From positions 1-64,000 of the forward strand of contig NZ_JADNJQ010000006.1 of assembly GCF_015555045.1 (NCBI RefSeq): a stretch of 64,000 bases of DNA. The letters run 5' to 3'. The DNA is from Collinsella aerofaciens (GTDB lineage Bacteria; Actinomycetota; Coriobacteriia; Coriobacteriales; Coriobacteriaceae). The notes beneath the pieces were generated by a model. The model was not told where the DNA came from. It made no database searches and worked only from the letters and a program-made list of their open reading frames with translations. The translations under genes were made by a program, and so were the position numbers. Of this stretch, positions 1 to 64,000 are shown piece by piece (within the stretch, counting starts at the first letter, position 1; every line of letters begins with the position of its first letter).

Positions 1-11
1 CGACGGGAAAC

Positions 12-37
12 GAAAAAGCCCGGTTTAAAACCGGGCT
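12..37 (-). terminator. Rho-independent terminator
   Basis: A 10-bp inverted repeat (AGCCCGGTTT / AAACCGGGCT) at 17-37 is followed on the minus strand by TTTTTCG. The plus strand has no T-run after it, so it serves minus-strand transcription. It lies beyond the tRNA-Ala terminator and may act as a second stop. Confidence 0.6.
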
Positions 38-73
38 CGAACAAACACGCCTATTGACAATGGCTTTCTCATA

Positions 74-107
74 TTAAAAGACCTTCGGAATTCCGAAGGC
101 CTTTGCA
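74..107 (-). terminator. Terminator of tRNA-Ala
   Basis: A perfect palindrome at 82-99 (CCTTCGGAA / TTCCGAAGG) is followed on the minus strand by TCTTTTAATAT. It sits 15 bases past the tRNA 3' end in the same direction. Confidence 0.7.
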
Positions 108-114
108 TTCACGA

Positions 115-190
115 TGGTGGAGACGAGGGGGATCGAACCCCTGACCTCTTGACTGCCAGTCAAGCGCTCTCCCAGCTGAGCTACGCCCCC
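115..190 (-). tRNA. tRNA-Ala (anticodon GGC)
   Basis: The minus strand folds as a full cloverleaf ending in an encoded CCA (115-117). The anticodon loop is CTGGCAG, giving anticodon GGC, which reads GCC. The acceptor stem contains the G3-U70 wobble pair that is the classical alanine identity element, which fixes the assignment independently of the anticodon. Confidence 0.95.
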
Positions 191-260
191 GTGACGAGGA
201 GATACTATAGGGGAAGTTGGCGCGGCGTGCAAGGACTTTTTTGGGTCAGTTTCTAAATGC

Positions 261-902
261 CTATTGATATAGGTAAGCGATGGCGGTGCCGGTGCGGACT
301 TGGATTGTGGCTGTTGATCTGACGACGTTGCTGATGCCCGTGTCGGCTAACAGGTCCAGGGGGCTGTGATCTAGTTCCCACTCTAGGCCGTGCTCGCTTA
401 CCTCGGTGTTGGGGGCTATGGCGATGATGGAGAACGTCTTGCCTTCGGCACCTTCGATGGTCCACGACTCGTCAGCGTGAAGAATACGGGCGACCACCTT
501 GTCCTCGGCAATCCAGACTGCGGCGTCATCGTAGCCCGCGAGCAACCCTAGTACGGACAGGGCGATGTCGGGACGACCGCCGGTGGCGCAGGTCGCAACC
601 ACTTCGGCACCCGGCCAGCGACGGCGGACGGAATCGAGCGCCAGCGCCAGATCGGTATAGTCCTTGTATGGGTCGTGGCGCTCAACTTCAAAGTCGGTGG
701 CGGCATCGACCAACGCACGACCCGCATCACTCACCGTGTCGGCATCCCCCACATACACGTCGCAGCCCAGGCCGGCACTCAGTAGCGCGTCGAGTCCACG
801 GTCCACGGCGACAACGTAATCGCACTCCTTCGCTAGCCTACGCAACAGATCAGCGCTCGCCACCACGGGCGAGCCGCAGACTACAAGTACTTTGCAAGCC
901 AC
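261..902 (-). CDS. thiN: Thiamine diphosphokinase
   Basis: This 213-residue protein fits thiamine diphosphokinase (thiamine pyrophosphokinase), which transfers diphosphate from ATP to thiamine to make the cofactor TPP in the cytosol. Visible family features are VGDADTVS near residue 52, the metal/ATP-binding HDPYKDYTDLALAL segment, GGRPD in the middle and GISN near the C terminus. Length matches the family. The start is GTG at 902, nine bases after the stop of the HAD gene, so the two are probably cotranscribed. The function call rests on motif recognition only. Confidence 0.85.
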   Translation of the reverse strand: MACKVLVVCGSPVVASADLLRRLAKECDYVVAVDRGLDALLSAGLGCDVYVGDADTVSDAGRALVDAATDFEVERHDPYKDYTDLALALDSVRRRWPGAEVVATCATGGRPDIALSVLGLLAGYDDAAVWIAEDKVVARILHADESWTIEGAEGKTFSIIAIAPNTEVSEHGLEWELDHSPLDLLADTGISNVVRSTATIQVRTGTAIAYLYQ

Positions 903-911
903 AGCCCTCGC

Positions 912-1601
912 CTATCCCTCAAACGAAAGAACGCGGGCCAGATCCAGCTCCTCGTAGCTGTCGATAAAGATATCGCAGTTGGCGCGTACGTCGTCGCGCT
1001 TCATGCGGCCATGCGGGTCATAGATGCCCACACGCTTAAAGCCGGCGGTGCCAGAGCTCTTAAGGCCAAAGACGGCGTCCTCAAACACCCATGCGCACTC
1101 AAACTTGTGCCCATGACGCTCCTCCAGACGGCACAGCGCCAGCTCGTATACGTCGGGGAACTGCTTGGAACGACCTGCCTCGCCCGTGGTGGTCACAAAC
1201 TCCATGTAGGCGTCGAGCCCGGCGCCAGCGAGCGCAGACTGCACCAGCTCGGCCGGCGTGGACGTAGCCACGCACATGGCAATGCCTGCCGCCTTCGCCT
1301 GCTCCAAAAACGCCAGGAGCCCCTCGCGCGGCGGCACCTTGGAGTAGCCATCGATCAGGATGTCGCTAAGCTCGCGATACAGCTCCTCGCCATTCGCGCC
1401 AATGCCCCACGTGTCGTGGTAGGCCTGGCACTCGTCCTCGAGCGACAAATGCTCAAACTGGGCAAAATCGTCGACCGTCACGTCGACACCGTGGCGGTGC
1501 AATAACTCGGGCTGGGCATAGGCCCAAACGGGCGTGCTATTTACCAGCGTGCCGTCGCAATCGAAAACAAAAGCAACCTTGGGAGCGGCGGTATGGGACA
1601 T
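912..1601 (-). CDS. HAD-superfamily phosphatase / phosphomutase-like
   Basis: A 229-residue HAD-like hydrolase. Motif I is FDCDGTLVNS at the N terminus (nucleophile and acid/base Asp), motif II is the TST of ATSTPAELV, and motif IV includes FEDAVFGLKS. A helical cap of the beta-phosphoglucomutase type lies between motifs I and II. The substrate cannot be read from sequence; small sugar phosphates or phosphoglycolate are typical. The upstream ATG (1622) is less likely than 1601, which has GAAAGG eight bases before it. It lies first in a two-gene unit with thiN, so a role in thiamine phosphate turnover is possible but unproven. Confidence 0.8.
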   Translation of the reverse strand: MSHTAAPKVAFVFDCDGTLVNSTPVWAYAQPELLHRHGVDVTVDDFAQFEHLSLEDECQAYHDTWGIGANGEELYRELSDILIDGYSKVPPREGLLAFLEQAKAAGIAMCVATSTPAELVQSALAGAGLDAYMEFVTTTGEAGRSKQFPDVYELALCRLEERHGHKFECAWVFEDAVFGLKSSGTAGFKRVGIYDPHGRMKRDDVRANCDIFIDSYEELDLARVLSFEG

Positions 1602-1622
1602 AAACGAACCTTTCGATATCAA

Positions 1623-1735
1623 ATGGTAAACATCCTGCTAAAAACGTTTTACCAAACGTCAGCCAAACAATTTTGAAACCCAAATTGGTAAAACTGTCAA
1701 GAGTTTTACCACGTCAAATCTGCCAGTGGTATAAA
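1623..1735 (+). promoter_or_regulatory. Operator cluster and promoter before glgB
   Basis: The 331-base gap between the HAD gene and glgB holds a perfect 9-bp inverted repeat, GGTAAAACT-N6-AGTTTTACC (1687-1710), a second LacI-like palindromic site around AAAACGTTTT (1636-1654) and an ATGGTAAAC box at 1623-1631. Downstream is an extended -10 candidate, TGG-TATAAA (1727-1735), so the main palindrome would cover its -35 zone. Similar GGTAAAACG and ATGGTAAAC boxes recur at 11582-11624 before the GH13-GH77 gene. A LacI/MalR-type sugar regulator is inferred; none is encoded in the window. Confidence 0.5.
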
Positions 1736-1932
1736 CATGTCGCTTACCGATTAAACGCCCCCGCAAATCCGCTTTCGTCCATAAAACTAACGCACAGGTG
1801 TTATCGTAGTTTCTGCCGAAAGTTCCACCGAGCACGCGAGGTGGAACGAATCACAGAAACTTCGCCGTCCCTTCGATTCGTGCAGCCTTGGACCTTTCGC
1901 ATCTAGTCACCAAGGCAACACGCTGCCGCGTC

Positions 1933-4182
1933 ATGATGGGATCAAACGTGAGCGATACAAAGCTAAAGCCAACGGCTAAAAAGCCCGCAACCCGCAAACC
2001 GGCTCCGCACACACCGGAGCTCTCCAAGGACGATGTCTACCTGTTTGGCATTGGAATGTGGGAGCGCAGCTGGGAAAAGATGGGCGCGCATCCCGACACG
2101 CAGCAGCGCACGCGCGGCTGGCGCTTTTGCGTTTGGGCGCCCGACGTAAAGAGTGTCCATGTCATTGGTGAATTTAACGACTGGGATGAGCAGGCCAACC
2201 CGCTGGTGCCCGTGCATACGAGCGCTATTTGGGAAGGCTTTATTCCTGGCGCCGAGCAGGGTCAGCTCTATAAATATCTTATTGAGACCAACGAGGGTGA
2301 AAAGCTCTACAAGGCCGATCCGTATGCCTTTAAGGCCGAGTGCCCTCCGGGTACCGCGAGCGTGCTGTGGACCCTCGATGGCTACAAGTGGAACGACGCC
2401 GCGTGGCTCAAGCGCCGCGCCAGCCACAACCACATGTCGCAGCCGCTCAACATCTACGAGGTGCATATTGGCTCGTGGAAGCGCCACGGCGACACGCCAC
2501 AGGGCGAGCCCGACGAGTACGGCAACTACCCCGGCCCCATGGATCCTTTCCCCGCGCAGCGCGGCGAGTTCTACACCTACGACGACTTGTCGGTGGAGCT
2601 CGTGGACTACGTGCGCGACATGGGCTACACGCATATCGAGGTCATGCCGCTCATGGAGCACCCCTTCGATGGCTCCTGGGGCTACCAGACGACCGGCTAC
2701 TATGCCGCCACGTCGCGCTACGGCAACCCGCAGCAGCTCATGCACTTTATCGATGCGTGTCACGAGGCGGGCATCGGCGTGATCATGGACTGGGTGCCCG
2801 GCGGCTTTTGTGCCGACTCCCACGGCCTTGCCACCTTTAACGGCCACATGCTGTTTGAGCACGAGATTCACCCCAACTGGGGCACGCACAAGTTTGACTT
2901 CGCTCGCGGCGAGGTCCGCTCCTTCCTGGTCTCCAACGTGCTGTACTGGCTCGAGAACTTCCACGTTGACGGCATTCGCATGGACGGCGTGTCCAGTATG
3001 CTGTACCTCAACTTTGGCATCGACGATCCGGGTCAAAAGAAGTTCAACAAGTACGGTACCGAGGAGGACCTGGACGCCAGCGCGTTCATTCGCCAGGTCA
3101 ACTGCGCCGTTGAGGCTCACTTCCCCGACGTGATGATGATGGCCGAGGAGTCCACCGCGTGGCCGCTCGTGACCTACCCGCCGCAGGACGGCGGCCTGGG
3201 CTTCCACTACAAGTGGGACATGGGCTGGATGAACGATACCCTGCACTACATGCAGACCGATTTTCCGTGGCGCCCCGGCAACCACGGGCTGCTCACGTTC
3301 TCCATCATGTATGCCTTTACCGAGAACTTTATCTGCCCGCTGAGCCACGACGAGGTCGTGCACGGCAAGTGCTCGCTCATCGGCCGCATGCCGGGCGACT
3401 GGTGGCGCCAGTTTGCCGGCCTGCGCACGCTGGCTTTCTACCAGATGACGCATCCCGGTGCCAAGCTCAACTTTATGGGCAACGAGATCGGCCAGTTTAT
3501 TGAGTGGCGCTACTACGAGTCCATCCAGTGGTTCCTGACCGAGGAATACGAGACCCATCGTCATCATCAGGCGTTTATCAAGGCGCTCAACCACCTGTAC
3601 ACCGCCGAGCCCGCCCTGTACGAGCGCGGCTACACCGACGACGGCTTCACCTGGATCGACGCTGACAACTCCAAGCAGTCCATCGTGAGCTTTGTACGCC
3701 AGGGCGAGGACGTCGATGACGACCTGGTGATCCTGATCAACTTTGACCCGGCGAGCTACGAGAGCTTCCGCGTGGGCGTGCCGCGCGAGGGTGACTGGGA
3801 GGTCATCTTTGACTCTGACCGTCCCGAGTTTGGCGGCAGCGGCTATGCCGGTGAGGAGCCCTACACCTGCTCGAGCGAGCCCTATCCCTGGAACGGGCAG
3901 ATGGACTCCATCGAGATTAAGGTGCCCGGCCTGGCTGGCGTGGTGCTTAAGCGCCGCGGTCCCAGCAGCTATAAGCCGCCCGTGGTCGAGGAGCCCAAGA
4001 AGGCGACGCGCAAACGTACGTCCTCGGTAAAGCCCAAGTCCGCGGCTGCTAAGAAGGCTCCGGCTAAGGCGAAGGCTGCCAAGGCTTCGGCCAAGTCCAG
4101 CACGGCCAAAAAGGCAGCCACCAAAAAGGCTGCTCCCAAGGCCAAGGCAGGTGCTGTTAAGACTCCTGCTAAGAAAGCGTAA
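1933..4182 (+). CDS. glgB: 1,4-alpha-glucan branching enzyme with histone-like tail
   Basis: GlgB makes alpha-1,6 branches in glycogen by cutting and transferring alpha-1,4 chains. An N-terminal CBM48-like domain (about residues 50-140) precedes a GH13 barrel with the expected triad: Asp351 in GIRMDGVSS, Glu405 in MMAEESTAW and Asp473 in LSHDEVVHGK. The last ~63 residues (from about 3991) are an unusual Lys/Ala/Ser/Thr-rich basic tail built from AKKA-like units, absent from ordinary GlgB. The start is uncertain: ATG 1933, ATG 1936 or GTG 1948 all lack a strong ribosome site, and a TTG at 1888 is less likely. First gene of the glycogen cassette. Confidence 0.92.
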   Translation: MMGSNVSDTKLKPTAKKPATRKPAPHTPELSKDDVYLFGIGMWERSWEKMGAHPDTQQRTRGWRFCVWAPDVKSVHVIGEFNDWDEQANPLVPVHTSAIWEGFIPGAEQGQLYKYLIETNEGEKLYKADPYAFKAECPPGTASVLWTLDGYKWNDAAWLKRRASHNHMSQPLNIYEVHIGSWKRHGDTPQGEPDEYGNYPGPMDPFPAQRGEFYTYDDLSVELVDYVRDMGYTHIEVMPLMEHPFDGSWGYQTTGYYAATSRYGNPQQLMHFIDACHEAGIGVIMDWVPGGFCADSHGLATFNGHMLFEHEIHPNWGTHKFDFARGEVRSFLVSNVLYWLENFHVDGIRMDGVSSMLYLNFGIDDPGQKKFNKYGTEEDLDASAFIRQVNCAVEAHFPDVMMMAEESTAWPLVTYPPQDGGLGFHYKWDMGWMNDTLHYMQTDFPWRPGNHGLLTFSIMYAFTENFICPLSHDEVVHGKCSLIGRMPGDWWRQFAGLRTLAFYQMTHPGAKLNFMGNEIGQFIEWRYYESIQWFLTEEYETHRHHQAFIKALNHLYTAEPALYERGYTDDGFTWIDADNSKQSIVSFVRQGEDVDDDLVILINFDPASYESFRVGVPREGDWEVIFDSDRPEFGGSGYAGEEPYTCSSEPYPWNGQMDSIEIKVPGLAGVVLKRRGPSSYKPPVVEEPKKATRKRTSSVKPKSAAAKKAPAKAKAAKASAKSSTAKKAATKKAAPKAKAGAVKTPAKKA

Positions 4183-4275
4183 CAAAGGCGTTACCTCTGC
4201 ATTTACCCGCCCCGCCGGGCGTAGGATACAAGTCATAACCGTTCCGGGAGAAACATCCCCGGGGGAAAGGAACGT

Positions 4276-6702
4276 ATGAATAAGATCTTCGACAACAAGC
4301 AGGAGTTTACCGAGCTCTATCGCGATGCCGTCATGAGCATTAGCGGCAAGAGCGTCGAGGCCGCCAGCGACCTCGACCGCTTTAACGCCCTGGCCAAGCT
4401 CGTGGCCGAGAAGGCCCGCACCGTTGCCACCAAGAGCGACGCCCGTGCGGCCGCCGAGGGCAAGAAGCGCGTGTACTACTTCTCGATCGAGTTTTTGATC
4501 GGCCGCCTGCTCGACAACTACCTGCTCAACTTTGGCGTGCGCGACATGGTCGCCGAGGCGCTCGACGACATGGGCTTTGACCTGTCCGTCATCGAGAACC
4601 AGGAGCCCGATCCGGCTCTGGGCAACGGTGGTCTGGGCCGTCTGGCCGCGTGCTTCCTGGATTCTATGGCAGCCGAGGGCATTGCCGGCTACGGCAACGG
4701 TATGCGCTACCGCTACGGCCTGTTTAAGCAGGAGATCGTCAACGGCAGCCAGGTCGAGGCCACCGACGAGTGGCTCACCCACGGCTATCCCTGGGAGGTC
4801 CGCCGTCAGGACAAGGCCGTGACCATTAAGTTTGGTGGCCACGTCGAGGGCTTTGAGGAGAACGGCCGCACGTTCTACCGCACGGTGGACACGCAGGACA
4901 TCCTGGCCGTCCCATATGACATCCCCGTTGTGGGCTATGCCGGCGAGACCGTCAACAAGCTGCGCGTCTGGGCCGCAGAGCCGGTCGAGGAGCACTTCGA
5001 TCTGGAGGCCTTCAACCGCGGCGACTACGCCCTGGCCGACGCCGAGCGCGCCGAGGCCGAAGCCATCAGCGCCATCCTCTACCCCAACGACGCCGGCGAG
5101 CACGGCCGTCTGCTGCGCCTGAAGCAGGAGTACCTGTTTGTCTCGGCCGGCATCTACAGCCTGCTCGACACCTTTGAGAAAGAGCACGGCGCGAACTGGG
5201 AGCTGCTGCCGCTGTTTGTGGCCATCCATACCAACGATACCCACCCCGCCATGTGCGGCCCCGAGCTCATGCGTATCCTCATCGACGAGAAGAAGCTCGA
5301 GTGGGACGACGCCTGGAACATCGTGACGCAGGTCGTGAGCTACACCAACCACACCATCCTGCCCGAGGCCCTGGAGAAGTGGCCCATCGGCACGTTCTCC
5401 AAGCTCCTCCCCCGCGTGTACCAGATCATCGACGAGATCAGCCGTCGTTGGCACGAGTCGTTCGACACCACGCAGGAGGGCTGGCAGGAGCGTCTGCGCC
5501 AGACTGCCATCCTGTGGGACGGCGAGATTCGCATGGCCAACCTGTCCGTGATCTGCAGTCACAGCGTTAACGGCGTGGCCAAGATCCACTCCGACATCAT
5601 CAAGAACATTGTGCTCAAGGACTTCTACGCCCTGACGCCCGAGAAGTTCAACAACAAGACCAACGGTATCTCGCACCGTCGCTTCTTTGCCGAGGCCAAC
5701 CCCACCTATGCCAAGCTCGTGACCGAGGCCATTGGCGACGGCTGGCTGAGGGACGCCTTTGAGCTGGAGAAACTCAAAGAGTTCCAGAACGACAGCGAGT
5801 TCCTGAAGGCCGTGGGTGCCTCCAAGCGCGCCAACAAGGAGCGTCTGGCCGCCTACGTTAAGGCCGAGACCGGTCTGGTCATTGACCCCAACACCGTCTT
5901 CGATGTTCAGGTGAAGCGCTTCCACGCCTACAAGCGTCAGCTCATGAACATCATGAAGGTGATGGACGTCTACAACCGTCGCATCGCCGACCCCAACTTC
6001 CACGTGACGCCGACGACCTTCATCTTTAGCGGCAAGGCTGCCTCGAGCTACACCTTCGCCAAGGAGACCATCCGCCTCATCAACTCCGTCGCCGAGGTCG
6101 TCAACAACGACCCACGCGTCAACGAGGTCATGAAGGTCTGCTTTATCCCCAACTTCCGCGTGAGCAACGCCCAGCTCATCTACCCCGCCGCCGAGATCTC
6201 TGAGCAGATTTCGACCGCCGGTAAGGAGGCCTCGGGCACGTCCAACATGAAGCTCATGATGAACGGCGCCATTACGCTAGGCACCCTCGACGGCGCCAAC
6301 ATCGAGATCGCCGATCTGGCCGGCCGCGAGAACGAGGCCATCTTTGGCCTGACCGCTCCCGAGGTCGAGCAGCTCTGGGCGTCTAACAGCTACTTTGCGT
6401 GGGATACCCTCAACGGCGACCGCGAGCGTCTGGGCCGCGTGATGGACGAGCTAAAGGACAACACCTTTGCGGGGCTTTCGGGCAACTTCGAGAGCATCTA
6501 CAACGAGCTCATGAACAACAACGACCCCGACCTGGTCATGGCCGATTTCCGCAGCTATGTGGATGCGTGGGAGAAGCTTACTGGCAGCTACGGCGACCAG
6601 GAGACCTGGAACCGCAAAGCACTGCTCAACACCGCCTCGAGCGGCTGGTTCTCGAGCGACCGCACCATTCGCGAGTACCGCGACGAGATCTGGCACGCGT
6701 AA
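4276..6702 (+). CDS. glgP: Glycogen phosphorylase
   Basis: This 808-residue enzyme releases glucose-1-phosphate from the non-reducing ends of glycogen using phosphate and PLP. Length and motifs are those of GT35 phosphorylases: GNGGLGRLAACFLDSMA near residue 115, and the PLP lysine at about Lys659 in GTSNMKLMMNGA, followed by TLDGANIEI. ATG 4276 follows GGGGGAAAGGAACGT. It lies 93 bases behind glgB and ahead of glgC, so synthesis and breakdown enzymes share one unit. Confidence 0.96.
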   Translation: MNKIFDNKQEFTELYRDAVMSISGKSVEAASDLDRFNALAKLVAEKARTVATKSDARAAAEGKKRVYYFSIEFLIGRLLDNYLLNFGVRDMVAEALDDMGFDLSVIENQEPDPALGNGGLGRLAACFLDSMAAEGIAGYGNGMRYRYGLFKQEIVNGSQVEATDEWLTHGYPWEVRRQDKAVTIKFGGHVEGFEENGRTFYRTVDTQDILAVPYDIPVVGYAGETVNKLRVWAAEPVEEHFDLEAFNRGDYALADAERAEAEAISAILYPNDAGEHGRLLRLKQEYLFVSAGIYSLLDTFEKEHGANWELLPLFVAIHTNDTHPAMCGPELMRILIDEKKLEWDDAWNIVTQVVSYTNHTILPEALEKWPIGTFSKLLPRVYQIIDEISRRWHESFDTTQEGWQERLRQTAILWDGEIRMANLSVICSHSVNGVAKIHSDIIKNIVLKDFYALTPEKFNNKTNGISHRRFFAEANPTYAKLVTEAIGDGWLRDAFELEKLKEFQNDSEFLKAVGASKRANKERLAAYVKAETGLVIDPNTVFDVQVKRFHAYKRQLMNIMKVMDVYNRRIADPNFHVTPTTFIFSGKAASSYTFAKETIRLINSVAEVVNNDPRVNEVMKVCFIPNFRVSNAQLIYPAAEISEQISTAGKEASGTSNMKLMMNGAITLGTLDGANIEIADLAGRENEAIFGLTAPEVEQLWASNSYFAWDTLNGDRERLGRVMDELKDNTFAGLSGNFESIYNELMNNNDPDLVMADFRSYVDAWEKLTGSYGDQETWNRKALLNTASSGWFSSDRTIREYRDEIWHA

Positions 6703-6738
6703 AGGCGTGCGAGTTCCCTTTGCCAGCACGGCATTACT

Positions 6739-6769
6739 CGACGGGCGCGACCGAGCGCCGCGCCCGTCG
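6739..6769 (+). other. Intergenic hairpin glgP-glgC
   Basis: An 11-bp perfect stem, CGACGGGCGCG / CGCGCCCGTCG with a 9-base loop, lies between glgP and glgC. No T-run follows, so it is not a clear terminator; mRNA processing or stabilisation is more plausible. Confidence 0.5.
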
Positions 6770-6809
6770 CTAATGGGTTTAGGAACATCGATGACAGAAG
6801 GAGAAATCG

Positions 6810-7958
6810 ATGAGTAAGAAAGAATGCATCGCGATGCTCCTCGCAGGAGGACAGGGCAGCCGATTGGGGGCACTCACCCAAAAGATCGCTAAGCCGGCGG
6901 TTAGCTTTGGTGGCAAGTTCCGCATTATCGACTTTTCGCTGTCCAACTGCTCCAACTCGGGCATCGACACGGTGGGCGTTCTGACGCAGTATCGCCCCTA
7001 CCTGCTGCATGCCTATGTGGGATCCGGCGAGGCCTGGGATCTGGACAGCCGTGACGGCGGCGTGTCGATCCTGCCGCCGTACGAGACGCAGACCGGCGGC
7101 GCCTGGTATGCGGGCACGGCCGACGCCATTACGCAAAACCTCGACTACATCAAGGCCAACGACCCCAAGTACGTCCTGATTCTTTCCGGCGACCATCTGT
7201 ATCGCATGGATTACCGCAAGATGCTCAAGACGCACATCGAGAACAACGCCGACCTCACGGTGAGCGTTATGCCCGTGCCGTGGGAGGAGGCCAGCCGTTT
7301 TGGCATCCTGACCACCGACCCCGAGGACGGCCGCATCACCAAGTTCACCGAGAAGCCCGATAAGCCCGATTCGAACCTCGCGTCAATGGGCATCTACATC
7401 TTCTCGGCCGACGTGCTGATCGAGGCGCTCGAGGAGGACGCTCTGGACCAGCGCTCGAGCCACGACTTTGGCAAGGACATCATCCCCAAGCTGCTCGGCG
7501 AGGGCAAGCGCCTGTACAGCTACGAGTTCCACGGCTTTTGGAAGGACGTCGGCACCATCGCCAGCTTCCACGAGACCTCGATGGACCTGCTGGGCAACAA
7601 CCCCGAGTTCGATCTGTTTGACAAGAACTTCCCCATCATGTCCAACATCACCACGCGTCCGCCGCACTACATTGGCCCGGACGGCCGCCTGGACGACTGC
7701 CTGGTCTCCAACGGCTGCAAGATCTACGGCACCGCTCGCCACTCGATCCTTTCGACCGATGTCATCATCGAGGAGCGTGCGGTGGTCGAGGACTCCGTGC
7801 TGCTGCCGGGTGCGCATGTTAAGAGCGGCGCGCACATCTGCCGCGCTATTTTGGGCGAGAACTCCACGGTCGAAGAGGGCGTGAAGCTCGGCTCTGTCGA
7901 TACCACCAAGGATACGGCCGTCGTTGGAAATGACGTCGTTATCGGGAAGGGGGAATGA
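6810..7958 (+). CDS. glgC: Glucose-1-phosphate adenylyltransferase, catalytic subunit
   Basis: GlgC makes ADP-glucose from ATP and glucose-1-phosphate, the committed step of glycogen synthesis. The N-terminal nucleotide motif [14 protein letters not shown] is intact, as are [25 protein letters not shown] (metal-binding Asp) and FTEKPDKP. A left-handed beta-helix type C-terminal domain follows. At 382 residues it matches the Gram-positive form. ATG 6810 has AGAAGGAG upstream. glgD starts four bases after its stop, which suggests a GlgC-GlgD heteromer. Confidence 0.96.
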
Positions 7959-7962
7959 TCCG

Positions 7963-9090
7963 ATGATCAATCGCAAGGCCATCGGTTATATCACCGCTAA
8001 CTACTCTTCGACTTACGGCAGCGTGCTGCTCAAGGACCGCCCCATCGCGTCCGTTCCGTTTTTGGGCCGCTACCGCCTGATCGACTTCCCGCTGTCCAAC
8101 ATGATGAATGCCGGCATCAAGACCGTCGGCGTCGTCATGCCGGGCAACTACCGCTCGCTGATCGACCACGTGGGCTCGGGCAAGGACTGGGGCCTGGACC
8201 GCAAGAAGGGCGGCCTGTTCATGGTGCCCGGCAACGCGTATGGCACCACTAAGGGCGGCATGCGCTTCTTGCTGCGCGACATCATCTCCAACAAGACGCT
8301 GTTCCAGCGATCGGACAAGCCCTATGTTGTGATGATGGGCACCAACATCATCTTTAACATGGACCTCAACACCATCATCGACGCGCACGAGAACTCCGGC
8401 GCCCAGATGACCGTGGTGTACTGCAAGGCCACGCGCAACGTCGATGACGAGACCAAGCTCGAGATTAACGAGAACGGCCGCCTGACGGGCGTGAGCGCCG
8501 GCGTCGTGTACGGCGACAACGCCTCCATGGACTGCTGCATCGTCAACCGCGAGACGCTGCTCGAGATTATCGATCACTACCAGGCCGCCGACTATCTGGA
8601 CCTGCTCGAGGCACTCCAGGGCGACTTTGGCAACATCGACGTGTGCAGCTACGAGTACAAGAGCGAAGTCGTGGGCGTGTTTAGCGAGAAGTCGCTCTAT
8701 CGCCGTAGCATGGACCTGCTCGACCAGACCGTGGCCGACCAGCTCTTTGACCCCGAGCGCCCGATCCTGACCAAGGCTCACGACGTGCCGCCTTCGCGCT
8801 ATGCGACCGGCAGCCACGCGTGCAACTCGATCATCTCGGCCGGCTGCATCATCAAGGGCACCGTGCGCAACTCGATCCTGTCGCGCGGCGTCGTGGTCGA
8901 GGAAGGCGCCTCCGTGACCAACTCGATCATCAACCAGAGCTGCATCATCAAGAGCGGCGCCCGTGTTGAGAACGCTATCCTGGACAAGAACAACGTGGTT
9001 CCCATCAACACCGAGCTTCGCGGCACGCCCGAGAACATCCTGGTGCTGGGCAAGGCTCCGTTAACTTCTGATACCACGATCGTGCGTTAA
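7963..9090 (+). CDS. glgD: ADP-glucose pyrophosphorylase regulatory subunit
   Basis: A 375-residue GlgC paralogue. It keeps the fold markers (PFLGRYRLIDFPLSN, GSGKDWGLDRK) but lacks the GGxGxRL nucleotide loop at its N terminus and has GTNIIFNMD where GlgC has SGDHLYRMD, as expected for the non-catalytic GlgD partner known in Firmicutes. The start is ATG 7963 with GGGGGA upstream; an in-frame ATG at 7924 overlaps glgC and is less likely. Its role is inferred as modulation of GlgC within a heterotetramer. Confidence 0.93.
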   Translation: MINRKAIGYITANYSSTYGSVLLKDRPIASVPFLGRYRLIDFPLSNMMNAGIKTVGVVMPGNYRSLIDHVGSGKDWGLDRKKGGLFMVPGNAYGTTKGGMRFLLRDIISNKTLFQRSDKPYVVMMGTNIIFNMDLNTIIDAHENSGAQMTVVYCKATRNVDDETKLEINENGRLTGVSAGVVYGDNASMDCCIVNRETLLEIIDHYQAADYLDLLEALQGDFGNIDVCSYEYKSEVVGVFSEKSLYRRSMDLLDQTVADQLFDPERPILTKAHDVPPSRYATGSHACNSIISAGCIIKGTVRNSILSRGVVVEEGASVTNSIINQSCIIKSGARVENAILDKNNVVPINTELRGTPENILVLGKAPLTSDTTIVR

Positions 9091-9121
9091 CGTTGGTACC
9101 GCAACATCGCACGTAACATGC

Positions 9122-9157
9122 AGAATAGCCGCCCGGTTCGCGCCAGGCGGCTATTCT
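9122..9157 (+). other. Leader hairpin before glgA
   Basis: A perfect 12-bp inverted repeat (AGAATAGCCGCC / GGCGGCTATTCT, 12-base loop) ends 13 bases before the glgA ribosome site. No T-run follows. It could be an RNA-stability or translational control element separating glgA expression from glgD. Confidence 0.55.
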
Positions 9158-9180
9158 CGAATAACAACATGGGAGACAAT

Positions 9181-11505
9181 ATGGCTGATTCCAGCAAAAA
9201 GATGCAGATCGTGTTTGCCTCGGCCGAGTGCGCGCCGTTTGTGAAGACCGGTGGCCTGGGCGACGTGGCGGGTTCGCTGCCAGCGGCGCTTGTGCGCGCC
9301 GGCGCCGAAGTCATCGTCATGGTGCCCAAGTACGCCACCATCAAGGACGAGTACAAGGCGCAGATGGAGCACTTCTCCGACTTTTACGTGAGCCTGGGTT
9401 GGCGCAACGAGTACTGCGGGCTTGAGAAGCTCGAGCACGACGGCGTCACCTATATGTTTATCGACAACGAGCGGTACTTTGCGCGCGACTATCCGTACGG
9501 CTTCTTTGACGACGGCGAGCGTTTTGCGTTCTTCTCCAAGGCCATCACCGAGAGCCTGCAGCACCTGCCGGCCGGCTTTGAGTGCGACATCCTGCACTGC
9601 AACGACTGGCAGACGGCACTGGCGCCCGTGTTCTTGCGCGAGTTCTACCAGGGCCTGCCGCTGTACGATCGCGTCAAGACCGTCTTCTCGATCCACAACG
9701 TGGCTTTCCAGGGCCAGTTTAGCGACACCGTGATGGAGGACATCCTGGGCGTGGCGCATATTCCGGCGGCCGCCTCGCAGCTGCGTTGCGACGCCTGCAG
9801 CATTAACTACATGCTGGGCGCCCTGCGCTATGCCGACGCCATCACTACGGTGAGCCCTACCTATGCCAACGAGATCCAGACGCCCGAATTTGGTGAAGGC
9901 CTGGACGGCGTTCTGCGCGAGCGTTCGTACGCGCTGCAGGGCATTTTGAATGGCATCGACGTCGCGGGCTTTGACCCGGCGACCGACAAGCGCATTGCCG
10001 CCAACTACACCGTCGAGGACCGTTCTGGCAAGGCCGTGTGCAAGGCCAAGCTGCAGGAGGAACTGGGCCTCGAGGTTCGCGACGACCGTCCGCTCATGGT
10101 GATGGTCACGCGCCTGACGCGCCAGAAGGGCATGGATCTGGTCATGTACGCGCTCGACCGCATCCTGTCCGGCGGCGTGCAGGTGGCGGTGCTGGGCACC
10201 GGCGACCGCGACTACGAGGACGGCCTGCGCTACTTCCAGGACAAGTACCCCGGCAACATGGCCGCACGCATCGAGTTCGATCCGGCGCTGTCGCAGCGCA
10301 TGTATGCTGCTGCCGACATGTTCCTGATGCCTTCGAAGTTTGAGCCCTGCGGCCTGTCGCAGATCATCGCCATGCGCTACGGCACGCTGCCGATTGTTCG
10401 CGAGACCGGTGGCCTGAAGGACACCGTGCAGCCGTACAACGAGTTTACCGGCGAGGGCACGGGCTTCTCGTTTAGCAACTTTAACGGCGACGAGATGGGC
10501 GATGCGGTATTCCGCGCGGCGCGTCTGTTCTGGGATAACCGCGACGCCTGGAACCAGCTGGTCACGCAGGCCATGAGCCAGGACTTTAGCTGGACGCGCT
10601 CGGCCGATAAATATCTGGACCTGTACTTCTTTATGCACCCGGAGATTGAGCGCCCGGCGGCGGTTGTCGACGAGCCTGAGGCTGCACCTGATCCGGTGGC
10701 CGCAGAGGAGCCCAAGGCCGAGGAGAAGCCGGTTGAAGCTGAGCCCGCAAAGGCCGAGCCTGAGGTGAAGGCTGAGGTTGCTCCTGAGGCAGAGACCGAG
10801 GTCAAGCCCGCTGCAAAGCCCGCAGCTAAGAAGACCACGACTCGCAAGACGACGGCCAAGAAGGCTACGACAACCAAGACTGCCGCCACCAAGACCGCCG
10901 CAGCAAAGACGACTGCTGCCAAGGCAACGACCACGCGCAAGCGCACGACCGCCGCTGCTAAGAAGGCCGCAGAAGCCGAGGCTGCTCCCGAGGTAAAGGC
11001 CGAGGTCGCTGATGCCAAGCCGGCCGCCAAGGCTCCGGTAAAGACCGCTGCCAAGAAGACGACCACGACCAAGACCACGACCGCCAAGAAGGCCACGGCT
11101 ACGAAGTCGACAACGACCAAGGCCGCTGCGACGAAGGCTGCTACGAAGACCACTACGAAGGCTGCTGCAAAGCCCGCCGTCAAGGTCGAGGAGGCGGGTG
11201 CCGAGCCCAAGGCCGAGGCAAAGCCGGCCGCCAAGACCACCACGCGCAAGCGCGCTACGACGACGGCCAAAAAGGCCACGACCAAGGCCGCTGCTCCCAA
11301 GGCAGAGGCTACGGCCGAGGACAAGCCCGCAGTAAAGGCCGAGCCGGCACCGAAGGCCGCTGAGGTCAAGACCGCTCCGAAGGCTACTGCAAAGACCGAG
11401 CCCGCCAAGGAGACCCCGGTCTCCCCCGCCGCTCCGGCAGAGAAAAAGGCTCCGTCCAAGAAGACGTCCGTCCGCAAGGCCACGGCCACCCGCAAGCGCC
11501 GCTAG
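9181..11505 (+). CDS. glgA: Glycogen synthase with very long polyampholyte/histone-like tail
   Basis: GlgA (GT5) extends alpha-1,4 glucan chains from ADP-glucose. The catalytic part, about residues 1-488, has KTGGLGDVAGSLP near the N terminus (ADP-glucose binding) and EPCGLSQIIAMRYGT near residue 385. After the normal end come about 286 extra residues: first an acidic Pro/Ala/Glu stretch (~490-545), then a Lys/Thr/Ala-rich stretch of AKKTTT, TTRK and KAAA units to the C terminus. Typical bacterial GlgA stops near 480 residues. ATG 9181 has GGGAG six bases upstream. Last gene of the glg cassette, followed by a terminator. Confidence 0.95.
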   Translation: MADSSKKMQIVFASAECAPFVKTGGLGDVAGSLPAALVRAGAEVIVMVPKYATIKDEYKAQMEHFSDFYVSLGWRNEYCGLEKLEHDGVTYMFIDNERYFARDYPYGFFDDGERFAFFSKAITESLQHLPAGFECDILHCNDWQTALAPVFLREFYQGLPLYDRVKTVFSIHNVAFQGQFSDTVMEDILGVAHIPAAASQLRCDACSINYMLGALRYADAITTVSPTYANEIQTPEFGEGLDGVLRERSYALQGILNGIDVAGFDPATDKRIAANYTVEDRSGKAVCKAKLQEELGLEVRDDRPLMVMVTRLTRQKGMDLVMYALDRILSGGVQVAVLGTGDRDYEDGLRYFQDKYPGNMAARIEFDPALSQRMYAAADMFLMPSKFEPCGLSQIIAMRYGTLPIVRETGGLKDTVQPYNEFTGEGTGFSFSNFNGDEMGDAVFRAARLFWDNRDAWNQLVTQAMSQDFSWTRSADKYLDLYFFMHPEIERPAAVVDEPEAAPDPVAAEEPKAEEKPVEAEPAKAEPEVKAEVAPEAETEVKPAAKPAAKKTTTRKTTAKKATTTKTAATKTAAAKTTAAKATTTRKRTTAAAKKAAEAEAAPEVKAEVADAKPAAKAPVKTAAKKTTTTKTTTAKKATATKSTTTKAAATKAATKTTTKAAAKPAVKVEEAGAEPKAEAKPAAKTTTRKRATTTAKKATTKAAAPKAEATAEDKPAVKAEPAPKAAEVKTAPKATAKTEPAKETPVSPAAPAEKKAPSKKTSVRKATATRKRR
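10645..11505 (+). repeat. Low-complexity tail-coding repeats of glgA
   Basis: This in-frame stretch codes only Ala, Lys, Thr, Glu, Pro, Val and a few other residues in imperfect short units rich in aag-gcc, aag-acc and acc-acg codons. It explains several long spurious reading frames on the opposite strand. Repeats like this can change length by slippage. Confidence 0.75.
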
Positions 11506-11541
11506 CCCACAGACGATCCAAAACCTAATCAAACCCTATGT

Positions 11542-11572
11542 AAGGGGCGCTCCAACCGGGCGCCCCTTCTCT
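11542..11572 (+). terminator. Terminator of the glg operon
   Basis: Stem AAGGGGCGC / GCGCCCCTT (11542-11550 and 11560-11568) followed by CTCT, 36 bases after the glgA stop. The T-run is weak but position and stem strength fit. Confidence 0.65.
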
Positions 11573-11580
11573 GTAGGTAG

Positions 11581-11640
11581 TTGGTAAAACGATTTTCTAG
11601 GACAACCGTTCGCCGATGGTAAACGGATGTTGTTTATACA
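11581..11640 (+). promoter_or_regulatory. Putative operator boxes before the GH13-GH77 gene
   Basis: TTGGTAAAACGATTTT (11581-11596) and ATGGTAAAC (11616-11624) repeat the boxes found upstream of glgB. Further on, a CATGGCC/GGCCATG hairpin (11682-11699) lies in the leader. No clean -35/-10 pair was found; TATACA at 11635 and TATACT at 11660 are weak candidates. Confidence 0.4.
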
Positions 11641-11723
11641 GCGTGTGTACAACAGATATACTTACATCCTGTGCGTAAAGCCCATGGCCAGCAGGCCATG
11701 ATTCTATTGAACTGGACCGTAAT

Positions 11724-14700
11724 ATGAGATTGATACACAACAGCCGTCTGCCGCAGTTTCGCACTCCGTTTGGCGCTGTGACCACAGGAACTACCCTTTC
11801 GCTCTCCGTGATTCTGGAGGATGCCGATCCTGCGCAGGCAACGCTTACGCTGCGCACCTGGGTCGATGAGATCGGTGAGTCTCGGTATCCCATGACGCAC
11901 GAGGGCGACGGCATATTTACCGTAGAGCTTGAGTGCACCGAGCCCTGTCTCATCTGGTACAGCTTTATCTGCAATATCGAGGGCCAGCCCGAGGTTCGTC
12001 TGGGCGCACCACAGGGCCGCACCGGCGGCGAGGGCGTAACCTACGATTACGCAGAGGTGCCGTCATTCCAGGTCACCGTCTACAAGCACCGCGAAGTTCG
12101 ACCCGAGTGGTACGAGCGCGGAATGGTCTACCAGATCTTCCCCGATCGCTATGCCCGCGACGAGCACTGGCGCGAGCGCACGCTGGCCGAGGTCGAAAAA
12201 CCGCGCAACGGAATCCAGCGCCGCATGGTCGAGGACTGGAACGAGCCGCCTGTGTACGAGCGCGCCGAGGACGGCTCCATAAAGACTTGGGACTTTTACG
12301 GCGGATCGCTCAAGGGCATTCAGGAAGACCTGCCTCGCATCGCCGAGCTGGGCTTTACAGCCATCTACCTCAACCCCATTTTTGAAGCCGCGAGCAACCA
12401 CCGCTACGACACCGCCGATTACACCAAGATCGATCCGATTCTGGGCACCGAGCAGGACTTTACCGAGTTGTGCGAGGCGGCCGAGAAGCTCGGCATTTCC
12501 ATCATCCTGGACGGTGTCTTCAACCATACGGGCGACGACTCGATCTATTTTAACCGCTACGGCAACTACCCCGGCGTGGGCGCGTGGCAGAGCGAGGATT
12601 CGCCGTATCGCGATGCGTTTTATTTCCACGAGGACGGCTCGTACGACTGTTGGTGGGGCGTGGGCAATATGCCCGCCATCAATGAGAGTTCCGAACTGGT
12701 ACGCGAGCGGCTCCTGGGCAAGGACGGCGTCATTCGTAAATGGCTGCGCGCCGGCGCTCACGGCTGGCGCCTGGATGTGGCCGACGAGCTTTCCGATGAT
12801 TTCCTAGCCGAGATCAAAAAGGCCGTGCTCGCCGAGAAGCCCGACGCGCTGCTGCTCGGCGAAGTCTGGGAAGACGCCTCCAACAAGATCAGCTACGGCC
12901 ATCTGCGTCGCTATCTGCAAGGCTTCGAGCTCGACTCGGCCATGGATTACCCCTTCCGCGACATGGTCATCGGCTTTTTGATGGGCTACAAAAACGCCTA
13001 CCAAGCTGCCGAGGATATTGAGACCCTACGCGAGAATTATCCGCGCGAGGCCCTATCCTGCGCGCTCAACCTGCTGTCGAGCCACGACCGCCCACGTATC
13101 ATCTCGGTGCTCGGCGGCGGCCCCGACGAGTCGCAACTACCTGAGAGCGAGCGCAGCAAGTGGCGCCTGGACGAGAACTCCATGGGCCTGGCCAAGAGTC
13201 GTTTTTGGCTCGCGACGCTCATGCAGATGACGTTCCCGGGCGTTCCCTCAATCTATTACGGTGACGAGTACGGCTTGGAGGGTCTCACCGATCCGGGTAA
13301 TCGCCGCACCATGCCGACCAAGGAAGACCTGCACGACTTCGATACGTTCGCGATCGTCAAGAACGCATCTGCTGTGCGCCGCGCGCTGCCGTTTATGATC
13401 GACGGTGAAATCAAGGCCTTCGCGCTCAATGACGAAGTACTCGCCTATACGCGCACCGGTAAAGACGGCGAGTCCGCGACGGTTATCATCAACCGTAGCC
13501 TGCGCAATTCACATCGCGTGACGATTCCAGCGCTCGGCGAATGTACGAGCGATGTGATCAGCGGTCACGAGTGCGAGATCCACAGCGGTACGGTCACGCT
13601 CGATCTGTATCCGCTGGGCTCGTCGATCATCTATCACCATGCCGAGCAGCGCCTGCAGGAGCCGCTCGATCACGGTGCGGGTGTTGTGTGCCATATCACA
13701 TCGGTGCCGACCGACGAAGGCAAGCCCGGTACGATCGGCGCGCCCACGCGTCGTTTTATCGACCATCTGGCCGCCATGGGCATGCGCTACTGGCAGGTTC
13801 TCCCCGTCAACCCCACGGACTTCTTCCGCTCCCCTTACGCCGGTCCTTCGGCCTTTGCAGGCAATATCGACCTGCTACCCGAGAGTCACGAGGAGCTGGC
13901 CGCCGACTTTGAGACTTGGAAGGCCCGCGGCGGCGAAGATGCCGATCCGTTGTACACAGCGTTTAAACATCGCAATGCCGATTGGCTCGAGAAATACTGC
14001 GTCTATATGGCCGTCAAAAAGTACTTTGAAGGCGAGTCGCGCCACGATTGGCCGGCAGATGTCGCGCGCTACAACGAGCATCTGATCGACGACAAGCGCT
14101 TCCATAACGAGGCCGAGCTGCAGGCGTACATGCAGTACCGCTTTGACCTGGCTTGGTGCGAGCTCATGAACTATGCGCACAAGAAGGGCATCGAGGTCAT
14201 CGGCGATATTCCTATGTACGTGTCCGACGATTCGGCAGACGCGTGGAGCGAACCCGAGAACTTCTGGCTGTCCGATACCGGCAAGGCGATTGAGATTTCC
14301 GGTGCGCCGCCCGACAACTTTGCACCCGAGGGCCAGGTGTGGGGCAACCCGACGTTCCGCTGGGACCACATGAAGCAGAACGGCTATAGTTGGTGGATGG
14401 ATCGCCTGCGCCGCGCGTTCTCGCTCTACGACCGCGTGCGTCTGGATCACTTCCTGGGATTCCACAGCTATTACAGCATTCCCGCGGGCAAGGCATGCGC
14501 CGACGGCCGCTGGCTGGCGGGCCCGGGCAAGGACCTGTTCCAGACCGCCTATGACGAACTGGGTCCGCTCAACTTTATCGCTGAGGACTTGGGCTATCTG
14601 ACGCCCGGTGTTCGCGCCATGGCATCGACCTGCGGTTTCCCCGGCATGGACGTGCTGGAGTTTAGCGACTACGACGTTCGTTGCGGTGTGCATCCCACGC

Positions 14701-15020
14701 CCGGCAAGATTCTGTACACCTCGACGCACGATACGTCGACGCTGGCCGGTTGGTGCACCCGTACCTTTGCGGGCGGCGATGAACCGAGCGGTGTTGAGGT
14801 GGCGGCCAAGCTGATGAGCGACGCGCTGGCAAGCGACGCTCCCCTGGTGATGATGCCACTGCAGGATGTCCTGGGGCTTGGCGACGACGCGCGCATGAAC
14901 GTTCCGGGCGTGGCCACGGGCAACTGGACCTGGCAGGCTGACGAGGCGGACATTGCAGCCGCCGAGAACAAAACCGCACAGCTCCTGCGCAACAACCATA
15001 GATTCTGGGGCGAAGCGTGA
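11724..15020 (+). CDS. GH13 amylase/neopullulanase - GH77 4-alpha-glucanotransferase fusion
   Basis: A 1098-residue two-enzyme protein. An N-terminal starch-binding-like domain (~1-120) leads into a GH13 barrel with Asp351 (GWRLDVADE), Glu380 (LLLGEVWED) and Asp455 (LSSHDRPRI), like neopullulanase/maltogenic amylase. After about residue 650 a MalQ-type GH77 domain begins (VCHITSVPTDEGKPG), with RSPYAGPSAFAGN, Asp908 (VRLDHFLGF), Glu954 (FIAEDLGYL) and Asp1003 (STHDTSTLAG). Both active sites look complete. It should hydrolyse linear or branched maltodextrins and rearrange the products, feeding GlgP. No signal peptide, so cytosolic. Upstream ribosome site is poor. Confidence 0.92.
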   Translation: MRLIHNSRLPQFRTPFGAVTTGTTLSLSVILEDADPAQATLTLRTWVDEIGESRYPMTHEGDGIFTVELECTEPCLIWYSFICNIEGQPEVRLGAPQGRTGGEGVTYDYAEVPSFQVTVYKHREVRPEWYERGMVYQIFPDRYARDEHWRERTLAEVEKPRNGIQRRMVEDWNEPPVYERAEDGSIKTWDFYGGSLKGIQEDLPRIAELGFTAIYLNPIFEAASNHRYDTADYTKIDPILGTEQDFTELCEAAEKLGISIILDGVFNHTGDDSIYFNRYGNYPGVGAWQSEDSPYRDAFYFHEDGSYDCWWGVGNMPAINESSELVRERLLGKDGVIRKWLRAGAHGWRLDVADELSDDFLAEIKKAVLAEKPDALLLGEVWEDASNKISYGHLRRYLQGFELDSAMDYPFRDMVIGFLMGYKNAYQAAEDIETLRENYPREALSCALNLLSSHDRPRIISVLGGGPDESQLPESERSKWRLDENSMGLAKSRFWLATLMQMTFPGVPSIYYGDEYGLEGLTDPGNRRTMPTKEDLHDFDTFAIVKNASAVRRALPFMIDGEIKAFALNDEVLAYTRTGKDGESATVIINRSLRNSHRVTIPALGECTSDVISGHECEIHSGTVTLDLYPLGSSIIYHHAEQRLQEPLDHGAGVVCHITSVPTDEGKPGTIGAPTRRFIDHLAAMGMRYWQVLPVNPTDFFRSPYAGPSAFAGNIDLLPESHEELAADFETWKARGGEDADPLYTAFKHRNADWLEKYCVYMAVKKYFEGESRHDWPADVARYNEHLIDDKRFHNEAELQAYMQYRFDLAWCELMNYAHKKGIEVIGDIPMYVSDDSADAWSEPENFWLSDTGKAIEISGAPPDNFAPEGQVWGNPTFRWDHMKQNGYSWWMDRLRRAFSLYDRVRLDHFLGFHSYYSIPAGKACADGRWLAGPGKDLFQTAYDELGPLNFIAEDLGYLTPGVRAMASTCGFPGMDVLEFSDYDVRCGVHPTPGKILYTSTHDTSTLAGWCTRTFAGGDEPSGVEVAAKLMSDALASDAPLVMMPLQDVLGLGDDARMNVPGVATGNWTWQADEADIAAAENKTAQLLRNNHRFWGEA

Positions 15021-15064
15021 TAAAACCCCCGATATAGGGTACAGTTACAGACGTTTGAATTTAT

Positions 15065-15089
15065 GCGGGCAGAGTAATCTGCCCGCTTT
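15065..15089 (+). terminator. Terminator after the GH13-GH77 gene
   Basis: Stem GCGGGCAGA / TCTGCCCGC with GTAA loop, followed by TTTGTG, 45 bases after the stop codon. Confidence 0.65.
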
Positions 15090-15108
15090 GTGCTGAAAAG
15101 GAAGTATT

Positions 15109-15345
15109 ATGGCGCGCTACGATTACAAGTGCTCGAGCTGCGGCAACGTGTTTGAGGTTGAGCATCCCATGTCCGAGACTCCCGAGGTCGTGTGCCCCAG
15201 CTGCGGTGCCCCGGCGGCCAAGACGTTCTCGGCCAGCGGCATTAAATTTGAGGGCAGCGGTTTCTACAACACCGATCAACGAAGCGGCGGCTCCAGTACC
15301 AACGCCACCAGTGGCTGCTGCGCCAACTGCCCGCATAGCCGCTAG
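15109..15345 (+). CDS. FmdB-type zinc ribbon protein
   Basis: A 78-residue protein with the FmdB-family N terminus ARYDYKCSSCGNVFE and a second CPSCG knuckle near residue 30, forming a CxxC...CxxC zinc ribbon. The C-terminal half is Gly/Ser/Asn-rich with a further CCANC. This small family is often called a putative regulatory protein; the biochemical role is unknown. AAAGGAAG precedes ATG 15109. It faces rsmB convergently. Confidence 0.85.
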   Translation: MARYDYKCSSCGNVFEVEHPMSETPEVVCPSCGAPAAKTFSASGIKFEGSGFYNTDQRSGGSSTNATSGCCANCPHSR

Positions 15346-15410
15346 GAACCAAACAGCCCCGCGACCGACACCGATCGAGGGCTGCCTCTTTCTGTTGCAG
15401 GTAGCTCTAT

Positions 15411-15480
15411 GAGTTGCGGTGAAATAAGGACTGTTTGGCGGGCTTAAGCCGCTATTCAATCCCTATTTCACCGCAAATTA
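15411..15480. repeat. Dispersed inverted-repeat element, copy 1
   Basis: Arms GTTGCGGTGAAATAAGGACTG and its near-complement ending CCCTATTTCACCGCAA enclose a variable centre. The same arms occur at 31756-31823 and 62515-62585. It sits in the convergent gap between the fmdB-like gene and rsmB. No coding capacity. Confidence 0.85.
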
Positions 15481-15484
15481 GTAG

Positions 15485-16885
15485 TTAGTTGCGGACCAGC
15501 CTGGCGCAGAAGTGGCCGTCGTAGGAGTCGGCGTTTACAGGGACGCTTTGGAAGATGCCTCGATCGTTCTGGCGTACGGATACGAGCTTCTTGGCCTGAT
15601 CGAACTCGGGAAGTTGCAGAATCTGTGCATCGGAGAGCGGCGACACGCTAAAGCCGGCACCCTCGGGAGAAGCGAGAAACGCTTCCACCACCTGCGTGTT
15701 CTCCTCGTCGAAGACAGAACACGTCGCATAGATGAGCTCGCCGCCGGCAACCACGCGCGCAGCGGCCTCTTTGAGCATCGTAAGCTGCAGTTTGGGCAGC
15801 TCAACCGTCACATCCTTTTCGGTCAGACGCCACGGAATCTCGGGATGACGACGCATGGTTCCGGTGCCCGAGCACGGCGCATCGATAAAGACCGTGTCGA
15901 ACTTAACCGGCTCGCCGAGCATGGCATCAAACGATGTGAGCACCTCATCAAGCTCGCAAGCATCGCCCGAGACCGTGCGAACACCCGTAATACCCGCCTT
16001 ATGCAGGCGCGCGAGATTCTGATCACATTTACGATCATGCAGGTCAAGCGCCGTATGCTGACGTTCATAGCCCACACGCTTGGCCTGACACATCATCACA
16101 TAGGTCTTGGTGCCACGACCGGCACCAATCTCAAGGCAGCTTCCAGGGCGCGTGGCTGCCGTGGCGATAAGCTGCGCGTTGAGATCAGATGCCACCGCGG
16201 CAGCACGCTCAAACACACCCGAAGCAACGGTAACCTGGGCATCAACCGGGGCATGGCAGCCCGGGAAGACAGGCGCGACGAGCTGCGAGATATACGGATC
16301 AGGCTTAGTCGTAAAGGCGTTCTCATGCAAAGCCAGCGGCGCAGGTGCCAAGTTACCGGCAAAGTTGAGCGCACCCTCTGGCGTGTCAAACGAAGCCATA
16401 ATACGAGCGCACAGCCAACGCGGCAGACCCATCAGGCGCGACAGACGTACCAGGCGTCGCTCAGACTCATCCACATCGGATGCCGTAGCAAAGTCCTCAA
16501 CATTGTTCGCAACCTTATGCAGTACAGCATTGGCCAAGCCAGCGGCGGACTTAGCACCGCAGCGAACCAGCTCAACACCCTGACTTACGGCGACGCGGCC
16601 AGGCGTATGCAGATAGAGCATCTCGAAGGCCGAGATACGAAGCGCCATGCGAACACGCGGCGCAACCTTTTTAGGCTTATCGAGAAACTGGTCGAGCAGC
16701 TCGTCCAAAATACCCTGCGTGGCGGCCACACCAAGCGCCAAGCGGGCGGCAAAAGCGGAATCGCGCTGATCAATAGCCTTGGCCGATGCGCGAGAGGACA
16801 GCACGTCGCGCGCATACATGCCGCGGCGATCGGCCTCCATCAGCACATCGAGCGCAAGCTTACGCGCGGGAGACAACTTGCTCAT
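15485..16885 (-). CDS. rsmB: 16S rRNA cytosine-5 methyltransferase RsmB/Sun family
   Basis: A 466-residue SAM-dependent rRNA m5C methyltransferase. A NusB-like RNA-binding domain (~1-140) is followed by the RsmB/NOP catalytic domain with the SAM motif LEIGAGRGTKTY, DAPCSGTGTMRRHPEIPW (release Cys) and YATCSVFDEEN (nucleophile Cys). The start ATG 16885 overlaps the fmt stop in an ATGA, so an earlier in-frame start at 16933 is rejected. It belongs to the usual fmt-rsmB pair. Confidence 0.93.
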   Translation of the reverse strand: MSKLSPARKLALDVLMEADRRGMYARDVLSSRASAKAIDQRDSAFAARLALGVAATQGILDELLDQFLDKPKKVAPRVRMALRISAFEMLYLHTPGRVAVSQGVELVRCGAKSAAGLANAVLHKVANNVEDFATASDVDESERRLVRLSRLMGLPRWLCARIMASFDTPEGALNFAGNLAPAPLALHENAFTTKPDPYISQLVAPVFPGCHAPVDAQVTVASGVFERAAAVASDLNAQLIATAATRPGSCLEIGAGRGTKTYVMMCQAKRVGYERQHTALDLHDRKCDQNLARLHKAGITGVRTVSGDACELDEVLTSFDAMLGEPVKFDTVFIDAPCSGTGTMRRHPEIPWRLTEKDVTVELPKLQLTMLKEAAARVVAGGELIYATCSVFDEENTQVVEAFLASPEGAGFSVSPLSDAQILQLPEFDQAKKLVSVRQNDRGIFQSVPVNADSYDGHFCARLVRN

Positions 16886-17802
16886 GACAAAACACCCCAG
16901 ATAAGATCGGCGCCCTGCAGGCCAGCAGCCCAAGCAGAAGCGGCCATAGCACGCTTGCCATCAGGCTTAACCTCGAGCAGCTCAACCGAACCATCGTTAA
17001 GACCCAGGTAAACACGCTTGGCCTTAACGAGAACCTGATCCTCGCCAAGCGACACATCAGCCGGCGCAGCATCGAGCACGCGCACGGTCTTGCCGGCAAT
17101 CACGCAACGAGCAGGCGCGGTATCGGACGAGGCCAGCACATGACGCACGCAATCAAGCGCCGTCATTTGCGGATCCAGACGCATCTCCTTCTTGGAAATC
17201 TTGGCAGCATGGGTAACGAGTGCCTCATCCTGCTCAGTCCACACGGCGGTGCCATCGGCAACAGAAAGAAGCGTATCGGCAAGCAGTTTGCCGCCAAGCT
17301 CACCAAGCTCCATGGTCAGCGCCTCAGCATGCTTACCGGCAACCGAGGTCGAGGCCTGTGCGCAATAAGCGCCGGTATCCACGCCATGCCCAATACGCAT
17401 AATGGAAACGCCAGCAACCTCATCACCAGCGAGAATCGCACGCTGAATAGGAGCAGCCCCTCGCCAACGAGGCAGCAAGGACGCATGAACATTCACAATG
17501 CCAAGCGGCGCCATATTCAAGACCTCATCAGGCAAAATACAACCATAGGCAGCCACGCAGAAAATGTCAGCCTGGGCAGCCTGGAGCGCCTCAACAACCT
17601 CGGCCGTCATACGATTAGCTTCAACAACCGGCAACCCCAGCTCAAGCGCCTTAGCCTTAACAGGAGAAGGCTCAAGCTTCTTACCACGCCCACGAACAGC
17701 ATCAGGACGAGTAACAACAAGCGCAATCTCATTCCCAGCCGCAACAAGCGAAGTCAACGAAGGCACAGCAAAATCAGGCGTACCCATAAACACAATACGC
17801 AT
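16882..17802 (-). CDS. fmt: Methionyl-tRNA formyltransferase
   Basis: This 306-residue enzyme formylates initiator Met-tRNA from 10-formyl-THF. The Rossmann-like N terminus (MRIVFMGTPDFAVPSL) and the catalytic NVHASLLPRWRGAAPIQRAI segment, containing the conserved Asn/His pair, are intact; the C-terminal OB-like domain follows. It overlaps rsmB by four bases. A terminator upstream separates it from def, although all three genes are in the usual neighbourhood. Confidence 0.96.
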   Translation of the reverse strand: MRIVFMGTPDFAVPSLTSLVAAGNEIALVVTRPDAVRGRGKKLEPSPVKAKALELGLPVVEANRMTAEVVEALQAAQADIFCVAAYGCILPDEVLNMAPLGIVNVHASLLPRWRGAAPIQRAILAGDEVAGVSIMRIGHGVDTGAYCAQASTSVAGKHAEALTMELGELGGKLLADTLLSVADGTAVWTEQDEALVTHAAKISKKEMRLDPQMTALDCVRHVLASSDTAPARCVIAGKTVRVLDAAPADVSLGEDQVLVKAKRVYLGLNDGSVELLEVKPDGKRAMAASAWAAGLQGADLIWGVLS

Positions 17803-17859
17803 AAAGGACGTCTCCCCTCAACCAAAGCCGAGACGGCTACAAATAACAGCGGAAAGCCA

Positions 17860-17889
17860 AGTACCCAGCCCATCCGCAAGAACAGTCAA
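17860..17889 (-). promoter_or_regulatory. Weak promoter candidate for fmt-rsmB
   Basis: On the minus strand TTGACT (17884-17889) lies 18 bases before GGTACT (17860-17865), about 58 bases ahead of the fmt start and after the def terminator. The -10 matches consensus poorly. Confidence 0.3.
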
Positions 17890-17910
17890 CAAGAACAAAT
17901 ATACCCAAAA

Positions 17911-17943
17911 CCAAAAAAAAGAGCCGCAATAAAAGCAGCTCTT
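17911..17943 (-). terminator. Terminator of the priA-def unit
   Basis: On the minus strand an AAGAGC / GCTCTT based stem (17919-17943) is followed by eight T residues. It lies between def and fmt and ends transcription coming from def. Confidence 0.75.
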
Positions 17944-18019
17944 CCAACAAAGCAATTATCAGAGAAGACGCCCCTCCCTGACCCAACGGCACCCGGGCGA
18001 ACCGAGCCAGAACAACGCA

Positions 18020-18121
18020 GTCCCCGGTGCTGAGCGCCCACATATCGTCCCGCGCGCAGTTTCGCAGCGCAGCGAGAATGTTTGAGCACGGGATGATATG
18101 TGGGCGCTCAGCACCGGGGAC
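18020..18121. repeat. Long palindromic element with 27-bp arms
   Basis: A perfect 27-bp inverted repeat (18020-18046 and 18095-18121, starting GTCCCCGGTGCTGAGC) extends inward through one mismatch by five more pairs. The ~36-base centre (18053-18088) contains GCAGTTTCGCAGCGCAGCG and differs from the core of the elements at 24.6 and 62.3 kb. It lies between def and its terminator, so it is probably transcribed. Confidence 0.9.
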
Positions 18122-18129
18122 GGTGGGAC

Positions 18130-18666
18130 CTACTCTGTCTCGCCCGGTCGAGCGCCGCGGGCCAGGGCGTCCTGGTACTCCTTGACTGCCTTGATGCGCT
18201 GCATCGGCTTCAGTCGCTCGAACATGGTGTTACCGTGCAGGTGATCGATCTCGTGCTGCAGGCACACGCAGAACAGATCGCCCGTGGCCTCATAGCGAAT
18301 AAGGTTGGCATCCAAGTCGTACGCCTCGACGACGACATGGTCGGGACGCTCGATCTCGCAGCTAATGCCAGGAATGGAAAGGCAGCCCTCGCTAAACGGC
18401 ACCAGATGGTCACTCTGCTCAACAATGACAGGGTTAATGAGCACGTACGGATCATAGTCGCTCTTGTCGCTGTAGTCGCAGTCGATGGTGACGAGCTGAA
18501 TGAGCTCACCGATCTGCGGGGCAGCCAGGCCGCAGCCGCCGTTCTCAAACATCATCTTCTTCATCTTCTCGGCAAGCGCCTCGATTGCCGGGGTGATCTC
18601 CTCGATGACGGCGCACTCCTGGCGCAGACGAGGGTCGGGCGACAGTACGATTCCGTTGGCTTCCAT
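18130..18666 (-). CDS. def: Peptide deformylase
   Basis: A 178-residue metalloenzyme that removes the formyl group from nascent proteins. All three family motifs are present: GCGLAAPQIG, EGCLS and QHEIDHLHG, whose Cys and two His bind the metal with Glu as catalyst. ATG 18666 is preferred because AAAGGA lies six bases before it; ATG 18672 would be too close. priA ends 18 bases upstream. Confidence 0.96.
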   Translation of the reverse strand: MEANGIVLSPDPRLRQECAVIEEITPAIEALAEKMKKMMFENGGCGLAAPQIGELIQLVTIDCDYSDKSDYDPYVLINPVIVEQSDHLVPFSEGCLSIPGISCEIERPDHVVVEAYDLDANLIRYEATGDLFCVCLQHEIDHLHGNTMFERLKPMQRIKAVKEYQDALARGARPGETE

Positions 18667-18684
18667 GGCCATCCTTTCGGATTG

Positions 18685-21138
18685 TTACATCAAATCATAG
18701 GCGTCGACATCAACGCTCACGCTCACGCCGCGCACGGAGCCCGCTTCTTTGAGACAGGCGTCGATATCATCAGAGATATGGTACCCCACGGGCGACTTCA
18801 CAAGCAGATGGAAGCGGTAACGGTCCTTGGCTCTCTCGATTACACACGAAGCCGGGCCCAGCACCTGCGGCACGGCGCTCCCCGCCCGCAAAAAGTTGGG
18901 CGCGGAGACATGCCAGCGGCGCTTGAGGAGCTTCGCGATGCGTCCGATGTAATCCTGCGCGTCGTCTCGGCTCGCCGACCACACCAAAATGTTGACCAAG
19001 CGAACAAACGGCGGGTACAGCGCGTCGCGGCGCTGGTCCAGGTCGTAGTCGGTAAAGATCGAACGGTCGTGCTCAGCGACAGCGCGAATGACCGGATCTT
19101 CGGGCAGGTAGGTCTGGATGATCACCTCACCGGGGCGATCGCCGCGGCCGGCGCGGCCCGCAACCTGCTCCAGCAAGTCGTAGGCGCGCTCTCCTGCGCG
19201 GAAGTCCGGCAGCTTGAGGGCGAAATCGGCATTGACCACGCCCACGAGCGTGACCTCGGGAAAGTCGAGGCCCTTGGCGATCATCTGGGTGCCCAACAGC
19301 ACCGCACAATCGGCGGCATCGAACTGCTCGAGCAGCTTTTTGTGCGCATCCTTGCCGCGCGTGGAATCGGCATCCATGCGAATAATGGCGACGTCCTCGG
19401 GAAGCATCTGGTGCAGCGCGTCCTCGATCTGTTGAGTGCCCAGACCCATTTTTGCCAGGTAGCGACTGCCACATTTGGGGCAACGGCTCGTGGGCGCGGG
19501 ATACGGCTGCACGCGCCAAGACGAACCGCAGGTGTGGCACTGCAGTGTATGGGTGCGCTCGTGATACGTAAGCGCGGTGGAGCAGTGGTTACAGGTGGGG
19601 ACGCAGCCGCATTCGCGGCACATCAGGAACGGCGCAAAGCCGCGGCGGTTATGCAGCAGCACAGCCTTCTCGCGCCGCTCAACAACGCGCTCCAGACCTT
19701 CCATGAGCGGTTTTGAGAACATGGAGCGGCTGCCGTGCGAGAACTCGCGGCGCAGGTCGGCAATGCGGACTGTCGGCAGCACGGCGTGTCCCGGGCGCTC
19801 GGGCATCTCGATGCGCGTCCAGGTGGCGCCGTTATACGTGCCACGGCGGCAGCGGTCGAGGGCCTCGGCTGAAGGCGTGGCGGAGCCCAGCACGAGCGGG
19901 CAGCGGTAGCGCCGCGCCATCTCGGCCGCCACCTCGCGCGCGTGGTAGCGCGGACTGGAGCCCTGCTTGTAGCTGGTCTCGTGCTCCTCGTCGATGATGA
20001 TGAGGCCCAGGTCGCTGAGCGGGCAAAAGAGAGCCGAACGGGCACCCACGACCACACGCGCGGCACCGCTGGCAACCATATCCCACTGGTCCAGGCGCTC
20101 GCCGGCCGAAAGGCGTGAATGGAAAACTGCGACCGTCTCGCCAAAGCGCGAGCGGAAACGGCCGACGGTCTGGGCCGTCAGCGATATCTCGGGCACGAGC
20201 ACGCAAGCCGATCGGCCGGCCGCCAGCACGCGCTCAATCGCCGAAAGGTAAACCTCGGTTTTGCCGGAGCCGGTGACGCCGTCGACAAGGACCACGTCTC
20301 CGTGGGCGTCAAGACGGGCGCGCTCAATCTGCGCGAGCGCCTGCTGCTGGCCGTTGGTAAGGAAGACCGGCGCCTTGCCACTTGCCGAGGACAGCGAGGT
20401 CTGCTCGCTGCAGCCACGCCAAGCACGGCGCTCCTCCACCACCACGACGCCGCGTTTTTCGAGCGCCTTGATGGTCGCCGACATGCTGTTATAGAGAAGG
20501 TTGAGGTCGCGCGTCGTGACCGGGCCGCACTGGAGCGCCTCAATGAGCTGACGCTGACGAACTGCAGTCTTGGGCGGCGTATAGTCGAAACCCTCGGGCG
20601 TGAGCATGACCCAGCGGTTTTGGATAGGCTTGACGGCGGGGCGCTCAACGGCCCACACGCCGTCACCGCCCTTGACCACGCGCGGGCTTCCACCCGGGGG
20701 CAAGAACAAACGCAGGCACTCGGAAAGCGTTGCGACGTACTCGCGGCTCATCCAGCGTGCGATACGGGCAGCCTCGGCGGTAAAGAGCGGTTTGCTGAGG
20801 ATGGCTTCGACGGGCTTAATGCGCGAAAGGTCGAGGGCGTTGTTGCCCTGCAGGTCGCCCAGCTCAGGCGCAATGTCGACGATATAGCCCGCGGCAGCAC
20901 GGTTACCAAAGTGGACCAGGACCGTGGATCCGATCTGCGCCTCGTTGGCAAGGGACCGGGGGATACCGTAGGCGAATGGCTCGGACAGCGCACGGGTCGG
21001 GATGTCGAGGACCACGCTCGCGTAGGCGGCAACGGGCTCGGGCGCGGACTCGGGCTTGGCCTGCTCGGCCGAGCGGTCGGGCTTTTCGAGGGCCTGTTTT
21101 GGTTCCGGCGAACCAAACAGCGAAAGTTGCTCGGCCAT
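18685..21138 (-). CDS. priA: Primosomal protein N' (replication restart helicase)
   Basis: An 817-residue PriA. It reloads the replicative helicase at stalled forks. After a ~40-residue polar N-terminal stretch comes the DNA-binding domain, then the helicase core with Walker A VTGSGKTEVYL and the DEEH box in IIIDEEHETSYKQ, and the cysteine-rich zinc region starting CRECGCVPTCNHC and ending CPKCGS. ATG 21138 follows AGGAGG. Runs into def. Confidence 0.96.
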   Translation of the reverse strand: MAEQLSLFGSPEPKQALEKPDRSAEQAKPESAPEPVAAYASVVLDIPTRALSEPFAYGIPRSLANEAQIGSTVLVHFGNRAAAGYIVDIAPELGDLQGNNALDLSRIKPVEAILSKPLFTAEAARIARWMSREYVATLSECLRLFLPPGGSPRVVKGGDGVWAVERPAVKPIQNRWVMLTPEGFDYTPPKTAVRQRQLIEALQCGPVTTRDLNLLYNSMSATIKALEKRGVVVVEERRAWRGCSEQTSLSSASGKAPVFLTNGQQQALAQIERARLDAHGDVVLVDGVTGSGKTEVYLSAIERVLAAGRSACVLVPEISLTAQTVGRFRSRFGETVAVFHSRLSAGERLDQWDMVASGAARVVVGARSALFCPLSDLGLIIIDEEHETSYKQGSSPRYHAREVAAEMARRYRCPLVLGSATPSAEALDRCRRGTYNGATWTRIEMPERPGHAVLPTVRIADLRREFSHGSRSMFSKPLMEGLERVVERREKAVLLHNRRGFAPFLMCRECGCVPTCNHCSTALTYHERTHTLQCHTCGSSWRVQPYPAPTSRCPKCGSRYLAKMGLGTQQIEDALHQMLPEDVAIIRMDADSTRGKDAHKKLLEQFDAADCAVLLGTQMIAKGLDFPEVTLVGVVNADFALKLPDFRAGERAYDLLEQVAGRAGRGDRPGEVIIQTYLPEDPVIRAVAEHDRSIFTDYDLDQRRDALYPPFVRLVNILVWSASRDDAQDYIGRIAKLLKRRWHVSAPNFLRAGSAVPQVLGPASCVIERAKDRYRFHLLVKSPVGYHISDDIDACLKEAGSVRGVSVSVDVDAYDLM

Positions 21139-21168
21139 GGCCCCAGCACCTCCTATCCCATACGTCTA

Positions 21169-21204
21169 CAGAAACAAGAGCCCCGCTCTGAGTGAACGGG
21201 GCTC
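21169..21204 (-). terminator. Terminator of gltX
   Basis: Stem GAGCCCCG / CGGGGCTC (21178-21185, 21197-21204) followed on the minus strand by TTGTTTCTG, just past the gltX stop. Confidence 0.65.
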
Positions 21205-21227
21205 GGATACATACATTTGCGCAGCGA

Positions 21228-22703
21228 TTACAGCGCCATCGTGCGGGCGCGGTCGATGCGCGCCAGGCAGTCGTCGCGGCCGACGAGCGCCATGGTCTCG
21301 CCCAGCGGAGGACTCACCATGTTGCCGCAGACGGCGACGCGCACGGCCTGGAACACCACGCGCTTCTTAAGGTCCATCTGCTCGGGAAGCGGCTCAAGCG
21401 CGGCGTCAATGTTGACAGCCGTCCACTCGTCCACGCCCTCGAGCGCGGCCTTGGCGGCATCCAGAATGGCACCCATGCCTTCCTTGGCCAGGCCCTTGTT
21501 GACGGACTTCTCGTCATACTCAAGCGTCTCGGCCGTAGCAAAGATGGGAGCGGCGACGGTCACGGCGTCGGCCGGCATCTTGGTGCGCGGCTTAACGATG
21601 GCAGCAAGCGCATCGATCCAATCCTCGCCGTACTCGACATTACCCTCGATAAGACCCGCCTCGTGCAGCTCGGGGACCATGATCTCATCGGCAAACTGAG
21701 CATCGGACATGCCATTGATGTACTCGGCATTAACCCAATCAAGCTTCTTGGGGTCGAAGGTCGCCGGGTTCTTGGAGATGCGGTCGAGCGAGAACTTGCT
21801 GGCCAGGACATCGCGCGGGATGATCGTGGTCTCGCCGTCGAGCGACCAGCCGAGCAGCGCCAGATAGTTGACGAAGGCGTCGGACAGGTAACCGGCGTCG
21901 CGGTACTCCTCCACCGAGGTGGCGCCGTGGCGCTTGGAGAGCTTTTTGCCGTCGGCACCCAAGATCATGGAGATGTGGGCGAACGTGGGCACGGGCGCGC
22001 CGAGGGCCTCGTAGACCATGACCTGACGCGGGGTGTTGGACAGGTGGTCGTCGCCGCGGATGACATGGGTGATCTTCATCATGGCGTCGTCGACGACAGT
22101 CGCGAAGTTGTACGTGGGCGTGCCATCGGAGCGGAAGATGACAAAGTCGTCGAGCTCCTTGGCGTCGAAGGTCACCTCGCCGTGGACGGCGTCGTGGATG
22201 ACGACGTCGCCGCGGTCCTCGGGAACCTTGATACGCAGGACGTAGGACTCGCCGGCCTCGATGCGACGGCGGGCCTCCTCGGGATCAAGATCGCGGCAAC
22301 GGCGCTGATAGCCCTGGAAGGGGTCCTTGCGCTCCTGCGCGGCCTTACGGTCGGCGTCGAGCTGCTCCTTGGTGCAGAAACAGGGATATGCATTGCCCTC
22401 GTCCCAAAGCTTCTGGGCGGCCTGCTTGTACAGGTCCAGGCGCTCGGTCTGGGCGTAGGGACCAAAGTCGCCGCCAACCTCGGGACCCTCGTCCCAGTCC
22501 AGGCCCAGCCAACGCATGGCGCGCAGGATGATCTGCGTGTTCTCGTCGGTGGAGCGGGTGGGGTCGGTGTCGTCGATGCGCAGGATGAACGTGCCGCCGT
22601 TTGCACGGGCGAAAGCCCAGTTATAGATAGCGGTGCGGGCGCCGCCGATGTGCAGCTTGCCCGTCGGTGAGGGTGCAAAGCGGACGCGAACGTCTGATGC
22701 CAT
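21228..22703 (-). CDS. gltX: Glutamyl-tRNA synthetase
   Basis: A 491-residue class I synthetase charging tRNA-Glu. The HIGH-type motif is in FAPSPTGKLHIGGARTA and the KMSKS-type loop in DGKKLSKRHG. The ATG at 22703 has GAGGAGA upstream and starts directly before the RVRFAPSPTG segment; the longer frame upstream is not supported. Whether it is discriminating or also charges tRNA-Gln cannot be told here. Confidence 0.95.
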   Translation of the reverse strand: MASDVRVRFAPSPTGKLHIGGARTAIYNWAFARANGGTFILRIDDTDPTRSTDENTQIILRAMRWLGLDWDEGPEVGGDFGPYAQTERLDLYKQAAQKLWDEGNAYPCFCTKEQLDADRKAAQERKDPFQGYQRRCRDLDPEEARRRIEAGESYVLRIKVPEDRGDVVIHDAVHGEVTFDAKELDDFVIFRSDGTPTYNFATVVDDAMMKITHVIRGDDHLSNTPRQVMVYEALGAPVPTFAHISMILGADGKKLSKRHGATSVEEYRDAGYLSDAFVNYLALLGWSLDGETTIIPRDVLASKFSLDRISKNPATFDPKKLDWVNAEYINGMSDAQFADEIMVPELHEAGLIEGNVEYGEDWIDALAAIVKPRTKMPADAVTVAAPIFATAETLEYDEKSVNKGLAKEGMGAILDAAKAALEGVDEWTAVNIDAALEPLPEQMDLKKRVVFQAVRVAVCGNMVSPPLGETMALVGRDDCLARIDRARTMAL

Positions 22704-22788
22704 GGAAATCTCCTCGATTGCAGGATGGATGTCTAACCGCATCAGTATAAAGCAACAATGCCCACCTCCGCACAAAGGGCACCGACCC

Positions 22789-22997
22789 ACTCATTGGGGA
22801 CAGACTTAAATGACCATTCGTTGGGGACGTTCTTCGAAGCTAACTGAACAGGAGTGTCCCAAACTGCCGTCACTTGGGGACGTTCCTAAACTGCCGGCAG
22901 AAAAGGACCGTCCCCAAGTGCCGACACATAAGGAACGTCCCCAGGTGCCGTAAGAGTGTTCCTATTGGCTGGTCATTTATGTCTGTCCCCAATGAGT
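22789..22997. repeat. Nested REP-like cluster upstream of metK
   Basis: Outer arms of 28 bases (22789-22816 and 22970-22997, core TTGGGGACAGAC) differ at one position. Inside are at least four further GGGGAC-type units in both orientations, including CACTTGGGGACG paired with CGTCCCCAAGTG. The whole is non-coding and can fold as a branched structure. It fills most of the 403-base gtlX-metK divergent gap. Confidence 0.85.
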
Positions 22998-23106
22998 AGG
23001 TGCGGAAAGGGTGTGAATGTTTGATTTACGCGCTATGATGTGCCCTTGCATAGAGAGCCCGGCGGAATGGTAACGGTCGCCGGTACACGTTTTTGAAAGG
23101 ACAATC

Positions 23107-24387
23107 ATGTCAGAAGAACTTCGTTCCATCCCGCCCCAACACGGGTCCTTTGTTTTTACGTCGGAGTCGGTGACCGAAGGCCATCCCGATAAGATCGCTG
23201 ACCAGATCAGCGACGCCGTCCTCGATGCAATCCTCGCCAAAGAAATAGAGCTGCAGGAGCAGGGCTACATCGCCCCCAACGGCGTGCCTGCCAACGTGGA
23301 GAACGTCCGCTGCGCTTGCGAGACCCTCGTTACCACCGGCACTGTTATCGTCGCCGGCGAGATCCGCACCCAGGCCTACGTCGACGTGCAGGAAATCGCC
23401 CGCGGCGTTATCCGCCGCATTGGCTACAACCGTGCCAAGTTCGGTTTTGACTGCGACACCTGCGGCGTTATGAGCCTCATCCATGAGCAGTCGCCCGATA
23501 TCGCCCAAGGCGTCGACGAATCCTTCGAGACCCAGACCGGCGCTACCACCGACCCGATCGACCTGATTGGTGCCGGCGACCAGGGCATGATGTTCGGTTA
23601 TGCCTCCAACGAGACCAAGACCCTCATGCCCATGCCGCACTACCTGGCAAGCCGCCTGGCGGAGCGCCTGTCTGCCGTGCGCCACGACGGTACCCTCGCC
23701 TATCTGCGCCCCGACGGCAAGACCCAGGTCACCGTGCGCTACGAAGACGGCAAACCTGTGGAGGTCACGACCATCGTCATCTCCACGCAGCACGCCGCCG
23801 AGATCGAGGACATGGGCAAGATCAAGGCCGACCTCATCGAGCACGTCATCACCCCGGTCATGGCCGCCGAGAACATGCCGTGGGATAACGCCGACATCTA
23901 TGTGAACCCCACCGGTCGCTTTGTCGTGGGCGGCCCCATGGGCGACACGGGCCTGACCGGCCGCAAGATCATCGTTGACACCTACGGCGGCTACGGCCGT
24001 CACGGCGGCGGTGCCTTTAGCGGCAAGGACTGCACCAAGGTCGACCGCTCCGCCGCGTATGCCGCGCGCTGGGTCGCCAAGAACGTGGTCGCCGCCGGCC
24101 TGGCCGACCGTTGCGAGGTCGAGCTTGCCTATGCCATTGGCGTTTCCAAGCCCCTCTCAATCATGGTCGACACCTTCGGTACCGCACATGTTGCCGAGGA
24201 CAAGATCGTCGAGGCCGTAGAGAAGACCTTCGACTTGCGCCCGGGTGCAATCATCCGCGACCTAGACCTGCGTCGCCCCATCTACGAAAAGACGGCAGCC
24301 TACGGTCACTTCGGCCGCGAAGACCCCGACTTCACCTGGGAGAAAACCGATCGAGTCGAAGAACTCAAGGCAGCCTGCGGTCTGTAA
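23107..24387 (+). CDS. metK: S-adenosylmethionine synthetase
   Basis: A 426-residue methionine adenosyltransferase making SAM from methionine and ATP. Signatures: [18 protein letters not shown] at the N terminus, [12 protein letters not shown] in the middle and GGGAFSGKD in the P-loop-like region. GAAAGGA precedes ATG 23107. A CCGGCG/CGCCGG hairpin sits in the leader, but I see no SAM riboswitch. SAM supply matters for the many methyltransferases of the cobalamin block. Confidence 0.97.
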
Positions 24388-24426
24388 GCTAACGAGAAAA
24401 GCCGCAGCCAAATAGCAACGCACCAA

Positions 24427-24462
24427 AAGAAGTACCGCCCCCAAGCGGTACTTCTTTTTTAT
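24427..24462 (+). terminator. Terminator of metK
   Basis: Perfect 12-bp stem AAGAAGTACCGC / GCGGTACTTCTT with 6-base loop, running into TTTT. Textbook form. Confidence 0.92.
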
Positions 24463-24521
24463 TAATCCGGTGGTGAAGATATTTCGATATGAGCCCACGC
24501 TGCGTCACCAGCTAATGAATT

Positions 24522-24552
24522 TTGCAGCACGCGCCCTTCTACCATGTATCCT
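24522..24552 (+). promoter_or_regulatory. Weak promoter candidate for the serine dehydratase gene
   Basis: TTGCAG (24522-24527) and TATCCT (24547-24552) are 19 bases apart. If used, the whole palindromic element that follows would lie in the mRNA leader. Confidence 0.3.
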
Positions 24553-24554
24553 TA

Positions 24555-24675
24555 GTCCCGAGGGGCGGGGCATAAGGTCGATCGCGAGTTCCGCACGAGC
24601 CGGAGAGCACTTAATGTGCTCTCCGTGCGAGCAGGACTGTCCGAGCAGGCGACCTTATGCCCCGCCCCTCGGGAC
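24555..24675. repeat. Palindromic element with 26-bp arms and shared core, copy A
   Basis: Perfect 26-bp arms (24555-24580 and 24650-24675, containing GGGGCGGGGCATAAGG) enclose a 69-base core (24581-24649). The core has its own hairpin, GGAGAGCAC / GTGCTCTCC, and reappears in reverse orientation at 62300-62367, where the arms are unrelated. It ends 23 bases before the serine dehydratase start. Confidence 0.92.
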
Positions 24676-24698
24676 GACGGGATAGAACAGGAGCGCAT

Positions 24699-26306
24699 AT
24701 GGCAGGCAAGCCGCAAACATTAGCTACGACCTCGGCATTCGAGATCTTGGGCCCCGTCATGGTCGGCCCCAGCTCATCGCACACCGCCGGCGCCCTGCGC
24801 TGCGCCCAAGTTGCTGCCAGCCTGCTGGAAGGCCGCATCACCAAAGTCACCTTTGGCCTGTGGAACTCCTTCGCCCACACCTACCGCGGCCACGGCACCG
24901 ATCGTGCGCTCGTCGCGGGTATCTTGGGCCTCGACACCGATGACGAGAACATCAAGCAGGCCTTCGACCTCGCGCGCGAGCAGGGCCTTGAATATCACTT
25001 TGACATCAAGGGCGACGACGCCTCCATCCACCCCAACACCGTCGACATCGACATGGTCGACGACACGGGCGCCACGGCACAGGTCCGAGGCGAGAGCCTG
25101 GGCGGCGGCAAGATGCGCATCAGCCGCATTAACGGCGTCGGCGTCGACATCTCGGGCATGTATTCCACGCTCTTCGTGGCGCACAAGGACGTCCCCGGTG
25201 TACTCGCCGCGCTCACCAACCTGCTAGCCTACGCACACGTGAACATCGCCTTCTGCCGCACCTACCGCACCGAAGTGGGCGGCCAGGCCTACTCCGTCTT
25301 TGAGACCGACGGCGCGCCCGACGACACCGTCGTCCCCATGCTGCGCAAGCTCGACAATGTCGATTACGCAACGTTTATCGAGCTCCCCGGTTCTGCCTCG
25401 TCGCTCTCCCCCGGCGTCTCGGCCAAGGAAATCTTCGACGACGGCGAGCAGCTGCTCGATGCGTGCGAGGAACTGGGGCTCAGCATCGGCGCCGTCATGG
25501 CCGTTCGCGAGGCGCGTCTGACCGGCGAGGCCCACGCCGTCGCTGCCATGCGCCGCGTGCTCGACGTCATGCGCGAGGAGACCACGGCCCCCATCGCCAA
25601 TCCGCAGCGATCGCTCGGTGGGCTTATCGGCGGCGAAGCCAAGCTCGTCGATGCCACTGGCCGCAACGATTTGAGCACGAGCCTGATGGGCCCCGTTCAA
25701 ACCGACGCCGTGGCCCGCGCGATGGCCGTGCTCGAGCGCTCCGCCACGATGGGAGTGATCGTCGCCGCCCCCACGGCAGGCTCCGCGGGTGTCGTGCCCG
25801 GCTGCGTGCTGGCGCTCGCCGATCACCTTCAGCTCGACGACGAGCAGATCATGGACGCGCTCTACTGCGCAGCCGCCATCGGCCTCAACCTCACCACGAG
25901 CGCCTGCGTCGCCGGCGCCGAGGGCGGCTGCCAGGCCGAGGTGGGAAGCGCCGCCGCCATGGCAGCCGCCGCGCTGGTGCAGATGCTCGGCGGCACGCCC
26001 GAGCAGGCGCTCGACGCCAGTTCCATCGCGCTGAGTAACTTGCTGGGCCTCGTTTGTGACCCCGTCGGTGGCCTCGTGGAGGTGCCCTGCCAAAACCGCA
26101 ACGCCATCGGCGTGGCAGCGGCCTTTAGTTCGGCACAACTCGCCCTCGCAGGCATTAAGAGCTTGGTGCCGTTTGACCAGATGGCACATGTCATGCTCTC
26201 GGTGGGCCACGCGTTGCCGGCAACGCTGCGAGAGACGGCAAAGGGCGGCATCGCGCAGGCTCCGGCCGCACTTTCAGCCTGTGCAAAATGCGGTGTGTGC
26301 GGATAA
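24699..26306 (+). CDS. sdaA: L-serine ammonia-lyase, iron-sulfur type, single chain
   Basis: A 535-residue fusion of the beta (substrate/ACT-like) and alpha (catalytic) parts of the 4Fe-4S L-serine dehydratase, which deaminates serine to pyruvate. The beta half starts with ILGPVMVGPSSSHTAGALR; an ACT-type segment follows around residues 150-220; the alpha half has APTAGSAGVVPG and cluster cysteines in TTSACVAGAEGGCQAEVGSA and LLGLVCDPVGG, plus a CAKCGVCG end. ATG 24699 has AGGAGCG upstream; the earlier ATG 24657 lies inside the palindrome arm. Oxygen-labile enzyme, consistent with an anaerobe. Confidence 0.94.
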   Translation: MAGKPQTLATTSAFEILGPVMVGPSSSHTAGALRCAQVAASLLEGRITKVTFGLWNSFAHTYRGHGTDRALVAGILGLDTDDENIKQAFDLAREQGLEYHFDIKGDDASIHPNTVDIDMVDDTGATAQVRGESLGGGKMRISRINGVGVDISGMYSTLFVAHKDVPGVLAALTNLLAYAHVNIAFCRTYRTEVGGQAYSVFETDGAPDDTVVPMLRKLDNVDYATFIELPGSASSLSPGVSAKEIFDDGEQLLDACEELGLSIGAVMAVREARLTGEAHAVAAMRRVLDVMREETTAPIANPQRSLGGLIGGEAKLVDATGRNDLSTSLMGPVQTDAVARAMAVLERSATMGVIVAAPTAGSAGVVPGCVLALADHLQLDDEQIMDALYCAAAIGLNLTTSACVAGAEGGCQAEVGSAAAMAAAALVQMLGGTPEQALDASSIALSNLLGLVCDPVGGLVEVPCQNRNAIGVAAAFSSAQLALAGIKSLVPFDQMAHVMLSVGHALPATLRETAKGGIAQAPAALSACAKCGVCG

Positions 26307-26324
26307 CGGCTAAGAACGACTCAA

Positions 26325-26351
26325 AGGTGGGACAAATGTCCCACCTCTTTT
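26325..26351 (+). terminator. Terminator of sdaA
   Basis: Stem AGGTGGGAC / GTCCCACCT with AAAT loop and CTTTTG tail, 18 bases after the stop. Confidence 0.85.
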
Positions 26352-26455
26352 GAATGCCACCGTTTCCGTACCACAAACAGCAGGGCAATCGCTATAATGC
26401 AAGCCCAGTAAAAACACGATGAACCGCAAGGCGAAAATCGAAGGATATGCATACG

Positions 26456-28189
26456 ATGTCGCAAAACGATCGAACTCAACTTATTCCCGATCCGCAGCAG
26501 CCGAGCAGGCACACCGGCGGCGTTCAGTCACCGCGTCCTATCGCGCCGAGCCACGGTCAGCAGCGTGGTGCGGCAAACGCTTCCCAACGCCCGAACCAAC
26601 AGCGACAGCAGCGTCAACAACGTCAGCAGCGCCAGGCAAACGGCAATGCGCCCAAGCAGCCCCCCACGCACGCTCGAGGCGATCGTGGCCCCGCGCGCAA
26701 ACCCGCCGAGAACAATAAGTCGGGCAAAAAGACGACGCTCTTTGTCGTCCTGGGTCTAATCGTCATTGTCTATATCGTAGGCGTCGTAGCATTTTCGCAG
26801 GTAGCCTACCCCAACACCACCATCGCCGGCGTCGATGTCTCGTTCTCCAACGCTTCGTCTGCCGCCACCAAGGTCAACTCGGCTTGGAAGCATTATAAGC
26901 TCACCGTGACAGGCGATGACTTTAGCTGGACCTATCAGCCCGAGTCCGATGAACCCATCGTCGACGGTGAAGCTGCTGCAAAAGAAATCATCAACCACAA
27001 CGAAGCCTTTATTTGGCCGGTCCGCCTTGTGGAATCCTTAAGCGGCAAGACCAAAACAACTGCTACCTCCAACGAAGTCGATCTTGATCAAGACGTCGAC
27101 CTGTCCATGCTTTCCGACACCTTTGACCAAAAGAAGTTTGAGAAGGATCTGGGCGCCGCCATCGACGAGTTTAACGAAGGACGTTCGGGCACGTTCGAGG
27201 CCAATAGCTCCTATGACGAGCAAGCGGGCAAGTTTACCGTCGAGAAGGCGCGCTCCAACGAAAAACTCAACCGCGAGCATGTCATTAAATATGCCGAGCT
27301 CGAGCTCGCCTCGCTGGCCGAGACCGTAGATCTTTCCAAGCTCGGCAACGATGCCTATGAGCCACTCAATGGAACGCTGACAGATGATCAGATTCAGGCC
27401 GCATGCGATGCCGCCAACAACTTCTTGGGCGTCAACGTGACCCTCAAGCTCAACGGCGAAGATGCCGGCAAGGTTGATGGCGGCTCCGTATTGCAGTGGA
27501 TCAGCTTTGCCGATCCGGCCAACCCCACGCTCGATACGACGCAGATCAGCAGCTGGGCAGCCGAGCTCGCCAACGGCTTTAATACCGTGGGCTCCACTCG
27601 CTGGTGGACGCGCGCCGATGGCAAGCAGTGCGCCGTCGAAGGCGGTGACTTTGGTTGGTCCATCGACAGCAGCTCGCTCGCCAAGCAGGTCGAGGACGCC
27701 ATTAACAACAAGCAGACCGGCGAAATCGAGATCAAGTACTCCCAGAAGGCCGACACCTTTACCGCAAAGGGAGAGCCCGACTGGAAGGCGTATATCGACG
27801 TCGACCTGTCCGAGCAGCACGCGCGCTACTATGACGAGAACGGTAATATCGTTTGGGAGGCCAACTTTATTTCCGGCAAACCGGGCGAAGACGCAACCCC
27901 CGAGGGCGTGTGGCAGATCAACAGCAACGACGGCGGCAGCACCCTGATTGGAGCCAAGGACCCCGAAACCGGTAAGCCCAAATACGAGAGCCCGGTGAGC
28001 TACTGGATGCCGTTTGAGGGCAACATGATCGGCTTCCACGATGCCACCTGGCAAAACAACAAGAGCTTCGATAACGCCGAGTCGTACAAGTGGTGCGGCA
28101 GCCACGGCTGCATCAACCTGCGCCTGGCCGACGCCAAGGCACTTCACGACTGCATCAAAGTCGGCCTGTGCGTGGTTGTCCACTCGTAG
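26456..28189 (+). CDS. L,D-transpeptidase (YkuD) with peptidoglycan-binding region
   Basis: A 577-residue membrane-anchored cell-wall enzyme. A long Gln/Arg/Pro-rich cytoplasmic N terminus (~1-90) is followed by one transmembrane helix (~93-115, LFVVLGLIVIVYIVGVV), a ~330-residue extracellular region, and a C-terminal YkuD domain with catalytic Cys in SHGCINLRLADA. It should form 3-3 type peptide cross-links or attach proteins to peptidoglycan. ATG 26456 is better spaced from GAAGGA than ATG 26447. Stands alone between two terminator-like regions. Confidence 0.9.
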   Translation: MSQNDRTQLIPDPQQPSRHTGGVQSPRPIAPSHGQQRGAANASQRPNQQRQQRQQRQQRQANGNAPKQPPTHARGDRGPARKPAENNKSGKKTTLFVVLGLIVIVYIVGVVAFSQVAYPNTTIAGVDVSFSNASSAATKVNSAWKHYKLTVTGDDFSWTYQPESDEPIVDGEAAAKEIINHNEAFIWPVRLVESLSGKTKTTATSNEVDLDQDVDLSMLSDTFDQKKFEKDLGAAIDEFNEGRSGTFEANSSYDEQAGKFTVEKARSNEKLNREHVIKYAELELASLAETVDLSKLGNDAYEPLNGTLTDDQIQAACDAANNFLGVNVTLKLNGEDAGKVDGGSVLQWISFADPANPTLDTTQISSWAAELANGFNTVGSTRWWTRADGKQCAVEGGDFGWSIDSSSLAKQVEDAINNKQTGEIEIKYSQKADTFTAKGEPDWKAYIDVDLSEQHARYYDENGNIVWEANFISGKPGEDATPEGVWQINSNDGGSTLIGAKDPETGKPKYESPVSYWMPFEGNMIGFHDATWQNNKSFDNAESYKWCGSHGCINLRLADAKALHDCIKVGLCVVVHS

Positions 28190-28321
28190 TGCAACGCGCG
28201 CATTCCTACAACGTGGAACTGCCGCAACCAATCTAACAGTTCCGAAAGAAACCGTCCTATGCGCCCGCCCCAACCGGTGGGCGCTTATAATTATCGAGGT
28301 TCTTTCTATAAAGGAGACGCT

Positions 28322-29758
28322 ATGCCGAATGTCCCAACGATCGCCCCGGGCCCAGATGATACCGAGCGCACGCCCGAAGGTGCCACCGAAACGATTCCTC
28401 TGATTACAAACGTACATGCCGACAAGCAGAGCGGACGCGCGAACGATACGGCCGAGATTTCCGATGAAGAGGCATATGCCAAGCTCAAGGCAAAACGCGC
28501 CGAACGTCGACGCAAAAAGCTGATTCGACGCGGTATTGCCGCCGGCGTCGTAGGTGCCATCGCGCTCATTGCCATTGTCGCAACCCTGGTTATCAATGCG
28601 CAGCCACAAGGCGCTAGCGGGCCTGTGACCGACATGGTGACCGAGGGCACGTTTAGCTCAACGGTCGAGGCGAAAGGCCAGCTCAAACCCATTTCGTCCT
28701 CAGTGGTCTCCCCTTCTGTCGACGGCACGGTCGATTCGATCAACGTGCAGGCAGGCCAATCCGTCAACGAGGGCGACGTGCTTATGACCATTAAAAACGA
28801 CGAGTTAGATCGCAACGTTGCCGAGGCGCAGCGTGCAGTTGCAGCCGCCCAGGAAGACCTCACCAACGCGCAGAAAGCCGCCGCTGTCGCGCAGGCCACC
28901 CCAACGACGGACGTCGATGGAGCTTCCGCAGCGGCTGACGTCTCCGCCGCATCAGCGGACACGAACGCCGTATCGGCCGCGCAGCGCAGCCTCGCATCGG
29001 CCCAGGCAAACCTCGACCAGGCGAACGCCAAGGCCGCCAGTCGCACGGTAACGGCCCCGAGCTCGGGTAGCATCGTGGAGCTCAACGCCAAGGTGGGCGC
29101 CACGGTAACAGGCGGCATGATCATGGGCGAAAGCGTTACGAGTGGCGGCAAGCAGTGCATGCAGATCGCCGACCTATCTAAGATGAAGGTGACCGTGCAG
29201 GTGGGCGAAAAGGACATCGCCAAGATCGCCGTTGGGCAGAGCGCCAACGTCACGTATCCCGCGTTTCCCGATATCGTGAGCCAGGGCACCGTCACGGCTA
29301 TCGCGTCGGTGGCAAACTCCGACGCCGCCAACGGTGGCGGCGGCAGCGTAACCTTTAACGTCGACATTCTCATCGAGGCGCCCGACGCGCGCCTGAAGCC
29401 GGGCATGACGGCCGAGGTATCGGTGGTGACCGAGCAGCTCGACGACGTGGTGATGGTGCCGACGATGGCGCTCATGACCGAAGACGGCGAACACTATTAC
29501 GTCAACGTGGCAACCGACGACGAGGGCAAGCAATCCCGTCGCGTGAAGGTGACCGTCGTGACGCAAAACGACAACGAAGCCGTAGTCGGCAAGACGCAGG
29601 TCAAGCGCGACGACCAGGGCAACGAGATCAACCCCAACGTGCCGGTTACCAAGCTGCGCGATGGCGACACCGTCGTCATGGACACCGGAGCGGACGCAAC
29701 GGCTGACGGCGGCTACAGCGCAGATTCTGGCAGTATGTCTGCCGATGAGGACATGTAA
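28322..29758 (+). CDS. MacA-like membrane fusion/adaptor protein
   Basis: A 478-residue adaptor for an ABC exporter. A polar N terminus, a transmembrane helix (~residues 75-98), then a barrel-sandwich (lipoyl-like) half with VDSINVQAGQSVNEGDVL, an Ala-rich helical hairpin, the second half with APSSGSIVELNAKVGATV and a beta-barrel domain. AAAGGAG precedes ATG 28322. It overlaps the ATPase gene by one base (TAATG), so the three genes are translated together. Substrate unknown; peptides or antibiotics are typical for MacAB-like sets. Confidence 0.88.
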   Translation: MPNVPTIAPGPDDTERTPEGATETIPLITNVHADKQSGRANDTAEISDEEAYAKLKAKRAERRRKKLIRRGIAAGVVGAIALIAIVATLVINAQPQGASGPVTDMVTEGTFSSTVEAKGQLKPISSSVVSPSVDGTVDSINVQAGQSVNEGDVLMTIKNDELDRNVAEAQRAVAAAQEDLTNAQKAAAVAQATPTTDVDGASAAADVSAASADTNAVSAAQRSLASAQANLDQANAKAASRTVTAPSSGSIVELNAKVGATVTGGMIMGESVTSGGKQCMQIADLSKMKVTVQVGEKDIAKIAVGQSANVTYPAFPDIVSQGTVTAIASVANSDAANGGGGSVTFNVDILIEAPDARLKPGMTAEVSVVTEQLDDVVMVPTMALMTEDGEHYYVNVATDDEGKQSRRVKVTVVTQNDNEAVVGKTQVKRDDQGNEINPNVPVTKLRDGDTVVMDTGADATADGGYSADSGSMSADEDM

Positions 29759-30531
29759 TGCGTCCCGTTATCGACATCCGCAACGTGCACCGCATCTTTG
29801 AGAGCGAGGCAGGTTGCGCCCACATCCTGCACAACGTGAGCCTGGCGGTAAATCCCGGCGAATTCGTCGCTATCACTGGCCCCTCGGGCTCGGGCAAATC
29901 AACGCTCATGAACATCCTGGGCTGCCTGGACAAACCGACGGCGGGCGACTATTACCTGCAAGGGCTCAACGTGGCCGAGCTCGATGATGACGAGCTCACC
30001 GAAGTCCGCGCCCTGAGTATTGGCTTTGTCTTTCAGAGCTTCAACCTGCTGCCGCGCCTGTCGGTTATCGAAAACGTGATGCTGCCGCTGGCCTACACCA
30101 ATGTGCCCCGTAGCCAGCGCGAAATGCGCGCCGTTCACGCGCTGCAGGCTGTCACGCTGCCCGTCGACCACTGGGACCACCGCATATCCGAGCTCTCGGG
30201 CGGCCAGATGCAGCGCGTCGCAATCGCGCGCGCCCTCGTCAATGACCCGCCCATCATCCTGGCCGATGAGCCGACGGGAAACCTGGACTCCGCTACCGGA
30301 GCGCTTGTGATGGAGACCTTCCATAAGCTCCAGAAGCGCGGCAAAACCATCGTGCTTATCACACACGACCCCGGCATCGCCGCCGAGGCCGACCGTGCCG
30401 TGACCATCCGCGACGGTCGCATTCACGATGGCGCGTATATTCCACATGCACCGCGGACCCTGCGCAGCGCCGTGGATAGCCTGCCCATGATTTCCGCCTC
30501 CGCCAACCCGCCGAAAGGAGAGATGGCATGA
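29758..30531 (+). CDS. ABC transporter ATPase, MacB/LolD type
   Basis: A 257-residue ATPase with Walker [11 protein letters not shown]-loop [16 protein letters not shown] typical of the MacB/LolD/FtsE class, signature ELSGGQMQR, Walker [14 protein letters not shown] and switch His in LITHDP. It overlaps the permease by four bases (ATGA). Confidence 0.93.
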
Positions 30532-31742
30532 GCGCCCGCGATCTCATCCAGGAAGCCCTTCACTCGCTCGAGGCCAACAAGGGGCGCAGCCTGCTCACCA
30601 TCCTGGGCATTGTCATCGGCATCGCCTCGGTTATCGCCATGACTTCGCTCATCGGCGGCATCCAAAACAGCCTGGTCAACAGCCTGGGCCTCAATGCGGC
30701 ACGCATGGTGCAAATCTATTCGTCGCAAGAACTCACAGAGTCGGACATCGAGAAGCTTCAAAAACTGGTGCCGCAGATAGAGCAGATCGGCATTGTCGAC
30801 AGCGCGTATACCGAGTACAAGACCGGCGATAAAAGCTATACCGTCATGGCACAGGGTGTCGATAGCGACATGCTCGACGCCATGGGGGCCGGAAAGCTCG
30901 TTGCGGGGCGTACCTATTCCCAGGCCGAGTCTCAATCAGGCTCGCGCGTGGCGCTCATCAGCCGCGGCGGCGCCGATCAGCTTTACGGCAACGAACAGGA
31001 TGCGCTGGGGAAAACCATCAAGGTGTCCAACGGCGAGGTGCAGATTGTCGGCGTGATTGACGGCGGCAGCGACTCCATGGGCTCGCTCACGCTGTATATG
31101 CCACGCGAAACCATCTCCGGCCTGTTTGGCGACGAGAATCCTTCATTCCCCAGCGTGACGGCGCTCGCCGCCGAGGGCACGGACATGGATGAGCTCTGCA
31201 AGACCATCGAGTCCAAGGTGCGCGCGATGAAGGGCATCGAGGAGGAGGATGAGTACAACAGTGTATCGGCGACCTCCATGAAAAGCGCCATCGATGCACT
31301 CAACTCCTTTATGGGCGCGTTTTCGCTCATCATGGGTGCTGTCGCCAGCATCTCGCTGCTTGTCGGCGGTATCGGCATTATGAATATGATGCTTACCAAC
31401 GTAACGGAGCGCATCCGCGAGATCGGCATCCGCCGCGCTCTGGGCGCAAGTCGTCGCGATATCACTGCGCAGTTTTTGGCCGAATCCTCGGCGCTGTGCG
31501 TCACCGGCGGACTGCTAGGTGTCCTGATTGGCTATCTGCTGGCCTGGGCTCTTGCGATGTTTGCCGCAGGATCAGGGGTTCTCGGCGAGCTCGGTGCCAG
31601 CGGGCAAATCACACCGAGCTTTTCAATCGCCACGGTACTGCTGGCCTTCGCCGTCTCCGTCGGCATCGGCGTAATCTTTGGCTTCTATCCCGCTCGCCGC
31701 GCGGCAAAGCTCGACCCGGTGGAGTGCCTACGCTACCAGTAA
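30528..31742 (+). CDS. ABC transporter permease, MacB/FtsX type
   Basis: A 404-residue permease with one N-terminal helix (SLLTILGIVIGIASVIAM), a large periplasmic-type core domain (~50-250) and three C-terminal helices with the FtsX signature TNVTERIREIGIRRALGASR. Four-helix topology is that of mechanotransmission exporters. Last gene of the adaptor-ATPase-permease operon; a dispersed repeat follows 13 bases later. Confidence 0.92.
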   Translation: MSARDLIQEALHSLEANKGRSLLTILGIVIGIASVIAMTSLIGGIQNSLVNSLGLNAARMVQIYSSQELTESDIEKLQKLVPQIEQIGIVDSAYTEYKTGDKSYTVMAQGVDSDMLDAMGAGKLVAGRTYSQAESQSGSRVALISRGGADQLYGNEQDALGKTIKVSNGEVQIVGVIDGGSDSMGSLTLYMPRETISGLFGDENPSFPSVTALAAEGTDMDELCKTIESKVRAMKGIEEEDEYNSVSATSMKSAIDALNSFMGAFSLIMGAVASISLLVGGIGIMNMMLTNVTERIREIGIRRALGASRRDITAQFLAESSALCVTGGLLGVLIGYLLAWALAMFAAGSGVLGELGASGQITPSFSIATVLLAFAVSVGIGVIFGFYPARRAAKLDPVECLRYQ

Positions 31743-31755
31743 GCCACCACCAACA

Positions 31756-31823
31756 AGTTGCGGTGAATTAGGGACTGGATATGCTATCTAGCTTCAAAAA
31801 CAGACACTATTTCACCGCAACTT
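31756..31823. repeat. Dispersed inverted-repeat element, copy 2
   Basis: Arms AAGTTGCGGTGAATTAGGG and ACTATTTCACCGCAACTT match copies 1 and 3; the centre is unrelated. It marks the left edge of the cobalamin block. Confidence 0.85.
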
Positions 31824-31825
31824 AT

Positions 31826-31935
31826 TGAAGGGCTGCTTGCGCCAGTTCCGGGCGTCGTCCTCGAGCTATTGGCGGATGACGGGCTTGTACGAGTCGAGCT
31901 TGCTCGGGGCGCTCCTCTTCGCGGGCGGGAGGGCG
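31826..31935 (-). pseudogene. Remnant of an IS21-type transposase (istA)
   Basis: The minus strand reads PSKLDSYKPVIRQ, a TAG stop, then LEDDARNWRKQPF. This resembles the IstA region that normally reads KLDPYKPxIDxWLEDD...RKQRHT, with the stop replacing a Trp codon. No start, no catalytic domain and no partner istB remain. Recognition is from memory of the family. Confidence 0.55.
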
Positions 31936-31953
31936 CGCAGGCGCGGCGAGCGC

Positions 31954-32727
31954 CTAGCGCGCGAGCTCCCGTAAGAGCGCGTCTTCCACTTCCCGAAGCG
32001 AAAGGGCGCCGCCTCCCTCGGCGGGACGGGCGACCACGATGCAGCGCGCTCCCACGTCGCGCGCGGCGGCGAGCTTCTCGGCCGTGCCGCCTACGGTTCC
32101 CGAGTCCTTGGTCACAAGCCACTGGGCGCCCACCTGCCGAAGCATCGCCTCGTTGAGCTCGCGGGTGAAGGGCCCCTGCATGCCGATGACGTGCGACGGC
32201 GAAAACCCCGCGTCGATGCACTTCGTTATAGCGCCGGGCAGCGGGAGCACACGCACGAAGAAGCGCTCCGCGAAATCGGCGACGCGCGTGTAGGGAGCAA
32301 GCTCCTTGCTCCCCGTCGCGAGAAGCGCGCGACCCGGGTTCTCGGAGAGAAAGCGCGCCGCGCAGGCGATCGACGCGACCGACACGACGCCTTTGGGCAG
32401 CGCCTCGGCCGGGCGCGCAAGGCGCAGGCATCGTGCACCCACGGCGAGCGAAGCGGCCCGGATGTTGCCGCTTGCGAGCGTAGCGTAGGGGTGCGTGGCG
32501 TCGACGACGATGTGCGCGCCGGAAAGCTCGCGCTCCATGTCGGCCTCGTCGAGCCTGCCCGCATGCACCTCGATACCCGGAAGCTCGCCCAAAAGCTCGC
32601 CTCCGTAATCGGTTGCCGCGTAGGCACGGGCGGGGATGCCCGCCCCGCTCGCCCATTCGCACAGAAGGCGGCCCTCGGTGGTGCCGGCGAAGATGCGCAG
32701 CGCCGGCGCGGATGCGGGCGCCGTCAC
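31954..32727 (-). CDS. cbiJ: Cobalt-precorrin-6A reductase
   Basis: A 257-residue CbiJ/CobK, reducing the macrocycle of (cobalt-)precorrin-6A with a nicotinamide cofactor. Family features: LRIFAGTTEGRLL at the N terminus, VDATHPYA near residue 80 and KDSGTVGGTAEKLAAA near the C terminus. GTG 32727 overlaps the cbiC stop as GTGA. Last gene of the cobalamin operon, followed by the IS remnant. Confidence 0.92.
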   Translation of the reverse strand: MTAPASAPALRIFAGTTEGRLLCEWASGAGIPARAYAATDYGGELLGELPGIEVHAGRLDEADMERELSGAHIVVDATHPYATLASGNIRAASLAVGARCLRLARPAEALPKGVVSVASIACAARFLSENPGRALLATGSKELAPYTRVADFAERFFVRVLPLPGAITKCIDAGFSPSHVIGMQGPFTRELNEAMLRQVGAQWLVTKDSGTVGGTAEKLAAARDVGARCIVVARPAEGGGALSLREVEDALLRELAR

Positions 32728-33365
32728 TTCGGGCCCCCTGGGCGCGTGATCTGGTAGAGCAGCGCGTTCATAATGGCAGCCGCCACGGTCGAGCCGCCCT
32801 TGCGACCCCTCGCGACGATGGCCGGCACGCGTCGCGCGAGTAGCTCCTCTTTCGCCTCGACCACGTTCACAAACCCAACTGGCACCCCAACGACGAGCGC
32901 GGGCGCGATCTTCCCCGCGTCCATGAGCTCGGCGAGACGCAGAAGTGCTGTGGGAGCGTTGCCGACGGCCACGATGAGCGGACCCTCGATGCCGCAAGCT
33001 TTGTCCATGCTCGCAACGGCGCGAGTCGTGCCCGCGGCGCGCGCCGTTGCGGCGACATCCGGGTCGGCCATATAGCACACGGCCTGGCAGCCGATCTTCG
33101 CGAGCGCGGGCTTGCTTATGCCTGCGAGCGCCATGTTCGTGTCGGTGAGCACCGTGGCCCCTGCGCGCAGTGCGTCGAGCGCACAGTGCGCGGCGTCATG
33201 GGTGAACACGAGGGAATCGGCGTACGAGAAGTCGGCAGTGGTGTGGATGACGCGCTTCACGACGGGCTCTTCGAGCGGCGGGAACGTGCGGCCGCCGAGC
33301 TCTTCGGTGATGATCTCGAAGCTGCGACGCTCGATGTCGCCGGGCGCCATCTCCTTGGAATCCAT
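32724..33365 (-). CDS. cbiC: Precorrin-8X methylmutase
   Basis: A 213-residue CbiC/CobH that moves the C11 methyl to C12, giving (cobalt-)cobyrinate. The catalytic His lies in VIHTTADFSYADSLVF near residue 41; TDTNMALAGI and VGVPVGFVNVVEAKEEL are family-typical. It starts directly after the cobA stop without spacing. Confidence 0.95.
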   Translation of the reverse strand: MDSKEMAPGDIERRSFEIITEELGGRTFPPLEEPVVKRVIHTTADFSYADSLVFTHDAAHCALDALRAGATVLTDTNMALAGISKPALAKIGCQAVCYMADPDVAATARAAGTTRAVASMDKACGIEGPLIVAVGNAPTALLRLAELMDAGKIAPALVVGVPVGFVNVVEAKEELLARRVPAIVARGRKGGSTVAAAIMNALLYQITRPGGPK

Positions 33366-33881
33366 CTAGTACTCCACTCCTTCCCTTGCACATATCCCCT
33401 GCTCGTAGGGGTGTTTCTCGCACCGCATCTCGGTTATGTAGTCGGCCTTCTCCACGATCTTGCGGGAAGGCGCGCGCCCGGTGAGCGCTACTTCGACGCC
33501 GCGCGCGGACATATCGAGCGCGCGGTCCACGAGCGCCTCGTCGACAAGCCCCTTCGAAAGCGCGTCGAGCGCCTCGTCGAGCACGAGCAGCCCCTCCTGC
33601 GCGCCCTCGAGCTCGGCGAGCGCGGAAGCGAGGTTCCCATCGTGCAGCTCGCGCGTCGCGGCAAGTTCTTCCGACGTCATGGACCAGGTAAACTTGTCCG
33701 ACGCCTTCCCCGCGAACACGGGCACGCCGAAATGCTCGGCGAGCAGGCACACCTCCCCGCTTTCGCCGTCTTTCAGGAACTGCACGACGACGACGCGGCG
33801 GCCTGCGGCGAGCATGCGAAGGGCGAGGCCCATCGCCGCCGTGGTCTTGCCTTTGCCGTCGCCATGATACACGTGGATCAT
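33366..33881 (-). CDS. cobA: Corrinoid adenosyltransferase
   Basis: A 171-residue CobA/CobO/BtuR-type enzyme transferring adenosyl from ATP to Co(I) corrinoid. The P-loop is YHGDGKGKTTAAMG; LLVLDEALDAL and LTGRAPSRKIVEKADYITEM are diagnostic. The ATG overlaps the cbiP stop (ATGA). Here cobA means the adenosyltransferase, not the uroporphyrinogen methyltransferase of the same name. Confidence 0.95.
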   Translation of the reverse strand: MIHVYHGDGKGKTTAAMGLALRMLAAGRRVVVVQFLKDGESGEVCLLAEHFGVPVFAGKASDKFTWSMTSEELAATRELHDGNLASALAELEGAQEGLLVLDEALDALSKGLVDEALVDRALDMSARGVEVALTGRAPSRKIVEKADYITEMRCEKHPYEQGICAREGVEY

Positions 33882-35377
33882 ACGCCCTCCTCGATAATGC
33901 GGTAGACATACTCCATGTCGAGCGCCCCACGCACGGAGTCGGCCAGGCGGTCGAACTCGCGCGCACGGTGATCGGCCGCGGACGCCGCGCCCGCAGCACC
34001 CACGACGCTCTCGGGCAGGCCACGCATGCGCGCGAGCGAGCGCGCGAGGGCGAGCGCCACCCCCGGTTCGTCGAACAGGCCGTGGAGATAGGTTCCAAAC
34101 ACGTTTCCGCAGGCCGCGCCTTCTGGTTTGCCGCCAATCGTGCCCGCAGGGGCGCAGGAGACGGTCGTTTCGCCGTCGTGGATCTCGTACCCGCGAGCCG
34201 TCATGCCGTTCCACACCGAGAACGCGCCTTGGGCGCCTGTGATGCGCAGCTCCGACTGGGCGAGGCGCTTTTCCTCCCTGAACACCGTACTTGCAGGGAT
34301 GAGCCCGAGCCCGCGCGCGGTGCCAGCGCCTTCCCTGCCGTGCGGGTCGGAAAGCTCGTCACCCAAAAGCTGGTAGCCTCCGCATATGCCGAGCACCGGC
34401 GTGCCCGCACCCGAAAGCGCGCGTACACAGGCTCCGATGCCGCTAGCCGCAAGCCAGCGCGCGTCGTCGAGCGTGGTCTTCGAGCCGGGGAGCACCACCA
34501 GGTCGGGTCGGCCCAGATCGGTCGTCGAGGAAACGTAGCGCACGCCTACGCCGGGCACGCGCGAAAGCGGGTCGAAGTCGGTGAAGTTCGACAGATGCGG
34601 AAGGCGCACGACGGCGACGTCGATGACGCCGCGCGCCTCGCGGGCAGATAGGCGCGGCGCGAGCGAGTCCTCGTCGTCCAGGTCGAGCGTAAGATACGGC
34701 ACGACCCCCACGACGGGAACCCCGCACATCTTCTCGAGCGGGGCCAAACCCGGGCGCAGGATTTCCACATCGCCGCGGAACTTGTTCACCACAAGCCCCC
34801 GCAAAAGAGCGCGATCCTCGGGCGCAAGGAGCGCGACCGTGCCGTAAAGCTGGGCAAACACCCCGCCTGGGTCGATGTCGCCCGCAAGCAGCACGGGGGA
34901 GGACACGGCGCGCGCGAGCCCCATGTTGACGATGTCGTTTTCGGCAAGGTTGATTTCGGCGGGGCTGCCGGCGCCCTCGATAACGATGACGTCGTTTTCC
35001 TCCGCGAGCGAATCGAACGCCTCCAAAATCTGCGGCATGAGCGCCTTCTTTCGCGCGAAGTAGTCCCTCGCAGCGAAGGCTCCCTGCTCCTTGCCGGCCA
35101 CGATGAGCTGGCTTCGGTGGCCGCTTTCGGGCTTGAGCAGAATGGGGTTCATGCGCACGTCGGGCGCGATGCTGCACGCCTCGGCCTGCATGATCTGGGC
35201 GCGCCCCATCTCGAGCCCGTCGGCCGTGACACCGCTGTTGAGCGCCATGTTCTGGCTCTTGAAGGGAGCCACGCGCAGGCCGTCCTGCGAAAGCACACGG
35301 CACAGCCCCGCCGCAAGCAGGCTCTTCCCCGCGTTCGACATGGTGCCCTGAATCATGATGGGCTTCGCCCTACCCAC
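33878..35377 (-). CDS. cbiP: Cobyric acid synthase
   Basis: A 499-residue glutamine-dependent amidase of the CbiP/CobQ family, amidating positions b, d, e and g of adenosylcobyrinate a,c-diamide. The ATP-binding half starts IMIQGTMSNAGKSLLAAGLC; the glutaminase-like half contains the Cys in LGICGGYQLLG and TYLHGLFD near the end. GTG 35377 has AGGAGG nine bases upstream and overlaps cobD by eight bases. Confidence 0.95.
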   Translation of the reverse strand: MGRAKPIMIQGTMSNAGKSLLAAGLCRVLSQDGLRVAPFKSQNMALNSGVTADGLEMGRAQIMQAEACSIAPDVRMNPILLKPESGHRSQLIVAGKEQGAFAARDYFARKKALMPQILEAFDSLAEENDVIVIEGAGSPAEINLAENDIVNMGLARAVSSPVLLAGDIDPGGVFAQLYGTVALLAPEDRALLRGLVVNKFRGDVEILRPGLAPLEKMCGVPVVGVVPYLTLDLDDEDSLAPRLSAREARGVIDVAVVRLPHLSNFTDFDPLSRVPGVGVRYVSSTTDLGRPDLVVLPGSKTTLDDARWLAASGIGACVRALSGAGTPVLGICGGYQLLGDELSDPHGREGAGTARGLGLIPASTVFREEKRLAQSELRITGAQGAFSVWNGMTARGYEIHDGETTVSCAPAGTIGGKPEGAACGNVFGTYLHGLFDEPGVALALARSLARMRGLPESVVGAAGAASAADHRAREFDRLADSVRGALDMEYVYRIIEEGV

Positions 35378-36593
35378 GGGTATCGACCTCCTTCGTCGAG
35401 CCTCGGCCATACGCGCCCGCCATAGCGCCGCTGCAAGAAGCGCAGCCCCGTTCGTCGGGTTCGCCTTCGCCCGATGCGCCTTCCGCCCGAAGCGCGCGGC
35501 TGAACGCCATCGCAAGCCGGGCATTCTCCTTGCGCGTGCGCACCGCGACGCGGCACCAGAAACGGGACAGTACCGAAAACGAGTCGCACGTGCGGACCAA
35601 AACCCCCTGTTTATACAGGCGCTCGGGGATGTCTTTCGCCGGTGTGCGGACTAAAAGGAAGTTCGCATCCGACGGCACGACGGAAAGCCCGAGCGAGGAG
35701 AGCTCGTGGGAAAGCCACGCTCGCTCGCCCGCCAATACATCGCGCGTGCGCGAGACGTATTCGACGTCTTCCAGGGCGGCGATACCCGCGGCCTCGGCGA
35801 CCGAGGAGACGGGCCACGCCTGCCCCGCCCGGCGAATCCCCTCGAGGAGTTGGGCGTTTCCGCTGATCAGATATCCCAACCGCAACCCCGCCATTCCGTA
35901 GAGCTTGGTGAACGCGGAGAGCACGGCCACATGGCGCGAACACGCGGCGCGTGCGGCCACGCTCCTTTCGCGGGCGTCGGGCGCAAATCCGAGGAAGCAC
36001 TCGTCCACGACGAGCAGCGCGCCCGCCTGCTCGCAGCGGCATGCCACGGCATCGATCACGCGGGGGTCGACGAGGCGCCCCGTCGGGTTGTTCGGATTGC
36101 AGAGGTACGCCACGTCTCCCGGCCCCTCGATCGCGCGGGCGAAGGAGGCAGGCACGTCGAAGTCGTCCGCTTCGGAGAGCGGGAACTCCTGCACGCATGC
36201 GCCGTAGTAAGATGCCGCCTCCGCATATTCAGAGAACGTCGGCGCGCACACGACGATGCGTTTCGGGCGCACCGCCGCAGCGAGCCGCCAGATGATGTCG
36301 GACGCGCCCGCGCCGCAGACGATAGTATCTTCGGGAATGCCCTGGGCGCGCGCTAGGGCGCGAACGAGGGCGAGGCTTTCCCTATCGGGGTAGGCGTCGA
36401 TTCGAGAAAGCGACTTGCAAGCTGCGGCGACGGCGCGCGGCGAGGGGCCTGCCGGATTCACGTTCACCGAGAAGTCGATGAGATCGGAGGCGCCCCCTTC
36501 GCAACCGATGCCGAGCGATTGCGCGCTGCCCCCATGCGTACGGGCGCGCAGGATTCCCCCGGCAGCCCGGAGCGCGGCGTGGTCTTCCCTCAT
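35370..36593 (-). CDS. cobD: L-threonine-O-3-phosphate decarboxylase
   Basis: A 407-residue PLP enzyme giving the aminopropanol phosphate linker of the nucleotide loop. HisC/CobD features: DFSVNVNPAGPSP near residue 40, YLCNPNNPTGRLV, VVDECFLGF and PLP lysine in FTKLYGMAGLRLGY. The C terminus carries a ~35-residue Cys/Gly-rich extension. ATG 36593 overlaps the cbiB stop. Confidence 0.9.
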   Translation of the reverse strand: MREDHAALRAAGGILRARTHGGSAQSLGIGCEGGASDLIDFSVNVNPAGPSPRAVAAACKSLSRIDAYPDRESLALVRALARAQGIPEDTIVCGAGASDIIWRLAAAVRPKRIVVCAPTFSEYAEAASYYGACVQEFPLSEADDFDVPASFARAIEGPGDVAYLCNPNNPTGRLVDPRVIDAVACRCEQAGALLVVDECFLGFAPDARERSVAARAACSRHVAVLSAFTKLYGMAGLRLGYLISGNAQLLEGIRRAGQAWPVSSVAEAAGIAALEDVEYVSRTRDVLAGERAWLSHELSSLGLSVVPSDANFLLVRTPAKDIPERLYKQGVLVRTCDSFSVLSRFWCRVAVRTRKENARLAMAFSRALRAEGASGEGEPDERGCASCSGAMAGAYGRGSTKEVDTRG

Positions 36594-37564
36594 GCCATCG
36601 CCCCCAAGGCGAGCACGACCGCCGCGCGCGCGGCGCCGAAGACGACGAGCGCGCATACGGACGCGGCGAGCATGAGCCTAGTCGCCCGGGCGATGTCGCC
36701 CCACTCGATTTCGCGGGACGCGTCGCCTATCGTCGGTTTCTCAACGAGCTTGCCGAAATACACCGCGGGTCCTGCCAGGCGCAGCCCGAGCGCGCCCGCA
36801 CACGCTGACTCGGTCTGCGCCGAGTTGGGGCTCGCATGGCGACGCCTGTCGCGGCGCCAGATGCGCGCCGCCCCGCGCGCGTCGAGCCCGACGATCGGGC
36901 ACACGGCGATCATGAACAGGGCCGATAAGCGCGAGGGAATCCAGTTAACCGCATCGTCGAGGCGCGCCGAGGCGCGACCGAAGTCGATGTAGCGCTCGTT
37001 TTTGTAGCCCACCATGCTGTCGAGCGTGTTCACCGCCTTGTACGCCATGCCCAAGGGCGCACCCCCGATCATAAGGTAGAAAAGTGGCGCAATGACGCCG
37101 TCGCTCGCGTTCTCCGCCACCGTTTCCACGGCGGCGCGCGCGACGCCCTGCTCGTCGAGAACAGACGTGTCGCGTCCCACGATGAGCCCGACGGCTTCGC
37201 GCGCCGCGACAAGGCCGCCCTTCGAGAACGCGTGGGCCACGGCCAGGCTCTGGCGGCGCAGCTCGCATGTCGCGAGAACCTGATAGCTCGCCCATGCCTC
37301 GGCCACGAAGCGCAAGCCGGAGTGAACCATGCCGCAAAGATGTAGGATACCCCAGGTCAAAAGCCCACACGCAAGCGGAAGCGCCACGGCGAGCACAAGC
37401 CCTGCGGCACGCGTGCCCGCGGACGTTTGCGGGAATGCGCCTCGAAGGCGGCCTTCGGCCCACGTGATCGCGCGCCCCATGGCGACGACGGGATGGGGAA
37501 GCCAGCGCGGGTCGCCGAAGGCAAGGTCGGCCGCGAACCCGGCGGCGACGGCAAGAATCGTCAT
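36590..37564 (-). CDS. cbiB: Adenosylcobinamide-phosphate synthase
   Basis: A 324-residue integral membrane protein joining aminopropanol phosphate to adenosylcobyric acid. It starts with the family motif AGFAADLAFGDPRWLPHPVVAMG; DTSVLDEQGVARAAVETVAENASDGVIAPLFY and VNTLDSMVGYKNERY follow (longer segments condensed here as landmarks), with several hydrophobic helices. The start overlaps the preceding stop by one base (TGATG). Confidence 0.93.
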   Translation of the reverse strand: MTILAVAAGFAADLAFGDPRWLPHPVVAMGRAITWAEGRLRGAFPQTSAGTRAAGLVLAVALPLACGLLTWGILHLCGMVHSGLRFVAEAWASYQVLATCELRRQSLAVAHAFSKGGLVAAREAVGLIVGRDTSVLDEQGVARAAVETVAENASDGVIAPLFYLMIGGAPLGMAYKAVNTLDSMVGYKNERYIDFGRASARLDDAVNWIPSRLSALFMIAVCPIVGLDARGAARIWRRDRRRHASPNSAQTESACAGALGLRLAGPAVYFGKLVEKPTIGDASREIEWGDIARATRLMLAASVCALVVFGAARAAVVLALGAMA

Positions 37565-38565
37565 CACCGGGCATCGCCCCCCGAAGCGGGGCGAACGTCG
37601 CGAAGGCAGCGCCCATCCCAGGTGGCGGCCCATGCGCCGCCCGGCTCGGTATGCACGTCGAAATATCCCATTTTCGGGACAGCTAGCTCGGAGAGTAGCG
37701 CTTTCACGGTACCCGCGTGAACGACGAAGACGGCGCGCCCACTCCCCTGGGCGCGCTCCGATTCGCACGCCTCCCGAAACGCCGCGACGACGCGGCGGGT
37801 GAAATCGCTCTTGCCCTCGCCATGCGGGCAGCGCGTCTCGCACCAGGAGTCTACCCAGGCGCGGTAACGCACATCCTCTTTAAGCTCGGCAGCGCTTCGC
37901 CCCTCGAAGTCACCGAAATCCATCTCGCGCAGACCGGGGCACGCCATAAGCTCCGCGTTCGGGAAGAGGATGCGAGCCGTCTGGTCGGTGCGGGCCATGC
38001 CGCTCGTGATAACACGGAACACGTCACGATCGCACGCGAGGTCGCGCAAAGCGCGCTCGCCCGCACTCGACAGGGGCTCGTCGGTGCCCGCCCCGCTGTA
38101 GCGATGGTCTTCCGTGCCCGCCGTGGCACCATGGCGCACGAAGACGACTTCCAAAGGCGCGCCCGCGCCCTGCGTCCCTCGAGGCGCATCGGCAAGGTTT
38201 CCTTTGATGACCTGGGGAATCCCGCACGTCATGCGCACGACGACGTCGGCGCGCGCAGCGAGCGCGCATCCCAGGCGCCCCGCGCGCTCGCGCCATTGGG
38301 CGTCTTCCGCACGCATGGGGACGACCCCCGAGCCGACCAAGGGCAGAATCACTGCGTCGAAGCCGATCAGCCGCTCGAGCGCCCGGTCAGCGTCGAGCGC
38401 GCGTACGAGTTCCTCAGCACGGTACGCGACACGGCCGGCAAAAGCCGCGGGCACGCCGCCCTCCGCAAGCTGCGCCGCGTCGACGAAATCGTCCGCCGCG
38501 AACCCGAGCCTTTCGCGCACGAAGGTCCTCTTCCCCGAATGCGCGCCACCTACCACGAGAATCAT
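37564..38565 (-). CDS. CobU-like kinase domain fused to CobC-type histidine phosphatase
   Basis: A 333-residue fusion. Residues ~1-140 resemble a shortened CobU: P-loop VVGGAHSGKRTF and a late VVVRMTCGIPQVIKG that parallels the end of the real CobU (VVCGIPVWMKG). The CobU His-containing middle region is not evident. Residues ~150-333 are a phosphoglycerate-mutase-like phosphatase with VFVRHGATAGT (phospho-His), ITSGMARTDQTA and FVVHAGTVKALL, fitting alpha-ribazole phosphatase. A complete cobU lies two genes upstream, so the N-terminal domain is a paralogue whose activity is uncertain. Confidence 0.82.
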   Translation of the reverse strand: MILVVGGAHSGKRTFVRERLGFAADDFVDAAQLAEGGVPAAFAGRVAYRAEELVRALDADRALERLIGFDAVILPLVGSGVVPMRAEDAQWRERAGRLGCALAARADVVVRMTCGIPQVIKGNLADAPRGTQGAGAPLEVVFVRHGATAGTEDHRYSGAGTDEPLSSAGERALRDLACDRDVFRVITSGMARTDQTARILFPNAELMACPGLREMDFGDFEGRSAAELKEDVRYRAWVDSWCETRCPHGEGKSDFTRRVVAAFREACESERAQGSGRAVFVVHAGTVKALLSELAVPKMGYFDVHTEPGGAWAATWDGRCLRDVRPASGGDAR

Positions 38566-39329
38566 AGGAGCATGCCCCCCGCCACCAGCATGGCAAGCAT
38601 CGCGAGCTCGGCCCATTGCAGAAACCATCCGGCCAAATCACCCGTCACCCCGCCGAAGCGGGACAGGGCAACATGGCGGTACCACGCGAGCGCCAAAAGC
38701 CCCGCCACCGCCATAAGGGCGCCGACGGCCTGAGCGCACGCGACCATCCCTGCAGCCGAAGCCGCAGCGAAAGCGCAAAGCGGCACGACGATCGCCGCGC
38801 GCTTCTTCGCAGGCGAGAGCCCCACGGCCATGCCGTCCGCCCGCGCGGCAGGCCAGCATTCTACGGCGAGCCCCGAAAGCGCGCGGGAGAACACGAGCGA
38901 GCACAGAAGCGCGAGGAACGCCCCCGCCGTAAGCGGCAGCGCGGTGAACAGGGAAAACTGCAGAATAAGGTACACGACAACACCGATGACCCCGAAGGCG
39001 CCCGCCCGCGGGTCGTGCATAATCTCGAGCTTTCGCTCGCGCGGGGCCCAACTTGCAAGCGCATCGGAGGTGTCGCAGAGCCCGTCTAGGTGGATGCCTC
39101 CCGTCACCGCCACAGGCAACGCCACGAGCACGGCCGCGACGATGGTCGCGGACACGCCGAGCAGGTTCGCCACGTGCCCCCACGCCGTCATGAGGAAGCC
39201 TTCCGCAAGGCCCACCAGGGGAAACGCGGCAAGCGCATGGGTTGACCCGAAATCGGTCCAGGCCGATTTCGGGACGGGGATGCGCGAGAACGTTCCGAAC
39301 GCCGCGCCGATTGCCTCTGCTATCTTCAC
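38562..39329 (-). CDS. cobS: Adenosylcobinamide-GDP ribazoletransferase (cobalamin synthase)
   Basis: A 255-residue multi-helix membrane enzyme joining alpha-ribazole to adenosylcobinamide-GDP. It opens with GAAFGTFSRIPVPK and has the catalytic Asp cluster in GGIHLDGLCDTSDAL, plus RAGAFGVIG. GTG 39329 overlaps the cobU stop as GTGA. Confidence 0.94.
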   Translation of the reverse strand: MKIAEAIGAAFGTFSRIPVPKSAWTDFGSTHALAAFPLVGLAEGFLMTAWGHVANLLGVSATIVAAVLVALPVAVTGGIHLDGLCDTSDALASWAPRERKLEIMHDPRAGAFGVIGVVVYLILQFSLFTALPLTAGAFLALLCSLVFSRALSGLAVECWPAARADGMAVGLSPAKKRAAIVVPLCAFAAASAAGMVACAQAVGALMAVAGLLALAWYRHVALSRFGGVTGDLAGWFLQWAELAMLAMLVAGGMLL

Positions 39330-39874
39330 CTTGTAGGTCCTTCGCCTTTCATCCACACGGGAATCCCGCATACCACTTCGACTGCGCGGTCGGCCAGCGC
39401 CGCCACGCCCGCGTTCACGCGCGCGAGCGCGCGCCTCCATGCCTCGGTCCCCTCATCGTAGCGCATCCCATCGGCGAACACGTCGACGGTGACCACCACC
39501 GTATACGCAGCGGCCTGAGCGAGCCGTTCGATGCCTCCGAGCACCTCGCGCGCCGCAGCGTCGGGGTCACGTGGGGACAAGCCGCCTTCCGCGAAGAGCT
39601 CGTTCGCAACCAGGTTGCCCACGTCCTCCAAAAGAAGCGTGCAGCCGCACGGAAGCCCGGACGCTGCGGCGCCCACGTCACGCGTGCGCTCGAGGGTGGA
39701 AAACCCCTTGCCCTCGCGCAGCGCCCGATGGCGCGCGATGCGGCGGGCGCCCTCTTCCCCGAAGGGCTCCATCGTTGCCAGGTACACGCGGGGGCCGTCG
39801 TGCCCGAGGCACAGGGACTCGGCATAGGCGCTCTTGCCGCTCGCGGCGGCGCCGATGACGAGTGTCACCGTCAT
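39326..39874 (-). CDS. cobU: Adenosylcobinamide kinase / guanylyltransferase
   Basis: A 182-residue bifunctional enzyme that phosphorylates adenosylcobinamide and attaches GMP. P-loop LVIGAAASGKSAYAE, the RIARHRALREGKGFSTLE segment with the guanylylated His, and the C-terminal VEVVCGIPVWMKG are present. ATG 39874 overlaps the cobT stop (ATGA). Confidence 0.94.
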   Translation of the reverse strand: MTVTLVIGAAASGKSAYAESLCLGHDGPRVYLATMEPFGEEGARRIARHRALREGKGFSTLERTRDVGAAASGLPCGCTLLLEDVGNLVANELFAEGGLSPRDPDAAAREVLGGIERLAQAAAYTVVVTVDVFADGMRYDEGTEAWRRALARVNAGVAALADRAVEVVCGIPVWMKGEGPTR

Positions 39875-41013
39875 TTCCCAGCCTCGAAATGCTCGTAAGC
39901 AGCCATGCCAGTCGCCGTGAACGTCTTCCCATCCCGGTACACGCGCAGCGCCGAATCCAGAAGGGGCAGATACGCCATGGCGCCCGCGCCCTCGCCCAAG
40001 TGCATGCCTGCGACGAGGGGTGCCTTTATGCCGAGCTCGCGAAGGAGCTCCTGGCTTGCGGGTTCGCTTGATGCGTGGGTGCCCACGAGGTAGCCCAAGG
40101 CGTTGGGGCACAGGCGCGCCGCGCACAGGGCCGCCGTGCAGGATATGACCCCGTCGAGGAGCGCCGGCGCCTTCGAGGCCGCGGCCCCCAGGTAGAAGCC
40201 GCACATCGCCGCGATGTCGAAGCCGCCCACCTTCGAGAGCACGTCGATCGGGTCGGCGGGATCGGGCGAGTTCGCGTCGATAGCGCGCTCGACCACGTCG
40301 CGCTTGCGCGCGAGCGAGGCGTCCGAGAGCCCCGCGCCGCGCCCGACGAGGCTCCGCGCGTCCGCCCGGATGAGCACTGCGGCCACCGCCGCCGAGGTGG
40401 TCGTGTTGCCGATGCCCATCTCGCCCGCGGCGAGAAGGCGCACGCCGGCGCGGGCAAGCCCGCACGCGACGGCGATTCCGACCTCGATCGCGCGCACGGC
40501 CCCATCGCGAGACATAGCGGAGCCGTGCGCGATGTTGCCGCTCCCCCGCCGCACGTTCGCGCGCACCATGCGCGCGTCTTCTATGCCCCGGGCCATACCC
40601 ACGTCGACGGGCACGACCTCGGCACCCGCGAACGCCGCCATGCGGCAGGCGCTCGTGGCCCCCTCGCACATGTTGCGCGCGACGGCTCGCGTCACGTCTT
40701 GCCCGCTTTGCGACACGCCTTCGGCAACGACCCCGTTGTCGGAGAAGAATACCGCGAGCGCACGGGGAAACTCGGCCACCTCGGCGCTCCCCTGAGCTGC
40801 GGCGATACACGCGACGGCGTCTTCAAAGTCGCCCAATCCCCCCAAGGGGTGCGCGATGGAGTCCCACGCGGCGTACGCGGCGGCGCGGGCGCACTCGTCT
40901 GCGGGCGCGATCCGGGAGAGCGCGGCTTCGAGCACGGCACCCGGCGCCGACGAGAACGCGCGCTCGACTTCCTCGCGGATGCAGGCAAGCGCAGTTTCGG
41001 TTGCTTCAGCCAT
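39871..41013 (-). CDS. cobT: Nicotinate-nucleotide:dimethylbenzimidazole phosphoribosyltransferase
   Basis: A 380-residue CobT that activates the lower-ligand base. Family motifs: VFFSDNGVVAEGVSQ, AAGEMGIGNTTTSAAVAA and the catalytic Glu in HLGEGAGAMAYLP. No dimethylbenzimidazole synthesis gene (bluB or bza) is in the window, so the base may come from elsewhere. ATG 41013 follows AGAGGAGA and overlaps cbiA by eight bases. Confidence 0.95.
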   Translation of the reverse strand: MAEATETALACIREEVERAFSSAPGAVLEAALSRIAPADECARAAAYAAWDSIAHPLGGLGDFEDAVACIAAAQGSAEVAEFPRALAVFFSDNGVVAEGVSQSGQDVTRAVARNMCEGATSACRMAAFAGAEVVPVDVGMARGIEDARMVRANVRRGSGNIAHGSAMSRDGAVRAIEVGIAVACGLARAGVRLLAAGEMGIGNTTTSAAVAAVLIRADARSLVGRGAGLSDASLARKRDVVERAIDANSPDPADPIDVLSKVGGFDIAAMCGFYLGAAASKAPALLDGVISCTAALCAARLCPNALGYLVGTHASSEPASQELLRELGIKAPLVAGMHLGEGAGAMAYLPLLDSALRVYRDGKTFTATGMAAYEHFEAGK

Positions 41014-42388
41014 GCCGTCTCCTCTCTGCGAACGACGCTGCGGCAGACGCGAACGCGCGCACAACGTCGGGGTTCGTAGGATAGTACACATGCGGGAAGC
41101 CCGCCACCAGGGACGGGGTGGTCGCCATGCACGGCCAGCCCTTGTCGCGCCGAGGCTTCTGCGCCCAGAAGTCGCCGCCCGGGCAGGTGGACTGCCAGTA
41201 GTGGAACTCGTGCGCGCGGATGCGTGTGCCGCGCGGCCCGTAGAGACCGTCACGTTGGGAAGCGAGCTCCACGTACCCGAAACGGGACAGCCTTCCCCCG
41301 TTCTCGCTTGCGCCCTCAAGGGCGCCCGCAACAGGCCAGCGCCGCCCCTCGTTATCGGCGATTTCGCGCTGCAGGTACAGAAACCCACCGCATTCGGCGA
41401 CCGTCGGCATGCCGGATTCCACCGCGCGACGCACCGCCTCGCGCATCGGCGCGTTCTCGGAGAGCTGCCGCGCATGGAGCTCCGGGTAGCCGCCTCCCAG
41501 ATAGAGGGCGCTTGTCCCCCGGGGCAACTCGCTATCACACAGGGGGCTGAAAAAGACCAGCTCGCAACCCAGGTCCTCGAGTGCGCGCAGGTTCTCCTCG
41601 TAGTAGAACGAGAACGCCTCGTCACGCGCGACGGCGACGATGGGCCGCGCTCCCGCGATCGGCTCCAACCGGTATGGTTCCTCGCGGATATCGGGTGCCG
41701 TCGCCGCTATTTCGAGCAAGCGGTCGACGTCGACGCTCTTTTCCACCAGCTCGGCCATCTTGTCGATGCGCGCGGAGAGCTGCTTGACCTCGTCGGCGGT
41801 CACAAGCCCCAGATGCCGGCTTTCGAGCGAGAACGCCTCGTCGGCGGGGATATTACCCAAAACCGCGACGCCCGTGTGCTTCTCGATCGCAGGCGTCGCG
41901 TAGGCGCAGGCAGCGTCGCTCGTCTTGTTCAGCACGACGCCGCGCACGTTCGCACAAGGCAGGAACTCGGCGATGCCGCGGATTACGGCGGCGAGCGATA
42001 AAGACGCCCCGCGCCCGTTCACCACTAAAACGACCGGCGTTTCCGTGTCGCGCGCAACCTGGTAGCTGCTCGCGTCGGCCACGCCGGGCGCCATGCCGTC
42101 GTAGAGGCCCATGACCCCCTCGAGCACCGCGACATCCGCGCCCGCGGCGCCGCGTGCGAGCAGGGCGCGCAGCGTCGGGGCGTCGGTGAAGAAGCCGTCT
42201 AAGTTGCCCGAGCGCGCACCCACGACGCGGCGATGAAAGAGCGGGTCAATGTAGTCGGGGCCGCATTTGAAGGCCGCGCATGCAAGGCCGCGGCGCGCGA
42301 GCGCGCGCAAGAGCGCGCACGTAACGACCGTCTTGCCGCTCCCGCTCGAGGGCGCAGCGACCATGAAGCGCGGGATGGTCGTGCTCAC
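41006..42388 (-). CDS. cbiA: Cobyrinate a,c-diamide synthase
   Basis: A 460-residue CbiA/CobB. The ATP-binding N terminus has VAAPSSGSGKTVV and FKCGPDYIDPLFH; the glutaminase half has LYLGGGYPELHARQL and the Cys in VAECGGFLYLQ. It amidates side chains a and c of cobyrinate. GTG 42388 overlaps the cbiET stop. Confidence 0.96.
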   Translation of the reverse strand: MSTTIPRFMVAAPSSGSGKTVVTCALLRALARRGLACAAFKCGPDYIDPLFHRRVVGARSGNLDGFFTDAPTLRALLARGAAGADVAVLEGVMGLYDGMAPGVADASSYQVARDTETPVVLVVNGRGASLSLAAVIRGIAEFLPCANVRGVVLNKTSDAACAYATPAIEKHTGVAVLGNIPADEAFSLESRHLGLVTADEVKQLSARIDKMAELVEKSVDVDRLLEIAATAPDIREEPYRLEPIAGARPIVAVARDEAFSFYYEENLRALEDLGCELVFFSPLCDSELPRGTSALYLGGGYPELHARQLSENAPMREAVRRAVESGMPTVAECGGFLYLQREIADNEGRRWPVAGALEGASENGGRLSRFGYVELASQRDGLYGPRGTRIRAHEFHYWQSTCPGGDFWAQKPRRDKGWPCMATTPSLVAGFPHVYYPTNPDVVRAFASAAASFAERRRHG

Positions 42389-43632
42389 CGGACGCCGCCT
42401 TCCCCACCTGCACCACGCGCACTGACGAGGAACACGGGGTTTTGCGCCTTCATAAGATGGTGCGAGCCTACAGCCTCGGCGCGGGCGGCCGACACCTGGC
42501 ACGCCTCGAACCCCTTAAAGCGCGAACCTGAGAGGAGCGCGCACGCCTCGGTGAGCGTCTCAACGGTGACGCATGGCACGCACAGGCGAACCTGCGAGTT
42601 CTTCTCGAGCGCCGCCTCCAAGATAGAGGGAAGCTCGCCCGCGCTCCCGCCGACGAACACGGCGTCGGGGACGGGCAGTTTCGCGAGCGCTTCGGGGGCG
42701 ACACCGGGAACCGGATGCACGTTGCCGCACCCGAATGCATCCGCGTTCTCTCGAATGAGCCGCACGCCGGCTGCGTTGCGCTCAACCGCCCATACCGACC
42801 CCGCTCGCGCGACGAGCGCCGCCTCGATCGACACGCTCCCCGTGCCGGCGCCGACGTCCCACACGGTGTCGGTCGCGGTAAGGCGCAGCTTCGCGAGCGC
42901 GACGGCGCGCACCTCCTGCTTGGTCATGGGAACGTCGCCGCGGATAAAGAGCTCGTCGGGAATGCCCGAGGAAGCGTACGGCCAGCGGGAGCTCGCGGCG
43001 CCGCCTGCGAACTCGATAAGCATAACGTTCAAGTCGTCGAACGTCTGACCTGCAATTTCACTTGCGGTCGCGCAGGTGATGCGCTCGTCGGGGTACGACA
43101 GGCGCTCGGCCACCGTCACGCGCGCGTCCCCGAAGCCCGCCTGCACAAGCACGCCCGAAAGCCGCGAGGGGTCTTCCCCGCCCGACGTGACGAGGAAGAG
43201 CTCACCTGCGCGCTCGGCCTCGGCCACGATGTCGCACGCCACGCCGTGAGCGCTCACGAAGCGCCAATCCTGCCATGGACGCGCGAGGCGCGCGGCGAGA
43301 TACGACGCTGAGCTTATACCGGGAATGACGCACACGTCCACCTGCGCGTCGCCGGAGAGCGTCTCCACCAGGCGGCGCGCGCCGCTGAACAGCCCCACAT
43401 CGCCCGTCATCACGACCACGGCGCGCAGCCACGACGCCGCATCGGTGAGCGCGGCGACGATGTCCGCCGTCTTCACGAGCTCGCATCTCACCACGCCGGG
43501 CGGCACGTCGATGCCGACAAGCGCGCGATGAGCGCCGATGACCACGTCGGCGATGTCGATCGCGTCGAGCGCCGCGCGCGAGAGCAAGTCGGGGTTTCCG
43601 GGCCCCGCCCCGATGATCGTTACCTTTCGCAT
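42385..43632 (-). CDS. cbiET: Fused CbiE-CbiT C5,C15-methyltransferase/decarboxylase
   Basis: A 415-residue fusion as in CobL. The CbiE half (~1-205) begins VTIIGAGPGNPDLLSRAA and has MTGDVGLFSGARRL and VIPGISSASYLAARL; the CbiT half (~215-415) has WDVGAGTGSVSIEAAL for SAM binding and VFVGGSAGELPSILEA. Together they methylate C5 and C15 and decarboxylate the ring C acetate. Overlaps cbiH by 13 bases. Confidence 0.95.
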   Translation of the reverse strand: MRKVTIIGAGPGNPDLLSRAALDAIDIADVVIGAHRALVGIDVPPGVVRCELVKTADIVAALTDAASWLRAVVVMTGDVGLFSGARRLVETLSGDAQVDVCVIPGISSASYLAARLARPWQDWRFVSAHGVACDIVAEAERAGELFLVTSGGEDPSRLSGVLVQAGFGDARVTVAERLSYPDERITCATASEIAGQTFDDLNVMLIEFAGGAASSRWPYASSGIPDELFIRGDVPMTKQEVRAVALAKLRLTATDTVWDVGAGTGSVSIEAALVARAGSVWAVERNAAGVRLIRENADAFGCGNVHPVPGVAPEALAKLPVPDAVFVGGSAGELPSILEAALEKNSQVRLCVPCVTVETLTEACALLSGSRFKGFEACQVSAARAEAVGSHHLMKAQNPVFLVSARGAGGEGGVR

Positions 43633-44363
43633 GGAATCTCCCGATACCCGCGCGGCGTGACCATACGGCCGCCTACGAGCTTCGTGTCCGCGTTGCCGAC
43701 GAACACGGTGGTGAACATGTCGGCGTCGATCTCCCCCAGCTCGGAGAGCCTGCACATGCCCGACTGCTGCCCCTCGCGCCCGATGTTGCGTACCCAGCCG
43801 CAGAGCGTGTCGGGGGCCTTCCATTCGAGCATAATCTTCGCCGCGCGTGAGAGCCTGTCGGCGCGCTTTCTGCTGCGCGGGTTGTACAAACAGATGCAGA
43901 AGTCGGCGCTCGCCACGGCGGCGAGCCTGCGCTCGATGACCTCCCATGGCGTGAGTAGGTCGGAGAGCGACACGACCGCGAAGTCGTGGGCAAGCGGGGC
44001 GCCGAGCACCGCCGACCCGCTCTGAGCCGCGGTGGCCCCGGCGATAACTTCCACGTCTACATCGGGGTAGTCCTCCGCAAGCTCCAGCACAGGGCTCGCC
44101 ATGCCGTACACGCCCGCGTCACCGCTGCACACGAGCGCCACGGCTTCTCCGCTCTGCGCGCGCGAAAGCGCCAGGCGGCATCGTTCGACCTCGTGCATCA
44201 TCGGCGTCGCGAGATGCGCCGCGTCGGGCACGGCGGCGAGCGCGAGCTCCACGTATTTCGTGTACCCAACAACGATGTCGGCCGCCTCGAGCGCGCGCCG
44301 AGCCGCAATCGTCATGCCGTCGGGGCCGCCCGGGCCGATCCCCACCACGAAGAGCTTTCCCAT
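43620..44363 (-). CDS. cbiH: (Cobalt-)precorrin-3B C17-methyltransferase
   Basis: A 247-residue SAM-dependent methyltransferase that contracts the ring and methylates C17. It has VVGIGPGGPDGMT, SGDAGVYGMASPVLE and VIAGATAAQSGSAVLGAPL, plus CLYNPRSRKRADRL typical of CbiH/CobJ. ATG 44363 is preferred over GTG 44366 because AAGGAG then has a 5-base spacing. Confidence 0.94.
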   Translation of the reverse strand: MGKLFVVGIGPGGPDGMTIAARRALEAADIVVGYTKYVELALAAVPDAAHLATPMMHEVERCRLALSRAQSGEAVALVCSGDAGVYGMASPVLELAEDYPDVDVEVIAGATAAQSGSAVLGAPLAHDFAVVSLSDLLTPWEVIERRLAAVASADFCICLYNPRSRKRADRLSRAAKIMLEWKAPDTLCGWVRNIGREGQQSGMCRLSELGEIDADMFTTVFVGNADTKLVGGRMVTPRGYREIPCER

Positions 44364-45496
44364 CACCGCTCCTTAAACGAAAGTTCGATAGATACTTTGG
44401 AAAACGCGACGGTCACGCCGCCGTGAGCGAGCTTCGGGAAGATAAGTTTGCCCCCGCCCGCGAGCGCCGCGCGCTCGCACACATTGTCGACCCCCACCGT
44501 CGCGCGTACGAAATCAGATGGCGAAACGCTGCCTTCGACCTGCGACAACTCCTCTGCGGAATACGTCGCAAGCGGGATATTGCGCGCGCGGCAGAAGGCG
44601 AGCAGACCCTCCTCGTGCGCCTTCACGTCGATCGTCGCCGCCTCGCGCACGGCCAAAGGCGAGATGCCCGCCTGCCCGCACGCGAGAAGAAACGCCTCCC
44701 CGATCGCTTCGGCGCACGCACCGCGACGGCACCCTATGCCCGCAACGATACAGGGCACGACAAGGCGAAGCGGCTCGGGCGCAGGCGCCTGCACCCGCAT
44801 GCCCGCCGGCATCCCCGTCTCACCGGCGGGCACGACCTCGTCCGTTGTCTCCGCCGCGCGAACGAACGCGCCTGCATTCGCGCCAGCGAACGGCGACACG
44901 ACGATATCGGCCCGAGCGCGGTCGGACGCAATGTCTACCCCCTCAGGCGGCTGTCCCGAAATCGGCATGTCGGAATAGAGTGCCACGCGCCCGCCCGAAA
45001 GCAGCCGCGCCGACACTCGCTTGATGGCCTCGGGATTCGAAACGGCGAGCCCCGCACAGCGCGCCCACGTATCCACCGCCCACACGCCGCGGACGTCGGT
45101 CGCCGTGGTGATGACGGGGATGGCCCCTACCGCGCGGGCCACAGTTTGCGCAAGCTCGTTCGCACCGCCCAAATGCCCCGACAAAAGCGGGACGGCAAAG
45201 CGCCCCGCCTCGTCAATCACCACAACCGCGGAATCGGTTGCCTTCGAAGCGACATGCGGCGCGATCGCCCGCACGGCGATGCCCGCCGCGCCCACGAACA
45301 GAAGCGCGTCCGACGCTTCCCACGCGAGCGCCGTCCATGCGCGCAGGTCGGCCTTCCCCTCGCCGAACCCGCGCGAAACGGAAACGTCCCAGCCAGGGTC
45401 ATCTTCACCTGTCTGCGCGCAATCGGAAAGCGCGCGTGCGGTGCGCTCCGCCAACGCATACCCCCTCTCAGTGAACGCTATGCAGGAAATCCTCAT
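44363..45496 (-). CDS. cbiG: Cobalt-precorrin-5A hydrolase
   Basis: A 377-residue CbiG, which opens the delta-lactone and releases acetaldehyde, a step specific to the anaerobic pathway. LLSGHLGGANELAQ marks the N-terminal domain and AGIGCRRGACAEAI the C-terminal domain. It starts in direct contact with the stop of the truncated cbiL. Confidence 0.93.
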   Translation of the reverse strand: MRISCIAFTERGYALAERTARALSDCAQTGEDDPGWDVSVSRGFGEGKADLRAWTALAWEASDALLFVGAAGIAVRAIAPHVASKATDSAVVVIDEAGRFAVPLLSGHLGGANELAQTVARAVGAIPVITTATDVRGVWAVDTWARCAGLAVSNPEAIKRVSARLLSGGRVALYSDMPISGQPPEGVDIASDRARADIVVSPFAGANAGAFVRAAETTDEVVPAGETGMPAGMRVQAPAPEPLRLVVPCIVAGIGCRRGACAEAIGEAFLLACGQAGISPLAVREAATIDVKAHEEGLLAFCRARNIPLATYSAEELSQVEGSVSPSDFVRATVGVDNVCERAALAGGGKLIFPKLAHGGVTVAFSKVSIELSFKER

Positions 45497-45730
45497 CTAG
45501 CGCACCACCATCGTCGAGAAGTAGCTGCCCCGATCGGGCACATCGTCAAGCGAGCGGTACACGCGCTCGCCCGGAAGCCCACAGTCCTCTACGAGCTCGG
45601 CACCGTCAAAGGCGCCCTCCTCGCGAAGAATGCGCTTCGTGTCCGCAAGCGAGCGGCGCGCCTTCATGACCACCTTCGTCCCCGGCCAGCCGATTGCGCG
45701 GCCCACCTCGTACAGCACGCCTTTACTCAT
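45497..45730 (-). pseudogene. cbiL: cbiL with in-frame internal deletion
   Basis: Precorrin-2/cobalt-factor II C20-methyltransferase is normally ~230-240 residues. Here only 77 codons remain. The first ten (MSKGVLYEVG) match the family N terminus, which normally continues VGPGDPEL; instead the frame jumps to RAIGWPGTKVVMKARRS and runs through YFSTMVVR, the family C terminus. The SAM-binding centre (~150 residues) is gone while the frame, start and stop stay intact. It overlaps cbiD by eight bases and abuts cbiG, so translation coupling is preserved. No activity is expected. Confidence 0.8.
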
Positions 45731-46907
45731 ACGTCGCCCCCAATACCCCGATAACTGCATCGGCGCCCGACGTGCGGAAAAGCTCGCGGCGCTCGGCGTC
45801 GAACACGACCGCGGCGATGTCGCATGCGCCCGCCGCGCGGCGGCGCAACCTGTCCTCGATTGCCGCAGCGAGCGAGGCGCACGCAGCGTCCCCCACGCCG
45901 GCGGCCTCGATTACCTCGAGTGCCGCCGTGGTCGTGACGGACGTCATGATCTCGCGCACGGTCTTCGCGCCCGCGCCGGCCATGGCCGCGTGGGCGGCCA
46001 GAATCTCCGCGCGGCAGTCGGCGGTACGCGAATGGGTGTCCATGATACCGCCCGCGACCTTCACCAACTTGCCGATGTGTCCCACAAGAAGGACATTGGT
46101 AAATCCCTCGCGAATGCAGCAATCAATCGCATCGCCCACGAAGTTGGAGATGAAGACCACCGGCGCACCGTTTAGGTGGAAATGCCCTGAGATGAACTGC
46201 GCGCCGTAGTTGCCGGGCGTGAGCACGACTCCGCACCGCCCCATAGCCGCATGCTGCCGGATCTCGAGCTCGATACTGTCGCGCAAGGCAGCGAGGCTGC
46301 GCGGCTCGACGATGCCCGTCGTGCCCAGGATGGAGATGCCGTCCTTTATCCCCAGGTGCGGGTTGAAGGTCTTTTCGGCAAGGGCAACACCCTCGGGTAC
46401 CGAAATTGTCACAGCAATATCTCCAGAAAAGCCGTGCGCGGCGCACACCTCGCGCACCGCCGAAGTGATCATCGCGCGCGGCGTCGCGTTGATGGCGGCC
46501 GCCCCCACCGGCTGCTCGAGCCCGGGCAACGTCACGCGCCCCACGCCCACGCCGCCGTCGACGGAAACTTCCGATTCGTGCGCGGGTACGTCCTTGCTGC
46601 CCGCGGCGCCCGTGCCCGACCCCGCATGTTCCACGCGCGCGTACACGAGCACGCCGTCGGTCACATCGGCATCGTCGCCTGCGTCCTTTCGCACGGCACA
46701 CTGGGCGCACCCCTCGCCGATGCATGCGTCGACCACGTTCGCCTCGACGGGCAGCCCGCCGGGGGTGACGATCGACACGAGGCCGACGGGCTTTCGTGAC
46801 AAGAGCATCTCGCAGGCCGCCTTCGCCGCGAGCGCGGCGCAGCTCCCCGTGGTGTAGCCGCAGCGCAGGCGGGTCGTCCCGGTATATATGTAGTGCTCGA
46901 AGGCCAC
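45723..46907 (-). CDS. cbiD: Cobalt-precorrin-5B C1-methyltransferase
   Basis: A 394-residue CbiD, methylating C1 in the anaerobic route. The family N terminus RCGYTTGSCAALAAKAA is present, then VSIVTPGGLP, LGIKDGISILGTTGIVEP and NFVGDAIDCCIREGF. GTG 46907 starts one base after the cbiF stop. Confidence 0.94.
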   Translation of the reverse strand: MAFEHYIYTGTTRLRCGYTTGSCAALAAKAACEMLLSRKPVGLVSIVTPGGLPVEANVVDACIGEGCAQCAVRKDAGDDADVTDGVLVYARVEHAGSGTGAAGSKDVPAHESEVSVDGGVGVGRVTLPGLEQPVGAAAINATPRAMITSAVREVCAAHGFSGDIAVTISVPEGVALAEKTFNPHLGIKDGISILGTTGIVEPRSLAALRDSIELEIRQHAAMGRCGVVLTPGNYGAQFISGHFHLNGAPVVFISNFVGDAIDCCIREGFTNVLLVGHIGKLVKVAGGIMDTHSRTADCRAEILAAHAAMAGAGAKTVREIMTSVTTTAALEVIEAAGVGDAACASLAAAIEDRLRRRAAGACDIAAVVFDAERRELFRTSGADAVIGVLGATYE

Positions 46908-46908
46908 G

Positions 46909-47700
46909 CTAGCTGCTCGCCTTCCGATACCCCGTGGAAAACGAAGGGTCGTAAAGCTTGCTGCGCTCGTACGACTCCGCTTGCGCGCCGTTGTGTGCAA
47001 GCCTGCCGCGAGCTCCGAGCACGCGGCCCACCACCACGAGCGCCGTGCGGTCGATGCCCTCTCGCGCGCCCGCATCGGCGAGCGTGCCCACTGTGCATCG
47101 CACCACGCGCTCCTCAGGCCAGGTCGCCTTGTACACGAGCGCCGCCGGCTCATCGGAGCTGCGGCCCGCGGCCAAAAGCTCGGCGGAAAGCTCGGCGAGC
47201 ATACCCGAGCTCAGGAAGATGACCATAGTCGAGCCGCTTTCCGCCATGGTGCGCATGCCCTCGCCCGCGGGCATGGGGGTGCGCCCGGAAAGCCGCGTGA
47301 TCACGACCGACTGGCTGATTCCCGGCAGCGTATATTCCTGGCGAAGCGCCGCCGCGGCACCGCAAAAGCTCGACACGCCGGGCACCACCTCGTAGTCCAC
47401 GCCGCGCGCGTCGAGCGCGTCCATCTGCTCCTGGATGGCGCCGTACAGGCACGGGTCGCCCGTGTGCAGGCGCACCACTTCCTCGCCCCGCGCATCTGCC
47501 GCGCACATCACGTCGAGCACTTCCTCCAAGGTCATGTGCGCGCTGTCGTAGACGATGCAGGATTCCTTGCACTCGGCGAGCAGCTCGGGGTTCACAAGGC
47601 TCCCCGCCCAAACGACCACGTCGGCCGCGCGCAAAAGGCGCGCCCCGCGCAGCGTGATAAGGTCGGCGGCGCCCGAGCCAGCGCCAACGATATGAATCAT
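46909..47700 (-). CDS. cbiF: Cobalt-precorrin-4 C11-methyltransferase
   Basis: A 263-residue SAM-dependent methyltransferase and the first gene of the cobalamin operon. Motifs: HIVGAGSGAADLITLRG, VWAGSLVNPELL, RLHTGDPCLYGAIQEQ and VVPGVSSFCGAAAAL, all typical of CbiF/CobM. AGGGAAGG precedes ATG 47700. A ~150-base leader lies upstream on this strand; I see no riboswitch there. Confidence 0.95.
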   Translation of the reverse strand: MIHIVGAGSGAADLITLRGARLLRAADVVVWAGSLVNPELLAECKESCIVYDSAHMTLEEVLDVMCAADARGEEVVRLHTGDPCLYGAIQEQMDALDARGVDYEVVPGVSSFCGAAAALRQEYTLPGISQSVVITRLSGRTPMPAGEGMRTMAESGSTMVIFLSSGMLAELSAELLAAGRSSDEPAALVYKATWPEERVVRCTVGTLADAGAREGIDRTALVVVGRVLGARGRLAHNGAQAESYERSKLYDPSFSTGYRKASS

Positions 47701-47831
47701 CCGAGCCTTCCCTTCCCGTTTCTCATCGCAACCGTTTACGCTGCCATTCGCGCAGCGGCCAAAACACGGCGCCCGCAGCGGCAATCGGCGCAAATACGCA
47801 GGCAGGAGGCGCAATGCCGCCCGCCCTGGCT

Positions 47832-47860
47832 TTGACACGTTCAAAAGTGCCCACTATCAT
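47832..47860 (+). promoter_or_regulatory. Sigma70-type promoter of the riboswitch-cbiK-btu operon
   Basis: TTGACA (47832-47837), 17 bases, TATCAT (47855-47860). Start expected near 47867, just before the riboswitch. The palindrome ACTATCATAGT also gives TATGAT on the minus strand, so the spot may serve the divergent cbi operon too, with a poorer -35. Confidence 0.75.
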
Positions 47861-47899
47861 AGTAAAAGATTCGGCAACGAGCATATGACAATCGGATAA

Positions 47900-48040
47900 A
47901 AGGAAATGACCGGCGCGGCGCCCGCACAGCCCGCGCTGGCTTGCGGAGGGAACCAGGTGGGAATCCTGGGCAAGGGACATTACTGTATAGGACGCACGGG
48001 CGAACCGCCTCGCGCCCCAAGCCAGACTGCTTCGCCTTTT
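47900..48040 (+). ncRNA. Cobalamin (AdoCbl) riboswitch
   Basis: The plus strand shows the conserved core order of this class: GAGGGAACCAGGTGGGAATC, CTGGGCAAGGGACATTACTG and, after a GC-rich arm, the B12 box CAAGCCAGACTGCTTCGCC. Limits are approximate. Downstream are a CACGGC/GCCGTG hairpin (48044-48058) and ACCCCGAGGGGT followed by TTTTCTTT (48076-48097), either of which could be the expression platform. It controls cbiK and the btu genes. Confidence 0.88.
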
Positions 48041-48158
48041 CCTCACGGCATCGCCGTGGCGTTAGCTCCTTGTGAACCCCGAGGGGTGCGCTTTTCTTTC
48101 GCTTGTGCCGACAAGCAACTGTCGCCGGGGGACCGGCAAACCGAGGAAAGGAAAAACC

Positions 48159-49085
48159 ATGTCCGACCAGATGTCACGCCGCGGCTTCATGGGCGCCGCA
48201 GCAACCGGAGCCTTCGCGCTCGCCGGAGTCGCGCTCGCGGGCTGCTCCAGCACCTCCGCGAGTTCCGAGAAATCGAGCGAAAAGGAGAAGGCCGTGAAGC
48301 CGGTCATCCTCGTCACGAGCTTCGGCACGAGCTACAACGACTCGCGCCACATCACCATCGGCGCCATCGAAGACGCTATCCGCGAGAAGTACTGGCAGGA
48401 CTACGACATCCGCCGCGCCTTCACCGCGCAGATCATCATCGACAAGCTGAAGAAGCGCGACGGCATCACGATCGACAACATGACCGAGGCGCTCGACCGC
48501 TGCGTGGAAGACGGCGTGAAGGAAATCGTCGTGCAGCCGACGCATCTCATGGCTGGCCTGGAATACGCCGACGTGAAAGACGAGCTCGACAAGTACGCCG
48601 ACAAGTTCGACAAGATCTCGCTCGGCGACCCGCTGCTCACCTCCGACGACGACTACAAGAAGGTGGCCGCCGCCATTAAGGAGAACATGGCGTCCTTCGA
48701 CGACGGCAAGACGGCGCTGTGCCTCATGGGCCACGGCACCGAAGCCGATTCCAACACCGACTATGCCAAGATGCAGGAAGTGTTCAAGAACGAGGGCTTG
48801 ACGCAGTTCTTCGTCGGCACCGTCGAGGCTGAACCGACCTGCGAGGATGTTATCGCCGCCGCGAGCGCCGCAGGGTACAAGAAGGCCGTGCTCGCGCCGT
48901 TCATGGTGGTCGCGGGCGACCACGCGAACAACGACATGGCAGACGAGACCGACCCCGACAGCTGGGCTGCGAAGTTCGTGGCCGCCGGCTTCGAAGTGAC
49001 GTGCCTGCTCCAGGGTCTGGGACAGAACGCCGCGGTCGACGACATCTACGTCTCACACGTGGACGACGCCATCGCCAAGCTGTAA
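48159..49085 (+). CDS. cbiK: Exported CbiK-like cobaltochelatase, Tat lipoprotein
   Basis: A 308-residue protein. The first ~32 residues form a Tat-style signal with lipobox (MSRRGFMG, then GVALAGC), so it should be folded inside, exported and lipid-anchored at Cys. The remainder is the CbiK sirohydrochlorin cobaltochelatase fold, with VILVTSFGTSYNDSR, the metal-site His in VQPTHLMAGLEY and the second His in LMGHGTEADSN. Secreted CbiK is known in Desulfovibrio, where it may handle metal or heme outside the cytosol. Its place between a B12 riboswitch and an importer favours cobalt or corrinoid handling at the surface. Confidence 0.88.
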   Translation: MSDQMSRRGFMGAAATGAFALAGVALAGCSSTSASSEKSSEKEKAVKPVILVTSFGTSYNDSRHITIGAIEDAIREKYWQDYDIRRAFTAQIIIDKLKKRDGITIDNMTEALDRCVEDGVKEIVVQPTHLMAGLEYADVKDELDKYADKFDKISLGDPLLTSDDDYKKVAAAIKENMASFDDGKTALCLMGHGTEADSNTDYAKMQEVFKNEGLTQFFVGTVEAEPTCEDVIAAASAAGYKKAVLAPFMVVAGDHANNDMADETDPDSWAAKFVAAGFEVTCLLQGLGQNAAVDDIYVSHVDDAIAKL

Positions 49086-49094
49086 ACTCACCGC

Positions 49095-49167
49095 GCACGG
49101 GGGCGCCGGTCGCGTCCCCGTGCAACGGGCATGCGCCTTCCCCGACTGACGGCGCATGCCCGTTGCA
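49095..49167 (+). other. Overlapping tandem hairpins between cbiK and the lipoprotein gene
   Basis: GCACGGGG/CCCCGTGC (49095-49123) shares three bases with a perfect 17-bp stem (49121-49137 and 49151-49167, TGCAACGGGCATGCGCC and complement). No T-run follows, so partial termination or RNA stabilisation is more likely than a full stop. Confidence 0.6.
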
Positions 49168-49230
49168 TTCGCATCCCGTCAGCCCACCGCACGGCGCGGG
49201 CGGTCGAAGCGATTGAAAGGAACCCCCTCC

Positions 49231-49764
49231 ATGTTGAAGAAAACCCTCGCCTTCGCCCTGTCAGCGGCGCTTTTCGCGTTCTCGCTCGCCGGCTGCGGCG
49301 GAAATTCAATCGACAGCGCAAAGGCAAGCGATGCCGATTCCCAGGAAAAGACCGAACAGGCGGCCGATGCGCCCGAGGGCGCAAGCGCTGCCCCCATCAC
49401 CGCCGACAAGGTGGCCGACGGCACCTATCCGATCACCGTAGATTCCAGCTCGAACATGTTCAGGATTGTGGACGCCCAGCTCATCGTGGAAAACGGCTCC
49501 ATGCACTGCGTGATGACGCTTTCCGGCACGGGCTACGGCAAGCTCTTCATGGGCACGGGCGACGAGGCTGCCGCCGCGAGCGAGGCCGACTTCATCCCCT
49601 ATGTGGAAAACGCGGAAGGCAAGTACACCTACGACGTGCCCGTTGAAGCGCTCGACGAGGACACCGCCTGCGCCGCGTGGAGTATTAGAAAAGAGCAGTG
49701 GTATGACCGCACGCTCGTGTTCGAATCCGCCGGCGTCGATCTGCGCGCCGACGCACTGAAGTAA
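49231..49764 (+). CDS. Lipoprotein with extracellular accessory domain
   Basis: A 177-residue lipoprotein: signal peptide with lipobox FSLAGC (Cys23), an Ala/Glu/Asp-rich linker, then a ~115-residue domain with SSNMFRIVDAQLIVENGSM, MTLSGTGYGKLFMG and a C-terminal KEQWYDRTLVFES. From memory, such domains recur in multidomain surface proteins of Firmicutes and Coriobacteriia beside FecCD-type importers, but I know of no assigned ligand. AAAGGAA precedes ATG 49231. Gene order suggests corrinoid or metal capture. Confidence 0.7.
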   Translation: MLKKTLAFALSAALFAFSLAGCGGNSIDSAKASDADSQEKTEQAADAPEGASAAPITADKVADGTYPITVDSSSNMFRIVDAQLIVENGSMHCVMTLSGTGYGKLFMGTGDEAAAASEADFIPYVENAEGKYTYDVPVEALDEDTACAAWSIRKEQWYDRTLVFESAGVDLRADALK

Positions 49765-49768
49765 CGCC

Positions 49769-51340
49769 ATGCGGTCGATTCTTCCCAAGGGGGAAAGCAG
49801 GAAGCGTCGCAGCATCGCGGTGCGCGCGATCGCCTGCGTTCTCGTCGCCCTGCTCGCGCTTCCCTTCGCGGGGTGCAGTGCGAGCCCGAACGCGACCGGT
49901 GGCACGGCAGGCTCTCAGGAATACACTGTGAGCGTCTCGCTCTCCGGCGGGTCAGGGCGCGCAAGCATCGCCTCACCCACCACAATTGTGAAGGATGGCG
50001 ACACCTACACCGCGACCATCACCTGGTCGAGTTCGAACTACGACAAGATGACCGTCGACGGCGTAGACTACGCGCCCGTAAACGACGGCGGCAACTCCAC
50101 GTTCGAGATACCCGTCACGCTCGACGAGGACATCGCCGTGTCGGCCGAGACCGTCGCCATGTCGACGCCGCACACCATCGACTACACGCTCTACTTCGAC
50201 TCATCCACCATGAAGAAGAAAACGGGCGACGATGCAAGCGGCGACTCCCCTGCGGGAACGGCTTCAAGCGCCGCGGCCGACTTCCACAACGCCGATTTGG
50301 GCTGCGGCTGGGAGCCGACGGGGGCGCTTCAGCTTGAATACGCCAAGCACTTCACTGTCGACGAGTACGAAGGCGGCCTGCGGCTTATCTGCATTTCGAA
50401 CGGGGAGCGCTTCCTCGTGGTGCCGCAAAATGCAAAGGTACCTGATGGGTTGAGCTCCGACATCGCGGTCATAAGGCGCCCCGCCGACAAGGTGTACCTC
50501 GTGTCGTCGGCGACGATGTGCCTGGTCGACGCGCTCGATGCGAACGACAATATCCTCATGTCGGGCACGAAGGCCGACGATTGCTCGGTCGGGGGCTTCA
50601 AAAGCGCGCTCGAAAGTGGGGCGATCGCCTACGGCGGCAAGTACAGCGCGCCCGACTACGAGCGAATATCGGCCTCGGGCTGCACGCTCGCCATCGAGAA
50701 CACCATGATCAACCACACGCCCGATGTGAAGGAAAAGCTGCAGAAGCTCGGGCTCGTCGTGCTCACCGAACAGTCGTCGAGCGAGCCCGAAGCACTCGGG
50801 CGCGTCGAGTGGATTAAGCTTTTCGGCGTCCTGTTCGACAAGGAAGACGAGGCCGCGCACCTGTTCAACGAGCAGAAGGCCCGCGTCGAGCAAACGTCGA
50901 GGCTCGCGTCGTCAGGTAAAACCGTGGCGTATTTCTACATTAACTCGAACGGGGCCGCCGTCACGCGGCGGGCGGGCGACTACGTGGCGCAGATGATCGA
51001 GCTTGCAGGCGGCAGCTACGCGCTCGATGACGCGCAGACGGCGTCGACGTCAGGTTCGTCAGTAACGCTCGAAATGGAGCGCTTCTACGCGACGGCGAAG
51101 GATGCCGACATCATCGTCTACAACGGCACCATCGACGAATCGGTTGCCACCTTGAAAGACTTCGTAGGCAAAAACGCGCTATTGTCGCAGTTCAAAGCTG
51201 TAAAGAACGGCAACGTCTGGGTCACAAGCGCCGACATGTACCAGCAGATGACTTCTACCGCCGACATTATCGACGAGCTGCACGGGGCGTTCACCGGCGA
51301 TGACGCGAGCGACTTCCATTATCTGAGGAAGCTTGGCTAG
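49769..51340 (+). CDS. btuF: Substrate-binding lipoprotein of a BtuF/FecB-type importer with extra N-terminal domain
   Basis: A 523-residue lipoprotein (lipobox LPFAGC). Residues ~45-135 form an additional beta-rich domain (ASIASPTTIVKDGDTYTAT, TITWSSSNYDKMTVDG, FEIPVTLDED). After a linker the class III binding-protein fold follows, with SSDIAVIRRPADKVYLVSS, TIENTMINHTPDV-like and DIIVYNGTIDES segments. Corrinoid specificity is inferred from the riboswitch. The start is four bases after the previous stop, with no good ribosome site, so it is probably coupled. Confidence 0.82.
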   Translation: MRSILPKGESRKRRSIAVRAIACVLVALLALPFAGCSASPNATGGTAGSQEYTVSVSLSGGSGRASIASPTTIVKDGDTYTATITWSSSNYDKMTVDGVDYAPVNDGGNSTFEIPVTLDEDIAVSAETVAMSTPHTIDYTLYFDSSTMKKKTGDDASGDSPAGTASSAAADFHNADLGCGWEPTGALQLEYAKHFTVDEYEGGLRLICISNGERFLVVPQNAKVPDGLSSDIAVIRRPADKVYLVSSATMCLVDALDANDNILMSGTKADDCSVGGFKSALESGAIAYGGKYSAPDYERISASGCTLAIENTMINHTPDVKEKLQKLGLVVLTEQSSSEPEALGRVEWIKLFGVLFDKEDEAAHLFNEQKARVEQTSRLASSGKTVAYFYINSNGAAVTRRAGDYVAQMIELAGGSYALDDAQTASTSGSSVTLEMERFYATAKDADIIVYNGTIDESVATLKDFVGKNALLSQFKAVKNGNVWVTSADMYQQMTSTADIIDELHGAFTGDDASDFHYLRKLG

Positions 51341-51344
51341 CGTC

Positions 51345-52385
51345 ATGAGAAGCCGGCTTTCCATGACATACGACGAATCGGGGCGCGCCGCGCGGTGTCG
51401 CGTCGTGACGGCGCTGCTCGCTGTTGTCCTCATCGTGCTCGTCGGGGCCAACCTGTGCATCGGGAGCGTGCTCGTGCCCGCAGACCACATCCCCGGCATC
51501 CTTTCGGGCGGCGCGGCCAATTCCATGGAAAGCCAAGTCATCTGGGAGATTCGCCTGCCGCGCGTGCTTTCAGCCGTGCTTCTCGGCGGGGCACTTTCGC
51601 TCTCCGGGTTCCTGCTGCAGACGTTTTTCAACAACCCCATCGCCGACCCGTTCATCTTGGGCGTCTCCTCGGGCGCAAAGTTCGTCGTCGCGCTTACGAT
51701 GATCGTGCTTCTGGGCGCGAACCAGGCCATGTCCTCGCCGGCCATGGTGGCCGCAGCGTTTCTGGGATCGCTTATCACCATCGGCTTCGTGCTCCTCATC
51801 GCACGGCGCATAAGTTCCATGGCCATGCTTATCGTGGCGGGCGTCATGGTGGGATACATCTGCTCGGCGGCGACGAACTTCCTCATCGCCTTCGCCGACG
51901 ACCAGTCCATCGTGAACCTGCACAACTGGTCTTTGGGTAGCTTCTCGGGTTCGGGCTGGGACGACGTCGCGGTCATCACGGTCGTGGTGATCACCGTGAG
52001 CGCATGCGTATTCGCGATATCGAAGCCCCTTTCCGCCTTCCAGCTGGGAGAAGCCTACGCGAAAAGCGTCGGCGTGAACGTCGCACGCTTCCGCGTGGTG
52101 CTCGTCCTTCTAGCGAGCATGCTCTCCGCCTGCGTGACCGCGTTCGCTGGTCCGGTGTCGTTCGTAGGCATCGCGGTTCCGCATCTCGTTAAGTCGGCGC
52201 TGAAGTCGTCGAAGCCCATCCGAGTGATTCCTGCGTGCTTCTTGGGAGGCGCCATCTTCTGCGCGGGCTGCGATTTGATCGCGCGCACGCTGTTTTCCCC
52301 CGTCGAGCTTTCCATCAGCGCCGTCACCGCCATCTTCGGCGCGCCGGTGGTTATCGCACTCATGTTGAAGAAGCGGGTGAGGTAG
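51345..52385 (+). CDS. btuC: FecCD/BtuC-type ABC permease
   Basis: A 346-residue permease with about ten helices. FecCD-family landmarks: IRLPRVLSAVLLGGALSLSG, NNPIADPFILGVSSGA, WSLGSFSGSGWDD and FAGPVSFVGIAVPHLVK. ATG 51345 is used; TTG 51333 overlaps the btuF stop and stands too close to the ribosome site. The btuD gene follows immediately. Confidence 0.92.
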   Translation: MRSRLSMTYDESGRAARCRVVTALLAVVLIVLVGANLCIGSVLVPADHIPGILSGGAANSMESQVIWEIRLPRVLSAVLLGGALSLSGFLLQTFFNNPIADPFILGVSSGAKFVVALTMIVLLGANQAMSSPAMVAAAFLGSLITIGFVLLIARRISSMAMLIVAGVMVGYICSAATNFLIAFADDQSIVNLHNWSLGSFSGSGWDDVAVITVVVITVSACVFAISKPLSAFQLGEAYAKSVGVNVARFRVVLVLLASMLSACVTAFAGPVSFVGIAVPHLVKSALKSSKPIRVIPACFLGGAIFCAGCDLIARTLFSPVELSISAVTAIFGAPVVIALMLKKRVR

Positions 52386-53720
52386 ATGGGGAAATTCGTG
52401 CCGCAGCCCAAAACGCTCGGAGGGGACATTCCATGCTTAAACAGTCCTAAGCTCGCACGAAAGCGCCAGAAGGCACTTTCGACTCGCGCGGAACTGCGCG
52501 CGAAACGCCTCCTCCGAGCGGAGTCGAACCTCGAAACCCCGGTCGCAACGAAGGCTGACGGAGCGCCGCTTTTCCGCATAAGCGACCTGTCGGCGGGCTA
52601 CGACAAGAAGGTCGTAGTCGAAGGCGTCGAGCTAGAGGTTCGCGCGGGCGACGTCGTGGCGCTCATCGGGCCGAACGGCTCGGGCAAGTCGACCATCTTG
52701 AAAACCATCACACGCCATCTGGCACCGCTTGCCGGCGCGGTCGAGCTCGACGGGCGGGAGATTTCCCGATGGAAGACGGCGGAGTTCGCAAGGAACCTTG
52801 CCGTTATGCTGACAGATCGACCCCGGACCGAGCTCCTCACCTGCCGCGATATCGTAGAGGCGGGAAGGCATCCCTACACCGGGCGAATGGGCACACTCTC
52901 GCCCGACGACCATAGTCGGGTCGACGAGGCCATGAAAACCGCACATGTGGAAGAGTTCGCCGAGCGCGACTTCATGCAGATAAGCGACGGGCAACGCCAG
53001 CGCGTCATGCTCGCACGCGCCATCGCGCAGGATCCGCGTGTGCTCGTGCTCGACGAGCCCACGTCGTATCTCGATATCCGCTACCAGATCGACCTGCTGC
53101 GAATACTTCGCCACCTTGCGAAATCGCGGAATGTTGCTGTCATCATGTCCATCCACGAACTCGAGCTCGCGCAGAAAAGCGCCGACAAGGTGATTTGCGT
53201 GAAGGACGGCCGGGTCTTCCGCGCCGGCGCACCCGAGGACATATTCACGCGCGAGACGATTGGCGAGCTCTACGGCCTTAAACATGGCACCTTCAACGAG
53301 CGCTTCGGCAGCGTGGAAATTGGGCGCCCACACGGCGATGCGCACACGTTCGTCATCGCCGGCGCAGGTACGGGGTCAGCTGTGTTTCGCCAGCTAATCC
53401 GGCAGGGCAAGGCGTTCTACGCGGGCGTTCTGCACGAAGGGGACATCGACTGCGAGCTTGCGCGCGACCTGGCGACGGAATGCGTGGCCGAGCGCGCCTT
53501 CGAGCCGATCGGGGATAAAACCATAGCCCGCGCCAAAGAGCTCCTCGTCCACTGCGCGCGTCTTATCGTGTGCCCCGCCGCCTTCGGCACCATAAACGCC
53601 CGCAACGCAGAGCTCGTCGAGTTCGCACGCTCGCATGGTATCGAGGTCATGCGAGCGTGCGAAGGCGCATCGGAGGATTCCAAAATTGGAGTGGGAAGGA
53701 TAAACTGGACTTTCTTTTAA
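52386..53720 (+). CDS. btuD: BtuD-type ABC ATPase with C-terminal extension
   Basis: A 444-residue protein, far longer than the usual ~260. A polar ~55-residue N terminus precedes the ATPase with Walker A LIGPNGSGKST, a variant signature ISDGQRQRVMLARA (SDGQ instead of SGGQ), Walker B VLVLDEPTSYLDI and switch His in SIHELEL. Residues ~315-444 form a second domain (THTFVIAGAGTGSAVFRQL-like start, LIVCPAAFGTINARNAELV) of unknown role, possibly regulatory. The stop is followed in frame by an IS remnant. Confidence 0.85.
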   Translation: MGKFVPQPKTLGGDIPCLNSPKLARKRQKALSTRAELRAKRLLRAESNLETPVATKADGAPLFRISDLSAGYDKKVVVEGVELEVRAGDVVALIGPNGSGKSTILKTITRHLAPLAGAVELDGREISRWKTAEFARNLAVMLTDRPRTELLTCRDIVEAGRHPYTGRMGTLSPDDHSRVDEAMKTAHVEEFAERDFMQISDGQRQRVMLARAIAQDPRVLVLDEPTSYLDIRYQIDLLRILRHLAKSRNVAVIMSIHELELAQKSADKVICVKDGRVFRAGAPEDIFTRETIGELYGLKHGTFNERFGSVEIGRPHGDAHTFVIAGAGTGSAVFRQLIRQGKAFYAGVLHEGDIDCELARDLATECVAERAFEPIGDKTIARAKELLVHCARLIVCPAAFGTINARNAELVEFARSHGIEVMRACEGASEDSKIGVGRINWTFF

Positions 53721-53813
53721 GGATCCTCAGGCTACAGCTCCTACGCCGGCAAGGTCTCCAAGGCGCCGGAGAACCTCAGGAACAGGAATTTCCACGCCGA
53801 CGAGCCCAACTAG
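53721..53813 (+). pseudogene. Remnant of an IS3-type transposase
   Basis: Directly after the btuD stop the same frame reads GYSSYAGKVSKAPENLRNR followed by NFHADEPN and a stop. IS3/IS150-type OrfB proteins carry YSSYxGE...APNLL...FHADxPNxxWxTDITEF just before the DDE core. Only ~30 codons survive. It marks the right edge of the cobalamin block. Confidence 0.6.
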
Positions 53814-53815
53814 GC

Positions 53816-54427
53816 CTAATCCAAGCGAGATTCCAGACTCGACAGACCATTGAGAGTCAGATCGTTGGCGACCTCAGAGACGCGCTCGATAGGAACCGAG
53901 CCGTCAGACAGCGCCCACGTGCGATAGATACCGATAATACCCGACAGCAAAAACGCCAGATAGTAGTCGAACATTTCGTCCTTGAGACCTTGGGGCAGCA
54001 GATCTCGCTCGGCAATCTCGTGCTCGAGCGGCGCACGAAGACGAGCCATGAAATCATCGAGCGGAATATTCTCGATCAGCTGACGATTGAGCACCAAGTT
54101 GTTGCACAGTGCCTCGTTAACGGTTTTAAAGAAGGTCGCCGCCGCGCTCAGGGCGCACTCGTTGGTGTCGCCGTCCATGGAGGAAAGCGTCTTCTCGACC
54201 GAATCGACAATCATCTCCACTACATCGACGGCAATGGCATCGAGCAGGCCGTCAACCGTACCAAAGTGTACGTAAAAGGTCTTGCGGTCGACATTGGCCT
54301 CGCGCGCGATGGCACTCACCGTAATGTCTGCCAGCGGCTTTTCCATGAGCAGGCGCTCGAAAGCCGAAAGGATGGCATTACGGCTGCGAACGATGCGACG
54401 ATCAAGACGCGGTTTGCTGGTTGCCAT
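53816..54427 (-). CDS. TetR/AcrR-family transcriptional regulator
   Basis: A 203-residue repressor. The N-terminal HTH (~10-56) contains ITVSAIAREANVDRKTFYVHFG, typical of TetR; the C-terminal ligand domain is helical and not assignable. ATG 54427 has AAGGGA upstream. A palindrome 44-67 bases ahead of the start suggests autoregulation. The upstream membrane protein gene is a possible target. Confidence 0.88.
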   Translation of the reverse strand: MATSKPRLDRRIVRSRNAILSAFERLLMEKPLADITVSAIAREANVDRKTFYVHFGTVDGLLDAIAVDVVEMIVDSVEKTLSSMDGDTNECALSAAATFFKTVNEALCNNLVLNRQLIENIPLDDFMARLRAPLEHEIAERDLLPQGLKDEMFDYYLAFLLSGIIGIYRTWALSDGSVPIERVSEVANDLTLNGLSSLESRLD

Positions 54428-54470
54428 GGGCGTGTCCCTTCGATATGCGAGCATTCATCAACAGATGAGA

Positions 54471-54494
54471 GATAATCTACGTAAGAGGATTATC
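54471..54494. promoter_or_regulatory. Candidate TetR operator
   Basis: GATAATC-N10-GATTATC, perfect 7-bp half sites, between the regulator and the membrane protein gene. Spacing suits a TetR dimer, but other factors are possible. Confidence 0.4.
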
Positions 54495-54543
54495 CCCCAT
54501 ACGGCACAAATATGCCCCGCATCATGAAGAACGCACGACTGCC

Positions 54544-55851
54544 CTACTGCGACTTAGGGTGCTTCTTCTTATTGAGTGCCGACGGAGATACGCGAATACC
54601 ATCGCCTGTCTGGCGCACATAGGCTTTATGAGCAGGCTTAGCGGTCCCAGAAGCCTTCTGAGCGTGCTTCTTGGGATCAACGGTAACAGCATTCATGGGG
54701 TGCGGCTTAGTGGGCGCAGAGGGCGTCTGAGGCGTGCGGCCGAGCTTGCGCATCACGCGATCCCAGCGTGCATGGATGCTCTCGTTGTGGGCGCTCTTAA
54801 GTCCCAGCAGGGGCGCAGCCAAAATGGTAGGCGCAATAAACGTAATGAGACGCCACAGCAGATAGCCGGCGGTCGAAGCCGACCCAAAGAAATGACCCAA
54901 GAACAATGCAAAGCCGCCCTCAGCGCCACCAGTTCCACCGGGCAAGGGAACCGCAGAGCTTAACAGCTGGACAAAGGCGCTCGCGGCCATGACCGAGAAA
55001 AAGTCGACCTCGTGGTGGCCAAAGGCAAGCATCAGGAAATACGGAACCAGATAGAAAAACGCGAGCTGCAGCATGGTGATAAACACGGTGAGCAGCATGG
55101 AAGAAAAATGTCCGGCCGAAAGCTTGAACTTCTCGGAGAAGGAGTAGATCTCGCCATCGACAAACGTGCGCCAACTCTCGATCTTAGTGGCCGAGACACC
55201 AATGCGCTCGAGCCAATTGATGATGCAATGGGCGACGCGCGTGACGGTCTTAGGCATGAGCGCGACGGCGAAGATGCCAAGCAAGATGCAGCAGTGTCCA
55301 CCAAAGCTAAAGACGCACAGCAGCGTCATGTCGCCGTAGCGTTCGGCAAAAAACGGCATACGGGCGAGCAGCAGGATAGCGCCCCAGGCGACCAGGCCAA
55401 ACTGGTACACGATAAAACGCGTGAATTGCGTGGCGCCGGCCTCGCCCACGTTTTGGCCGGCCTTGGTCAGGCGATAGATCTGAGCCGGGGTGGAGCCCAT
55501 CATCATGGGCGTCAGGTTGCCAAAGAAGATGCCACTCGCCTCGACCGAGATCAGGTCGCGGATGCCGACGGGCGAATTGGGATCGAGCCAGACGGCGATC
55601 GCATAGGCCACAATGCCAAAGAACAGGTACATGAACATGCAAAGACACGCGACAACGAGCCATGACGCCTGGACGCTCGACATAGCGGCCCAGAACTGCC
55701 CCATCTGCCCGGTTACCACCAGATAGACGATATAACCCACCAGCACGACGCCGATAAAGATGGCGCCGCGGCGTGCGCTCTTATTGTCATCTCCGCCCGA
55801 GGCCTCAACCTCGACCTGGGGCTTAGACGTATGCTGAGAGGACTCCGTCAT
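54544..55851 (-). CDS. Flippase-like integral membrane protein (LPG synthase TM / YbhN family)
   Basis: A 435-residue polytopic protein with about eight helices. It shows family patterns such as SVEASGIFFGNLTPMMMGST, RFIVYQFGLVAWGA and VPLPGGTGGAEGGFALFLG, found in the lysylphosphatidylglycerol-synthase transmembrane (UPF0104) family. It lacks the soluble aminoacyl-transferase domain of MprF, so a lipid flipping or glycolipid role is more likely than lysinylation. The C-terminal ~70 residues are basic and Pro/Lys-rich. ATG 55851 has AAGGAG upstream. Confidence 0.82.
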   Translation of the reverse strand: MTESSQHTSKPQVEVEASGGDDNKSARRGAIFIGVVLVGYIVYLVVTGQMGQFWAAMSSVQASWLVVACLCMFMYLFFGIVAYAIAVWLDPNSPVGIRDLISVEASGIFFGNLTPMMMGSTPAQIYRLTKAGQNVGEAGATQFTRFIVYQFGLVAWGAILLLARMPFFAERYGDMTLLCVFSFGGHCCILLGIFAVALMPKTVTRVAHCIINWLERIGVSATKIESWRTFVDGEIYSFSEKFKLSAGHFSSMLLTVFITMLQLAFFYLVPYFLMLAFGHHEVDFFSVMAASAFVQLLSSAVPLPGGTGGAEGGFALFLGHFFGSASTAGYLLWRLITFIAPTILAAPLLGLKSAHNESIHARWDRVMRKLGRTPQTPSAPTKPHPMNAVTVDPKKHAQKASGTAKPAHKAYVRQTGDGIRVSPSALNKKKHPKSQ

Positions 55852-55957
55852 GAGACTCCTTCTAACAGTCAAAATATCTTGGATATTGTACCCGTAAGGG
55901 CCATAGGCAGAACGCAAAGCTCTGGTTCAAACGGGAATTGCAGACGGTTGTTTGAAA

Positions 55958-55991
55958 ATAGAAAACCCGGCCTTCCATAGGAAGTCCGGGT
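55958..55991 (-). terminator. Terminator of the tRNA-Glu pair
   Basis: ACCCGG..TTCC / GGAA..CCGGGT stem (55964-55991) followed on the minus strand by TTTTCTATTTTC, 11 bases past the first tRNA 3' end. Confidence 0.8.
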
Positions 55992-56001
55992 ATCAGATGC
56001 G

Positions 56002-56078
56002 TGGTAGCCCGTACCAGATTCGAACTGGTGATCTCCGCCTTGAGAGGGCGGCGTCCTAAACCGCTAGACGAACGGGCC
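56002..56078 (-). tRNA. tRNA-Glu (anticodon CTC)
   Basis: Full cloverleaf on the minus strand with encoded CCA. The anticodon stem-loop CCGCC-CTCTCAA-GGCGG gives CTC (reads GAG). Overall sequence is the classic bacterial tRNA-Glu pattern. Near-identical to the copy at 56101. Confidence 0.95.
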
Positions 56079-56100
56079 ATAAGCCTCAGCAGAAAAGAAG

Positions 56101-56177
56101 TGGTAGCCCGTACCAGATTCGAACTGGTGATCTCCGCCTTGAGAGGGCGGCATCCTAAACCGCTAGACGAACGGGCC
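56101..56177 (-). tRNA. tRNA-Glu (anticodon CTC), second copy
   Basis: Same as the first copy except one base at the D-stem 3' side, where C becomes T and a G-C pair becomes G-U. The 22-base spacer suggests one precursor transcript, with this copy first. Confidence 0.95.
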
Positions 56178-56211
56178 ACATGACATCTGCACTGCCGTGC
56201 TGCGAGGAAAT

Positions 56212-56240
56212 ATATTACGGGACAAAAAACGTCAGCGCAA
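56212..56240 (-). promoter_or_regulatory. Promoter of the tRNA-Glu pair
   Basis: Minus strand TTGCGC (56235-56240), 17 bases, TAATAT (56212-56217), about 35 bases before the first tRNA. A GC-rich stretch follows, as in stringently controlled promoters. Confidence 0.55.
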
Positions 56241-56247
56241 GAAGAAA

Positions 56248-56274
56248 TTCCAAATTGCCGAAAAATTGTCGGCA
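56248..56274 (-). terminator. Weak terminator after the CCA-type nucleotidyltransferase gene
   Basis: TGCCGA / TCGGCA stem (56256-56274) with AATTTG downstream on the minus strand. The stem is short and the T-run weak. Confidence 0.4.
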
Positions 56275-56304
56275 GGTTATGGAATACGCAGGTAAACTTG
56301 GTAG

Positions 56305-57699
56305 CTAATTCAAGTTGAGATGAACCAAAAGAGCTTCGCGCTCGTTGGGAATATCGTCTTCGATCACGGCGTCGAGGGCGGAGTTGAGAAGCTGACCCAG
56401 TTCCGGCCCGGGCTTGACTCCGGCACGGATCAGGTCGCCGCCGTTGATGGCGAGCATCTTGAGCGTATAGGGCTCCCCTGCCTTCAGCAGCTCGTGCGCC
56501 AGCGCGCGCATCTCCTCAATCGTCTCAACATAATAGAAGCACGACGGGGCCTTGCCAAGTGTGTCGGCACGCTTAAGGTCCATGAGCTCGTCAATCAGGC
56601 GGGCCGTGTCGACGCCCTCACCCGAAAGCGCGCGCATCATATTGAGCAGGCAGGAGCGCTCGGGGCGCAGCGGCTTGTCGTGATATTTGATGAGCAGGCA
56701 CACGTCGCGCACCAGGTCGTGCGAGAGCGCCAGGCGATCCATAATGACGCGCGCTTTCTTGGCGCCGAGCTCGGGATGACCGTAGAAGTGTCCGCTGCCG
56801 GCGTGATCGACCGTGAAACACTCGGGCTTGGACACATCGTGCAAAAACGCCGCCCACATAAGGCTCGACGAGGGCGCGACGCCGTCGCACAGCGCAAGCT
56901 CCCCTGCCACCGTCAGCACACGGGCGATATGCTCGTAAACGTTAAACGCATGATAGACACTTCGCTGATCAAAGCCGCGACCCGCTGCCAGCTCAGGCAC
57001 AGAGGCACAGATGAGCTCGGGGTAGCGCAGCATCGCGTCTCCCCCATGACCGGTCGAAAGAATGCCCTCAAGCTCAATACCCACACGCTCGCGCGCCACG
57101 GCGTCGAGCAGCGGCGCGCACTCGGCAAGCGCGCGCTTAGTCTCGGGCTCAATCATAAAGTCCAGGCGGCAGGCAAAGCGCACCGCACGCAACATGCGCA
57201 GGGCGTCCTCGTTAAAGCGACGCTTGGGATCGCCGACAGCGCGAATCAGCTTGCGCTCCAAGTCACCCTGGCCGTCGTAGCGGTCGACAAGCCCGCGCTC
57301 GGGATGCCAGGCCATAGCGTTGACGGTAAAGTCGCGGCGCGCCAGATCGTCCTCAAGCGAGGCGGCACGTTCCACACTCTGGGGATGGCGACCATCGGTG
57401 TAAAAGCCATCCAGACGGTACGTGGTGACCTCGATACGCTCGCCATCGGAAATAGCCGTGATTCCGCCAAATTTAATGCCCGACTCCACGACCGCGATAC
57501 CAGCGGCCTCGAGCGCCGCCTTGGACTCCTGCCACAGGCCGCTACAGCACATATCAACATCGTGGCTGGGGCAACCCATCAGGGCGTCGCGCACCCAACC
57601 GCCCACGTACCAAGCCTCAAGACCAGCCGCCTCAAGCGCGCGCAGGACGCGCAGGGACGCATCGGACGGTTGAGTACCGTTGAGCGAAACATTGCACAT
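56305..57699 (-). CDS. cca: CCA-adding / poly(A) polymerase family nucleotidyltransferase with HD domain
   Basis: A 464-residue class II nucleotidyltransferase. Head domain: AWYVGGWVRDALMG and HDVDM (metal Asp pair), RRDFTVNAMAWHP, and the RNA-binding RRFNEDALRMLRAVRFACRL; an HD hydrolase domain with FLHDVSKPE follows. CCA addition to tRNA is the likeliest role, though the tRNA-Ala and tRNA-Glu genes here encode CCA, so repair would be its main task. ATG 57699 has AGGAGG eight bases before it. Confidence 0.9.
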   Translation of the reverse strand: MCNVSLNGTQPSDASLRVLRALEAAGLEAWYVGGWVRDALMGCPSHDVDMCCSGLWQESKAALEAAGIAVVESGIKFGGITAISDGERIEVTTYRLDGFYTDGRHPQSVERAASLEDDLARRDFTVNAMAWHPERGLVDRYDGQGDLERKLIRAVGDPKRRFNEDALRMLRAVRFACRLDFMIEPETKRALAECAPLLDAVARERVGIELEGILSTGHGGDAMLRYPELICASVPELAAGRGFDQRSVYHAFNVYEHIARVLTVAGELALCDGVAPSSSLMWAAFLHDVSKPECFTVDHAGSGHFYGHPELGAKKARVIMDRLALSHDLVRDVCLLIKYHDKPLRPERSCLLNMMRALSGEGVDTARLIDELMDLKRADTLGKAPSCFYYVETIEEMRALAHELLKAGEPYTLKMLAINGGDLIRAGVKPGPELGQLLNSALDAVIEDDIPNEREALLVHLNLN

Positions 57700-57834
57700 G
57701 CCTATGGCCTCCTGCACTTGTGAGCGTTAATCGATAGTTCTCAAGAAGTCTAACAAGAAACGAGAAAGCGCGCACACGCAATCGCGTCGTCGATTCGATA
57801 AAACGAGACAGTAGACGCCACATACGTTCAGCGA

Positions 57835-57872
57835 GCAAAAAACACCCGCCTCGGAGATCCAAAGCGGGTGTT
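57835..57872 (-). terminator. Terminator after the 1-phosphofructokinase pair
   Basis: AACACCCGC / GCGGGTGTT stem (57841-57849, 57864-57872) with TTTTTTGC on the minus strand. Confidence 0.85.
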
Positions 57873-57894
57873 CGGCAACGATGTAACGATGAGG

Positions 57895-58827
57895 TTAGCA
57901 GACCTGGCGAACCTCGATGTGCTTCTTATATTCGTCCACCTTGGCAAAATCGCCCAGACCGGGGCACTCGACCACGTTGGCGCCGGTGGCCATCGAAAGA
58001 CGCAAGGCATCCTCGACTCGCTCGGGGGCGTCGTGCCACACGGACAGGAAGGCGGCCAGCGAGGAATCGCCGGCGCAGACGGTCGACAGCAGCTTGACGT
58101 CGAAGGTGCGGTTGGCAAACCAGATATGCTCGCCGTTGGAGAAGTACGCACCGGCGCCACCGAGGGTCAGCAGCACGTTCTTGGCGCCCTTGGCGTGCAG
58201 CTCGGCCATCGCGCCCTTGACGGACTCGTCGTCGCCACCGCTCACCTTAATGCCAAAGATGTCGAGCAGCTCATCGTCATTGGGCTTGATCAGCAGCGGC
58301 TCCATGGCAATGAGGTCTGCCAGCTGATGGCTCGAGATGTCGAGGACGAACTCGGCCCCCTTGGCCTTGACGCGGCGCAGGACCTCGGCCAGGAAGCCCT
58401 CGGAAGTGTTGGGAGGTAGCGAGCCGCTGATGACCAAGCAGGTCATGTCATCGAGCGAATCGATGAGCTCAAACATCTCCTGCTCGTTGGCCTCGTTAAT
58501 GGCGGCACCGGCGTTGACCATGTTGTACTCGGTGTCGGGGCCGGCATTGAGGAACACGTTGACGCGCGTAATACCGTCGGTCCACACGGGCTTGACGGGC
58601 ACGCCCAGGGCCTCGGCGCCCTTAACGATAAACTCACCCGAGAAGCCGGCGAAGAAACCCAGGATCGTGGTGTCGACACCATAGTGGTCAAGCGTAAACG
58701 AGACGTTGAGGCCCTTGCCATTGGGCGTATAGACCGCGTTGCGGGTACGCGTGACTGTGTTGGCGGAAAGACCGTCGCAGGCAATGTTGTAGTCAATGGC
58801 GGGATTTGCAGTGAGCGTGTAAATCAT
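57895..58827 (-). CDS. fruK: 1-phosphofructokinase (PfkB family), copy 1
   Basis: A 310-residue PfkB kinase turning fructose-1-phosphate into fructose-1,6-bisphosphate. LTANPAIDYNI, NGKGLNVS, GFSGEFI, ITRVNVFLN and SGSLPPNTSEGF are typical of FruK; the catalytic region reads CAGDSSLAAFL, with Cys where most kinases have Gly. AAAGGA precedes ATG 58827. It lies after a paralogue with its own terminator. A tagatose-6-phosphate kinase role is a possible alternative. Confidence 0.88.
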   Translation of the reverse strand: MIYTLTANPAIDYNIACDGLSANTVTRTRNAVYTPNGKGLNVSFTLDHYGVDTTILGFFAGFSGEFIVKGAEALGVPVKPVWTDGITRVNVFLNAGPDTEYNMVNAGAAINEANEQEMFELIDSLDDMTCLVISGSLPPNTSEGFLAEVLRRVKAKGAEFVLDISSHQLADLIAMEPLLIKPNDDELLDIFGIKVSGGDDESVKGAMAELHAKGAKNVLLTLGGAGAYFSNGEHIWFANRTFDVKLLSTVCAGDSSLAAFLSVWHDAPERVEDALRLSMATGANVVECPGLGDFAKVDEYKKHIEVRQVC

Positions 58828-58951
58828 GAATGTTCCTTTCACGAAGCAACGTGTTAATGAAAGTATATTCCACGCATCGACAAAAGGCTAGGACAACTCG
58901 GTGAACGGTGTGGAAGCGATGAAGTACAGCAGGACACCCCCCCCTGGCGGA

Positions 58952-58984
58952 ACAAAAAGGCGCCCCGGCCGAAACCGGGGCGCC
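58952..58984 (-). terminator. Terminator between the two fruK paralogues
   Basis: Perfect 10-bp stem GGCGCCCCGG / CCGGGGCGCC with 6-base loop and TTTTTGTT on the minus strand. Confidence 0.9.
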
Positions 58985-59012
58985 GCATGTGCACGAATAT
59001 GTCGCGTTTCGA

Positions 59013-59945
59013 TTACTGACGATCGAGCTTGCGGACAGCAACGCGCTTGCTGTACTCGTCGACGTGACCAAAGTCGCCAATGCCGACGGACTCGGCAACG
59101 TTAGCGCCGGTGGCCATAGCGAGCTTCATGGCCTCCTCGACGTTGTCGCGATCCCTGTACCACTTGTGCAGGAACGCAGCGAGGGTGCAATCGCCGGCGC
59201 AGACGGAAGAAACCAGCTTGATGTTGAACTCACGCTTGGCGTACCAGATGTCCTCGCCGTTGGAGAAGTAAGCGTCGCCGCGGCTACCACGGGTGAGCAG
59301 CACGTTCTGAACGCCAGCGTCGTGAGCCATCTTCATGGCAACGCGAACCTCGTCGTCGGTGTCGACCGGCACGCCGAAGATGGCCTTCATCTCGTGATGG
59401 TTCGGCTTGATGAGCAGCGGCTTCTTGTGAGCGAGCTCCTTGAGCTTGTCGGAGGACAGGTCCAGGACGACGTCGGCGCCACGAGCCTGAGCGTGCTCCA
59501 TGACCTGAGCCAGGAAGTCGGGCGTAGCTTTGGGAGGCACGGAGCCGGAGACGATCAGGCACTCAAGATCGCCCGCGGTGTCCAGGATGTTGTAGAGCTC
59601 CTCCTGGTGCTGCGGCGTGATCGGAGCACCCGGGTTCAGGATACCGTACTCGTGCTGGCCATCGTTGACGTAGGTGTTAATGCGCGTGATACCGTCGGTC
59701 CAGACCGGGCGGCAGAGGCAACCCAGGTTCATGACCTCCTCAACGATGAACTTGCCCGTGAAGCCAGCAAAGAAGCCGAGTGCGACGGTGTCAACGCCCA
59801 TCTTCTTAAAGGCGAAGGACACGTCAAGGCCCTTGCCGTTAGCCGTGTAGCTGGCCGAGCCGGTGCGGACGTTCTCGTCGGGCTCGAGCGGAGAGCTCGA
59901 AACCGTCATGTCGACAGCCGGGTTAGCGGTTAGCGTGTAGAACAT
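59013..59945 (-). CDS. fruK: 1-phosphofructokinase (PfkB family), copy 2
   Basis: A 310-residue paralogue of the neighbouring kinase, same length and same motif order (LTANPAVDMTV, NGKGLDVSF, GFTGKFI, ITRINTYVN, SGSVPPKATPDF). Its active-site stretch is CAGDCTLAAFL. The two copies have clearly diverged, so the duplication is not recent and they may prefer different sugar phosphates. It lies 74 bases after the ptsI stop, in the same direction. Confidence 0.88.
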   Translation of the reverse strand: MFYTLTANPAVDMTVSSSPLEPDENVRTGSASYTANGKGLDVSFAFKKMGVDTVALGFFAGFTGKFIVEEVMNLGCLCRPVWTDGITRINTYVNDGQHEYGILNPGAPITPQHQEELYNILDTAGDLECLIVSGSVPPKATPDFLAQVMEHAQARGADVVLDLSSDKLKELAHKKPLLIKPNHHEMKAIFGVPVDTDDEVRVAMKMAHDAGVQNVLLTRGSRGDAYFSNGEDIWYAKREFNIKLVSSVCAGDCTLAAFLHKWYRDRDNVEEAMKLAMATGANVAESVGIGDFGHVDEYSKRVAVRKLDRQ

Positions 59946-60019
59946 TTACAGTACCCCCTGTATATGTGAGGGCCGCGTGGCCGGCCCATTCCAACCACGC
60001 GGTTACCTCTGATACCAAA

Positions 60020-61723
60020 TTAGCGAGCTGCGGACTCGAGCAGTGCCTTGACCTCGGCTGCGGTGTTGCAGGCGAGCGCCTTCTCGGCGAGCTCGTCGCA
60101 CTCGGCCTTGGTCCACTGGCTGATGGTCTTGCGGGCGCGCAGGATAGAAGGAGCGCTCATCGAGAACTCCTCCAGGCCCCAGCTGATCAGCAGCGGCTCG
60201 AGCAGCGGATCGGCAGCGGCTTCGCCGCACATACCGACCATGATGCCGGCCTTCACGCCGCTCTCGATGATGTTCTTGAGCGAGCGGAGCACGGCGGGAT
60301 AGTAAACCTGGTACAGGTTGGAGATGGTGTCGTTACCACGGTCGGCGCACATGGTGTAACCGATCAGGTCGTTGGTGCCGATGGAGAAGAAGTCGGCGAC
60401 CTCGGCAAGACGGTCTGCGAGCAGCGAAGCGGCGGGCGTCTCGACCATGATGCCGACCTCGATGTTCTCGTTGAACTTGCGACCCTCTTCGGTCAGCTCG
60501 GCCTTGCACTGCTCGACGAGCTCCTTGACAGCCAAGACCTCCTCGACGCAGGTGACGAGCGGGATCATGATCTTGACGTCACCGAAGGCGCTAGCGCGCA
60601 GCAGAGCGCGGAGCTGGACCTTGTACTGGTCGGGATTGGCCAGGCAGTAACGCACGGCGCGGAAGCCCATGAAGGGGTTATCTTCCTTGACCATGTGCAG
60701 ATACGGAATCTCCTTGTCGCCACCCACATCGAGCGTGCGGATGATGACCGGAGCACCCTTGAGCGCGCTGGCGACCTTACGGTAGGCGTTGAACTGCTCC
60801 TCCTCGGAAGGAAGCTCAGCAGAGTCCATGAACAGGAACTCGGAGCGGAACAGACCGATAGCCTCGGCGTCGTGATCGAGCGCGTTGGGCACGTCATCGG
60901 GGTTACCGATGTTGCAGGCGATGATCTTCTTGATGCCATCAGCAGTCACGGACGGCTTGCCACGGAAGGCCTCGAGGGCTGCCTTCTCGGCAGCGAAGGC
61001 CTCGGCCTTGGCGGTGTAGGCAGCGAGCGTCTCCTCGTCGGGATCGGCCTCGACGATACCCTTGCCGCCGTCGACGACAACGGTCATGCCGTTGCGCAGT
61101 GCGGTGCAGCTGTTGGAGACCGAAAGGACAGCCGGGATCTCGAGGGCGCGCGCAATGATCGCGGAGTGCGACGTGCGGCCACCGGTCTCGGTGACGATAC
61201 CGGCAACGTGGGCCTTATCGATCGTGGCGGTCATGGACGGCGTGAGGTCGTGCACGACAACGACAGTGTTCTCGGGCAGGACGGAGAGGTCGACAACCTC
61301 CTTGCCCAGCAGCTCGGCCAGAATACCGGTGCGGATGTCGGCGATGTCGGCCGCGCGCAGACGGAACATCTCGTCGTCCATGGACAGGAACATGTTCTCG
61401 AACATGGTCGAGGTGTCCATAAGCGCCTGCTCGGCGCAGGTACCACCGTCAATGGCGGCGTTGATGGCGTCGGTCATACCCGGATCCTGAGCCAGGACAA
61501 TATGTCCGCTCATGATCTCGGCCTCGGCCTCGCCCACCGTCTCCTTCATGTGGTCGGCCTGAGCCTGGGTCTTCTCGCAGAAGACCGAAAGAGCGGACTG
61601 ATAGCGCTCCTTCTCTGCTGCCGAATCAGCAACCTCGTGCGGCTCAAACGTCAAGTCGGGATCGACGGCGACCATGACGGTGCCGATACCGATGCCCTCG
61701 GAAGCGTTGACTCCCTGATACAT
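60020..61723 (-). CDS. ptsI: PTS enzyme I (phosphoenolpyruvate-protein phosphotransferase)
   Basis: A 567-residue enzyme I that passes phosphate from PEP to HPr. The active His lies in TGGRTSHSAIIAR; the PEP-binding barrel has RSEFLFMD, ASAFGDVKIMIPLV, VGIMVETPAA and FSIGTNDLIGYTM, plus the GMCGEAAADP site near the end. ATG 61723 is better spaced from GAGAGG than the ATG six bases earlier. Follows ptsH with a terminator-like hairpin between. Confidence 0.96.
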   Translation of the reverse strand: MYQGVNASEGIGIGTVMVAVDPDLTFEPHEVADSAAEKERYQSALSVFCEKTQAQADHMKETVGEAEAEIMSGHIVLAQDPGMTDAINAAIDGGTCAEQALMDTSTMFENMFLSMDDEMFRLRAADIADIRTGILAELLGKEVVDLSVLPENTVVVVHDLTPSMTATIDKAHVAGIVTETGGRTSHSAIIARALEIPAVLSVSNSCTALRNGMTVVVDGGKGIVEADPDEETLAAYTAKAEAFAAEKAALEAFRGKPSVTADGIKKIIACNIGNPDDVPNALDHDAEAIGLFRSEFLFMDSAELPSEEEQFNAYRKVASALKGAPVIIRTLDVGGDKEIPYLHMVKEDNPFMGFRAVRYCLANPDQYKVQLRALLRASAFGDVKIMIPLVTCVEEVLAVKELVEQCKAELTEEGRKFNENIEVGIMVETPAASLLADRLAEVADFFSIGTNDLIGYTMCADRGNDTISNLYQVYYPAVLRSLKNIIESGVKAGIMVGMCGEAAADPLLEPLLISWGLEEFSMSAPSILRARKTISQWTKAECDELAEKALACNTAAEVKALLESAAR

Positions 61724-61771
61724 TCCCATTCCTCTCTCCGTGTCATGTGATAAAGCGTTTTGCCATATCCA

Positions 61772-61811
61772 TGACAAAAGAGCGCAGTTACCTTACAACA
61801 GGTCACTGCGC
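61772..61811 (-). terminator. Attenuating terminator between ptsH and ptsI
   Basis: GCGCAGTTACC / GGTCACTGCGC stem with one mismatch (61782-61811), then TCTTTTG on the minus strand. Readthrough would allow more HPr than enzyme I. Confidence 0.6.
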
Positions 61812-61856
61812 CCCCAAATATGAACTTAGTTGTTCAACATGCGACCCGTTTGAGTT

Positions 61857-62120
61857 CTACTCGCCAAGACCGCTCTTGATGAGCTCGATGGCGGCAGCCA
61901 GAGCCTCGGCCTCGTCAGCGCCGTCGCACTTTACCTCGACCTCGGTGCCGCAGGGGATACCAGCAGCCATGAGGGCCATCGGGGACTTGCCGTTGACCTC
62001 CTTCTCGGGGGTGACGACCGTCACGTCACAGGCGTACTTGCCCATGGTGGAGGCGAACAGACCAGCCGGACGCATGTGCAGACCCTGAGGATTAACGAGG
62101 GTAGCCTTCTCAGAAACCAT
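61857..62120 (-). CDS. ptsH: Phosphocarrier protein HPr
   Basis: An 87-residue HPr. The phosphoacceptor is His in NPQGLHMRPAGLF; the regulatory Ser site is in NGKSPMALMAAG, so control by HPr kinase is possible. ATG 62120 has AAGGAG six bases upstream, and that ribosome site can pair with an upstream leader segment. Confidence 0.96.
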   Translation of the reverse strand: MVSEKATLVNPQGLHMRPAGLFASTMGKYACDVTVVTPEKEVNGKSPMALMAAGIPCGTEVEVKCDGADEAEALAAAIELIKSGLGE

Positions 62121-62123
62121 AAT

Positions 62124-62170
62124 TGACTCCTTTTTGTGTTTAACCCCTGTCATGCATGTGGCAGGAGTCA
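62124..62170 (-). promoter_or_regulatory. ptsH leader with anti-Shine-Dalgarno pairing
   Basis: On the minus strand TGACTCCT (62163-62170) is the exact complement of AGGAGTCA (62124-62131), which contains the ptsH ribosome site. A competing inner CCTG/CAGG stem lies between. Further upstream (62171-62225) is AT-rich with TAATATAAA as a -10 candidate. Confidence 0.45.
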
Positions 62171-62257
62171 GATTCACGACGTTGTTTATATTAACTCACA
62201 TCAAACGGTTTTTCATTATGTTTCAGACGAATTATTGGACAGATGTGTTTGTCGTCC

Positions 62258-62409
62258 GCTTGCTCGCCCACAGGGGCCCGTGCGCGGCCTGTGAGATTTC
62301 CTGCTCTACAGTCCTGCTCGCACGAAGAGCACATTAAGTGCTCTTCGGCTCGTGCGGAACTCGCGATAAATCTCACAGGCCGCGCACGGGCCCCTGTGGG
62401 CGAGCAAGC
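62258..62409. repeat. Palindromic element with 42-bp arms and shared core, copy B
   Basis: Perfect 42-bp arms (62258-62299 and 62368-62409, containing CCCACAGGGGCCCGTGCGCG) enclose a 68-base core (62300-62367) that is the reverse complement of the copy A core with few changes. Two of those changes are a compensating pair in the core hairpin (GGAGAGCAC to GAAGAGCAC with CTCC to CTTC). Non-coding. Confidence 0.93.
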
Positions 62410-62514
62410 TGCGGAAACTCGGTCGGTCCAGAGCAATATCGTGCAAACGGAAATCTGGCTGATGATCTGTTCGCGACAAAGACTCGATAGGTAGCCCCCT
62501 CTATGCCCTTTTGT

Positions 62515-62585
62515 AAGTTGCGGTGAAATAGGGACTGAATTTGGGGTTGAATCGTTTAAACAGTCCCTATTTCACCGCAACTTAT
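62515..62585. repeat. Dispersed inverted-repeat element, copy 3
   Basis: The most regular copy: TAAGTTGCGGTGAAATAGGG and CCCTATTTCACCGCAACTTA arms flank a 25-base variable centre. It lies just past the fruA terminator. Confidence 0.88.
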
Positions 62586-62595
62586 GGGAGGGGTA

Positions 62596-62631
62596 GAAAA
62601 AGGCGGAGGCCCTGGATAGGGACTCCGCCTT
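62596..62631 (-). terminator. Terminator of the fructose PTS gene
   Basis: AGGCGGAG / CTCCGCCT stem (62602-62631) with TTTTTC on the minus strand, 37 bases after the stop. Confidence 0.85.
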
Positions 62632-62667
62632 ATATACAGGGGGCGATGGTATTCGCGTGTTGCGGGA

Positions 62668-64000
62668 TTAGACCAGGCGGGCGTTGATCGTCTTGGCGAT
62701 CTTGGCGGCGTCGGTGGAACCCTTGACGGTGGCACGGAAGTCCTCGTCCATGAGCGCCTCGGCGACCTTGGACAGGATCTTAAGGTGCGTGGTGCCGGCC
62801 TGGGCACCCGGGATGAGCAGCGCGATGGCCACGTTGACGGGAGCGCCGTCCATGGTGTCCCAACCGGTCACACCGGACTCGTCCTTGACGACGATGACAG
62901 CAGCCTCGGTAATGGCGTCGGACTTGGCATGCGGGATGGCGAAGCCCTCCATCATGCCCGTGGTGCCCTCGGCCTCGCGGGCCAGGAAGGCGTTCATCAC
63001 GGCGTCGGCGTCGCTGGCGATACCGGCCTTGACAGCCTGGTTGGAAACGAAGCTCAGAGCCTCGTCACGAGAAGCGAAGTCCTCGGCGACAAAGACATTC
63101 TCGACCTTCACGAAGTCGGCAGCCTCTTCCTTGGGGGCCTCGACGGCAGCGACCTTGGGGGCCTCAACGGACCTGGCTACAGGAGCGGCCTTCTGATTCT
63201 TCTCGAAGTCGTACTTCTTGAAGGCCACGAACAGGATGCCACCGACCACAGCGCCGATGAGGATCGCGAGGACCCACAGCGGACCGTTCTCGACAACGGG
63301 CAGGACCAGGAAGCCGCCGTGAGGCGCCGGATCGTGAACGTTGAAGAAGATGGTCAAGATGGAAGCGATGGAAGAACCGAGCATCATGATGGGCATGACG
63401 GGCCAGATGTTCTTGGTCATGAACGGAATGGCGCCCTCGGTGATGTGGGTGCAACCAAGGATGAGGTTGACGATACCGGCGTCATGATCCTCCTGGCTGA
63501 AGTACTTCTTGCCGACAACGACGGCGAAGGTGGTGATCAGCGGCGGAACGATGCAAGCGGCGGAGACGGCAGCCATGAAGTTGGTGCCGAAGTTGTAGGT
63601 CTCGGTGCCGACGCCAGCTTCGAGAGCGGTACCGAGCAGGAAGGTGCCAGTAGCGTAAGCAGCCTTGTTGACCGGGCCGCCCATATCAAAGGCGCACATG
63701 CAGCCGATGGCCAGGCCAAGGATCACCGGACCGGAGTTACCGAGGCTCTGCAGGAAATCCATCATACCCTGGTTAATGGCAGCCATGGGGCCGGAAATAC
63801 CGAGCATGACCAGGCCAACGATGGCGGTAGAGCACAGCGGATACAGAAAGATTGCCTTCAGGCCATTAAGGCTCGCGGGAATTTTAGAGAAAACCTTCTC
63901 GAGCAGCAGGATGACATAGCCGGCGAGGAAGCCGCCGACGATGCCGCCCAGGAAGCCGAAGCCCACGCCGGCGCCACCGGCGTCGATCATGCCGGTCTCG
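62668..64000 (-). CDS. fruA: PTS fructose-type permease, IIC-IIA part (cut by window edge)
   Basis: The C-terminal 443 residues of a fructose-family PTS permease; the start lies beyond 64000. The visible part begins inside IIC (MIDAGGAGVGFGFLGGIVGG), with PVNKAAYATGTFLLGT and GCTHITEGAIPF, then an Ala/Lys/Glu linker (~270-300) and a IIA domain whose phosphorylated His is in FAIPHAKSDAI. IIC-IIA order suggests a IIB domain in the missing N terminus. Works with HPr, enzyme I and FruK in this cluster. Confidence 0.92.
   Translation of the reverse strand, partial: ETGMIDAGGAGVGFGFLGGIVGGFLAGYVILLLEKVFSKIPASLNGLKAIFLYPLCSTAIVGLVMLGISGPMAAINQGMMDFLQSLGNSGPVILGLAIGCMCAFDMGGPVNKAAYATGTFLLGTALEAGVGTETYNFGTNFMAAVSAACIVPPLITTFAVVVGKKYFSQEDHDAGIVNLILGCTHITEGAIPFMTKNIWPVMPIMMLGSSIASILTIFFNVHDPAPHGGFLVLPVVENGPLWVLAILIGAVVGGILFVAFKKYDFEKNQKAAPVARSVEAPKVAAVEAPKEEAADFVKVENVFVAEDFASRDEALSFVSNQAVKAGIASDADAVMNAFLAREAEGTTGMMEGFAIPHAKSDAITEAAVIVVKDESGVTGWDTMDGAPVNVAIALLIPGAQAGTTHLKILSKVAEALMDEDFRATVKGSTDAAKIAKTINARLV

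Follow-up and report, generated by a model that had tools for sequence, protein, structure and literature searches.

In-frame deletions of cbiL, at least three of them separate, in an otherwise intact anaerobic cobalamin locus shared among gut Coriobacteriia

In this study, we found that many Collinsella genomes and two related gut genera carry an anaerobic cobalamin (B12) locus in which cbiL, the gene for the C20-methyltransferase, has been shortened by in-frame deletion while the other genes are intact. This deletion is real, is old or recurrent, occurs in many genomes and affects one gene specifically. It suggests that these bacteria make or finish B12 without the supposedly essential CbiL step.

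Results

The cbiL remnant of Collinsella aerofaciens lies on the reverse strand at positions 45497 to 45730 of the window, that is, the whole 64,000-nucleotide stretch of DNA analysed here. It encodes a 77-residue product (MSKGVLYEVG...YFSTMVVR) in which codons 1-9 of a 229-codon gene are joined to codons 162-229, residues 10-161 being gone. Alignment to full-length relatives shows that exactly 456 bp (152 codons) are missing. This agrees with the first-pass annotation of this DNA, which had described a clean internal in-frame deletion removing about 150 residues with the SAM site. It had also described the CbiL N terminus MSKGVLYEVG as joined to the C terminus, and here the junction stands, but the true N terminus amounts to only nine codons, the tenth being the junction codon. 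The junction (45701 to 45707, reverse strand; 456 bp gone relative to full-length sister genes) falls at a short imperfect repeat, GTG[G/C]GC, with the copies GTGGGC and GTGCGC, and codon 10 differs among deletion carriers (GGC, CGC or CCC).

Remnant residues 10-77 match positions 161-229 of the cobI/cbiL model TIGR01467 (E 1e-10), but the score of 41.5 bits lies below the curated cut-off of 163.25 and the match is not full length, whereas the full 229-residue protein of sister Collinsella matches positions 2-229 with 187.5 bits. Common descent with CbiL is evident, since the remnant shares about 96% identity with the C-terminal part of the full CbiL that sister strains encode in this operon. 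The GxGxGD N-terminal loop and the GDPSIY and GVPSF SAM-binding loops, in contrast, all fall within deleted codons 10-161. Judged from its sequence, with both SAM-binding loops gone, the remnant cannot be an active methyltransferase. A sequence search of solved structures with the remnant as query gave no match, and we found no literature on deletion or loss of cbiL beside an intact operon.

The operon around the remnant is otherwise complete, as the first-pass annotation had also stated. Upstream on the reverse strand are cbiF (46909 to 47709) and cbiD (45723 to 46909, start approximate), and downstream are cbiG (44363 to 45496), cbiH (43620 to 44366, C17 methylase and ring contraction), a cbiE-cbiT fusion (42385 to 43632), cbiA (41006 to 42397), cobT, cobU, cobS and cobC (37564 to 40950), cbiB, cobD, cbiP and btuR (33366 to 37576), cbiC (32724 to 33365) and cbiJ (31996 to 32694). 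An absence of cbiJ is therefore rejected. The forward strand carries the divergent cbiK (48162 to 49085) and a corrinoid-type ABC transporter (binding protein, BtuC-like permease and BtuD-like ATPase; 49769 to 53720). Thus cbiK, F, D, G, H, E, T, A, J, C, P and B, cobD, T, U and S, and btuR are all open, as befits an anaerobic cobalamin operon. The neighbouring overlaps are likewise intact: the cbiD stop overlaps the cbiL start (ATGAGTAA), and the cbiG ATG directly follows the cbiL stop (TAGATG), so that cbiG is likely translationally coupled.

Several further features of the region were recorded. The signal- or lipobox-like N terminus of CbiK suggests insertion of cobalt (or another metal) outside the cytoplasm, beside the corrinoid-type transporter. 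The CbiE-CbiT linker (around 43000) and the end of cbiT (around 42412) show many in-frame length variants among strains, from 15 to 135 bp, and four strains lack 96 bp, in frame, close to the start of the BtuD-like gene (52522). No cobalamin riboswitch was found at the Rfam threshold in the window (1-64000), despite the full B12 locus. Two near-identical tRNA-Glu genes lie adjacent to each other at 56002-56177, just past the locus.

A comparison with sister strains, which the first-pass annotation had proposed, showed the same 77-codon cbiL in 14 of 45 Collinsella species-level genomes; four others have the full 229-residue gene in the same cluster, one has a diverged full-length gene, and 26 gave no match. 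The same locus is present in C. aerofaciens strains, Gordonibacter pamelaeae, Ellagibacter isourolithinifaciens, Senegalimassilia anaerobia and a Coriobacteriia MAG. The shared stretch (31920 to 53684, about 21.8 kb) is 97-98% identical at the nucleotide level in these Eggerthellaceae and the MAG, and homology breaks near both limits. The flanks differ between hosts, and transposase-like ORFs adjoin the locus in Gordonibacter. From the high identity combined with unrelated flanks, we infer that the B12 locus moved recently between bacterial families. A survey of 138 genomes from the family of Gordonibacter turned up no further short cbiL; the remaining CbiL proteins there have full length and about 40% identity.

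In Ellagibacter, cbiL lacks 285 bp, and in Senegalimassilia 315 bp, both in frame, with end points that differ from each other and from those of Collinsella. Therefore, at least three separate deletions have occurred in cbiL. All three types remove codons 51-142 and keep the last 68 codons. By our estimate, the chance that all three disruptions fall in one gene (about 3% of the coding length) is about 0.001, and the chance that all three are in frame is 1/27. A single clade of short forms was rejected on both local and whole-locus trees (AU p 0.014 and 0.019), so their history is blurred by recombination or recurrence; recombination with full-length copies, or repeated deletion at the GTG[G/C]GC repeat, may have brought older variation into the short forms.

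In 22 genomes with the locus, no gene other than cbiL is broken by a stop codon or frameshift, a count that leaves out N gaps in the Gordonibacter assembly, and all other coding indels are multiples of three. The apparent broken genes in Gordonibacter 7-10-1-b were rejected because they coincide with these gaps. Pairwise dN/dS is 0.10-0.37 for the other locus genes in 11 short-form genomes. In 14 short-form genomes, with distinct changes counted against the fourfold-site mutation spectrum, the nonsynonymous/synonymous ratio is 0.15-0.49 for every other gene and lowest for cbiC (0.15), cbiH (0.16) and cbiF (0.18). The divergence is star-like and young (about 2.4%), with synonymous divergence of about 0.06 per pair. 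The locus outside cbiL evolves under purifying selection, and the low ratios indicate continuing selection on the corrin steps that follow CbiL. The cbiK gene and the adjacent transporter genes are also constrained, which fits import and metal insertion but is not decisive.

The Collinsella genome carrying the window is 99.88% complete. No second CbiL was found elsewhere in it, the other matches to the CbiL model being cross-hits to CbiF, CbiH and CbiE. CobA makes precorrin-2. A fifth tetrapyrrole methylase considered as CobA was rejected, being RsmI (contig 24). As the genome encodes no tetrapyrrole methylase besides CbiF, CbiH, CbiE and RsmI, CobA is absent. The same count of methylases gave no CobA in five short-form genomes (this one included), in three Collinsella with full cbiL, or in Ellagibacter, Senegalimassilia and the Coriobacteriia MAG, where outside this genome the extra methylase was taken for RsmI from its size and score. 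HemC was not found in eight Collinsella, nor in Ellagibacter, Senegalimassilia or the MAG. It is present in Gordonibacter, whose cbiL is full and whose expected cobA/hemD position is an assembly gap. With the two upstream genes tested, HemC and CobA, both absent, as in tetrapyrrole-precursor salvagers, such hosts are probably salvagers of this kind. The genome also encodes a MetH-type protein with pterin-binding and cobalamin-binding parts, which gives the host a use for the cofactor. The first-pass annotation had anticipated neither the recurrence of the deletion, nor the transfer of the locus across families, nor the absence of the upstream steps (HemC and CobA).

Discussion

We consider the chances about even that CbiL catalysis has been repeatedly discarded in these bacteria, either because the precursor enters after C20 methylation or because the C20 step is skipped, with the remnant kept in frame through translational coupling. 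In the simplest scenario, the host would take an external tetrapyrrole into the corrin pathway, as it appears to lack the steps to uroporphyrinogen III and precorrin-2 (HemC and CobA being the genes tested). The imported precursor might already bear the C20 methyl, although we know of no import of a C20-methylated precursor. Alternatively, CbiH and the later enzymes may accept a ring without this methyl. The textbook sequence is methylation of C20 by CbiL, then ring contraction by CbiH, and then release of the C20 carbon as acetaldehyde by CbiG (PMC7242693). The C20 methyl is thus not part of the product, and because it departs with the C20 carbon when CbiG acts, an unmethylated ring may be accepted. 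A CbiL-independent anaerobic B12 route in gut Coriobacteriia, with either contraction of the unmethylated ring (releasing formaldehyde, not acetaldehyde) or import of a C20-methylated precursor, is a more tentative proposal, which we think would probably not hold.

Coupling would account for the form of the deletions. The cbiD, cbiL and cbiG genes overlap or abut, so translation of cbiG probably depends on ribosomes traversing the short ORF, and this would explain why the deletions are in frame and the 3' end is retained. The constraint on the remnant described below counts against a pure spacer, which would need none. There are also counterpoints to dispensability itself: CbiL is annotated in 99% of predicted producers (PMC6461909), and five Collinsella keep a full cbiL (four with this locus, one diverged). 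Furthermore, three full-cbiL Collinsella (G019, G020 and G033) also lack HemC and CobA, so upstream loss alone does not make CbiL useless.

The first-pass annotation had raised the possibility that the strain is losing B12 synthesis. In such early decay, the locus would be an acquired passenger whose substrate the hosts do not make, with cbiL as the first loss and the rest too young to have decayed. The absence of HemC and CobA from the hosts, the star-like, young divergence and the lack of the whole locus in some Collinsella are all consistent with this. However, it fits poorly with the lack of any other broken gene in 22 genomes and with the purifying selection seen in the 14 short-form genomes over the synonymous divergence accumulated, and three disruptions confined to a gene of about 3% of the coding length would hardly arise by chance. 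We therefore regard decay as unlikely.

That another gene supplies C20 methylation, also suggested at first, appears quite improbable. Either an unrelated methylase or one of CbiH, CbiF and CbiE acting promiscuously would have had to take over, and these three are indeed intact and constrained. Against this, the genome search gave no second CbiL, no extra tetrapyrrole methylase is present in five short-form genomes, and a scan for compensatory alleles fixed with the deletion gave a few sites in partial association but none that was a complete fixed difference.

It is slightly more doubtful still that the remnant is a working small protein, a C-terminal CbiL fragment with a new structural role such as aiding CbiH or CbiF. 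The remnant is constrained in the 14 short-form genomes (ratio 0.27, p 9e-5; 14 amino-acid changes observed against 32.7 expected as an absolute rate). Variants private to short forms (13 nonsynonymous to 22 synonymous) give about the same ratio, and the last 68 codons survive in all three deletion types. However, coupling to cbiG would preserve the frame and the 3' end anyway, and CbiL-conserved positions are not spared by the changes (4 of 14), which include K23M at a nearly invariant lysine. The variation may also predate the deletion, older variation having possibly been carried into short forms by recombination or repeated deletion, and we therefore do not claim a function for the peptide. 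The AlphaFold2 model of the remnant is compact (pLDDT 78, pTM 0.66), but its predicted fold resembles, and may simply mirror, part of the CbiL C domain; the sequence would lead one to expect such a fold, which demonstrates neither stability nor function. Finally, an assembly error or a deletion in a minority of a mixed culture, the remaining suggestion of the first-pass annotation, is very improbable, as 14 separately assembled genomes, some nearly closed, share the identical deletion and two other genera carry clean deletions of their own.

Whether or not the shortened pathway works, the finding has consequences. CbiL is used as a core marker for corrin synthesis and is annotated in nearly all predicted producers, yet a whole gut lineage has dropped it repeatedly while keeping the other genes. 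A pathway that still works would mean either that C20 methylation is not a strict requirement or that a new intermediate is cross-fed in the gut; if it fails, marker-based calls of C. aerofaciens as a B12 producer are wrong. The question is directly testable, since sister strains that have the deletion and those that lack it carry near-identical clusters.

Compared with cobalt-factor II C20-methyltransferase CbiL (TIGR01467; structures 2QBU, 2E0K and 8XJ3), the remnant shares the start, the last 68 residues with the family's C-terminal motifs KVVMK, CGLPGE and YFS, and the operon position, but lacks 152 residues with both SAM-binding loops. Like the tetrapyrrole-precursor salvagers of Shelton et al. 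2018 (PMC6461909), these hosts have the later corrin pathway and lack early tetrapyrrole steps. That category, however, is defined by a complete corrin pathway, whereas the short-form hosts have additionally lost the first corrin methylase, by repeated in-frame deletion. The same organism group has been annotated as a B12 producer or a precorrin-2 auxotroph (PMC4403557, PMC8123684), the latter being the description given for C. aerofaciens (PMC8123684). In contrast to these annotations, the majority of genomes carrying this locus are incapable of C20 methylation, and therefore precorrin-2 alone should not suffice for them by the textbook route.
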